This document shows positions 1 through 36,074 of a DNA stretch of 36,074 nt, piece by piece (the first letter of the stretch is position 1; each line of letters starts with the position of its first letter). The notes under the pieces were generated by a model that ran no database searches, was not told the origin of the DNA, and saw only the letters and a list, made by a program, of their open reading frames with translations. A program made the position numbers and the translations under genes. Source of the DNA: Lachnospiraceae bacterium (GTDB taxonomy: Bacteria > Bacillota > Clostridia > Lachnospirales > Lachnospiraceae); assembly GCA_022799355.1 (NCBI GenBank), contig JAAWOG010000036.1:1-36074 (forward strand). Reading direction: 5' to 3'.

Positions 1-210
1 TTTCGCTGATTCTACGGAACCATACTTTTCAGGCTGTAATCTCCTGATACTGCCCTTACCAAAACAGTATAAAATATGTTTGTTTTCTTCTGGCTCATGA
101 TTGATACGGAATTCCATCTTGATCACGCCACATAAATTGATTTCACAATGGCTGCATACGACTGTATTATCTGATACAACATCTTTCCATTCTAAATCCT
201 TGAATTGCAT
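1..210 (-). CDS. Unknown small Cys-containing protein, 3' end cut by the window edge
   Basis: An open frame of 70 codons runs from an ATG at 210 to the left edge of the window with no stop, so the C-terminus is missing. The start is supported by AGGAG about 7 bases upstream (around 216-221), which overlaps the stop codon of the preceding gene. The protein begins MQFKDLEWKDVV and has a C-S-H-C-E-I-N-L-C cluster at about residues 19-27 that could bind a metal. I do not recognise the family. It is the last visible gene of a tightly packed, AT-rich minus-strand series of small genes, typical of a prophage or integrative element. Function unknown; it is judged real from its start signal and gene packing. 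Confidence 0.6.
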   Translation of the reverse strand, partial: MQFKDLEWKDVVSDNTVVCSHCEINLCGVIKMEFRINHEPEENKHILYCFGKGSIRRLQPEKYGSVESAK

Positions 211-220
211 TCAATATCTC

Positions 221-403
221 CTATATTATTTTTTCTTTTAACGGACACCATACAGGGCTTGTTTTCGGTGGATGATCTACACCTAACTTCCCCATATCGT
301 CAATTCTGTCTACATGGTCACAATAATATATCCTGTTATTGTAATCATACATTCTCATAAATTCACATTCAGCGCAATTTTGCGTTCTATTACTCAATTC
401 CAT
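221..403 (-). CDS. Small Cys-rich, probably zinc-binding protein (60 aa)
   Basis: A 60-residue frame starts at ATG 403 with GGGAGG about 10 bases upstream. It shows a CAEC knuckle near residue 10, a Y-x-C-x-H motif near residue 28 and a C-terminal W-C-P-L-K. This spacing of Cys/His is seen in many small uncharacterised proteins of Firmicutes phages and integrative elements, so a structural zinc site is an inference. Its stop codon overlaps the ribosome site of the next gene (1-210), so the two are probably co-transcribed and translationally coupled. No specific function can be assigned. Confidence 0.6.
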   Translation of the reverse strand: MELSNRTQNCAECEFMRMYDYNNRIYYCDHVDRIDDMGKLGVDHPPKTSPVWCPLKEKII

Positions 404-409
404 ATGTGC

Positions 410-703
410 TCAATCCTCCCGCAGTCCTTCTATCTTATCAGCCAACACCTCACTTGCATAAAACTTCATTTTCCTATGTTCCGGTACCATACAGTCTTCG
501 CCATTAAAAGGATTAATACCTTTTCTCTCCTTAACCGTCTTCCTCTCAAACTTCCCAAATCCCGTAAATCTCACAGTCTCATTCTCAGCCATATAAACCA
601 TAAGTGTCTTAATAAATAACTCTAATCCCCTTCTTGCATCTTTCTTGGTAATCCCACCGATTTCTGACATCCTGTCTATAAATTCTTTCTTAAATACTGC
701 CAT
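410..703 (-). CDS. HU/IHF-family DNA-binding protein
   Basis: 97 residues, the usual length of HU-type histone-like proteins, starting at ATG 703 with an AAGGGAG site upstream. The N-terminal helices (FKKEFIDRMSEIGGITKKDA) match the HU dimerisation part. The middle shows the hallmark turn V-R-F-T-G-F-G-K-F (about residues 44-52), followed by R-x-G-I-N-P-F-N-G around residues 60-67, equivalent to the R-x-G-x-N-P-x-T arm tip that inserts into the minor groove. It would bend or coat DNA as a dimer. It sits among small phage-like genes and is AT-rich, so it is more likely an element-borne accessory HU than the main chromosomal one. The stop lies only 6 bases before the next start at 403. Confidence 0.85.
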   Translation of the reverse strand: MAVFKKEFIDRMSEIGGITKKDARRGLELFIKTLMVYMAENETVRFTGFGKFERKTVKERKGINPFNGEDCMVPEHRKMKFYASEVLADKIEGLRED

Positions 704-718
704 TATATTTCTCCCTTC

Positions 719-1153
719 CTATCCCCTTACGGATATTCCCTGTCTTTTTAAATAATCTACTGCCAGTCTTAAAAGTTCTCCATTACCAACCGTTTCACGC
801 ATCGTATCATCCCACACATGGGGTTTATGATCTACTTCCATGCCACCATGTGTTCCTTCGTTGCTCCACCTAGCCACCTGATACCCCGATACCCCATAGT
901 TGTTCAAAGAATCATAATCAATATACACACTTGCCCGGACACCGCCTTTATAAGGGTGTGCATCTACTTTCACTGCCGAAAAGAGAAAGTCTTTTGACCT
1001 TTGATAGCTCGATGGTTCATAGCCTGAATAATAGTCTTGTAGAAAATAGTTCAGAGTTTCATATACTCTGTCTGCTAACTGATCGACCATTTTTAACATT
1101 ACCGGTTGTAATGCCTTTGCTAGCTCGTTCATGTTACTTATGTGTTTTGCCAT
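719..1153 (-). CDS. Phage-like protein, possibly HK97-gp10-like (144 aa)
   Basis: The start is taken as ATG 1153 because AGGAGG lies 7 bases upstream (1161-1167); a longer in-frame form from 1180 would bury this site. The protein begins MAKHISNMNELAKAL, continues with a helical segment rich in Leu and Val, then beta-like stretches (VRASVYIDYD; YQVARWSNEGTHGG). A short minor-capsid/tail-completion type protein (HK97 gp10-like) carries a similar helix-then-strand layout, but I see no diagnostic motif, so this is only a guess. It overlaps the end of the cold-shock gene by 20 bases, showing coupled translation. Its neighbours (HU-like, Cys-rich) fit a mobile element. Confidence 0.5.
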   Translation of the reverse strand: MAKHISNMNELAKALQPVMLKMVDQLADRVYETLNYFLQDYYSGYEPSSYQRSKDFLFSAVKVDAHPYKGGVRASVYIDYDSLNNYGVSGYQVARWSNEGTHGGMEVDHKPHVWDDTMRETVGNGELLRLAVDYLKRQGISVRG

Positions 1154-1367
1154 GCTTTCGCCTCCTATCTGGCGCTTCAATCACCATAACATTTTTTGCA
1201 TTGTAATCACTCCTGTCATTCCGGAACGGTTTATAAGATACAAAATAGCCTGAATCAATATACTCTCCCTCTAAATTGGAATGATGGATGAAATAGGTAT
1301 TGCCATCATCTCCTCTGATAAATCCAAATCCTCTGTCATGAAAATATCTTGTCACTTTACCATACAA
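1134..1367 (-). CDS. Cold-shock-domain protein with a TTG start (77 aa)
   Basis: A single cold-shock domain (OB fold) that should bind single-stranded RNA or DNA. The sequence reads MYGKVTRYFHDRGFGFIRGD, with RNP1 as R-G-F-G-F-I-R-G and RNP2 as Y-F-I-H-H-S, both complete. I place the start at TTG 1367 because AAAGGAGG lies 10 bases upstream and because it gives the standard M-x-G-x-V beginning of Csp proteins; an in-frame GTG at 1400 has no ribosome site. The second half (residues 33-60) has more Tyr and Asp than chromosomal CspA-type proteins, and a basic tail (DRRRKHGKTHK) follows. It is the first gene of the small mobile-like cluster that runs leftward. Confidence 0.7.
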   Translation of the reverse strand: MYGKVTRYFHDRGFGFIRGDDGNTYFIHHSNLEGEYIDSGYFVSYKPFRNDRSDYNAKNVMVIEAPDRRRKHGKTHK

Positions 1368-1526
1368 TACTCTCTGTCCTCCTTTATGATTTATTGGCAC
1401 TATGAAATTGATGTTTTAAGTTGTGTGGGATTATGGGCTCAGAATACCCCTGTGATGCTCTGTGAGGCTCATACAGACGTTTTAAGATTGATTGTGGAGT
1501 TTTTGTGATTCATTGTTAAACCACAT

Positions 1527-1574
1527 AAATAAGCCCTCTGACAATCATATTTCTAATTGCTAGAGGACTTATTT
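1527..1574. repeat. 13-bp inverted repeat (12 of 13 match) in a gene-free stretch
   Basis: Left arm AAATAAGCCCTCT (1527-1539) and right arm AGAGGACTTATTT (1562-1574) pair except for one position (a G-U pair in RNA), with a 22-base spacer. It is the only clear structure in the roughly 400 bases between the cold-shock gene and the tRNA. It could be a weak bidirectional terminator or a recombinase/attachment site. The rest of 1368-1772 contains only short repeats such as two copies of GTTCCCTCA near 1642-1665 and no convincing gene. Confidence 0.5.
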
Positions 1575-1772
1575 AAATGTCCTAACATATAAAATTATCA
1601 CGATGTACAGAATTTCTCCTTTCTCCTCATTAAAATTCAAGTTGTTCCCTCAGAGGTTCCCTCACTTTTTTCACTTCATAAAAACCTCTTTCCGCAAAAA
1701 TAAAAAATGCCACAAACCTCGTAAATTCAAGGTTTCCAGCATCCTTTAGGGTTGGGCTGTCATAAACAGTCG

Positions 1773-1844
1773 CAGCTGATAGGGGAATCGAACCCCTGTT
1801 TCCGCCGTGAGAGGGCGGCGTCTTGACCGCTTGACCAATCAGCC
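1773..1844 (-). tRNA. tRNA-Glu (anticodon CTC)
   Basis: Read on the minus strand, a full cloverleaf can be folded. The 7-bp acceptor stem GGCTGAT/ATCAGCT includes one G-U pair. The D arm contains AAGCGGT, the anticodon stem is CCGCC/GGCGG with loop CTCTCAC (anticodon CTC), and the T arm is AGGGG-TTCGATT-CCCCT. The discriminator base is G and the CCA tail is not encoded. The CTC anticodon reads the GAG codon. Confidence 0.9.
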
Positions 1845-1875
1845 ATTTTGTTGTGCTTGTGTATCGCACTTGATT

Positions 1876-1904
1876 ATCTTATTACATTTTTCTAAAAAAT
1901 GCAA
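1876..1904 (-). promoter_or_regulatory. Sigma-70-type promoter of the tRNA-Glu gene
   Basis: On the minus strand TTGCAT (1904-1899) and TAAGAT (1881-1876) are separated by 17 bases. Transcription would begin about 25 bases before the mature tRNA 5' end at 1844. Confidence 0.6.
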
Positions 1905-2000
1905 GTACTTTTTTAAAATTTTTTCTTTTTTCTTTTGACTATTTTTTCTTTTAACTATTTTCTTTTTGGGAACCTTTTGGATCAGGGCAGGATTTTACTC

Positions 2001-5000
2001 CTACCCCACCTTTACAAAATCAAACAAACTGATCTGGTTGCTCTCCGGCAGATCCCCCAGAATCCCCAGATCCCCAAGCTGATCCGCCATTGTCTTTCCG
2101 ACCTTCGCCCGTTCCTTAAAATCATCTTTTGACAGGAACTGTCCCTGCTTTGCCGCCTCGCAGATCGCATATGCCGCTTTTTCTCCGAGTCCGTCGATAC
2201 TGCTGAAAGAAGGCAGCAGCTTCCCGTCCACAATCTGAAACAGCCTTGCGTCGGACCGATACAGATCAATGGGCAGAAATTCAAACCCTCTGGCATACAT
2301 CTCCTGCACGATCTTCATATCACGCATGGAATCCTGTTCTTTTTTAGAGAGCTGATCCTTCCCTCTTTTTTTATAATCATTCAATATATGCTCTAAATGT
2401 TCCCTCCCCTGACACATGATCTCATAGGAAAACGCCGAAGCCCTGATGCTGAAAAACGCCGCATAATAAGCAAGAGGATGATACACCTTGCAGTAAGCAA
2501 TGCGCCACGCCATCATCACATACGCCGCCGCATGGGCTTTCGGAAACATGTACTTGATCTTTTTGCAGGACCAGATATACCAGTCCGGCACCTGGTTCGC
2601 CTCCATCGCCTCCTCCCACTCCGGACGAAGCCCTTTCCCTTTCCGCACGCTCTCCATGATCTTAAAAGAAAGCGCCGGATCTAATCCCATATGGATCAGG
2701 TAGATCATAATATCATCACGACAGCAGATCGCCGTGGAGATTGTCGCCTTCCCCTCCTCGATCAGCGTCTGGGCATTGCCCAGCCATACGTCCGTCCCAT
2801 GCCCCAGGCCGGAGATCCTGATCAGATCCGAAAAATGCTGGGGCTTTGTATCAAGCAGCATCTGAATAACAAACTCCGTCCCGAACTCCGGAATACCAAG
2901 GGAACCCACCGGGCAGCCGCCGATATCCCCAGGTGTAACGCCCAACGCTTCGGTAGATGTAAACAGGCTCATCACCGCCTTGTCGTCCAGCGGGATCGTA
3001 GTGGGATCAAGCCCCGTCAGATCCTGCAGCATACGGATCATGGTAGGATCATCATGCCCCAGAATATCCAGCTTCAACAGGTTGTGGTCGATGGAATGAT
3101 AATCAAAATGAGTCGTTACAATATCCGTTGTCATATCGTTCGCCGGATGCTGCACCGGTGTAAATGAATTGATATCCTCCCCCACCGGCAGCACCACAAT
3201 ACCGCCCGGGTGCTGTCCCGTGCTTCTCCTGATACCGGTACATCCCTGAACAATCCTGTCGATCTCACAGTTCCGTTTATGTATCTCGTGTTCATCATAA
3301 TAATTTTTCACATAGCCGAAAGCGGTCTTATCCGCCATCGTCGCAATCGTCCCCGCCCGGTAAGTCTGCCCGTGGCCAAAGATCACCTCCGTGTATTTAT
3401 GTGCCTTACTCTGGTACTCCCCGGAGAAATTCAGATCGATATCCGGCTCCTTGTCCCCCATAAACCCAAGGAATGTCTCAAAGGGAATGTCAAACCCATC
3501 CTTCACCAGCATCTCCCCGCATTTCGGGCACTTTTTATCCGGCATATCACAACCGGCGCCTCCTACAAAGGCTTTCACTTCCTCGGAATCAAAATCGTAA
3601 TAGAAACAATGGGGGCACCTGTAGTGAGGACTCAGCGAATTTACTTCCGTAATTCCCGCAAGGAACGCCACAAAGGAAGAACCTACGGAACCCCGGGAGC
3701 CCACCAGATATCCGTCCTCCACCGACTTCCACACCAGCTTCTGGGCAATAATATACATCACCGCAAAGCCGTTGTTGATAATGGAACCCAGTTCTTTTTT
3801 CATTCTCGCTTCCACGATCTCAGGCAGCGTATCGCCGTAGAGTTCATGGGCTTTATCATAACAGATCCTCGTCAGCGTCTTATCCGAATCCGGAATGATC
3901 GGCGGACACTTATCCGGCCGCACCGGAGACATGGTATCCACCATATCCGCGATCAGGTTGGTGTTGGTGATCACAATCTCCTCCGCCTTATCGCTGCCCA
4001 GGTACTGGAACTCCTCCAGCATTTCCTCCGTGGTACGCAGATAGAGCGGCGCCTGGTTGTCCGCATTCTCATACTTTCTCGCCGCCATGATGATCCTGCG
4101 GTAAATCTCATCCTCCGGATCAAGAAAATGCACATCGCAGGTTGCCACCACCGGCTTGTGGAATGTCTCCCCCAGCTCCACCACTTTTCTATTCAGATCT
4201 TTGATGTCCTCAAAAGAATGCACATTTTCAATCCGTTCGGACTCTATCATAAACTCATTGTTGGAAAGAGGCTGTATTTCCAGATAATCGTAAAAATTCG
4301 CAATACGGGCAAGCTCCGTCTCCTCTCTTCCGTCCAGCAGCGCTTTATAAAGTTCCCCCGCCTCACAGGCGCTGCCGATGATCAGCCCCTCCCGGTACTT
4401 CTGCAGTTCGCTCTTTGGTATTCTGGGCCTTCTGCTGAAATAATCCAGATGGGCTTTGCTGACAAGGGTATACAGATTCGTCCTGCCCACATTGTTTTTT
4501 GCCAGAAGGATCACATGGTAGGTCGCCATCTTTTTGATGATCTCAGGATTTGAACGCCCCGCCTCCGTAAGCTGTCCAAGGCTTACTATACCGCGCTCCG
4601 AAAGCATCCGCAAAAACGCCAGATACATTTCCGCGGTGCATTCCGCATCGTCCACCGCCCTGTGATGGTTTTCCAGGGAAAGATGCAGTGTTTTTGCCAC
4701 CGCATCCAGGGTATGCTTCGCCTGCCCCGGCAGAAGGAGCCTCGCGATGCCCATCGTATCCAGATAGGTAAACTCCCTTGCTATCCCGAGCCTTCTTGCG
4801 TTTTCTTTGATAAAGCTCATATCAAACCCGGCATTGTGGGCAGCCAGCACGGCACCCCCGCAAAAATCCAGAAATTCCGGCAGCACCTTCTCAATGGTTT
4901 CCGCATCCACCACCATGCTGTCATTGATACTTGTAAGCTGCTCTATCCTGAAGGGTATGGGACGCTCCGGATTCACAAAACTTGAAAAGCGCTCCTTCAC

Positions 5001-6596
5001 TTTTCCGTCCTTCACCTTCACCGCCCCGATCTCTATGATCCGATCATTCACCGGTGAAAATCCCGTCGTCTCAATATCAAAAACCACAATCTCATCGCTT
5101 AAAAGCTGCCCTTTGTCACCGCTGACAAGAGGATTTAAGTCATCTACCAGATATCCCTCCACGCCATAGATCACCTTGAAGAAATCAAACTTATCCGGCT
5201 CTTCCTCCCCCGCCTCTTTTCGTTTCGCCTTCTCCGCCTTCCAGAGATCCTCCCAGACGTGATTTGCATCGGGAAAGGACTGCAGTACACCGTGATCGGT
5301 GATCGCAATCGCGGGCATCCCCCACTGGTACGCCCGTTTCACGATGTCCTTCACCTCAGAAACCCCATCCATATCGCTCATCTTCGTATGACAGTGCAGT
5401 TCCACCCGTTTTCTTACGCTGTTGTCCATCCTCCTTGTTGTAAAATCCGGAATCTTTTTGATGCCGGCGATGGATGAAAGTCCCAGTTCGTGGTCAAACT
5501 TATCCATCATCGCAACACCCTTGATCTTTAAAAAGTTTCCTTTCTGCAAAGCCTCTTTGATCTCTCCGACCTGTTCCGTTTTTACAAATATTTTTGCGCC
5601 GATGGTATCGGTCAGATCCGTAACCGTAAAAATCAGAATGGTTTTTTCTATCTTCGCAATCTCCCGCTCATCATAGGATAACACTTTCCCACGGATGATC
5701 ACTTCGCCGATCTCATCTGTGATATTTTCAATCGGAATATGATCTCCTTCAAAATCCCTGCCGAAAACAACATCCGGATTTTCGGAGCGCTTAAGCGGAC
5801 GTGCGGCATCTCTGTCCTGCCTTCTGCCGGCGCCTCCCTGCCCGCGGCTTCTGCCTGCCCCGCCAAAGGAGGGCGTACCCTGGATTCGTCCTTTACCCCC
5901 GCCATTCTCCGCCGCGCCGCCTTTTCCCGCCGCGCTAACTATGCCGTCACCGGCACTTCCCGCGGGCATCGGTGCACCCGGAATCTCCTCCCCGGCAAAG
6001 CCATCCTCATCCGCGCCTTTTCTTGTCATGGCGACGATCTCCGCCACTTGATTTTCGATCTTCTGTTCCTGTTCCGCTTTGTGTTTTCTTTCCTTCTTCT
6101 CCCGGTAGTCGGCTTCAATCTGTGCTTTCATTCCGCAGCGCTCCTGAAATATCTTTTCCAGAATCCGTACCAGTTCTCCCTCCTTCTCTCTTGCCAGAAC
6201 GGATTCCTCCAATACCACCTTTACCGTCTGCCCATCCGGGTAGGAAATCTGCGCATTTTTAAAAAGGCTGTATTCCATCGGGGACAGTTCCCGCAGTTCC
6301 TGCATGATGCTCTTGTGATATGCCTCCATCAGCTTTTCCGGGGTATACAAAGAAGAGAGATGAAATCTCTCATAGATTTTTACAACCGTTACCGCCCGGG
6401 GAAATAGCTGGTTTTTTATCTCCCGCTCCAGCGCCCATATCTTATCCTTTTCGATCAGATGTTCACTGCCCAGATAAATGCGCAGAATGCTCCTGTCCTT
6501 CGGCGCAGAAATACGCTCCACCTGCACTTTCTCAAACAGTGCTTTCATCTCCCCCTTCAGCCGCAGGGTTGGAAATACGTCTTCAAATAGTTTCAT
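2001..6596 (-). CDS. polC: DNA polymerase III alpha subunit, PolC type
   Basis: The replicative polymerase of Firmicutes: it copies DNA and proofreads with a built-in 3'-5' exonuclease. The 1531 residues show an N-terminal domain, an OB fold (about 290-385), a PHP domain beginning R-V-E-L-H-C-H-T-K-M-S near residue 400, a DEDDh exonuclease inserted in PHP (F-D-I-E-T-T-G near 502), a Cys-rich zinc region (CPHC...CPKC, about 990-1025) and the catalytic P-D-I-D-L-N-F near 1050. ATG 6596 is preceded by GGAGATC. The protein is about 90 residues longer than the Bacillus subtilis enzyme (1437 aa); part of this is a Gly/Ala/Arg-rich linker at about 200-275. It follows ispG by 13 bases, the conserved Firmicutes order, so the two are likely co-transcribed. 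Confidence 0.98.
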   Translation of the reverse strand: MKLFEDVFPTLRLKGEMKALFEKVQVERISAPKDRSILRIYLGSEHLIEKDKIWALEREIKNQLFPRAVTVVKIYERFHLSSLYTPEKLMEAYHKSIMQELRELSPMEYSLFKNAQISYPDGQTVKVVLEESVLAREKEGELVRILEKIFQERCGMKAQIEADYREKKERKHKAEQEQKIENQVAEIVAMTRKGADEDGFAGEEIPGAPMPAGSAGDGIVSAAGKGGAAENGGGKGRIQGTPSFGGAGRSRGQGGAGRRQDRDAARPLKRSENPDVVFGRDFEGDHIPIENITDEIGEVIIRGKVLSYDEREIAKIEKTILIFTVTDLTDTIGAKIFVKTEQVGEIKEALQKGNFLKIKGVAMMDKFDHELGLSSIAGIKKIPDFTTRRMDNSVRKRVELHCHTKMSDMDGVSEVKDIVKRAYQWGMPAIAITDHGVLQSFPDANHVWEDLWKAEKAKRKEAGEEEPDKFDFFKVIYGVEGYLVDDLNPLVSGDKGQLLSDEIVVFDIETTGFSPVNDRIIEIGAVKVKDGKVKERFSSFVNPERPIPFRIEQLTSINDSMVVDAETIEKVLPEFLDFCGGAVLAAHNAGFDMSFIKENARRLGIAREFTYLDTMGIARLLLPGQAKHTLDAVAKTLHLSLENHHRAVDDAECTAEMYLAFLRMLSERGIVSLGQLTEAGRSNPEIIKKMATYHVILLAKNNVGRTNLYTLVSKAHLDYFSRRPRIPKSELQKYREGLIIGSACEAGELYKALLDGREETELARIANFYDYLEIQPLSNNEFMIESERIENVHSFEDIKDLNRKVVELGETFHKPVVATCDVHFLDPEDEIYRRIIMAARKYENADNQAPLYLRTTEEMLEEFQYLGSDKAEEIVITNTNLIADMVDTMSPVRPDKCPPIIPDSDKTLTRICYDKAHELYGDTLPEIVEARMKKELGSIINNGFAVMYIIAQKLVWKSVEDGYLVGSRGSVGSSFVAFLAGITEVNSLSPHYRCPHCFYYDFDSEEVKAFVGGAGCDMPDKKCPKCGEMLVKDGFDIPFETFLGFMGDKEPDIDLNFSGEYQSKAHKYTEVIFGHGQTYRAGTIATMADKTAFGYVKNYYDEHEIHKRNCEIDRIVQGCTGIRRSTGQHPGGIVVLPVGEDINSFTPVQHPANDMTTDIVTTHFDYHSIDHNLLKLDILGHDDPTMIRMLQDLTGLDPTTIPLDDKAVMSLFTSTEALGVTPGDIGGCPVGSLGIPEFGTEFVIQMLLDTKPQHFSDLIRISGLGHGTDVWLGNAQTLIEEGKATISTAICCRDDIMIYLIHMGLDPALSFKIMESVRKGKGLRPEWEEAMEANQVPDWYIWSCKKIKYMFPKAHAAAYVMMAWRIAYCKVYHPLAYYAAFFSIRASAFSYEIMCQGREHLEHILNDYKKRGKDQLSKKEQDSMRDMKIVQEMYARGFEFLPIDLYRSDARLFQIVDGKLLPSFSSIDGLGEKAAYAICEAAKQGQFLSKDDFKERAKVGKTMADQLGDLGILGDLPESNQISLFDFVKVG

Positions 6597-6609
6597 CCGC
6601 TTTGATCTC

Positions 6610-7680
6610 CTATCTGGTCTGATACTCCCAGTTCAGCAGTTCCTGCCGCAAAGCTTCCAGCAGTTCCTCTTCCGGTACTTTTCTGATGATCTCTCCCTTT
6701 TTGATCAAAAGCCCTTCCCCGATTCCGCCGGCAATCCCAATATCCGCTTCCTTCGCCTCTCCGGGGCCGTTGACCACGCAGCCCATCACGGCAACTTTGA
6801 TATCCAGCGGAAAATCCGCCGTCATCTTTTCCACCTCACCGGCAAGCCTGATCAGATCTATCTTTGTCCGCCCGCAGGTAGGACAGGAAACCACCTCTAT
6901 ACCGCCCTTTCTGAGCCCGAGTGTCCTGAGGATCAGTTTCGCAGAACGAATCTCCTCCACCGGATCGCCGGTCAGGGAAACCCGGATCGTATCCCCGATG
7001 CCCTGATGCAGGATCAGCCCCAGCCCGATTGCCGACTTGATATTGCCGCTCGTCACCGTACCGGACTCCGTAATGCCCACATGGAGCGGGTACGGTGTTT
7101 TATCCGCCAGCAGTTCATGCGCCTTCACGCACATTAAGACATCCGAGGACTTGATACTGATTACAAGATTGTCATAATCCATATCTTCTATCATATGTAC
7201 CTTATCCAGGGCGCTCTCCACAATTCCCTGAGCCGTTACGCCGTGGTATTTTTCCACCAGTTCCTTCTCCAGGGAACCGCTGTTTACACCTACCCGGATC
7301 GGAATCTGCCGCTCCTTCGCCGCATCCACGACAGCCTTCACTTTCTCCCTGCCGCCTATATTCCCCGGATTAATGCGGATTTTATCGGCTCCGTTCTCCA
7401 TCGCCGCAATTGCCATCTTATAGTCAAAATGAATATCCGCCACAAGGGGAATCGTGATCTGTTTTTTGATTTCCTTAAGCGCCGCCGCCGCCTCATAGGT
7501 CGGCACCGTACAGCGGATGATCTCACAGCCCGCCGCCTCAAGCCGTCTGATCTGCGCCGCTGTCGCTGCGATATCCTCCGTCGGCGTGTTCGTCATGGAC
7601 TGAATCGCAACAGGGCATCCCCCGCCGATCATGCGCCCCCCGATATTGACTTTTCTGGTCTGTTCTCTGTATGTCATCAT
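6610..7680 (-). CDS. ispG: 4-hydroxy-3-methylbut-2-enyl diphosphate synthase (flavodoxin/ferredoxin)
   Basis: IspG (GcpE) converts 2-C-methyl-D-erythritol 2,4-cyclodiphosphate to HMBPP in the MEP pathway of isoprenoid synthesis, using a [4Fe-4S] cluster. The 356-residue protein begins with the family signature R-K-V-N-I-G-G and S-M-T-N-T-P-T. It has V-A-D-I-H-F-D-Y near residue 80 and the cluster cysteines in V-S-C-P-T-C-G-R-T and V-M-G-C-V-V-N-G-P-G-E. Two consecutive ATG codons at 7680 and 7677 share an AAGGAAG site, so the exact start is open by one codon. It sits directly upstream of polC; in many Firmicutes dxr and rseP precede ispG, but here the upstream gene is a protein kinase, so that longer operon is split. 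Confidence 0.97.
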   Translation of the reverse strand: MMTYREQTRKVNIGGRMIGGGCPVAIQSMTNTPTEDIAATAAQIRRLEAAGCEIIRCTVPTYEAAAALKEIKKQITIPLVADIHFDYKMAIAAMENGADKIRINPGNIGGREKVKAVVDAAKERQIPIRVGVNSGSLEKELVEKYHGVTAQGIVESALDKVHMIEDMDYDNLVISIKSSDVLMCVKAHELLADKTPYPLHVGITESGTVTSGNIKSAIGLGLILHQGIGDTIRVSLTGDPVEEIRSAKLILRTLGLRKGGIEVVSCPTCGRTKIDLIRLAGEVEKMTADFPLDIKVAVMGCVVNGPGEAKEADIGIAGGIGEGLLIKKGEIIRKVPEEELLEALRQELLNWEYQTR

Positions 7681-7722
7681 GTTAAACTTCCTTCCCTTTT
7701 CCGTTCCTTATACTTTACCACA

Positions 7723-8742
7723 TTACACGCCTCTGCACCAGATAGATTTCTTCTGCTCCCATCTCTCACTTCTCCGCCGGCAAACCCACTCTGCCAGTTT
7801 CAGCCACAGATACCCGATCAGAAACCGCACCGCCAACGGAAAAAAGACCTGTTTGTACCATATTATATATACCGCCGCATATAGAAAACAGAATTTCATC
7901 ACCTCCTGCGCACGATATGCGAAAACCCTTCCCCGCCCTGCTCTTTTATACCTCTTCCAGTCCGCCAGAAAAGCCCCCGCCGTCGCATAGCGCTTCTCCC
8001 TCTCCGGTTTCAGGCAGCGCCTCACCGCCCGCCGCATTCCTTCCGGCATCCTGCTCATCTCCATCACATTCTCCGCCGCCGGACGGCTTTTCAGACTATC
8101 CTTCCCCTCCATTACGGCATACAGGACAGCGCCCAATCCGTAAATATCCGCCCGTTCATCCACCACTCTCCCCTCCCACTGCTCGGGAGCCGCATAGCCA
8201 AAGGTACCCACTCTCTTATTTCGGCATATCTCCTCCCCGAGCCGCACCGCCGCCCCCACATCCACCAGCCGCAGCGTTTTATCCGGCAATACCATAATAT
8301 TTTCCGGCTTCAAATCCCGGTACAGCACTTTAGGATTTCCGCTGTGGAGCTTATTAAGAAACTCCCCGAGCTGCACACCCCATTGATAGACCTGCTTCTC
8401 CGGTATCTGCCCATGAAGCGCCAGATATTCCTTTAAATTCTGCCCTTCCACATACTCCATGACAATGACGCCTGTGCCGTCCTCCTCCACCCAGGCATCG
8501 TAAACCGCCGGCAGCATCATAAAATTCTGCCTCCGAAGAAGCGCAACCTCCTCCTGAAACTGCTCCGTCACCTGTTCTAACACCTTGATCGCCACAAGCC
8601 GTCCCAGCCTCATATCCCCAGCCAGATACACTCTGCCCATACCGCCCTCTCCCAGAATCTCCTTTATCTCATACCTGTCAAACCAGATACATGCCTGACA
8701 GACTGCCTCCCGCTTTCTCTCCCCATACATTTTTTCCGTCAT
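7723..8742 (-). CDS. Membrane-anchored Ser/Thr protein kinase (Hanks type, no PASTA)
   Basis: A eukaryotic-like kinase that should transfer ATP phosphate to protein Ser/Thr. The start is set at ATG 8742 because AGGAGG lies just upstream; an ATG 24 bases earlier has no such site. In the 339-residue form the Gly loop is G-E-G-G-M-G-R-V-Y-L (31-40), the ATP lysine is in V-A-I-K-V (K53), the catalytic loop is Y-R-D-L-K-P-E-N and the APE region is Y-A-A-P-E-Q-W. The metal motif reads D-V-G instead of D-F-G and the HRD His is Tyr; both changes occur in active bacterial kinases. The C-terminus has two hydrophobic stretches (about 280-320) but no PASTA or other sensor domain. The phosphatase gene lies 58 bases upstream, so the pair is a reversible phosphorylation module; targets unknown. 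Confidence 0.9.
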   Translation of the reverse strand: MTEKMYGERKREAVCQACIWFDRYEIKEILGEGGMGRVYLAGDMRLGRLVAIKVLEQVTEQFQEEVALLRRQNFMMLPAVYDAWVEEDGTGVIVMEYVEGQNLKEYLALHGQIPEKQVYQWGVQLGEFLNKLHSGNPKVLYRDLKPENIMVLPDKTLRLVDVGAAVRLGEEICRNKRVGTFGYAAPEQWEGRVVDERADIYGLGAVLYAVMEGKDSLKSRPAAENVMEMSRMPEGMRRAVRRCLKPEREKRYATAGAFLADWKRYKRAGRGRVFAYRAQEVMKFCFLYAAVYIIWYKQVFFPLAVRFLIGYLWLKLAEWVCRRRSERWEQKKSIWCRGV

Positions 8743-8800
8743 CTGACCTCCTGATTTCACCACCATTTATTTATAAACTCCATGCCCCTTCCGACACCTC

Positions 8801-9568
8801 TTATCCCCCCGCGATCACTGCCGCCTGATTATCCTTCTCTCCCCGTTTCCTTCCCATATCCCCCAGCTTTACAAGCCTTCTTTCCAGTTGTTCCTCAGAC
8901 ATACTTCCGGAACTCCAAGCTCCTCTTTTTCTCCCAAAACTTACCGCCATCTCCTCTTTTTCCAAATGCCGCCAGAATCCGTCACTGCACAGCAGAAGCT
9001 TCTCCCCATGCCGCAGAAATCCCCGCCTCTTCTCCACTCCCTGCCAGGAAAAACTTCCGATGCACCTGCGAAGCACATGATTCCCCAGACTGTCATCCGT
9101 CGTCAGTCTTCTGCATCTTCTTCCGCCCCTTCCTCCCACCAGATACCCCCTGCTGTCCCCGGCATGAAAGAGCAGATATTTCACAGAATCCAAAAAGGGA
9201 CAGCACCAAAACGGATGCCTGCCGGACAAAAGCACCATCGTCACAGTCGTCCCCAGCCTGATCCCGCGCTCTTTCCCGTAACCCATAAGATATCTGTTGC
9301 AGTCATACAACATGCCCGTGCAGTCCCTCTCTATCCGCCTCCACCCATGACATCTTTTTATATGCTTCAAATACGAGCCATAAAACCAGTCCCTGACGCG
9401 CATCGAAACATAACTGCTGGCATACTCTCCCTCCTGCAGTCCGCCAATACCGTCACACACCACCAAAAGCGCCGCTTCCCGCCTGCCCATTGACACAATC
9501 TCCAGCGCAAGCGCATCCTGTTGGGAAGGCGCAAAATCTCCTTTATTAAAATAACATGATGAAACCAT
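8801..9568 (-). CDS. PP2C-family Ser/Thr protein phosphatase
   Basis: A metal-dependent phosphatase expected to reverse the neighbouring kinase. The 255-residue protein shows the PP2C motifs V-C-D-G-I-G-G, G-T-T-V-T-M-V, F-H-A-G-D-S-R-G-Y, L-T-T-D-D-S-L-G, L-C-S-D-G-F-W and a final D-N-Q-A-A-V-I; the aspartates that hold the two Mn/Mg ions are present. It is close to the family minimum length, with a shortened region after the C-S-D-G motif. ATG 9568 follows AAAGGAATCT. It is the first gene of the pair with the kinase downstream, and a promoter lies at 9667-9694. No signal peptide or membrane segment is evident, so it should be cytoplasmic. Confidence 0.88.
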   Translation of the reverse strand: MVSSCYFNKGDFAPSQQDALALEIVSMGRREAALLVVCDGIGGLQEGEYASSYVSMRVRDWFYGSYLKHIKRCHGWRRIERDCTGMLYDCNRYLMGYGKERGIRLGTTVTMVLLSGRHPFWCCPFLDSVKYLLFHAGDSRGYLVGGRGGRRCRRLTTDDSLGNHVLRRCIGSFSWQGVEKRRGFLRHGEKLLLCSDGFWRHLEKEEMAVSFGRKRGAWSSGSMSEEQLERRLVKLGDMGRKRGEKDNQAAVIAGG

Positions 9569-9666
9569 AGATTCCTTTCCGGCTGATCCGTTTTTAAGAA
9601 TACAACATGAAATAAAACATCAGATACAAACTTCTCAGATAAGCTACAGATATTTCAGATATACCG

Positions 9667-9694
9667 ATTATAACATGAAATGCGGAAATTGCAA
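9667..9694 (-). promoter_or_regulatory. Promoter of the phosphatase-kinase pair
   Basis: On the minus strand TTGCAA (9694-9689) and TATAAT (9672-9667) are 16 bases apart. The leader of about 90 bases to the start at 9568 contains four copies of TATCTG(A/T) in close succession, which could be a regulator site or part of an RNA structure. Confidence 0.6.
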
Positions 9695-9722
9695 GGAGAA
9701 AATTTATTCAACCTTTTCTCCT
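9694..9722 (-). terminator. Perfect 9-bp hairpin after the DUF1848 gene
   Basis: AGGAGAAAA (9694-9702) and TTTTCTCCT (9714-9722) form a perfect stem with an 11-base loop, 8 bases after the stop of the DUF1848 gene. There is no clean T run after it on either strand, so termination is possible but weak. It touches the -35 box of the next promoter. Confidence 0.35.
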
Positions 9723-9730
9723 GTTCCTCC

Positions 9731-10666
9731 TCAAAAAAGACTCATCTGCATATCCTTCAGTGACTTCACCTTACGCTCCGTAATCTTATCATCCGGCCCG
9801 ACGGTTCCGCAGAGCAGCGGCGACGCCGGATCGTAAGCCCTTACATTTGCCTTTACCATCTCATCGCTGAAATTTGCGTAGCAGTATTTGCACCCGTTTG
9901 GGCAGGTGTTATAAAGTCCTGTTTCCATACTTTCAAAACAGCCGCAATCCTTACGCTGATTTTTATCCTTTCCTCCAACCAGCCTGCATCCGATTATCTC
10001 CTCGATCAGCCTCCGATCGATACAGCTTCCCCGTTCCACACCTGCGCTCCGAAGATCTGTCCGCTCCGCACAGGACTCCACCGTCATACCATATCTTCCG
10101 GCAATCGCCGCCATATGCTCCGCAAGATAAAGCATCTCCTTATCCGGGAGATTTTTTATATGCAGCTTCGCCATATTGCGCTGTGTTTTGGCATAACAGT
10201 CCAGAAAGCTGATCACCGCCTTTTTCGTATAGCCCGCCAAACTCTCCGCGATCTCCTCAAAGGTTTTTAAATGATATTCCAAAGTATAATTTTCATTTAT
10301 CAGAATCGGATCATAGCGCCAGATCACTCTACGATTTCCGATCTTTTCAGATACTTTTCGGAAAACAGGAATCAAATCCCTTCGTTTATCCGGCAGCCCC
10401 GGCTCCACGTCCTTTCCGTATCCTGTCAGCGTAAACTGGAAATAATAGGAATATTCTCTCAGTTCATCGAGCCTTCCCAACATATTTGCCGGATTTTTGG
10501 TCCAGAAAACAATGCAGTCCACAACCTCCGGCGACAACGCGATCCGGCTGATCTGATGGGCATTCATCGGATTTCTCACATAAAGAAATCCCTCTTTTAT
10601 TCTATGATAAAACCAGTCCGCATAATAGTTCGGTATATCTGTTCTTCTGCTGACGCTCAGTATCAT
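9731..10666 (-). CDS. DUF1848 family protein with C-terminal Cys cluster
   Basis: A 311-residue protein of the DUF1848 family, common in Clostridia. The start is taken at ATG 10666 (MILSVSRRTDIPNYYADWF), the usual family beginning, with AGGGAG upstream; an ATG at 10711 has no ribosome site. Conserved parts are S-R-R-T-D-I-P at the N-terminus, F-W-T-K-N-P near residue 55, W-R-Y-D-P-I-L near 130 and the cysteines C-G-C and C-P-N-G-C-K-Y-C-Y-A near 255-285. The last group resembles a CxxxCxxC iron-sulfur site of radical-SAM enzymes but lies at the C-terminus. The family is often compared to spore photoproduct lyase-like or archaeal TIM-barrel enzymes; the reaction is unknown. It stands alone between vanT and the phosphatase gene. 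Confidence 0.85.
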   Translation of the reverse strand: MILSVSRRTDIPNYYADWFYHRIKEGFLYVRNPMNAHQISRIALSPEVVDCIVFWTKNPANMLGRLDELREYSYYFQFTLTGYGKDVEPGLPDKRRDLIPVFRKVSEKIGNRRVIWRYDPILINENYTLEYHLKTFEEIAESLAGYTKKAVISFLDCYAKTQRNMAKLHIKNLPDKEMLYLAEHMAAIAGRYGMTVESCAERTDLRSAGVERGSCIDRRLIEEIIGCRLVGGKDKNQRKDCGCFESMETGLYNTCPNGCKYCYANFSDEMVKANVRAYDPASPLLCGTVGPDDKITERKVKSLKDMQMSLF

Positions 10667-10764
10667 GATTTTCTCCCTCTTACCTTTCTCCGGCATTTCC
10701 AAATCCATCATACGATGTCCCGGTCATTTCTGCAATACCGCCGCACACTCCAAATTTTCCCCCG

Positions 10765-13065
10765 CTACGGCACCCCCTCAGATGGCTCCGCCGCAGCGCT
10801 TCCCCAGCGCCAGATCCTGAAAAGCCTCTCTCCCATTCTGCTCACGATCTCATTCGTAATCGTCCCTGCTTTTTCCGCGATCTCATAAGCCGTAATCTCC
10901 TCGCTGCCATCCCTCCCTATGATAACGGCCACATCCCCCGCCTTCACGCTCCCGATTCCCGTAATATCCACGATCGTCTGATCCATACAGATCCGCCCCA
11001 CCACAGGCGCACTTCTTCCATGTATCAGCACCCGCCCCCTGCCGCCGGAAAGACTCCTTGGCAATCCGTCCGCATAACCAATGGCAAGCACCGCTATTTT
11101 CCGATCTTCCTCTGCCTTATACTCCAGTCCATACCCGGCGCTCTCCCCCTGATACAGTTCTTTTACGGCAGCTATCCTCGCTTTCACCGACATAACCGGC
11201 ATAAGAGCCGCTTTCGCCGCATATCTCCTTGCTCCCTCCCCGTCACCAAACAGCCCATAGAGCGCAATACCGCACCTCACATAATCTCCGCCCAGCTCCG
11301 GGTAATTGATCAGCCCATAACTTGCCAGCAGATGGGTTTTTATGCCGGGAGAACCCTTATCTTTCCGCAGACGCTTCTCTCCGCCTCCCGCCTGCGTTTT
11401 CCGATATTCCGCAATCTCATAAAAAAGCGCCGCCTGCCGCTTTGTAAAAGCAAGTTCTGCCGGCTCTCTCGTCTCATCAGCGCACAGATGCGTATAAATC
11501 CCTTCCACCCGCAGATTTTTCAGCCGGAAAATCCTGCCGATCTCCTTTTTCTTTTCCGCCCTCTCCCCCAGCCTGTGCATCCCGGTATCGATCTTGATAT
11601 GTACCCTGATCTTTTTGCCGTAACCGTTTAATTTTTTTCCGTAAGCATAATCTACCACGGTCTGGATCAGATTATATTTCCGCAATAAAAAAAAGTCCTC
11701 CGGATGCGTATAACCGAGCACCAGTATCTCCCCTGTAATACCGCCCTTCCGAAGTGTTACCCCTTCCGCCGCACACGCCACACAGAATGCGTCAATACCC
11801 ACTTTCTGCAATTCTCCTGCGACAAGTATCGCCCCATGGCCGTAAGCATCCGCCTTCACCGCAGGCATAAGACGCTGTCCGGTGGCAAGCAGGCTCTCCA
11901 GTATCCGCACATTCTCCATAAGATGTTCCCGGTCCAGTTCGATCCAGGCGCGCCCTTTTGCCAAATGGAAGCCTTCCTTTTTGCCTTTTGCCGCCGCAAT
12001 TCTCCCTTCCATCACTGTCGCCGCGCAGCCGCAGCCCAGGGACACCGCGCAGACAGCCAGATAATGCAGCAGAGAATTTTCCACAAGCAGGCTTTCCAAA
12101 TGAACTGCCTTTGCCCCGCCCCTCACCAGAATAATGCAGAGCGGATGTAGCAGATAAATCCACATCGAAACCCTCCGAAACCATTTCACCGGCGCGATCC
12201 TCAGAGATACCAAAAGCCGGAACAGAAAAAACATCACGGCCGGCAGCATCACATACATGCTGTCATGCCTCTGCATTTTCAGACCGTGAAGCAGTAATCC
12301 CTCCGTCGTCATCAGTCCAAGGCAAATCCCGAAACATGCCATATCCGCAGCGATCATACCTCTGTGTTTCTTTTTTGTAGCCCGAGTCTCCTCCCTCCCC
12401 GGCATACGCCCCCTCTCCCGCCTGTCTTTATGCTCCATACGAGATATCCCCGCTCCCATCACCAAAAACAGGGGCGCGTAAAACAAGCCGTTTCTTGTAT
12501 GGGAGGAGACGGAAAACAGCAGTTCATACGCCGATTTCAAAGCCGGAATCTGCTCCGCCGCGCCGTAATAACTGTCCCCGAAAAGCCCTGCCAGATACAA
12601 CAAAAACGACACCAGTGTCATAACAAAAAACGGAAGCTTTTGCCCCAAAAGCAGGACAACTGCCACGCCGAGCATCGCCGCTGGCAGATACCACAGATGA
12701 TAAAACGTCCCCTCTATCAGTATCATCCGCAGCAATTCTCCTGCCCCCGCCTCCCCGAGCTGCCCCGCATATATATTGACGGGCAGATAAAGCAGCATTG
12801 CCGCGCCGTACAGGATAAAAAGTTTCCTGAACAACTGTTTCAGCGGACGCAGATCCATAGAATGCCGAAACAGATACTGCGGCAGCAGAAAATATCCCGT
12901 CACCATAAAAAAGAACGGTACCGCCACCCTCGCAAACACTCTTGTCAGGATAAAATCCGCCTCTCCGCCAAAGGAAGCAAGAGGCGATGTATGGATCGCC
13001 GCCACCAAAAAAGCCGCCGCCATCCTGAAATAATCCATCCCTCCATATTGTTTTTCCATCGCCAT
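10765..13065 (-). CDS. vanT: Membrane serine/alanine racemase VanT (VanG/VanC type)
   Basis: Makes D-Ser (and D-Ala) from the L-form for the VanG ligase. Two parts are visible. Residues about 5-345 are an acyltransferase-3-like membrane domain (F-R-M-A-A-A-F-L-V-A-A-I-H-T-S-P-L and about ten hydrophobic segments). From about 375 on is a PLP-dependent alanine-racemase domain, with the PLP lysine in A-V-K-A-D-A-Y-G-H-G and C-terminal G-R-I-C-M-D-Q-T-I-V-D-I. This fusion is specific to VanT proteins of van C, E, G and related clusters. ATG 13065 has AAGGGGA upstream; a GTG at 13113 overlapping the vanXY stop (GTGA) is an alternative that adds 16 residues. It is the last gene of the van cluster and is translationally coupled or nearly so to vanXY. 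Confidence 0.93.
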   Translation of the reverse strand: MAMEKQYGGMDYFRMAAAFLVAAIHTSPLASFGGEADFILTRVFARVAVPFFFMVTGYFLLPQYLFRHSMDLRPLKQLFRKLFILYGAAMLLYLPVNIYAGQLGEAGAGELLRMILIEGTFYHLWYLPAAMLGVAVVLLLGQKLPFFVMTLVSFLLYLAGLFGDSYYGAAEQIPALKSAYELLFSVSSHTRNGLFYAPLFLVMGAGISRMEHKDRRERGRMPGREETRATKKKHRGMIAADMACFGICLGLMTTEGLLLHGLKMQRHDSMYVMLPAVMFFLFRLLVSLRIAPVKWFRRVSMWIYLLHPLCIILVRGGAKAVHLESLLVENSLLHYLAVCAVSLGCGCAATVMEGRIAAAKGKKEGFHLAKGRAWIELDREHLMENVRILESLLATGQRLMPAVKADAYGHGAILVAGELQKVGIDAFCVACAAEGVTLRKGGITGEILVLGYTHPEDFFLLRKYNLIQTVVDYAYGKKLNGYGKKIRVHIKIDTGMHRLGERAEKKKEIGRIFRLKNLRVEGIYTHLCADETREPAELAFTKRQAALFYEIAEYRKTQAGGGEKRLRKDKGSPGIKTHLLASYGLINYPELGGDYVRCGIALYGLFGDGEGARRYAAKAALMPVMSVKARIAAVKELYQGESAGYGLEYKAEEDRKIAVLAIGYADGLPRSLSGGRGRVLIHGRSAPVVGRICMDQTIVDITGIGSVKAGDVAVIIGRDGSEEITAYEIAEKAGTITNEIVSRMGERLFRIWRWGSAAAEPSEGVP

Positions 13066-13109
13066 AACTTCCCCTTTTCCGCTCTGCTTTCTGCTTTTCA
13101 ATCCTTTCT

Positions 13110-13736
13110 TCACCTCCGTCCCCCATCATACCGCCGGCCATGCGAAAGGCGCCCCAGCATCTCAATATACTCTTCCAGACAGACGCCGTACTTCTTCATC
13201 CTCTCCGCATGAAGCGTTCCTACATATCTGAAATGCCACGGTTCCTGAGAAATCCCTGTGATCTCCTCCTTCGCCTTCTGATAGCGCTCAATAAACCCGT
13301 AGGCCGCCGCCCTCTCCCGAAACCTCTGGCAGATTCCCTCATAGGGAAAATCAGGACAGATAAAATCCACCTCTTCCTTTTTCAGTCCAAGGTCAATGGC
13401 CAATCCCGTCTGATGCTCACTGCATCCCGGCAGTGCTACAAATTTTCGGGTAAATTCCTCCCCGTTTTCTTTCAGAGAACTGTCAAAAATGTCCTGCTGT
13501 TCTCTCAGAGACCGCCATCCGCTGACAGGTACGATCCACTCCCAGCCTTTTATCTCTTCCATCAGTGCGGAGAGATGTATAACCGCCTGTTCTTTCAAAA
13601 GAATCTCCGGCGCCTGCGGATGTACCGGATAAAGCCCCTCCTTCGTCTCCTCCTCTATGTATGGGTGCGATGCATTCACCAAAACCAGTTGTTCCGAATA
13701 TATATTATTATTGTTACAATATACAAATCTGCTCAT
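13110..13736 (-). CDS. vanXY: D,D-peptidase VanXY (VanY family)
   Basis: A zinc D,D-dipeptidase/carboxypeptidase that hydrolyses D-Ala-D-Ala and removes terminal D-Ala from pentapeptide precursors, so that only D-Ser-ended precursors are used. The M15/VanY zinc motif S-E-H-Q-T-G-L-A-I-D is complete, with the third ligand in E-P-W-H-F-R-Y. Q-D-I-F-D and S-G-W-R-S are also family features. I use ATG 13736 (MSRFVYCNNNN), the first ATG in the frame, giving 208 residues. A TTG at 13841 inside the ligase gene would add a very basic 35-residue extension. The ribosome site is imperfect (GGAAGG 13 bases, GGGAG 2 bases upstream). No signal peptide is seen, consistent with cytoplasmic VanXY rather than membrane VanY. 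Confidence 0.88.
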   Translation of the reverse strand: MSRFVYCNNNNIYSEQLVLVNASHPYIEEETKEGLYPVHPQAPEILLKEQAVIHLSALMEEIKGWEWIVPVSGWRSLREQQDIFDSSLKENGEEFTRKFVALPGCSEHQTGLAIDLGLKKEEVDFICPDFPYEGICQRFRERAAAYGFIERYQKAKEEITGISQEPWHFRYVGTLHAERMKKYGVCLEEYIEMLGRLSHGRRYDGGRR

Positions 13737-13800
13737 TGCTCCCGTTTTTCCTTCCCGCTGTTTTACTTCCTCCTGATATCCTCTTTTTCCTTCCCGCCAA

Positions 13801-14916
13801 TCATAGCGCCTCCTCCAAAACAGCCGAAATAATCTCCTCAAAGGAGAGCCCCGCCGCCTTCATCATATTCGGAAAACGGCTGTGCGCCGTAAAACCGGGA
13901 ATCGTGTTGACTTCATTAAAGACAATCTCCCCCTCATCTGTCAGAAACATGTCCACCCGGGCAAAGTGCCTGCAGTCAAGCGCCCGGTATATGATCTTCG
14001 CCGTCTCTTTGATTCTATCCGCGGTCTCCTCCGGAATCCTTGCCGGCACATGGATCGCCGAGGTTTTCAGCGTATACTTCTCCGTAAAGTCAAAAAAGCC
14101 TTCCGCCAGTTCGATTTCATCCACCTCGCCCACCATAAGCTTTTCTGTCCCCAGGATTGCGCAGCCCACTTCAAAACCTGAAATACACTCCTCCACGATG
14201 ATCCTTTCATCGTAGGCAAAGGCAAGGTTCACCGCCCTTTGCAGCCCGCTCTCATCGGATACTTTCGTAATGCCGTAGGAAGATCCTGCCTTCACCGGCT
14301 TTACAAACAAAGGATAGCCGATCTTTTCCGCCTGCCGGCATATGGTATGTAAGTCAGTGCCCCTGCTGCAGACACAGGAATCCGGCACCCGGACGCCGGC
14401 CTCTCTCACCATCCTGTGCGCCCTGTCCTTGTCCATACAAAGGGCTGAGGAGAGCACACCGCAGCCTGCCACCGGAATACCTGCCAGTTCAAAAAGTCCC
14501 TGCACCGTGCCGTCTTCCCCGTTTCTGCCGTGCAGAATCGGAAATACCGCATCGATTTCCAGCCGCTCCACCCCTCCCGTACATCCGGCATTTTCTCCGC
14601 ATGCCGCTCCTCCCATACGTCCGGCATTTCTTCCAAATGCCGCGTTTTCCCTGCGCAGCAGCAAACTGCGCTCGCCGCGGTTTAACGATACGGTCACCGG
14701 AATACACGCCTTCTCCCCGCACCAACTGTCGTCCGCAATCTTTTCCGTATCTCCCGTGTAATAAAACCAGTCCCCCGTGTGGGTAATGCCGATCGGCACC
14801 GGCTCATACTTCTTTTTGTCCATATGATCAATCACCGCCCGGGCGGATTGAAGGGACACTCCGTATTCCGGCGAACAGCCGCCGAAAAGTATCGCTATCC
14901 GTTTTTGTTCTTTCAT
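13801..14916 (-). CDS. vanG: D-alanine:D-serine ligase, VanG type
   Basis: An ATP-grasp ligase that makes the D-Ala-D-Ser dipeptide for peptidoglycan precursors of low vancomycin affinity. The 371 residues start at ATG 14916 after GGGAGG. Visible motifs are F-G-G-C-S-P-E-Y-G-V (11-20), L-H-G-R-N-G-E-D-G (128-136), K-P-V-K-A-G-S-S-Y-G-I-T, the omega-loop T-E-K-Y-T-L-K (about 274-280), and C-terminal F-N-E-V-N-T-I-P-G-F-T. The EKYT motif and the stretch around it agree with VanG/VanC-type D-Ser ligases rather than VanA/B D-Lac ligases or Ddl. It is about 20 residues longer than classical VanG (349 aa), because a 12-residue Gly/Ala/Asn unit is duplicated in tandem at 92-103 and 104-115. It is followed by vanXY and preceded by vanS at a 53-base gap. 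Confidence 0.93.
   Translation of the reverse strand: MKEQKRIAILFGGCSPEYGVSLQSARAVIDHMDKKKYEPVPIGITHTGDWFYYTGDTEKIADDSWCGEKACIPVTVSLNRGERSLLLRRENAAFGRNAGRMGGAACGENAGCTGGVERLEIDAVFPILHGRNGEDGTVQGLFELAGIPVAGCGVLSSALCMDKDRAHRMVREAGVRVPDSCVCSRGTDLHTICRQAEKIGYPLFVKPVKAGSSYGITKVSDESGLQRAVNLAFAYDERIIVEECISGFEVGCAILGTEKLMVGEVDEIELAEGFFDFTEKYTLKTSAIHVPARIPEETADRIKETAKIIYRALDCRHFARVDMFLTDEGEIVFNEVNTIPGFTAHSRFPNMMKAAGLSFEEIISAVLEEAL
14572..14643 (-). repeat. Two 36-bp in-frame tandem repeats inside vanG
   Basis: Two imperfect 12-codon units encode AAFGRNAGRMGG and AACGENAGCTGG, residues 92-103 and 104-115 of the ligase. They fall just before the D-A-V-F-P-I-L-H-G core strand. The repeat length is a multiple of three, so the frame stays open. 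Confidence 0.8.
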
Positions 14917-14969
14917 AACTTTGTCCTCCCGCTTTCTTTTCTTTTTTGTTTTATTGAAATATCCGTCTC

Positions 14970-16166
14970 TTATCCCGCCGGAATCCGTATCACAAACGAA
15001 ACCCTGTTATCCGCGCTCTTTGCCTCTATGGAGCCGCCGTGGAGCCGTATAATCTCCTTTGCAATGGCAAGTCCCAGCCCGGAGCCTCCGGTATAGGAAT
15101 TTCTGCCCTCATCCAGCCTGTAAAATTTTTCAAAAATATCCCGCAGTTTCTCTTTCGGTATCGTATCTCCTTCATTGTGAAACACCATTTCTACCGCCCC
15201 CCCGTTTTCCGCCGCAGATACCACGATCTCCGTATCGGGAAAGCTGTAAGCCGCAGCATTTCTCAAAACATTCTGAAATACCCGCGCCAGTTTATCGGAA
15301 TCGCCGAACACTCTCAGATTTTCATCCGCCTCAAGCCTGATCCGGTTATTTCTCTCAGACAAAAGCGGGGAAATCTCATCAATGAGCTGCACCAGCATGT
15401 AATACAGGTCTATCGACTTCTTCCGCAGAGTGATCTGCTGCAGATTATATCTGGTAATTTCAAAAAATTCATTGATCATCTTTTCCAGGCGGTACGCCTT
15501 TTCCAGCGAAATGCGCACATACTTCTCTTTCTGCTCAACGGGCAGATCCGGCACTTCCACCAGCAGATTCAGATACCCGATCACGGAAGTCAGAGGCGTG
15601 CGGATATCATGCGCCAGATACATGACCAGTTCATTTTTCCGCTGCTCCGCAAGTTTTGCCTCCAGTGTCCTTTGCTCTAACGTTCGCTTCACCTGGTTCA
15701 GTTTCTGCTCCGTGGCATACAACTCCGAGGGCAGGCGGATCTCCTCCTCATTTTCCAGAAGAGCGTTTACCCCCCGGTTGACCAGATCAAAATATTTTGT
15801 GAAACCGTTCAGCAGAATCCGCAAAAGCAGCAAAAAGATAACACTCACCGAACCCATCCAGATCAGAAACGCATTGTTGCGGAATATATGCTGATAGATT
15901 GAGAGCGCCGAATCATAATCGATCCTCCCCACCCGCCGTATCAGCGCCACAGTCAGGTCCGCTCCTTTGTGAAACCAGACGATCTTATAAATATTAAATA
16001 TGCAGAAGACCGCGAGAATCACTATCTTCATCAGCCGCAAAAAAATTTTCAGCCTCAGATGGGAATAATCACTGTGAAAAGTCTTTTTGTCCTTCCTCCT
16101 ATGTCTCCATTTTGTAGCCAACACCCCAAACCGTTCTGATATATTTCGGATCTTCCGCCGTGTCAT
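14970..16166 (-). CDS. vanS: Sensor histidine kinase VanS (VanG-type cluster)
   Basis: A membrane sensor kinase expected to phosphorylate VanR in response to glycopeptide. There are two membrane segments (about residues 42-62 and 98-118) around a short outside loop. They are followed by an H box with A-H-D-I-R-T-P-L-T-S-V (the phosphorylated His), an N box R-V-F-Q-N-V-L-R-N-A-A, and a G box S-G-L-G-L-A-I-A-K. The start is uncertain. The first in-frame ATG (16166) lies 68 bases inside vanR. The only good ribosome site, AGGAGGAAGG just after the vanR stop, is not followed by ATG, GTG or TTG in this frame for 50 bases. By homology the real N-terminus should be near D-Y-S-H-L-R-L-K-I, so a rare start codon or an upstream start is used. 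Confidence 0.9.
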   Translation of the reverse strand: MTRRKIRNISERFGVLATKWRHRRKDKKTFHSDYSHLRLKIFLRLMKIVILAVFCIFNIYKIVWFHKGADLTVALIRRVGRIDYDSALSIYQHIFRNNAFLIWMGSVSVIFLLLLRILLNGFTKYFDLVNRGVNALLENEEEIRLPSELYATEQKLNQVKRTLEQRTLEAKLAEQRKNELVMYLAHDIRTPLTSVIGYLNLLVEVPDLPVEQKEKYVRISLEKAYRLEKMINEFFEITRYNLQQITLRKKSIDLYYMLVQLIDEISPLLSERNNRIRLEADENLRVFGDSDKLARVFQNVLRNAAAYSFPDTEIVVSAAENGGAVEMVFHNEGDTIPKEKLRDIFEKFYRLDEGRNSYTGGSGLGLAIAKEIIRLHGGSIEAKSADNRVSFVIRIPAG

Positions 16167-16803
16167 TCATCTTCTCCCTCAAATGCCTGATGTGCACCGT
16201 AATGCTGTTGCCCGCCTTGCTGTAATACTCATCTTTCCAGAGTTTGTGGAACAATGTCTCCGTGCTGACCACCTCGCCCCTTTTTTCCATCAGGACACGC
16301 AGGATCTCAAACTCCGTGGGCGTCAGCACAAGCTCCTTTTCATGGAGCAGACAGGTATGTGTTTTGACGTTCATAACAAGTCCCGCATGTACCAGCACGC
16401 TCTCCTCATCCCCTTTTTGTGACTGGTTCTGATTATACTTTTTATACCTGCGGAGCTGAGCCTTCACCCGCGCCACCATCTCCAGCGGCCTGAAGGGTTT
16501 TGTGATATAGTCATCCGCCCCCAGCGAGAGCCCGGTGATCTTATCGATCTCCTCATCCTTTGCCGTCAGCATGATAATCGGATACGTGTGCTTCTCCCGA
16601 ATGCGCTGACATAGCGCAAAACCGCCGATATCCGGCAGCATAATATCCAGGATCGCAAGATCCATCTCTTCCTGCTCCACACAGGCAAGCGCCTCCTGCC
16701 CCGTGTTGCATTTATATATTTTATAATTCTCATTTTGCAGATAAACTTCTATCAGGTCCGCAATCTCCCTCTCGTCATCCACCACAAGTATTTTCTCGGA
16801 CAT
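16099..16803 (-). CDS. vanR: Response regulator VanR (OmpR/PhoB family)
   Basis: A 234-residue transcription activator for the van genes. The receiver domain has the acidic pocket V-V-D-D-E near residue 9, the phosphoacceptor D53 in A-I-L-D-I-M-L-P-D, T80 and K102 in I-T-K-P-F. The C-terminal winged helix includes L-T-P-T-E-F-E-I-L-R-V-L and V-W-G-V-G-Y-K. ATG 16803 is preceded by GAGGGATGG; a GTG at 16845 in the same frame lacks support. It is the first gene of the cluster. A direct repeat of GTTATGCA with 21-bp period lies 31-59 bases upstream (16834-16862) and could be its own binding site. Confidence 0.93.
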   Translation of the reverse strand: MSEKILVVDDEREIADLIEVYLQNENYKIYKCNTGQEALACVEQEEMDLAILDIMLPDIGGFALCQRIREKHTYPIIMLTAKDEEIDKITGLSLGADDYITKPFRPLEMVARVKAQLRRYKKYNQNQSQKGDEESVLVHAGLVMNVKTHTCLLHEKELVLTPTEFEILRVLMEKRGEVVSTETLFHKLWKDEYYSKAGNSITVHIRHLREKMNDTAEDPKYIRTVWGVGYKMET

Positions 16804-16833
16804 TGTTCCATCCCTCACATTTCCCTTCTGCCG

Positions 16834-16862
16834 GTTATGCAGCACTTTCTATTTGTTATGCA
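16834..16862 (-). promoter_or_regulatory. Direct repeat upstream of vanR, candidate VanR site
   Basis: The 8-base word GTTATGCA occurs at 16834-16841 and 16855-16862, exactly 21 bp apart, or two helical turns. OmpR-type regulators bind such tandem repeats. No strong -35/-10 pair is evident beside it, which fits an activator-dependent promoter. Confidence 0.45.
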
Positions 16863-16884
16863 ATATCCCGATCAGTAACATGGG

Positions 16885-16930
16885 CAAAAAAATAAGCTGC
16901 TGCCTGATTATCATTGTATCAGACAGCAGC
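16885..16930 (-). terminator. Intrinsic terminator of the kdgA-kdgK operon
   Basis: On the minus strand a 13-bp stem (arms 16918-16930 and 16896-16908, one G-U pair) with a 9-base loop is followed by TTATTTTTTT. It lies 70 bases after the kdgK stop and insulates the van cluster from the kdg operon. Confidence 0.88.
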
Positions 16931-16999
16931 CTTTCATACTTTAAGCCGGAATTAACATTCCCTTAATGATTGACTAAAAAGATATTAATTTTTCCGTTG

Positions 17000-18022
17000 T
17001 TATCTCTGCACCCTTCCCGACGCGTTGCCGCCTGCCAGAGAAAGTACTTCCGCCTCCGACATCAGGTTGAAATCGTGCTCAATGGTATGCTTTAAGCAGG
17101 AAGCCGCCACTGCAAAGTTGATCGCATCCTGCTGGTTCATGCCCTTTCTGAGGGCATGGATCAGGCCGCCGCCGAAGGAGTCGCCGCCGCCCACACGGTC
17201 CACAATATGTACCAGATATTCCGGTGAGAAACATGCCTGTCCGTCCTTGTAGAGCATACCTGCCCATTTGTTGTCCGTAGCGGAGATGCTGCCGCGCAGA
17301 GTGATTGCCACATATTCACAGCCAAAGCGCTCGGAAAGCTGTTTTGCCACGCCGATATAGCCTTCATGGCTGATCTTGCCGGTGTTGATATCGGTCCCTT
17401 CCGCATGGATGCCGAATACGTCCGCCGCATCCTCCTCGTTGGCAATGCACACGTCCACATAGGGCATCAGTTCGCCCATAACTTTCCCCGCCTGCTCGCT
17501 GGTCCAGAGTTTCTTGCGGAAATTCAGGTCACAGCTGATCTTAATCCCCTTTGCCTTTGCCGCCTTGCAGGCATCCAGGCAGATCTCGGGATTTTCACCG
17601 CCGAGAGCCGGTGTGATGCCGGTAAAGTGGAACCAGTCCGCTCCCTCAAAGATTTTCTCCCAGTCAAAGTCTTCTCTCTTTGCCAGCGCAATGGAGGAAC
17701 CCGCACGGTCATAGATTACCTTGGAGGGACGCTGGGAAGCACCCTTCTCCACAAAATAGATACCCAGACGGGGACCGCCCTTCACGATATCACTCGTGTC
17801 CACGCCGAACTGACGCAGGGAATTGACTGCGCTCTGGGCGATATCGTTATCGGGAAGCTTTGTCACAAAGGACGCTTCATTTCCATAGTTCACAAGGGAC
17901 ACGGAAACATTTGCCTCGCCGCCCGCATAGGAAGCCTCAAACCTTCCCGCCTGTACAAATCTCTGATATCCCTCCGGATTCAGACGCATCATGATTTCTC
18001 CGAAACATACTACTTTAGACAT
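17000..18022 (-). CDS. kdgK: 2-dehydro-3-deoxygluconokinase (KDG kinase, PfkB family)
   Basis: Phosphorylates KDG to KDPG with ATP, in hexuronate/pectin breakdown. The 340-residue protein shows N-terminal C-F-G-E-I-M-M-R-L, the PfkB signature Y-A-G-G-E-A-N-V-S-V, C-D-L-N-F-R-K near 165, and the C-terminal D-R-V-G-G-G-D-S-F-G-G-G with the catalytic Asp. The start is ATG 18022: AGGAGG lies 8 bases before it but only 2 bases before the alternative ATG at 18028. It follows the KDPG aldolase by about 50 bases and ends before a strong terminator. Both genes share the promoter at 18815-18843. The substrate name rests on the aldolase neighbour and the family resemblance. Confidence 0.92.
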   Translation of the reverse strand: MSKVVCFGEIMMRLNPEGYQRFVQAGRFEASYAGGEANVSVSLVNYGNEASFVTKLPDNDIAQSAVNSLRQFGVDTSDIVKGGPRLGIYFVEKGASQRPSKVIYDRAGSSIALAKREDFDWEKIFEGADWFHFTGITPALGGENPEICLDACKAAKAKGIKISCDLNFRKKLWTSEQAGKVMGELMPYVDVCIANEEDAADVFGIHAEGTDINTGKISHEGYIGVAKQLSERFGCEYVAITLRGSISATDNKWAGMLYKDGQACFSPEYLVHIVDRVGGGDSFGGGLIHALRKGMNQQDAINFAVAASCLKHTIEHDFNLMSEAEVLSLAGGNASGRVQR

Positions 18023-18074
18023 TACCATATCCTCCTATTTCAGTGCCGCAGGTTCACCTGCCGTTTTCCGGTTT

Positions 18075-18737
18075 CTATGCTTCCTTCGCGTTTGTCACAA
18101 ATTCACGTGCCAGTGCCGTAATCTTATCAAACTCCCCGTTCCTGATCCACTCGGCGTTTACCAGATTCCCGCCTACGCCGGCACCGATGGCGCCCGCACG
18201 GATAAATTCCGCTATGTTCTTCTCGTTTACGCCGCCCACTGCCAGCACCGGAATATGGCTCATCGGCGCCTTCACCGCCTTGATATAAGCCGCACCCAGA
18301 TTGCCCACCGGGAAGATCTTCACAAAATCAGCCCCCGCTTCATATGCCGTCTCGATCTCGGAAGGCGTCATGGCGCCGGGCATCGTCACAAGCCCCTGCT
18401 CCTTCGCGTAGCGGATCACATCCGTATTTGTGGAAGGTGTGATGATATAAAGAGCCCCCGCCTCTTTTGCCAGATCCACCTGTTCCTTCGTCAGCACCGT
18501 ACCTGCGCCCACCATCACCTTATCCGGCAGTTCCTTACTGATCGCGCGGATCGCATCGGTGGTCGCCCTGAAATGATCCGTACTCTTCTGATTGAATGTG
18601 ATCTCAACCATATTGATGCCGCCTTCGCAGAGCGCTTCCGCCAGCTTCACACAATACTCCGGCTCCATCCCGCGGACAATAGCAATCAGCTTATTGTCAT
18701 ACACATTCCGAATGATCTCTTCTCTGGTTGGTTTCAT
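18075..18737 (-). CDS. eda: KDPG aldolase (2-dehydro-3-deoxyphosphogluconate aldolase)
   Basis: Splits KDPG into pyruvate and glyceraldehyde 3-phosphate, the step after KdgK. The 220-residue TIM-barrel protein has the catalytic Glu in V-E-I-T-F, the V-G-A-G-T-V-L strand, I-I-T-P-S-T-N-T, the Schiff-base Lys in D-F-V-K-I-F-P and V-G-G-V at the phosphate site. ATG 18737 is chosen because AAGGAG lies 9 bases upstream; a start at 18776 would place the operator palindrome inside the gene. It is the first gene of the operon with kdgK, preceded by a consensus promoter and two tandem operators. Confidence 0.94.
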   Translation of the reverse strand: MKPTREEIIRNVYDNKLIAIVRGMEPEYCVKLAEALCEGGINMVEITFNQKSTDHFRATTDAIRAISKELPDKVMVGAGTVLTKEQVDLAKEAGALYIITPSTNTDVIRYAKEQGLVTMPGAMTPSEIETAYEAGADFVKIFPVGNLGAAYIKAVKAPMSHIPVLAVGGVNEKNIAEFIRAGAIGAGVGGNLVNAEWIRNGEFDKITALAREFVTNAKEA

Positions 18738-18768
18738 ACCCCATTTCTCCTTTCTCAGCTGGATATCT

Positions 18769-18802
18769 GTTCGCATATACGAACACGTTCTTATATTGGA
18801 AC
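18769..18802. promoter_or_regulatory. Two tandem 16-bp palindromic operators for eda-kdgK
   Basis: GTTCGCATATACGAAC (18769-18784) and GTTCTTATATTGGAAC (18787-18802) both fit GTTC-N8-GAAC, 2 bp apart. They lie just downstream of the predicted transcription start, the place for a repressor to block elongation or initiation. The regulator, perhaps an IclR-, LacI- or GntR-type sugar-acid sensor, is not identified. Confidence 0.7.
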
Positions 18803-18814
18803 ATCTGTAAGTTT

Positions 18815-18843
18815 AAAGTACCAGAAAATCCGGTGTTTGTCAA
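18815..18843 (-). promoter_or_regulatory. Promoter of eda-kdgK
   Basis: On the minus strand a perfect TTGACA (18843-18838) and TACTTT (18820-18815) are separated by 17 bases. Transcription should begin near 18808, just ahead of the two operators. Confidence 0.75.
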
Positions 18844-18887
18844 GTATTTTAACGGAAAATAAGCCTCCTTGAAAAAGGGAATACTCT

Positions 18888-21800
18888 TCACCTCTTCCCC
18901 CCGCCTTTAAAGGCAGCCACAATCTCCCTCTTCGTAAGAGATTTCGTCCTGCTGTCCATCACTGCGTCTACCAGGCGCTCCAGAGCATCCCTGTTGCTGC
19001 TGATAATCTCCGCAGCTTTCCGTGACTGCTCCGACAGTATCCGGCCGACCAGATCCCTCGCTTTTTCATTGTTGTGAAATTCTTTTTCCGGAATGACGGC
19101 AAGCCCGAACTCTTCTTCATACATTCCCAGGCTACATACCATCCCCGCAGCAAGCTGCGTTGCCCTCTCCAGGTCAGCGCTTGCACCGGAGGACAGGCCA
19201 TATCCGCACACGGTCTCTGCGGCTCTTCCTCCAAGACACATGCAAATCATCTTCAGCATGGATTCTTTTGTGCCGTCTCCGGCAGGACCATTCGCCACAT
19301 AACCACCGTAGCTGCCCCTGGCCACAACGCTCATATAATTCGGCAAGTTATTATGAGCCAGACTGACCAGGGCATGTCCGGCTTCATGGTATGCGGTGCG
19401 CCTCACTGTTTCCAACGGCACGCCGCCCCTGACCTCCCCCATTATCACCTCGTCGAAGGCCTCGTACAGCCGGATATGGTCTGCCGGAATGCCGCTGCGA
19501 ACAGCTTCCCGCAGCGCCGTCTCCATGATATTCTCAAGCTTCGCAAAGGATATCCCTTCAAAACGGGCAACGATCCCTTCCATTTCGCCGGACGGAATCC
19601 GGAATCTGTCGCTGTGTTTTTGGAGCAGCCTTTCCAACATCCATCTGATCCCTTCCCTGTCCGGAAGCGGAATCGTAAATACCCTGTCAAAACGCCTTAC
19701 CAGAGCACCATCGATGGTCTGTCCCAGGTTGGTTGCCGCCATGACAAATACAGGGCTGTCATCGGTTTTCCGAAACCCGTCCATCTCCGTCAGCAGTGCA
19801 TTCAATACGGAATTGTCAACCCCCGCCTGCCGGCTGCCGCCGATCGTGTCCGCTTCGTCAATAAACAGCACCGCCGGGGCGTACTTCCTTGCGGTCCGGA
19901 AAACGCGGCGCACTTCGTCAGGTCCCCTGCGCTTCAAAAGATCCGCCTGAACCTCCAGAAAACTCACGCCGGATTCCGTAGCCACCACCCTTGCAAGCGA
20001 TGTCTTGCCTGTCCCCGGCCCACCTGCCAGCAGCACGCCTCTCGGCACTCTGAGCTTATTATGCCGGAAACTCCGGGGATTCTTCAGGTAATTGATAAAA
20101 AACTCCAGTTCACTTTTTACCGTATCTGCCACATAAATATCCCCCCAGTGCGTGTCCGGCTTCATGTCCGCCGACAATAGGAGGTCTTTATCCTCCGCTT
20201 CCACGGCCGTTTCCAGCCTGAAATTGCAAAAGATGATGTACCCGGTCCTTTGGGGCACGTCTAACTCCTGTTTCAGATCATATGCAATCTTCTGGTGGCG
20301 AAGAGAGAGTTTTTCCACCGCCCGCTGGCAGCAGACATCCACATACACGGACGGAAGCCCCGCCCGGAGCGTCTCCCGCCGTATAAAACCTTTCGCACCG
20401 CGGCGGCAAAGTTCTCCCCTCTCACTGCCTGAGTAGGTATATCCTCCTCCATATAAAATATATACCTGTATGTTGTCCTTATATTCCTCTCTTATGCGGG
20501 AGAACACCCTGCCGCCTTCCGTCCGGCAGTCCACAATGCTCAGATTCCCCTCCTGTTCTTTCATACCGTATTCATAATCGACGACGGCCAGGATTACATT
20601 CTCCTCCTGGAGAATCTTCATAAACTCTTCCGGAACCACCGTCTTTCGGAGCCGGACATTATTTTTCGTAAATTCCCCGACAGATATCTCCTCCGCCTCC
20701 CCAAAGACCGCAATGGTACAGTCCCTCTCTCCTGAATAGAGCTGAAAGATTTCATCCGTCGCGCCCGAAAAGTCCTGTTCCCATACAATTTTTCGGATAC
20801 TTTCCTGCTGGTTCAGCCCCGTCTTCTCATCCGCCAGTGTCAGGAGGGAAAGCAGCGCCCTGTCAATGAGCTTTCCTGCAAGCACGGAAGCATTCCTGGC
20901 GTCCGTCTTCCCTCCCATAGAGTACAGAGCGGTCCTGGCAAGAACATCCTGTCCGGTGCTCATATCGTACCCGTATTTATCCTGCAGCAGCGCGGTCTGT
21001 CTCTCCAGATCTTTCTTTATGATTTCCAGAATGGCGTCCGCCCGCAGATGGTTGAACATAAGAACCGTATGCGAAAACATCCTCGAGACAATTTCCGGCG
21101 GAAAAAAGGGAGTCCCCTTATCCGGTTTCGTATCCTTTCTCAGGGCGTCCATAACGACGGCATCCGGCAGCAACGTCAGATTCTCGTTTTCGGCACCCTG
21201 GTACAGCTGCTTTCCGGCATTGGTGGTCAGGATAACAATCGTGTTCCGAAAATCCACGTTTTCATTATAGAACTTGTCGATGCAGCTTCCCTCGTCCAGA
21301 ATCTGGAGAAAAAGCAGAACCACCTCCGCATGAGCCTTTTCAATCTCATCAAACAACAGCACGCACCTGGGGTTCTTACGGACAAAGGATGTCAGCACCC
21401 CCGGCTGTGAATTTTTCCAGGTATTTTCAAATCCGACAAGTCCCGCCACATCATTGTTCCCCGAATAAGCAGACATATCAAAACGCTTATAGGGAATCTT
21501 CAATGCGTCTGCCACAATCTCCGCAACAAACGTTTTCCCAACCCCCGGCGGTCCCGCAAACAGGTACGCATGTCTGGGTTCTCTTTTTTTATGATTCGTA
21601 CCAGCCTTCAGTTCCTTATGGAACCAGGCGTTCCGGAATTGGTCAATCACCTCATCCTGCCCCACGACTTTTTCATATAATTCCTGAGCGATAGCGTCCG
21701 CCTCTGTTTTTATATACTGCACCGATGCCGGGCCTTCTTCCGTCCTGGTTTCCGTTTCCAGGTCCGGATTCCGGAAGGCTCCGGATACTTCCAAAAGTTC

Positions 21801-22592
21801 GTGACGGTAAATCGGGTTTCCCGTCAATTCCCGGTACAGCCCTGTGACCGTATGGTCTCCCTGCCTGATAAAACGTTTCAGCGCCAGATAGGATTCCCCG
21901 GGCGCCTGCAATAAAAGATGATAATCATCCTGATCCTTTTTTGCTTTTGCTTTGGCACGGTAGATGAGTTCCGTCAGATGCGCCTTATCCATGCCATATT
22001 CTTCAAACCGTTCTTTCAGTCTGGCATAGTCTTTCGACTTATGCCAGATATCCCGAACGGAAAGAGTCAACACATTTTCTTCATCCTCCCAGTCTACCAT
22101 CTCGTCGTCATCGTCCCTGTTGACGGGAAGTATCTTCTCTTCATCCAGGACCAGATAAAGCAGCGCCGTGTAGACTGAGGCGCAGCTATAATGAAGGGGC
22201 CATTTTACCAGTCCGCTATTGATAAAGGAACGGGGATCTGAAACACATCCTGTCAGAACGCCGATCCAGGGGGAATTGCCATAAACATCCGTTTCCAGTC
22301 CCACCCGCGCGAAAAATTCCCGCCAGGATTCCAGTTCTTCCCGCAGCTCCTTTTTCTCGGCATCCCGCGGGTTCTCCTCTCCCGGAATATTCCCCAAGTA
22401 TTCCCCCGCCAGTTTCCGCGCCCTGGCAAGGCTCCATTCTACGGTCTCGTCTTCCTGTTCCCGTTCCGTCATATAGGTAAAGCCACGGTACTGTGCGCCG
22501 CCAAATCCCCGGACCTGGCTTTCCGCTTCCTTCCATGTATCGTAAATTCCCGGCCTGCGCCCTTTCCTTACTGCATATATCTTTTTCTTCAA
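18888..22592 (-). CDS. RNase H1-N / ClpB-like AAA+ / receiver-like / FtsH-like AAA+-M41 multidomain protease
   Basis: A 1234-residue ATP-driven protease of unusual build. Residues 4-40 (Y-A-V-R-K-G-R-R-P-G-I-Y...G-F-G-G-A-Q-Y-R-G-F) match the RNase HI N-terminal (Cauli_VI) hybrid-binding domain. Residues about 320-600 are ClpA/B D2-like: Walker A G-P-P-G-V-G-K-T (about 347), Walker B L-L-F-D-E-I-E-K-A-H (about 415), V-D-F-R-N-T-I-V-I-L-T-T-N. Residues about 630-740 resemble a degenerate receiver (V-V-D-Y, V-Y-I-L-Y-G-G-G, R-G-A-K-G-F-I). Residues about 800-1000 are FtsH-like: G-G-P-G-T-G-K-T (about 854), L-F-I-D-E-A-D, A-T-N, R-R-F-D-R. The M41 peptidase follows with H-E-A-G-H (about 1067) and third zinc ligand Asp in S-A-D-L-E-R-A-T. 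No membrane segment is seen, unlike FtsH. TTG 22592 is the start, 8 bases after AAGGAG. The CPBP protease gene is 12 bases upstream. Substrate and role unknown. Confidence 0.9.
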   Translation of the reverse strand: MKKKIYAVRKGRRPGIYDTWKEAESQVRGFGGAQYRGFTYMTEREQEDETVEWSLARARKLAGEYLGNIPGEENPRDAEKKELREELESWREFFARVGLETDVYGNSPWIGVLTGCVSDPRSFINSGLVKWPLHYSCASVYTALLYLVLDEEKILPVNRDDDDEMVDWEDEENVLTLSVRDIWHKSKDYARLKERFEEYGMDKAHLTELIYRAKAKAKKDQDDYHLLLQAPGESYLALKRFIRQGDHTVTGLYRELTGNPIYRHELLEVSGAFRNPDLETETRTEEGPASVQYIKTEADAIAQELYEKVVGQDEVIDQFRNAWFHKELKAGTNHKKREPRHAYLFAGPPGVGKTFVAEIVADALKIPYKRFDMSAYSGNNDVAGLVGFENTWKNSQPGVLTSFVRKNPRCVLLFDEIEKAHAEVVLLFLQILDEGSCIDKFYNENVDFRNTIVILTTNAGKQLYQGAENENLTLLPDAVVMDALRKDTKPDKGTPFFPPEIVSRMFSHTVLMFNHLRADAILEIIKKDLERQTALLQDKYGYDMSTGQDVLARTALYSMGGKTDARNASVLAGKLIDRALLSLLTLADEKTGLNQQESIRKIVWEQDFSGATDEIFQLYSGERDCTIAVFGEAEEISVGEFTKNNVRLRKTVVPEEFMKILQEENVILAVVDYEYGMKEQEGNLSIVDCRTEGGRVFSRIREEYKDNIQVYILYGGGYTYSGSERGELCRRGAKGFIRRETLRAGLPSVYVDVCCQRAVEKLSLRHQKIAYDLKQELDVPQRTGYIIFCNFRLETAVEAEDKDLLLSADMKPDTHWGDIYVADTVKSELEFFINYLKNPRSFRHNKLRVPRGVLLAGGPGTGKTSLARVVATESGVSFLEVQADLLKRRGPDEVRRVFRTARKYAPAVLFIDEADTIGGSRQAGVDNSVLNALLTEMDGFRKTDDSPVFVMAATNLGQTIDGALVRRFDRVFTIPLPDREGIRWMLERLLQKHSDRFRIPSGEMEGIVARFEGISFAKLENIMETALREAVRSGIPADHIRLYEAFDEVIMGEVRGGVPLETVRRTAYHEAGHALVSLAHNNLPNYMSVVARGSYGGYVANGPAGDGTKESMLKMICMCLGGRAAETVCGYGLSSGASADLERATQLAAGMVCSLGMYEEEFGLAVIPEKEFHNNEKARDLVGRILSEQSRKAAEIISSNRDALERLVDAVMDSRTKSLTKREIVAAFKGGGKR

Positions 22593-22604
22593 TTTTCTTT
22601 CTCC

Positions 22605-23633
22605 TTAACCCTCTTTTTTCCGAAACTCTTTGGCTAAAATAAATACGCCGTACAAAACGCCGTTAAGCAAAAATGCCGCCGGTATCATTTCCCATGTCAC
22701 CGCCTGATTCTCCAGCACCTCCGTGGAATACTCATTCGCCACCAGCAGGATCAGATTATTGTTCAGAAAGTGCAGGATCGTAGGAACCCAGATATTTTCC
22801 GTCTTCAGGTAAGCCCAGGCAAAAAAGATGCCCAAACCGACGCAGCCAATGATCTGTGAAACGGTCATGATCAGTCCCCTATCCGGTGTGGTGTAGTAGA
22901 AAAAGTCCAGGAATATATGCCACAATCCCCATACCACACCGAGAAGCAGGACGCCGCGCCTCATGCCGAACCTTTTCTGAAGGATCGGCTGCAGATAATA
23001 TCTCCACCCGTACTCTTCCCCGAAAAAGGGTGCAAAGGAGATCACAAAATTGATCGGCATGGCAATCAGATACCCTAAAGCCATCGGATTCGCCAGAATC
23101 TCCGGCACCATATCCGCTTCCCCTTCGATCACATAGCTGACAGCCGCCCTGCCAAAGTAGATCACCAGAAAAACAAGTATACAGAAAAGAGAAGCTTTCC
23201 AGTTTTTCCATGTCAGCCCGTATTCCTCCCGCCTCTCCTTACCGGAAATAAGCAGAGTGATCCAGCACAGGATGCTTGCGATGATCATCACAAACTGCGA
23301 AATCAGCGACCATATGGAAAGCGTCTGTCCGTTTATCGATAACGGTTCCCCCGGCGTCGTGACGGCAAGTACACAGCAGATAACCATCACGGCAGAGGCA
23401 GCCAGAAAGCACAGGTAAAACCATCTGGGCAGCAGCCTCTCTTTCCACTGTGTCACCAGATAGGCAAGCATAACGCCGGCTGCCGGATAAAACATCTGCG
23501 CACCCGGAAATACGCTCATCTCTACGGGTATTGTACTGCCGTACCAGGTCACGATTCCCATCACGTAAGTCAGGCCATACGCTATGAGGAGAAAAATAAT
23601 CAACTGTTTTTTTGTCTGATTCTGTTTTGTCAT
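22605..23633 (-). CDS. CPBP-family intramembrane glutamic endopeptidase
   Basis: A 342-residue membrane protein with about eight hydrophobic segments and the full CPBP (CAAX/Abi) motif set: F-F-G-E-E-Y-G-W-R (EExxxR, about residue 205), W-G-L-W-H (about 238) and L-H-F-L-N-N-N (about 292). Relatives cleave prenylated or membrane substrates, process peptides, or act in bacteriocin self-immunity. ATG 23633 follows AAAGGAAAATG. It is the first gene of a two-gene unit with the large AAA+/M41 protein 12 bases downstream, so the two are very likely co-transcribed. This suggests that a membrane substrate could be cut here and then unfolded and degraded by the partner, which is inference. No clear promoter was found upstream. 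Confidence 0.92.
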   Translation of the reverse strand: MTKQNQTKKQLIIFLLIAYGLTYVMGIVTWYGSTIPVEMSVFPGAQMFYPAAGVMLAYLVTQWKERLLPRWFYLCFLAASAVMVICCVLAVTTPGEPLSINGQTLSIWSLISQFVMIIASILCWITLLISGKERREEYGLTWKNWKASLFCILVFLVIYFGRAAVSYVIEGEADMVPEILANPMALGYLIAMPINFVISFAPFFGEEYGWRYYLQPILQKRFGMRRGVLLLGVVWGLWHIFLDFFYYTTPDRGLIMTVSQIIGCVGLGIFFAWAYLKTENIWVPTILHFLNNNLILLVANEYSTEVLENQAVTWEMIPAAFLLNGVLYGVFILAKEFRKKEG

Positions 23634-23768
23634 GTTTTCATTTTCCTTTCGTTCTATCCTATGTTTTTGTTTCTGTTTTTATATGATATGCACCAGGCAC
23701 ATAAAAACCCGTATTATTTTGTGAGCAATCCGAGCCCCCCTTCCGGCCGGTGTCAGCGCCGGCTGCTC

Positions 23769-23821
23769 AGCCGATAAGCTGAACTGTTACGCCGGAACAG
23801 TAACAGTTCAGCCTTTCGGCT
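23769..23821. repeat. Large extragenic hairpin, 22-bp arms
   Basis: Arms 23769-23790 and 23800-23821 match at 20 of 22 positions, with a perfect 13-bp core GCTGAACTGTTAC / GTAACAGTTCAGC and a 9-base loop. A third copy of the 13-base core lies at 23904-23916. There are no genes in this interval. It looks like a dispersed REP-like element or a strong bidirectional terminator between the divergent CPBP and ribU units. Confidence 0.8.
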
Positions 23822-23832
23822 ACACTGTTACT

Positions 23833-23877
23833 GAATCCGCCCTATTTTAAGTTCACCTACGGTGAAAGGGCGGATTC
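23833..23877 (+). terminator. Nested hairpin followed by TATTTT
   Basis: Outer arms GAATCCGCCCT (23833-23843) and AGGGCGGATTC (23867-23877) are perfect. Inside is a second perfect hairpin TTCACC-TAC-GGTGAA (23852-23866). On the plus strand TATTTT follows, so it could end transcription, but no plus-strand gene precedes it. It is probably part of the same repetitive element. Confidence 0.45.
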
Positions 23878-23944
23878 TATTTTCCCATCACACATTTTTA
23901 TATGCTGAACTGTTACCCGCAACATGCCTTAAAATCTCCGTATA

Positions 23945-23973
23945 TTGACATCCCTTCTTCACCATGTTATACT
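23945..23973 (+). promoter_or_regulatory. Promoter of the FMN riboswitch / ribU transcript
   Basis: TTGACA (23945-23950) and TATACT (23968-23973) are 17 bases apart. The start point would be near 23980, about 20 bases before the riboswitch aptamer. Confidence 0.8.
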
Positions 23974-23997
23974 CTTCCCGACAACCAAATAGCTATC

Positions 23998-24138
23998 ATG
24001 TCTTCAGGGCAGGGTGACTCTTATGAAATATCCGTTTCATAAGCCAGAATTCCCGATCGGCGGTGACAGTCCGCGGGCGCGAAAGCGCGGGGTTTGGTGA
24101 AATTCCAAAACCGACGGTATAGTCCGGATTAAAGAAGG
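23998..24138 (+). ncRNA. FMN riboswitch (RFN element)
   Basis: The conserved RFN blocks appear in order: TCTTCAGGGCAGGGTGA, then AATTCCCGATCGGCGGTGA, AGTCCGCGGGCGC, GGTTTGGTGAAATTCCAAAA, CCGACGGTATAGTCCGGAT and the closing AAAGAAGG, which pairs with the start to form P1. The aptamer binds FMN and turns the downstream riboflavin transporter down when FMN is plentiful. Between the first and second blocks is a longer variable stem (24018-24042). Confidence 0.96.
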
Positions 24139-24308
24139 TGTATTGAAATTGTCAGAAAAACTCTGACTGTTTGTTTATGCACTCTTTTTTTGTCCAAACG
24201 CTCTGTTGACATTTTCGATACACCTCCGCAGCATTTTCCGCTATATCCGGGGCCGGAACACTCCGCTATGTCCCGATATACGGCAGTTTTCCTTAATGCC
24301 TGCGGCAC

Positions 24309-24351
24309 CAACACCTGAAAGACAGCATGGCGCTTTCAGGTGTTTCTTTTT
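24309..24351 (+). terminator. Intrinsic terminator in the riboswitch leader
   Basis: AACACCTGAAAG (24310-24321) pairs with CTTTCAGGTGTT (24333-24344) around an 11-base loop and is followed by TCTTTTT. It sits 170 bases after the aptamer and 85 bases before ribU, so it is the likely off-switch. The 170 bases between also hold a small hairpin GTCAGA-AAAAC-TCTGAC followed by a T-rich stretch, but no gene. Confidence 0.85.
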
Positions 24352-24435
24352 GGCTTGTATCCGCGCGGCATAATACACGCCCATGATCTCCTGAGTAAAA
24401 TTCTATCACAAAAGCCGCGCAGAAAGAAGGTAAAT

Positions 24436-25083
24436 ATGAATCACAGCAAAACAAAAAAACTCACCACAACAGCCATGCTCTGTGCCCTTGCCTATACCGC
24501 GGCAGCTATCGGGCGCATCCCCATCGTTCTCTTTTTGCGGTATGACTCCAAAGATGTGATCATCACTATCGGCGGCATGATCTTCGGTCCTCTCACTTCG
24601 CTGGCAATCACAATAGCCGTCTCTATCGCGCAGATGTTTACCATCAGCGGCACCGGTTTTATAGGCTGCATCATGAACATTATCTCAAGCTGCTGCTTCG
24701 CCTGCACCGCCGCATTCATCTACCGGAAAAAGCGAACCCTCTCCGGCGCCATGCTGGGGCTTTTCTGCGGCATGCTCTGCCAGGTACTTGTCATGATGCT
24801 CTGGAATTATCTGATCGCGCCGCTCTATATGGGCTATTCCCGGGAGGACGTGGCCAGGCTGCTGCTGCCCGCGTTTCTGCCCTTTAACCTGATCAAAGGC
24901 GGTTTAAACGCGGCACTCACCATGCTCCTGTATAAGCCCACAGTCACGGCTCTCAGGCATTCCAACCTGATCGAACCCGCCCAAAATCCTGAGAAGGCGC
25001 GCATCCATATCGGGGTTATGATGACAGCTCTGTCAGTTATTGTTATATGCGGGCTGATGATCCTTGCCCTGCACAATCGATAA
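24436..25083 (+). CDS. ribU: ECF transporter S component, riboflavin-specific RibU-like
   Basis: A 215-residue membrane protein with five to six hydrophobic helices. It is the substrate-binding subunit of an energy-coupling-factor transporter that shares EcfAA'T with other S components. The N-terminus K-K-L-T-T-T-A-M-L-C-A-L-A-Y fits S components. The first loop carries G-R-I-P-I-V-L-F-L-R-Y-D-S-K-D-V, with the L-R-Y-D-(P/S)-K-D seen in RibU. The C-terminus has an extra soluble stretch and one more hydrophobic helix (about 193-211), longer than usual RibU of about 190 residues. ATG 24436 follows AGAAGG by 5 bases. The riboflavin assignment rests on the FMN riboswitch upstream and the sequence type. 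Confidence 0.92.
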   Translation: MNHSKTKKLTTTAMLCALAYTAAAIGRIPIVLFLRYDSKDVIITIGGMIFGPLTSLAITIAVSIAQMFTISGTGFIGCIMNIISSCCFACTAAFIYRKKRTLSGAMLGLFCGMLCQVLVMMLWNYLIAPLYMGYSREDVARLLLPAFLPFNLIKGGLNAALTMLLYKPTVTALRHSNLIEPAQNPEKARIHIGVMMTALSVIVICGLMILALHNR

Positions 25084-25165
25084 CATAGTCTGTCGGGAGG
25101 GACATGCTATTATACGAGAAACTCCTTGAACTTCCTGACGGTTCGTGCTATCCTTTAGACAACGA

Positions 25166-25191
25166 AAGGCGCCTGCCGGAACAGGCGCCTT
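25166..25191. repeat. Perfect 10-bp GC-rich hairpin between ribU and iclR-type gene
   Basis: AAGGCGCCTG (25166-25175) and CAGGCGCCTT (25182-25191) pair fully with a 6-base loop. No T run follows, so it may be an attenuator, an RNA stabiliser or a regulator site 23 bases before the next gene's start. The 131-base gap shows nothing else. Confidence 0.6.
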
Positions 25192-25214
25192 GCAGAAGTT
25201 ACAGGAGAATCTTT

Positions 25215-25997
25215 ATGCCCAATACCGAACACCGTTCCACTTCCAGAGTCCTTGATATTTTAGAACTGTTATCACAAAAACGCACCGGCTGCACCATGGC
25301 GGAAATTGCAAGATATCTGGAAGCGCCCAGGAGCAGCCTGTTTCCCATTCTGCACACCATGGAGGACCGGGGGTATCTTCGCCTTGACGGCGCATCCCAG
25401 TGCTATCTCATCGGCCAGCAGGCGTTTTTAACCGGCAGTGCCTACGAAAGTACCAGGCCCGTATACGATTATATCAGCGGCCTTATGGAAGGAATCGTCA
25501 GAGAATGTCAGGAGACCTGCCATCTCGGCATCCTGACAGGCGGCAGTATCCTCTATATCGCAAAAAAGGAATCCCCGAATCCGATCATGCTGCGCTCCCA
25601 TATCGGCCAGCGCCTGCCCGCCTACTGCACCGGCATCGGCAAAGCTCTTTTATCCGGACACACCAAAGAGCAGATCGAGGCACTGTACCCGGAGCCTTTA
25701 AAACGTTATACCGAAAACACCTTAACTGACTTGGGAAGCCTCTTTGAAGAACTGACGGAGACAAGAAACAGCGGATTTGCATACGAGCATTCCGAACTGA
25801 CCGAAGGAATCTGCTGTGTAGCGGTACCGCTTTGCTGCCGCGGGAAAGTAATTGCCTCCCTGAGCGTCTCCGTTCCCGCCTTCCGCGCCACACAAAAGGA
25901 ACTCTCCCGGATCAAAACCCTGCTTGCCGAGAGCCGGGAAGATGCGGAGCACTATTTTGAAGAGTTCCATATCTGTGACAGCCACGCCCTGTATTAA
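25215..25997 (+). CDS. IclR-family transcriptional regulator
   Basis: 260 residues with an N-terminal winged helix-turn-helix (S-R-V-L-D-I-L-E-L-L, then M-A-E-I-A-R-Y-L-E-A-P-R-S-S-L-F) and a C-terminal IclR ligand domain (Y-C-T-G-I-G-K-A-L-L-S, F-A-Y-E-H-S-E-L-T-E-G-I-C-C-V-A-V-P-L). Such proteins usually sense sugar acids, aromatic acids or glyoxylate-type metabolites. ATG 25215 is chosen since AGGAG lies 7 bases upstream; an in-frame start at 25104 precedes the hairpin and lacks support. It runs in the same direction as ribU but is separated by 131 bases with a hairpin, so a shared transcript is possible but not shown. Its target is unknown; kdg-type operators elsewhere in the window are one thought. 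Confidence 0.92.
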   Translation: MPNTEHRSTSRVLDILELLSQKRTGCTMAEIARYLEAPRSSLFPILHTMEDRGYLRLDGASQCYLIGQQAFLTGSAYESTRPVYDYISGLMEGIVRECQETCHLGILTGGSILYIAKKESPNPIMLRSHIGQRLPAYCTGIGKALLSGHTKEQIEALYPEPLKRYTENTLTDLGSLFEELTETRNSGFAYEHSELTEGICCVAVPLCCRGKVIASLSVSVPAFRATQKELSRIKTLLAESREDAEHYFEEFHICDSHALY

Positions 25998-26216
25998 TAG
26001 CCGAAAGGGCTGTTCTGCTGCGGCCAAAGCCTGGTTCCCTGGCGGATGTCCTGATTGATGCCGTAGGCGCCGTCTATGAAAAAGCCGCCGCAAAACAGAT
26101 AACCACCGACACCGATGACTTTCAGGATATCTCTCTTATGCCGAACCCAAAAGCGCAGGACTCTATCTCTCCCGGAAAATTTTTTGAGGACCAGGGCTCT
26201 GCTGTCCGCAGCCCTC

Positions 26217-26872
26217 TCACTCCTCCGTAATCTGATATCTTTTTAACTTTGTTGTCCCTGTTTCGGCAACTTTGCCATCCTCCACCAAAAGTTTTAACAA
26301 ACTTCTTGCCCTTGTCCTCCCAACATGAAGCCGTACTGCCACTTCCTCTACTTTATATTTTTTATCCGGTTCCATCATATTTAAAATAATTTCTTTTTGC
26401 GACAAAGTCTTTTCTGTCACTTTTTTTCTGTCACTTTTTTCTGTCACTTTTTTTCTGTCACTTTTTTTCATACCCTTCTCAGGCACCGAACCAATAAATG
26501 ATAATTTCAATATTGTTCTGTCCGGCAGATATTCTTCCGTCACCTGAGGCTCAACCCACCCCTGGCTCTCCCAAACGGCATAAATATCCGGTACACCACT
26601 TCCTGCGCGTTCACCAATGCCAATCAAATTAAACATTTTCATAAGCGCCTTATTTCTTGGATCAGAAATTCCCCCTTTCAGCATTTGTTTTTTTCCGGTA
26701 CGTATACTGCCTGGATTTTCCATCACGATACAGTCCGGTTCTTTCTTTATAACAATACCTCTCGGCTGATAAAAATCCGTATTTACAATACAATTAGCAA
26801 GCGCTTCCCTGATCGCCTTATGAACATGCGTATCATCTATCCTGACAGCCCCTCCAATTTGAGTTCAAACAT
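26217..26872 (-). pseudogene. Remnant of a RecG-like ATP-binding regulator (AlbA_2/HATPase_c_4 family)
   Basis: The frame from 26726 carries the family tail: M-E-N-P-G-S-I-R, G-G-I-S-D-P-R-N-K-A-L-M-K-M-F and G-I-G-E-R-A-G-S-G-V-P, then a winged helix at the end. Reading further upstream in the same frame gives R-I-D-D-T-H-V-H-K-A-I-R-E-A-L-A-N-C, the conserved block that precedes it in full proteins. The block before that, M-F-E-L-K-L-E-G-L-S-G (from ATG 26872, with AGGAG upstream), is in another frame, so one base was lost or gained near 26840. The N-terminal AlbA_2 DNA-binding half, about 300 residues, is absent. The tail also contains a duplicated peptide SDRKKVTEK. The gene is therefore truncated and frameshifted. 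Confidence 0.72.
26411..26470 (-). repeat. Coding tandem repeat, CTGTCACTTTTTT motif in four near-copies
   Basis: The word CTGTCACTTTTTT occurs four times in a row in the plus strand and encodes two copies of the peptide SDRKKVTEK in the RecG-like remnant, a 27-bp tandem unit. A/T runs of this kind are prone to slippage. Confidence 0.8.
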
Positions 26873-26942
26873 AACAGAACTCCTCCAACATTCTTATCAC
26901 TGGTTCTAAAAACACATAAGATACACTAACTCCATATCCTCA

Positions 26943-27176
26943 TTACATAAGCCGCCTTATCACCTCTCCATAATTCTCCGCCCGGTGCGGGAACATACAG
27001 TCAGAACAGTCTTTGATCCTCTTTCCATCTCCCTCCCGATATACGGGATTCCCCGGGCAGTCCTCCTTTGCATACAGGGGACAAAAACAAAACAGGCAGT
27101 TAAAATCCCCACTGGTTTTATGACAGGGGAAATATTCACATTCCCTGTTCTCAAAAAAACGGTACGAATTTTCCAT
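26943..27176 (-). CDS. Cysteine-rich small domain protein (77 aa)
   Basis: A small metal-binding type protein. Nine cysteines are present in a conserved layout: E-Y-F-P-C-H near residue 18, N-C-L-F-C-F-C-P-L-Y (26-35), D-C-P-G-N-P, and K-D-C-S-D-C-M-F-P-H near 55-64. This matches the Cys-rich small domain family (Pfam PF04071 type), which is found alone or fused to cobalamin/corrinoid-related proteins in Clostridia. ATG 27176 has GGAG about 9 bases upstream. It is intact and sits between two broken genes; no operon partner is evident. The bound metal and the function are not known. Confidence 0.85.
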   Translation of the reverse strand: MENSYRFFENRECEYFPCHKTSGDFNCLFCFCPLYAKEDCPGNPVYREGDGKRIKDCSDCMFPHRAENYGEVIRRLM

Positions 27177-27345
27177 ATTAACACACTCCGTTCACAATCC
27201 TGCATATTTCCGAACAATAACTCCATTCTGACACACCCCACCTGCCATTTCTAAATTTCTCATCCTTTTTGTAAGTTTCCCGTAAAAGCAGGGCTGACCG
27301 ATTTTCCAGGAAGGATATGAAAAATTTAACGAATCTCTATTCTCT

Positions 27346-28166
27346 CTATCTCGCAACGCTCCCGGCATCGCAGGCAAGTGTATCTTTTAAAAGTTTATCC
27401 GATTCCTTCAAAATACCCATGACCTCCGACCAGCCACCCACGCTCATGGCGTTCTCAAACTCTTCTACAATCTCTCTGTTTGGTATAAATGCTTCCTTCC
27501 GTAAAGAATCATAAGCAAGATACCCCAAATGGATGAGCAGTGTAAGCACATCGTCTTTTGTCCTGAAATTGTACATGTCATTCTGAAAGCTGCGTGTATT
27601 TACTTTTATGCGCCCTCCGCCGAGCATCTGCACAATATCCGACCGTAATCCGTCAAAATCCATATCCATATATGTCTTCAAGGCATCGTAGGTCTCTGTG
27701 GATGTCCAGTAATTTGAAAATTTATGGCGGCGCACCGCCTCCACAACAGACTTTGGATTATAGATATGCTGAAACCCGGTAAGTACATATCCGTCGTACC
27801 AATCCCTCATCTCATCGTAGTCCATCCCGTATCCGGCGCATAATTCTTTTACTTCCGGTTCCGTAAAACCAGTATACTCTTCAAACACATCCTGATCTGT
27901 CATGGAGTATTCCGTAAACATATTCAGTGCGGAATGAACACCATATTTCTTGACAGGGAGTATACCCGTCATATATGCCAGCGCCACATATGGCTGATCT
28001 TTCAACAAATCGCGCAGAAAATCAAGGTATTGTTTCTGCATCGTCTCCGATTCCTGCCTTTCCCGCATTACGCAGTCCCACTCATCGATCAGTCTTTACA
28101 TAAATGCGCTCCGGAACGAACAGCTTTCCAGAAGCTATCATTTTCCGGATTCAGATAAATCCCCAT
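27346..28166 (-). pseudogene. AAA-ATPase-like/DUF1703 gene with internal deletion
   Basis: The family (AAA-ATPase_like, usually 500-560 aa with a C-terminal PD-(D/E)XK DUF1703 domain) is clear from G-I-L-P-V-K-K-Y-G, S-A-L-N-M-F-T-E-Y-S-M and Y-N-P-K-S-V-V near the middle. Translating upstream of the first usable ATG (28068) gives L-I-D-E-W-D-C-V-M-R-E, the Walker B region. The true N-terminus, M-G-I-Y-L-N-P-E-N-D-S-F-W, starts at ATG 28166 with GGAGG 8 bases before it, but stops after 25 residues. The roughly 120 residues with the Walker A loop are missing between these parts, so a deletion fell near 28090. At the other end it stops after L-A-C-D-A-G-S-V-A-R, before the nuclease domain. It cannot make an active ATPase. 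Confidence 0.78.
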
Positions 28167-28190
28167 TTGGTACGCCTCCATAAACAATCT

Positions 28191-29345
28191 TTACAACTGC
28201 TCTTTCTCAAACAGCGTAATCCCCTCCGCATCCTGCCTGAAACTGTGGAACATCACCCAGTCTATCCCGGACTCCCCGAACACGGACACCGCCGCATCCA
28301 AAACCGCTTTCAGGTCCCAGGCAATAAAATCCAGATAGCCATAATAAATCCCGGAAGCGCCGCCGATAAACGCAAAGCTTTTTTCTCCCGCCGTTTTTTC
28401 TATCCGATCCGCCATCTCATCGCGGTAATCCAGGATCTGCCCGCTCCTGTCCTCCCCCTGAAATCCATACAGAGGATAACAGAAATAACCCGCCGCAATG
28501 CCGTCCCTGTGGAAGGTATCCATTATACGGCTCTCTCCCCGCCAGAATTCGTTTAACAACGGAAGAAAGCTGCCGGAACCCACATACACATCCCGCCTCA
28601 GGCCGTCCTCCGCTTCCTCATCCGGCTTCATCTGATAACCGGTATATAAATTACAGTACCGCTCCGCATCAAACAACTCCTCTCTGCTCAGCGAAAGCCG
28701 TTCCATAAAATGAGAAAGAAGTTCCGAAAGCCCAAGGGCGCTCTCCTTTTTCGGCTCACGCAGAAGTTCCAGTCCGGAAACATACTTCATCTCCGTCAGC
28801 TCCCCCACCGCATAGTCCAGCATCGTATAAACAATCCAGTAGGCATTGCCCTCCCGCTCCGGTAAAAGCGGAAGCAGTTTTTCGCAGTAGACGGAGACTT
28901 TTGCCTCCTTCTCCTGCCAGTCAGTCCAGACCTGAAAATCCCCCGCGCTGACCATATCCTCCTCAATCCTGAGTTGAAAATCTCCGCTCTCTTCATCCCG
29001 TGCCTGTCTGCCTACGAGAATATTCCAGTGTTCCAGCACCTCCTTCGGTGCCTGCTTCTTAAAATATACCAGCGGAAACAGCCTTGACCAGTCCCCTTCC
29101 AGATTCAGGATCAGATCATATTTTCCCTCATGAAAGCCGACCTCCGCATATACTTCCGTAAAAATGGGACACAAAAGAATCTCAAGCTGTTCCCCGATCT
29201 CATCGCCCTCTCTCTTTCCGTCAATCAGCCGCCTGAGCTCCGCCTCCTCTTCTAAAAAATGCCTCCATCCTTCCTCCACCCTCCTGCTGAAAGGTATCTC
29301 GAACAAGGGAAGGCTCTTATCTTCCCCGTTATTTTCATTTCCCAT
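28191..29345 (-). CDS. Unknown acidic protein (384 aa) next to an Rhs-like fragment
   Basis: I do not recognise the family. The start is ATG 29345 (MGNENNGEDKSLPLFEI) with AAAGGGAG 7 bases upstream; ATG 29381 is possible but has no ribosome site. The protein is soluble, rich in Glu, Leu and Trp, with no signal peptide or membrane segment. Marked stretches are W-S-R-L-F-P-L-V-Y-F-K-K near residue 95, A-Y-W-I-V-Y-T-M-L-D-Y near 175, and a Gly/Tyr-rich A-F-I-G-G-A-S-G-I-Y-Y-G-Y near 335. It lies directly downstream of a degraded Rhs/YD-type gene, a position where immunity proteins of polymorphic toxins are often found, so an immunity role is a weak inference. Confidence 0.75.
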   Translation of the reverse strand: MGNENNGEDKSLPLFEIPFSRRVEEGWRHFLEEEAELRRLIDGKREGDEIGEQLEILLCPIFTEVYAEVGFHEGKYDLILNLEGDWSRLFPLVYFKKQAPKEVLEHWNILVGRQARDEESGDFQLRIEEDMVSAGDFQVWTDWQEKEAKVSVYCEKLLPLLPEREGNAYWIVYTMLDYAVGELTEMKYVSGLELLREPKKESALGLSELLSHFMERLSLSREELFDAERYCNLYTGYQMKPDEEAEDGLRRDVYVGSGSFLPLLNEFWRGESRIMDTFHRDGIAAGYFCYPLYGFQGEDRSGQILDYRDEMADRIEKTAGEKSFAFIGGASGIYYGYLDFIAWDLKAVLDAAVSVFGESGIDWVMFHSFRQDAEGITLFEKEQL

Positions 29346-29407
29346 ACCGCATCTCCCTTTGATTATTTTTCTCGTTACCATTCATAACAGCATAACCCCC
29401 TGAAAAA

Positions 29408-29850
29408 TTATATATCATGCATGATCCCAATATATTCCGTATACATATGAACACCGCCGTCAGCCCGATATACTGTCTCTTTGGCCTTCTTTCCCATATC
29501 GTCGTAGTGGTACTCATACCTGTATTCCATTTCTTCCTTCCCGCCCCATAAATCAAAGTCGTAAACAACCTTGCCGATCCGCCTCCCTTCCGTATCATAT
29601 TCATATTCGTACCGACAAGAAGGTATCCCCTGTTCATAATAAGCCTCACCGATCATATTTCCGTCATCTCATATTCCCATTTGCGCCTTTGTTCTTCCTC
29701 TTCCCACTTCCGGTTAACATAGTGTTCCGTGATCCGATTCCCATGCTCATCATACTCCCACTCATACCTTGCCAGTTCCGTCCCATCTCCGAAATACAGA
29801 TTCTTGCCTGTCAAATTTCCGGCTTCATCATACTTCTCAAAAGCTCTTTA
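29408..29850 (-). pseudogene. Rhs/YD-repeat-like fragment with frameshift
   Basis: Two frames together encode tandem Y-(E)-Y-D-x-x-G-x-x units: K-Y-D-E-A-G-N-L-T-G, W-E-Y-D-E-H-G-N-R-I-T and, after a frame change near 29670, D-D-G-N-M-I-G-E-A-Y-Y, Y-E-Y-D-T-E-G-R-R-I-G-K and Y-H-Y-D-D-M-G-K-K. Such repeats form the beta-sheet shell of Rhs/YD proteins or smaller YD-like surface proteins. The last frame begins at ATG 29656 without a good ribosome site and ends with I-G-I-M-H-D-I at 29408. The 5' part is gone: a stop precedes the first unit and the HAD gene begins at 29881. It is a decayed piece of a larger gene. Confidence 0.65.
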
Positions 29851-29880
29851 AAACTCCGCAGCTTCCCTCTCCGGCACCCG

Positions 29881-30672
29881 TCAGATCACCTCAAATTTCA
29901 CCAGCGCCTTCCAGATCCCGTCCTCCTCGATCCTCTCCGTCACATAGTCCGCCGCCGCCTTCGCCTCAGGCTCGCCATTTCCCATTGCCACGCCGAGCCC
30001 TGCAAGCCGCAGCATGGCAATATCATTCTCCGCATCTCCGAAGGCGATCACCTGCTCCGGTGTAATCCCCAGTTCTCTGCAGACGGCAAGGATACCCTGC
30101 TCCTTACCGCCGCCCGCCGGCAGAAAGTCCACAACGCCCTCGCCCCATCTGGTCAGCCTGCACTCCGGCAAAAGGGCAAGGAGCGCCTCTTCCTCCGCCT
30201 TATCGATAAAAGGCACCATCTGTAAAATTTCCCGTTTTTCCAGATCACCGATATCCCGCACCGGCGGCACCGCCGTACCGATCCCTGTCTGTTCCTTTTC
30301 AATCCTCTCATCCACCAGATTGCAGTACATGGCGTCCTTCTCAAAAAAGATACAGCTTCTTCTCCTTTTCTCCAGAAATTCTCTCAGAATTATAAGCTGC
30401 TCCTTTGTAAAACAGTTTTGCAAAATACATGTTCCGCGCAGTTCGCAAAGCTGTCCGGTCAGCCAGATCCCGCCGTCAAAGTCAAGCCCCGGCAGAATAT
30501 TCTCCTCCTCCACCTCCAACGGATGCCGTCCCGTGGACAAAATACAAAAAATTCCTTTCTCCCTCAGCCTGCGAACCGCCTCCCTTGTGCTCTCCGGTAT
30601 GATATGGCTTTTCGCCGCCGCCAGCGTACCGTCAATATCAAAAAATACCGCCTTTACAGATTGTTTTCCCAT
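29881..30672 (-). CDS. HAD-superfamily hydrolase, Cof type
   Basis: 263 residues of the Cof/YbhA-like subgroup, usually sugar-phosphate or nucleotide phosphatases. Motif I is F-F-D-I-D-G-T-L-A (nucleophile D12), motif II L-S-T-G-R-H, and motif III/IV near the end V-I-A-F-G-D-A-E-N-D-I-A-M-L. The C2-type cap domain lies between them (about residues 85-190). ATG 30672 has AGGAG 8 bases upstream, inside the end of the preceding small HTH frame. The natural substrate is not predictable. It appears intact although it lies beside broken genes, and the Rhs-like fragment follows it. Confidence 0.92.
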   Translation of the reverse strand: MGKQSVKAVFFDIDGTLAAAKSHIIPESTREAVRRLREKGIFCILSTGRHPLEVEEENILPGLDFDGGIWLTGQLCELRGTCILQNCFTKEQLIILREFLEKRRRSCIFFEKDAMYCNLVDERIEKEQTGIGTAVPPVRDIGDLEKREILQMVPFIDKAEEEALLALLPECRLTRWGEGVVDFLPAGGGKEQGILAVCRELGITPEQVIAFGDAENDIAMLRLAGLGVAMGNGEPEAKAAADYVTERIEEDGIWKALVKFEVI

Positions 30673-30675
30673 CTC

Positions 30676-30918
30676 TTATGCTCCTGCCTTTCTCTGTTCC
30701 ACTTCAGATTTTAACAACAATGTACTTTGGGGAAGCCGCTTTACCGGATGAAGCTTTCCCTTCTCAATCAGCTTCTCGATATTATGCCGGGTACAGCCCA
30801 GCATATCCGCCTGTCTGTTTTTGCCTGTTATAATCAATATATCGAATCGGCTGACATATATCAACCAAAAGATGCAGGAGTTCCCTTTCAAAGCCTCCTG
30901 CATCCATAACATCCACAT
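30676..30918 (-). pseudogene. HTH DNA-binding fragment, probably frameshifted
   Basis: The C-terminal half reads R-Q-A-D-M-L-G-C-T-R-H-N-I-E-K-L-I-E-K-G-K-L and ends S-T-L-L-L-K-S-E-V-E-Q-R-K, a helix-turn-helix like the ones in small excisionase-type regulators of Lachnospiraceae. The N-terminal half in the same frame is Trp/Cys-rich and looks non-coding. In another frame, M-D-A-G-G-F-E-R-E-L-L-H-L-L-V-D-I-C-Q-P-I-R-Y-I-D-Y-N-R-Q-K is more protein-like and leads to the same point, so a frameshift near 30815 is likely. The stop at 30676 overlaps the ribosome site of the HAD gene. Confidence 0.5.
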
Positions 30919-30921
30919 CTT

Positions 30922-32304
30922 CTAATAATGATACTTCTTTCTCTTTACCACTAAAAATACAACCGAGATCAGGCACGCCATCACCTCCGACACCGTAACC
31001 GCCCACCAGATGCCGTCAATCCCAAACAGAAGGGGCAGTATCAATACCGCGCCCGTCTGGAAGATCAGCGTCCTCATAAAGGAGATTGCCGCCGAGATAC
31101 CGCCGTTGTTCAGCGCCGTAAAGAATGACGAAGCATAGATGTTCACGCCGGAGAGCAGATAGGAGCAGGCAAATATCACAAAGGCATGCTCCGTGATCGC
31201 CAGCAGTTCCGCATCATATCCTACAAAAATGCCCGAGAGCACAGAGGCGCTCGCCTGAGCGGACAGCATCATAACGATCCCCGTTCCCGCCATCATAAGC
31301 AGGCTCTTTCTCAGAAGGCTCTTCATCTCCCCGTGGTTTCCCGCCCCGTAGTGATAACTGACAATGGGCGATGTCCCCACCGCATAGCCGATATAGATGG
31401 CAAAAAAGATCATCTGGGTATACATCACCACGCCGTATGCCGCAATGCCGTTTTCCCCGGCGTATTTCATCAACTGGAAATTGTAGAGCATCCCCACGAC
31501 CGATGCCGAAATATTCGACATCAGCTCGGAGGAGCCGTTGCCGCAGGTTTTTAATAAAACGCCCGCCTCCATTTTGGTTTTTGTAAGCTGCAGCAGGCTT
31601 GTGTTTCTGAGTTTCCCGGCCGTATGGCAGCTCCTTCCGCCTTCCTTTTCCGTCTCCTGTCTTTGGGCAAAATACAACAGCGGCAGCACGCCTCCCACGC
31701 ACTGTCCGAGCCCCGAGGCAATGGCGGCGCCCGCCGCTCCCCAGCAGAACACTGCGATAAACAGTGCATCCAGCACAATATTCGTCATGCCTGCCGCTAC
31801 CGTGATCCCAAAGCCCAGATTCGGTTTCTCCGCCACCACGAAAAAACTCTGGAAGAAAAACTGCAGCATAAACGCCACGTTAAAAGCACTCATAATGGTA
31901 CCGTAAGTCATACACTCCTGTATCATCGCACCTTCCGCGCCCAAAAATAAGACGATGGGGCGCATAAACAAAATGCTGATTGTCGATATCAGCACACCAA
32001 GCATCACGGTGAAACAGATCAGCATCGTAAAATACCGGTTTGCCGTCTCCCGCCTTTTCTCGCCCAGCGTTTTCGCTACCAGGGCACCGCCGCCCGTACC
32101 GATCATAAACCCGAAACATCCCTGTATCATCAGATAGGGCATGATCAGATTGACCGCCGCAAAAGCAGTCTTGCCCACATAATTGGATACAAAAAAACCA
32201 TCTACGATGCCGTAAATGGAAGTGAATATCATCATCGCAATGGTCGGAAGAGAAAAGCGCAATAACTTTTTATAGGTAAAATGTTCCGATAACTGTATTC
32301 TCAT
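30922..32304 (-). CDS. MATE-family multidrug/cation efflux transporter
   Basis: 460 residues with twelve hydrophobic segments in two MATE halves: L-L-R-F-S-L-P-T-I-A-M-M-I-F-T-S-I-Y-G-I at the start and T-C-G-N-G-S-S-E-L-M-S-N near 240 for the second half. It should export drugs or organic cations in exchange for Na+ or H+. ATG 32304 overlaps the MarR stop (ATGA) and has GGAGG 9 bases upstream, so translation is coupled. The loop at about 210-235 is long and charged. Expression is likely held down by the upstream MarR protein and released by a substrate. Confidence 0.93.
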   Translation of the reverse strand: MRIQLSEHFTYKKLLRFSLPTIAMMIFTSIYGIVDGFFVSNYVGKTAFAAVNLIMPYLMIQGCFGFMIGTGGGALVAKTLGEKRRETANRYFTMLICFTVMLGVLISTISILFMRPIVLFLGAEGAMIQECMTYGTIMSAFNVAFMLQFFFQSFFVVAEKPNLGFGITVAAGMTNIVLDALFIAVFCWGAAGAAIASGLGQCVGGVLPLLYFAQRQETEKEGGRSCHTAGKLRNTSLLQLTKTKMEAGVLLKTCGNGSSELMSNISASVVGMLYNFQLMKYAGENGIAAYGVVMYTQMIFFAIYIGYAVGTSPIVSYHYGAGNHGEMKSLLRKSLLMMAGTGIVMMLSAQASASVLSGIFVGYDAELLAITEHAFVIFACSYLLSGVNIYASSFFTALNNGGISAAISFMRTLIFQTGAVLILPLLFGIDGIWWAVTVSEVMACLISVVFLVVKRKKYHY

Positions 32305-32768
32305 GTGATAGTACCTCCTCTTTCTGGAATCTCCCGCATATTTAATTTAAACTGCCCTGTATATTTTTCAAATAAGCTCATAAAATCCTCCTGTTCTTTC
32401 TCCGTCAAAACACCCAGAGCTCCCTTTTCCGCCTCAATAATATAATCCACCGTCTCCCCGCAGAGTTTTCTTCCCTCCGCCGTCAGCACGATCTCTTTTT
32501 TGCGCCGGTTGCCGCCTGTAGTGAGCGCAATATACCCTTCCGCCTCCAGTTTTTTCAGCGCCGAGTTGATTGACTGCTTCGGCTGATGAAAACTGCTGCA
32601 GATTCCGCTCTGCATCGGCTCCCCGTACTCTGCCCGCAGATAATATAAAATCCATACCGCGCACTCCGACAGCCCGAACTTTTTCGCAATACCACGATAG
32701 AGCTGATCATTTTCCTTTGTAATATCGTTATATTGCTTTAATCTTGCATCCAGCGTCCCGGGTTCCAT
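32301..32768 (-). CDS. MarR-family transcriptional regulator
   Basis: 155 residues with a winged helix: L-S-E-C-A-V-W-I-L-Y-Y-L-R, then Q-P-K-Q-S-I-N-S-A-L-K-K-L-E-A-E-G-Y-I (recognition helix) and G-N-R-R-K-K-E-I-V-L-T-A-E-G-R (wing). MarR proteins act as dimers on palindromes and let go when a ligand binds. ATG 32768 has AAAGGA upstream. The gene is the first of the operon with the MATE pump. Its promoter overlaps an 11-bp inverted repeat at 32852-32884, the likely self-operator. Confidence 0.93.
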   Translation of the reverse strand: MEPGTLDARLKQYNDITKENDQLYRGIAKKFGLSECAVWILYYLRAEYGEPMQSGICSSFHQPKQSINSALKKLEAEGYIALTTGGNRRKKEIVLTAEGRKLCGETVDYIIEAEKGALGVLTEKEQEDFMSLFEKYTGQFKLNMREIPERGGTIT

Positions 32769-32807
32769 CTGTTTTCCTTTTGCTCCTTCTGCTCAGCCGA
32801 CAATTTC

Positions 32808-32823
32808 ACGGCAGATCTGCCGT
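32808..32823. repeat. Perfect 16-bp palindrome in the marR leader
   Basis: ACGGCAGATCTGCCGT is fully self-complementary and lies 40 bases before the marR start, downstream of the promoter. It may be a second regulator site or a small leader hairpin. Confidence 0.6.
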
Positions 32824-32851
32824 CTGATTACCTGCCGGAAACAAAACGTCC

Positions 32852-32897
32852 GTAATCAGACTTTCTATATCATAGTCCGATTACGGATAATTGTCAA
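32852..32897 (-). promoter_or_regulatory. marR-MATE promoter with overlapping operator
   Basis: On the minus strand TTGACA (32897-32892) and TATGAT (32874-32869) are 17 bases apart. The inverted repeat GTAATCAGACT (32852-32862) / AGTCCGATTAC (32874-32884), matching 10 of 11, brackets the -10 box, so a bound MarR dimer would cover it. Confidence 0.82.
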
Positions 32898-32911
32898 GAG
32901 AAAATAACGCC

Positions 32912-32935
32912 CGCTGCATAAACAGCGCCGTATTA
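32912..32935 (-). terminator. Likely terminator of the NACHT gene
   Basis: On the minus strand the stem ACG-CGCTG / CAGCG-CGT (with a small internal loop) closes a TTTATG loop and is followed by TATTTTCT. It overlaps the end of the NACHT gene and lies just before the marR promoter. Confidence 0.55.
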
Positions 32936-35473
32936 TTTATCTAAGATCCGCTTATCCCGTCCGGGAGCCAAACAATATTCCTGATAACTTATTATTTCAT
33001 CCGTTTCAGCCAGATATACATTACTGCCGGATAAATCATATTTTTTGCTCAGCAAATCAACCTGGCTTTCATCAAAGACAGTGCCTTCTAAGCCCGCCCC
33101 ATCCAAATTTGTCTCAAACAACTTTACACCTCTTAAATCCGCTCTATTTAAATCCGCTCCTTTAAAATATGTACCCCTTAAATTTGCTCCGCTTAAATCT
33201 GCTTTACTTAAATCCGCCTGAGCCAAATTTGCGCCGTTCAAATATGCCTCCCTTAAATTTGCGTTGCTTAAATTCGCGCCGCTTAACTTTGTTCCGAATA
33301 AATGCGCTCCGTTTAACTTCGCTCCATTTAAATCCGCCCCTTCTAAATCCGCTCCGTTCAAATGTGCTCCATTTAAATCCGCTTCACCTAAATATACCCT
33401 TGATAAGTCTACATTCCCTAATACTATCCCAGCCAGGTTTAATTTCTGCTCATTATGTCGTAAATAAACAGAAATCCTCTCATTTAACTTCCCCAAAACA
33501 GGATTCCACAATTGCACTATCTTCAGCATGTTGGAAAATATATTCATTTCCCGCTCAATAGCACACCTGTAACACATTTCCGTATGAAAAATCATCCCAT
33601 CCTGCAACATTATCTGAAAAACCTCTTTTGTAATACCAGATAAATTATCCTGTCTCATACAATCAAATTTGATTTTCACAAATTTCAGTATTTGATCGGA
33701 TAAAACTCCATCCGCTAATAATTCCCCTAATTTTCCTGCAAGCCTTTCCTTGGATGACAATTCATTTATTGATTCAAAAAAATATAGCGCAACAAAATAC
33801 TCATATATGGACCGATGTACAAAATTAACTTCATCTGCCATCTTCCCTTCGCAATGCCTTATCTTGAAATAGCCTCCGATTAACGTATCACTTTGTATAT
33901 CCTTATTTTTGTCCGCCGCTTCTCCCATCACGGCTTCACATATCTCTTTAAAATTTTTTTGATAAATAAAGGCTTTCTGGTGATTATGCTCAAAGATCCA
34001 AAAAGCAATCTTCTGGGAGGCCTGATGTATATATTTTTTGATTTCAGGTTCGTTGATTCTGTGCTCCGTATCATAACATCTATCGTATATACCTCCCTTT
34101 TCCAGCGAAAAAATCTGATCATATACGTCTACAATGGAACTGCTTTTTTCTATCGTAATATCTAATGCCAGTATCATGTATAAAATAAGAGGTATTCCGA
34201 ATATTTCTTTACTTTGCAGTATATTTTTAATTTTATCTTCCGATATTTCCTTTCCGCACTTTTTCCAATAGGTTTTACAGAAGCTTTCTATTTGCGTCTC
34301 ATCCCACGCCTGTAATGTAATATAATCACATTCTATATTTTGTAAGTTATATATATAATTTTCCCTGCAGGTAATAATCAATGAAAATATTTTTAATTTA
34401 TTCTTTCTTTTTAATTCCTGGTACAGCTTATTTAAAATTCTTTCCCTCTCACTCCCCACATAGCTTTCGTCGAACCCGTCGAGAATCAGAGTTTTGTTTT
34501 CTAATTCATCATACCCCATCCCTGTTATTTTGAATATATCATTTAATATATCCTTGCTCCGCCAATCAATACCATCTAAATCCGCTGCAAATTGGTACAC
34601 CAAAACGTCATCCTTCTTTTTCATTAAATTAGCCAAAATCCACGTGATCAGTGTACTTTTTCCGATTCCCGGCTGGCCCAAGATCAAAAGCATTTTCCTG
34701 CTGTCATACTCTGTCAAATACTTCTTTAATAAATTTTTCAAACTATCCGATGACCGTGAATTTTGTTTCCATATGTAATGGGGCAGACAATTCTCTTTAT
34801 ATATCTCCCCTAGTTTTATTTCCGTACCCTTATATTCATCCTCTTCGTTAAAGTTATTTAAAAATACATTTTCCTCCCATTTCTGTGCATACTCATCGGC
34901 TCTATTTATTACAAACTCCTTTTCCGCCTCCGTTTCCTGTTCTTTCATACCGATTATCTCTGTCAGTAATTCATCCAGTTTTCTATTTATCTCCATTTCA
35001 TGTTGACGGCTCCTCTCAAAGCCTTTCCGCATACATTGATCTGTCTGCTTTTGTTGATCAAGCAATTGGTCCCCTTGATAAATAATACACCCTACGGCCA
35101 AATCTCTGTTTTCTTCCCTGCATATTTCAAGGCATAGTTCCCCTAAAAATTCTTCACATATACTGCCTGTAACCTGGGGCACAACTACTTTTAATCCTGC
35201 CCGCACAGCTTCCTTATAATCGTCCATACCGCTCTTAAATCGTTTTAAAATAAGTTCCGCCGCATCATATACCTTTTCTTCTTTTTTATAATTATTGTAC
35301 GAAAAACCATTTAAAACATTTATTATCACCTGATAAATTCTTGTCTCCATGGTTTGTTCCTTAAATTTTCTATTTTCATCCGCATCCCTGATTTTACTTT
35401 TCAATATATCACTGCAATCATTTATAACTTTTGATACAAAACTACTGATAATCAGCTCTTTCGTTATAATCAC
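32933..35473 (-). CDS. NACHT NTPase with C-terminal pentapeptide repeats (NLR-like)
   Basis: An 846-residue STAND NTPase. Residues 1-240 are a mostly helical N-terminal region of unknown type. The NACHT core has Walker A L-G-Q-P-G-I-G-K-S-T (about 262), Walker B L-I-L-D-G-F-D-E-S (about 328), sensor I-I-T-C-R-E-N and the later F-V-H-R-S-I-Y-E-Y-F motif typical of NACHT proteins. Residues about 680-800 are pentapeptide repeats (A-D-L-N-G, A-N-L-S-N units), which form a right-handed beta-helix used here as a possible sensor. Bacterial NACHT genes of this layout act in anti-phage defence in several cases, so a defence role is inferred. GTG 35473 is favoured, 7 bases after AGGGGA; an ATG at 35491 has no ribosome site. 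The gene is much richer in A/T than its neighbours and lies next to IS remnants, both signs of transfer. Confidence 0.9.
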   Translation of the reverse strand: MIITKELIISSFVSKVINDCSDILKSKIRDADENRKFKEQTMETRIYQVIINVLNGFSYNNYKKEEKVYDAAELILKRFKSGMDDYKEAVRAGLKVVVPQVTGSICEEFLGELCLEICREENRDLAVGCIIYQGDQLLDQQKQTDQCMRKGFERSRQHEMEINRKLDELLTEIIGMKEQETEAEKEFVINRADEYAQKWEENVFLNNFNEEDEYKGTEIKLGEIYKENCLPHYIWKQNSRSSDSLKNLLKKYLTEYDSRKMLLILGQPGIGKSTLITWILANLMKKKDDVLVYQFAADLDGIDWRSKDILNDIFKITGMGYDELENKTLILDGFDESYVGSERERILNKLYQELKRKNKLKIFSLIITCRENYIYNLQNIECDYITLQAWDETQIESFCKTYWKKCGKEISEDKIKNILQSKEIFGIPLILYMILALDITIEKSSSIVDVYDQIFSLEKGGIYDRCYDTEHRINEPEIKKYIHQASQKIAFWIFEHNHQKAFIYQKNFKEICEAVMGEAADKNKDIQSDTLIGGYFKIRHCEGKMADEVNFVHRSIYEYFVALYFFESINELSSKERLAGKLGELLADGVLSDQILKFVKIKFDCMRQDNLSGITKEVFQIMLQDGMIFHTEMCYRCAIEREMNIFSNMLKIVQLWNPVLGKLNERISVYLRHNEQKLNLAGIVLGNVDLSRVYLGEADLNGAHLNGADLEGADLNGAKLNGAHLFGTKLSGANLSNANLREAYLNGANLAQADLSKADLSGANLRGTYFKGADLNRADLRGVKLFETNLDGAGLEGTVFDESQVDLLSKKYDLSGSNVYLAETDEIISYQEYCLAPGRDKRILDK
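33080..33430 (-). repeat. Pentapeptide-repeat coding array
   Basis: About 23 tandem 15-bp units, visible on the plus strand as repeated AAATCCGCTCC/AAATTTGCGCC-type words, encode the A-(D/N)-L-x-x repeats of the NACHT protein. There is little deviation in unit length, so the beta-helix should be regular. Confidence 0.85.
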
Positions 35474-35512
35474 AAGTACATCCCCTCTCATCTGATGAAT
35501 ATTTTTTGTCTA

Positions 35513-35541
35513 ATTATATAATCTCTTTTATGATTTTCCAA
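35513..35541 (-). promoter_or_regulatory. Promoter of the NACHT gene
   Basis: On the minus strand TTGGAA (35541-35536) and TATAAT (35518-35513) are 17 bases apart. The leader to GTG 35473 is about 35 bases. Confidence 0.6.
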
Positions 35542-35552
35542 TGATTGGTAGA

Positions 35553-35582
35553 AAAAAAGGAGCCGTAAATTTTCGGTTCCTG
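35553..35582 (-). terminator. Hairpin with T run upstream of the NACHT promoter
   Basis: On the minus strand GGAACCG / CGGCTCC (one mismatch) around an 8-base loop is followed by TTTTTTTCT. It would end transcription coming from the right, where only IS remnants are now present. Confidence 0.5.
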
Positions 35583-35779
35583 TCTTCAGAATTTAAACAA
35601 AAAGGGAAACCCACAAGACGGAAAAGATTTGGATCGCCGAAATGAAAGGGAAACATTATCGAATACAGATATTTGATAAGATCAGAAGAGTGTGGTTTTG
35701 GGAATGTGCTGTTCATTGTTCATCAGTATGGGCAGCGTTTCCAGACCGGAAGAAAGTCCAAAATCCATCTTCAAAGTCT

Positions 35780-35900
35780 TAATTTTTCGGTACTGCATTG
35801 TGCACCTGATCCGCAATTCTGCAGAATACATACCGTTCAAAGATTACCCCCAGCTAAAAAAGATATACGCGCAGTCAGACCGAAAGCGGCGTAAGCAATT
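35780..35900 (+). pseudogene. Fragment of an IS256-family (mutator-type) transposase
   Basis: One plus-strand frame gives Y-C-I-V-H-L-I-R-N-S-A-E-Y-I-P-F-K-D-Y, the block around the C-I-V-H-x-I-R-N-S signature that is highly typical of IS256-type transposases. It is followed by K-K-I-Y-A-Q-S-D. Roughly 40 of about 400 residues survive, without a start or the rest of the catalytic domain. The flanking bases 35600-35780 show no other recognisable transposase block. Confidence 0.7.
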
Positions 35901-35978
35901 TTTGAAAAGTTCCGGCAAGCATGGAGCAGGTAGCCAGGAGCCCTGAGAACCTGCAATAACATCTTCTTTCTTTTCAAA

Positions 35979-36074
35979 GGGTAGTGTAAAAAAGTTTGTG
36001 TCTATGGAAAAAAATACCTCTTTTTTGGTAAGAATCAAGATATGACAATTCTTATCGAAAAGGAGGATTTTTAT
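35979..36074 (+). mobile_element. Left end of an IS256-like insertion sequence, continuing past the window
   Basis: GGGTAGTGTAAAAAAGTTTG (35979-35998) resembles the terminal inverted repeats of IS256-family elements, which often read G-(x)-GTGTAAAAA-TTTGTG. About 75 bases later AAAAGGAGGATTTTTAT reaches the window edge, a strong ribosome site placed so that a transposase start would fall just outside. The right end and the target duplication cannot be seen. Confidence 0.6.

Follow-up and report, generated by a model that had tools for sequence, protein, structure and literature searches.

AAA+ proteases usually find their substrates through degrons or adaptors. In FtsH an AAA+ module is followed by an M41 peptidase with an HExGH motif and a distal Asp, and pore loop 1 of an FtsH-type ring has the motif aromatic-hydrophobic-Gly; the Clp/Hsp100 unfoldases partner ClpP. 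Control of an AAA+ ring or of a protease by a receiver domain is known from NtrC1, NtrX and RssB, and in NtrC-type AAA+ proteins the receivers switch ring assembly. In the anti-phage system IetAS, the protease is a separate protein that partners IetA, a short AAA ATPase. Two AAA+ modules per chain are also described for the vWA-MoxR-FtsH ternary conflict systems (Kaur et al. 2020, PMC7159879), which combine MoxR and vWA partners with a chain whose first AAA is of the FtsH type and inactive.

The window analysed here is a 36,074-nt stretch of DNA from a gut bacterium of the Lachnospiraceae. On its minus strand (18888..22592) it carries a gene for a 1234-aa protein with the order hybrid-binding domain (HBD), helical domain, ClpB-D2-like AAA+ module, receiver, FtsH-like AAA+ module and M41 peptidase. 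The frame begins with TTG and has no internal stops. All modules named in the original prediction, which was made from the sequence alone, are present in the predicted order in this one intact frame, as judged by Pfam, NCBIfam and structural models: Cauli_VI, AAA_2, AAA and Peptidase_M41 were matched in Pfam, ClpA and FtsH_fam in NCBIfam. The protein had also been described as soluble; its Kyte-Doolittle maximum of 1.37 (19-residue window) agrees with the absence of a membrane segment, and the same measure slightly exceeds 1.6 in three of 81 relatives. A search for homologues with the same domain order yielded full-length relatives at 80% and 58% identity, while more distant ones share the core; the frame is therefore neither a chance frame nor a product of frame error. 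The possibility that a sequencing or assembly error fused two genes is practically negligible, as the same order recurs in relatives from many assemblies with frames open throughout, and a joining error is ruled out by these relatives. The architecture is thus real. The literature was searched for this domain order and no paper describing it was among those listed, as the original prediction had supposed.

The first AAA+ module (residues 299-579, 20856..21698, minus strand, as are all parts of the gene) is of the ClpA/ClpB-D2 type. AAA_2 was matched at residues 342-504 (E 2.6e-30) and ClpA over the whole module (161 bits); with Walker A K353/T354 and Walker B E416 in place, the module belongs to the Clp/Hsp100 D2 type. 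The second, FtsH-like module spans residues 808-1034 (19491..20171), with Walker A K863/T864 and Walker B D912/E913. The best AAA stretch is at residues 853-976 (E 1.4e-44), and the best FtsH_fam stretch at residues 808-1215 scored 269 bits against a cut-off of 600. The Peptidase_M41 domain (residues 1064-1216, 18945..19403) was matched with E 3.5e-27 and 95.9 bits, well over its cut-off of 29.9, and has both the zinc site HEAGH (residues 1069-1073, 19374..19388) and the distal Asp, D1140 (19173-19175), which by homology is the third zinc ligand; this places it in the M41 family.

Conservation was assessed in an alignment of 81 members made of the window protein and members from related loci, with L091 and short loci left out. 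The Walker lysines are invariant (K353 in 80/80, K863 in 81/81), as are H1069, E1070, H1073 and D1140, each in all 79 rows covering those positions. The pore-loop aromatic of the first module (position 392, W392 here) is kept in 81/81 members. In the window protein, the FtsH-like ring has a pore loop 1 without the aromatic-hydrophobic-Gly motif of FtsH-type rings; the loop has no aromatic and, compared with most of subfamily B (one of two subfamilies, described below), is four residues shorter. Given the missing aromatic, it is probably the ClpB-like ring that pulls substrates, and it is less than certain that both rings work. The shortened loop occurs in 22/30 members of subfamily A, while 49/50 members of subfamily B with sequence there have it at full length. 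This would fit a remodelling or limited-proteolysis switch, in which the FtsH-like ring has given up threading and a partner, remodelled by the ClpB-like ring, receives single cuts from M41. We consider such a switch very unlikely: the Walker residues of the FtsH-like ring are kept, and three members (L006, L035 and L040) carry a second FtsH-like AAA, an indication that the ring matters.

The protein differs from each of the described systems. It has the FtsH-type AAA+ and M41 order of FtsH, but no membrane segment and a shortened pore loop, and it adds another AAA+ module, a receiver and an HBD; the FtsH equivalog TIGR01241 scored 269.4 bits against the required 600, and the N-terminal membrane anchor is absent. 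Its first module shares the D2 type and the aromatic pore loop with ClpA, ClpB and ClpC; however, there is only one Clp-type module, fused to an M41 peptidase rather than served by ClpP, and the ClpA and ClpB equivalogs, which have two Clp modules, reached 161 of 993 and 121 of 1232 bits. With the vWA-MoxR-FtsH systems it shares an FtsH-type AAA+ in a conflict-like setting and two AAA+ per chain; here, in contrast, the leading AAA+ module is of the Clp type and intact (AAA_2, Walker residues kept) and M41 is present, so that the chain does not have two FtsH-type AAA with an inactive first one. Neither MoxR nor vWA genes were among the matches listed for 20 window proteins (ten NCBIfam, ten Pfam). 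The best PADLOC match, to IetA (125.8 bits), falls on the FtsH-like AAA, and the NCBIfam IteA model scored 114.9 bits, far below its cut-off of 510.

The degenerate receiver-like stretch of the original prediction turned out to have a receiver fold in the AlphaFold2 model of residues 592-812 (pLDDT 88.6). The domain itself occupies residues 623-766 (20295..20726), with D672 and G732 invariant; the (beta-alpha)5 fold and an Asp ending strand 3 are those of a receiver, and D672 is kept in 81/81 members. In the window protein this stretch had no Pfam match; at E up to 1, Response_reg was matched in 16/81 members (best E 5.1e-4) and OKR_DC_1_N in 29/81 (best E 6.2e-5). The domain has the fold of the NtrC1, NtrX and RssB receivers, but it sits between two AAA+ modules, and by a simple pattern the acidic pair after strand 1 is absent in all 30 subfamily A members, the window protein included. 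The Lys after strand 5 is absent in 22 of those 30, again including the window protein. A stand-alone receiver gene is nearby at 10/28 subfamily A loci; its profile comparison with the internal receiver was weak (hhalign probability 8%, E 0.0042), and we claim no special kinship between the two. In front of the first ring, the model of residues 1-300 (pLDDT 83.2) shows a separate helical domain at about residues 55-282 (21747..22430). It has no Pfam family and gave no confident fold match in structure comparison, which does not show a new fold.

The N-terminal head (residues 4-43, 22464..22583) is an RNase H1-type HBD. Cauli_VI was matched in Pfam with E 1.2e-14 and 54.7 bits against a cut-off of 21, and the predicted fold matches the hybrid complex 3bsu with weak Foldseek E-values (0.02 to 0.12, none below 0.001); the window protein thus has both the above-cut-off score and the HBD fold. 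The domain was found in 29/29 subfamily A N-termini (Pfam, E up to 0.1); the equivalents of human Y29 and W43 are kept in all 29, and Arg stands at the K59 position in 22. In passages of two published reports, W43A and K59A/K60A are non-binding mutants of the human domain (PMC6868509, PMC10639055). The window copy keeps W43 and has R for K59 and G for K60. Sequence, predicted fold and the residues equivalent to Y29 and W43 are as in RNase H1, but the domain is joined to a protease and not to RNase H, whose gene in many relatives stands apart, next to that of the protease. Subfamily B lacks the HBD although the remaining machine is kept.

We propose that the protein is a hybrid-tethered two-ring AAA+ protease, perhaps conflict-related, and put the probability of this reading at roughly 0.44. 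The subunits of this soluble, zinc-dependent protease would probably be hexameric. The ClpB-D2-like ring would be the motor, feeding an unfolded chain past the receiver belt into the FtsH-like ring and M41 chamber; the receiver would switch ring assembly. The HBD would tether the machine to RNA:DNA hybrids, possibly to dsRNA, as at R-loops or replication-primer hybrids, where bound proteins such as an initiator, a stalled polymerase or an invader protein may be stripped and degraded. Removal of the RNA strand would fall to the RNase H whose gene neighbours that of the protease in many relatives. Of the two functions suggested originally, a hybrid-guided protease and a two-ring unfoldase-protease, both are kept, and the HBD, the RNase H linkage and the conserved ATPase and zinc residues appear to strengthen them. 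The domains, intact active-site residues, receiver and HBD folds, family, RNase H linkage and variable site were all computed here; the hexamer, the order of the rings, hybrid binding, the substrate and the conflict role are inferred. If the proposal is true, a conserved family with a reader of RNA:DNA hybrids on a protease and different RNase H enzymes alongside would link R-loop biology to regulated bacterial proteolysis, and a soluble chain that unites Clp-type and FtsH-type motors, separated by a receiver, would be a new case of unlike rings sharing work.

As a new finding, the core forms a family in Clostridia with two subfamilies, A and B. The family set has 89 members, after removal of repeat loci (L003, L004, L010, L017, L023 and L092) and one identical protein; the contig scan took in 80 of 159 relatives, at 78 loci. 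Neighbours were counted at 28 subfamily A loci (the window, L017-L042 and L092) and at 50 subfamily B loci (L043-L094 minus L091 and L092, with the distant L085 included), while L008, L009 and L011-L016 were left out because of short flanks.

Pfam-supported RNase H genes are nearby at 17/28 subfamily A loci, 13 of them over the cut-off and 11 of the 17 on the same strand within 250 bp. Counted by similarity to three seeds, RNase H-like neighbours are present at 19/28 subfamily A loci and at none of the 50 subfamily B loci. The RNase H density in 41 related genomes gives a chance expectation of about 0.37 genes, with linkage probabilities nominal because the loci are mutually related. The neighbours at L037 and L041 had no RNase H match in Pfam; in a single-pass search, though, both show similarity to the L028 protein. 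Four of the Cauli_VI-bearing neighbours (L028, L033, L035 and L036) are below the RNase_H cut-off. Eight neighbours have the RNase HII fold, four of them on the opposite strand (L018, L019, L021 and L038), with one of these four 4.7 kb away. The type of RNase H varies between close relatives (e.g. L031 versus L034), and in both relatives checked for it, G006 and G021, the RNase HI beside the protease gene is an additional, second copy. Upstream proteins of 336-339 aa at L030 and L032 looked RNase H-like by eye, but had no Pfam RNase H match and were not counted. At the window locus no RNase H is nearby; in the source genome, RNase HI and RNase HII are each matched once, on contigs other than this one. 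The presence of RNase H beside many relatives hints at protein removal at RNA-DNA hybrids.

Just upstream of the protease gene lies a gene for an Rce1/CPBP-like membrane protease (22605..23633, minus strand). The two genes make up a variable segment of ∼5.1 kb (18849..23962) that has no counterpart at the matching site of the same-genus genomes G002 and G006; in the sister genome G002 this site is nearly empty, and G005 carries other genes there. In a comparison of two stretches at the borders of the segment, no direct repeat reached 10 bases. Rce1 was rejected as a system partner, being present at 1/86 loci. The protein has a patchy distribution, in 5/397 genomes of its family and 2/9 of its genus, its own included. 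Its position at a variable site suggests that the protein works against mobile replicons, or on their behalf.

Such patchiness, the nearly empty site in G002 and the other cargo in G005 would also suit a defence effector, in which the N-terminus is a sensor (the HBD for invader nucleic acid, the subfamily B head for a signal) and the triggered protease broadly cleaves host or phage proteins and stops infection without clearing hybrids. Genes for CARF-nuclease, RyR, TM-RyR or TIR-like proteins at 26/50 subfamily B loci (25 by single-pass search; 21 of the 26 on the same strand within 300 bp) point the same way, with matches to models of CARF4 nuclease and TIR among the representatives checked. 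The PADLOC matches of the protein, however, are confined to its AAA parts, and besides its gene only that of the Rce1-like protease was recognised in the insert; we regard a defence effector as rather unlikely.

YbjN-like genes are also present at 26/50 subfamily B loci. Together with the ClpB-D2-like motor and its aromatic pore loop, they could indicate a general cytosolic stress protease or disaggregase, with N-domains that are adaptor docks like Clp N-domains, an HBD that binds structured RNA or protein, and YbjN-like proteins as adaptors. The subfamily B N-termini, which have no consistent Pfam family, resemble the ClpA N-domain weakly (E 0.0023), a likeness that we do not claim; Clp_N was matched by only 1/49 of them, at E 0.026, and the YbjN-like protein scanned had no Pfam match. 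A rare gene at a variable site is unlike housekeeping proteases, the same genome has two other strong M41 genes, and the RNase H linkage would be left unexplained. This explanation is thus unlikely, more so than a defence effector. The names YbjN-like and TM/Rossmann protein were assigned by eye to proteins whose representatives have no Pfam match, and the TM/Rossmann protein matches RyR structures by its C-terminus only.

Returning to the hybrid-tethered protease, a broader form of the proposal would have the hybrid-addressed protease, with two unlike rings and a receiver switch, paired with a dedicated RNase H and stripping protein and RNA from R-loops or primers of mobile DNA; in other Clostridia its core would be re-aimed by a head swap and wired to CARF, RyR and TIR signalling parts. 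Taken as a whole, this broader form is doubtful.

Relatives of the whole protein were not found on viral contigs in two scans, and no plasmid matched the protein at E 1e-60. Among phage records, 26 were matched, none covering 80% of the query; in the 20 listed of these 26, the matches are to the FtsH-like half only. Within the family, L016 and L081_6 stand out as divergent proteins of lesser length.

The gene at 18888-22592 (minus strand) is an uninterrupted frame of 1234 residues with a TTG start. Searches against Pfam, NCBIfam and PDB sequences assigned an RNase H1-type hybrid-binding domain (HBD; Pfam Cauli_VI) to residues 4-43, an AAA_2 domain of the ClpA/B D2 type to residues 342-504, an FtsH/Cdc48-type AAA domain with its best stretch at residues 853-976, and Peptidase_M41 to residues 1064-1216; a receiver fold and the HBD fold are both predicted by computation. 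The protein is neither FtsH nor ClpA in the strict sense, because its scores against the NCBIfam FtsH equivalog (269 bits, cut-off 600) and ClpA (161 bits, cut-off 993) both fall under the cut-offs. No membrane segment was found by hydropathy. Strong M41 matches occur in two further frames of the same genome, and its sole Cauli_VI match is this protein. No paper describing this domain architecture was found in the open literature, an absence that is not proof, as most subscription papers lay outside the search. FtsH-containing vWA-MoxR systems have been described by Kaur et al. 2020 (PMC7159879); their domain order and partners are unlike those of the present family.

Whole-genome searches, which differed in threshold or query and always counted the protein's own genome, found it in 3 of 61 relatives, 5/397 genomes of its family, 5/392 of its order and 3/398 of its phylum. 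When residues 455-805, the middle region, served as query against genome contigs, 178 pattern matches were obtained, of which 159 were relatives; 78 loci were retained, all with clostridial or taxonomically unspecific records. At least two Walker A motifs are present in 86 of 89 distinct proteins (fragments counted), as is HExGH in 86 of 89, the exceptions being mostly cut-off frames. The tested catalytic residues of the ATPase and zinc sites are invariant across 81 aligned members wherever sequence is present, and the pore aromatic of the first, ClpB-D2-like ring is retained in 81/81. The FtsH-like ring has a shortened pore loop in 22/30 members of subfamily A (HBD-bearing relatives, including the window protein) and a full-length one in 49 of the 50 members of subfamily B (HBD-less relatives) with sequence there. 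Loci L006, L035 and L040 have a second FtsH-like AAA in tandem, making three AAA+ modules per chain; the contigs of L025 and L030 each carry two family members, about 2 and 6 kb apart.

The HBD was found in all 29 subfamily A N-termini scanned. By sequence similarity, 19 of the 28 subfamily A loci have an RNase H-like gene in the flanking DNA retrieved, while the same search found them at 0 of 50 subfamily B loci. Pfam backs 17 of the 19, all but L037 and L041: eight loci have an RNase HII fold above the cut-off (L018, L019, L021, L024, L026, L029, L031, L038), five have RNase HI above it (L017, L025, L034, L039 and L092, the last matched through its genome, G021), and four have Cauli_VI plus an RNase HI match below it (L028, L033, L035, L036). 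Eleven of these 17 genes are within 250 bp of the protease gene and on the same strand. The density in 41 related genomes (119 Mb, with 46 matches to RNase HI and 40 to RNase HII) predicts ~0.37 RNase H genes for the 512 kb examined. Finding 17 such loci has a nominal probability of 9e-23 by a Poisson model and 3e-10 by Fisher's test versus subfamily B, values to be taken as guides because the loci are kin. The type of RNase H differs between close relatives in the FastTree tree, e.g. L031 versus L034, and in G006 (same genus as the window, 80% identity) and G021 the adjoining RNase HI is an extra copy in addition to the usual one.

Proteins of 416 aa encoded upstream of the protease gene (L037 7440-8690, L041 7452-8702) resemble part of the L028 Cauli_VI RNase HI protein and have no Pfam RNase H match; the same lack of a Pfam RNase H match holds for the 336-339 aa proteins shortly upstream of the protease gene at L030 (8996-10006) and L032 (7743-8762), which look RNase H-like by eye. 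Stand-alone proteins like the HBD-bearing N-terminus of the protease, lacking its remainder, are encoded at L006 (249-923) and near L033, L035 and L036. A stand-alone receiver gene is present at 10/28 subfamily A loci, with one representative barely above the Pfam cut-off.

Conservation of the ATPase and zinc residues, the receiver and HBD folds, the RNase H linkage and the variable site described below are computed results. In the mechanism we propose, the protein would assemble into a two-ring hexamer, the first ring would pull the substrate, and degradation would take place inside the M41 chamber; putative tethering to hybrids may be combined with cooperation with RNase H, and the protein may act against mobile replicons or help to maintain them. 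Hybrid binding by the HBD is a prediction and among the weakest points of this proposal. The others are that no RNase H gene adjoins the window copy and that subfamily B manages without the HBD.

The variable segment carrying the protease gene is flanked by a KDPG aldolase and an ECF transporter gene, whose upstream FMN riboswitch (23996-24143) lies at the right border. In two genomes of the same genus the matched flanks are separated by 281 bp (G002) and about 1.3 kb (G006); in a third (G005) the site is occupied by other genes, which by their translations encode a kinase, a regulator and an ABC transporter pair. G006 has its own protease copy elsewhere in the genome. The gene thus behaves like movable cargo, its site being near-empty or otherwise occupied in these relatives and the G006 copy lying elsewhere. 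The viral contigs, plasmids and phage records searched yielded no copy of the full-length protein.

Subfamily B has different neighbours, for which library matches rest on representatives. YbjN-like small proteins (named by eye; no Pfam match for the representative) occur at 26/50 loci. A protein that, also judged by eye, seems to have membrane segments and Rossmann-like motifs occurs at 18/50, and its C-terminus matches RyR structures (E 3.7e-8). A CARF-PDDEXK nuclease (PADLOC E 3.5e-32; Pfam Card1 under cut-off) is found at 13/50 loci, RyR genes (Pfam E 6.8e-39) at 12/50, and TIR genes at five loci plus two of a second type (3 + 2 by single-pass search). At L046, L050, L055, L057, L086 and others the protease is clustered with the nuclease, the RyR-ending protein, RyR and TIR genes. 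It is possible that these CARF/RyR/TIR clusters represent an undescribed signalling or defence cluster.

Elsewhere in the window, a vanG-type cluster (10765-16845) encodes a VanT-like serine racemase, a VanG-like D-Ala-D-Ser ligase, a VanS-like kinase and a VanR-like regulator, with a PP2C-like phosphatase and Ser/Thr kinase pair (7723-9568) downstream of vanT. A STAND/NACHT-like NTPase with C-terminal pentapeptide repeats lies in a low-GC stretch at 32933-35491.
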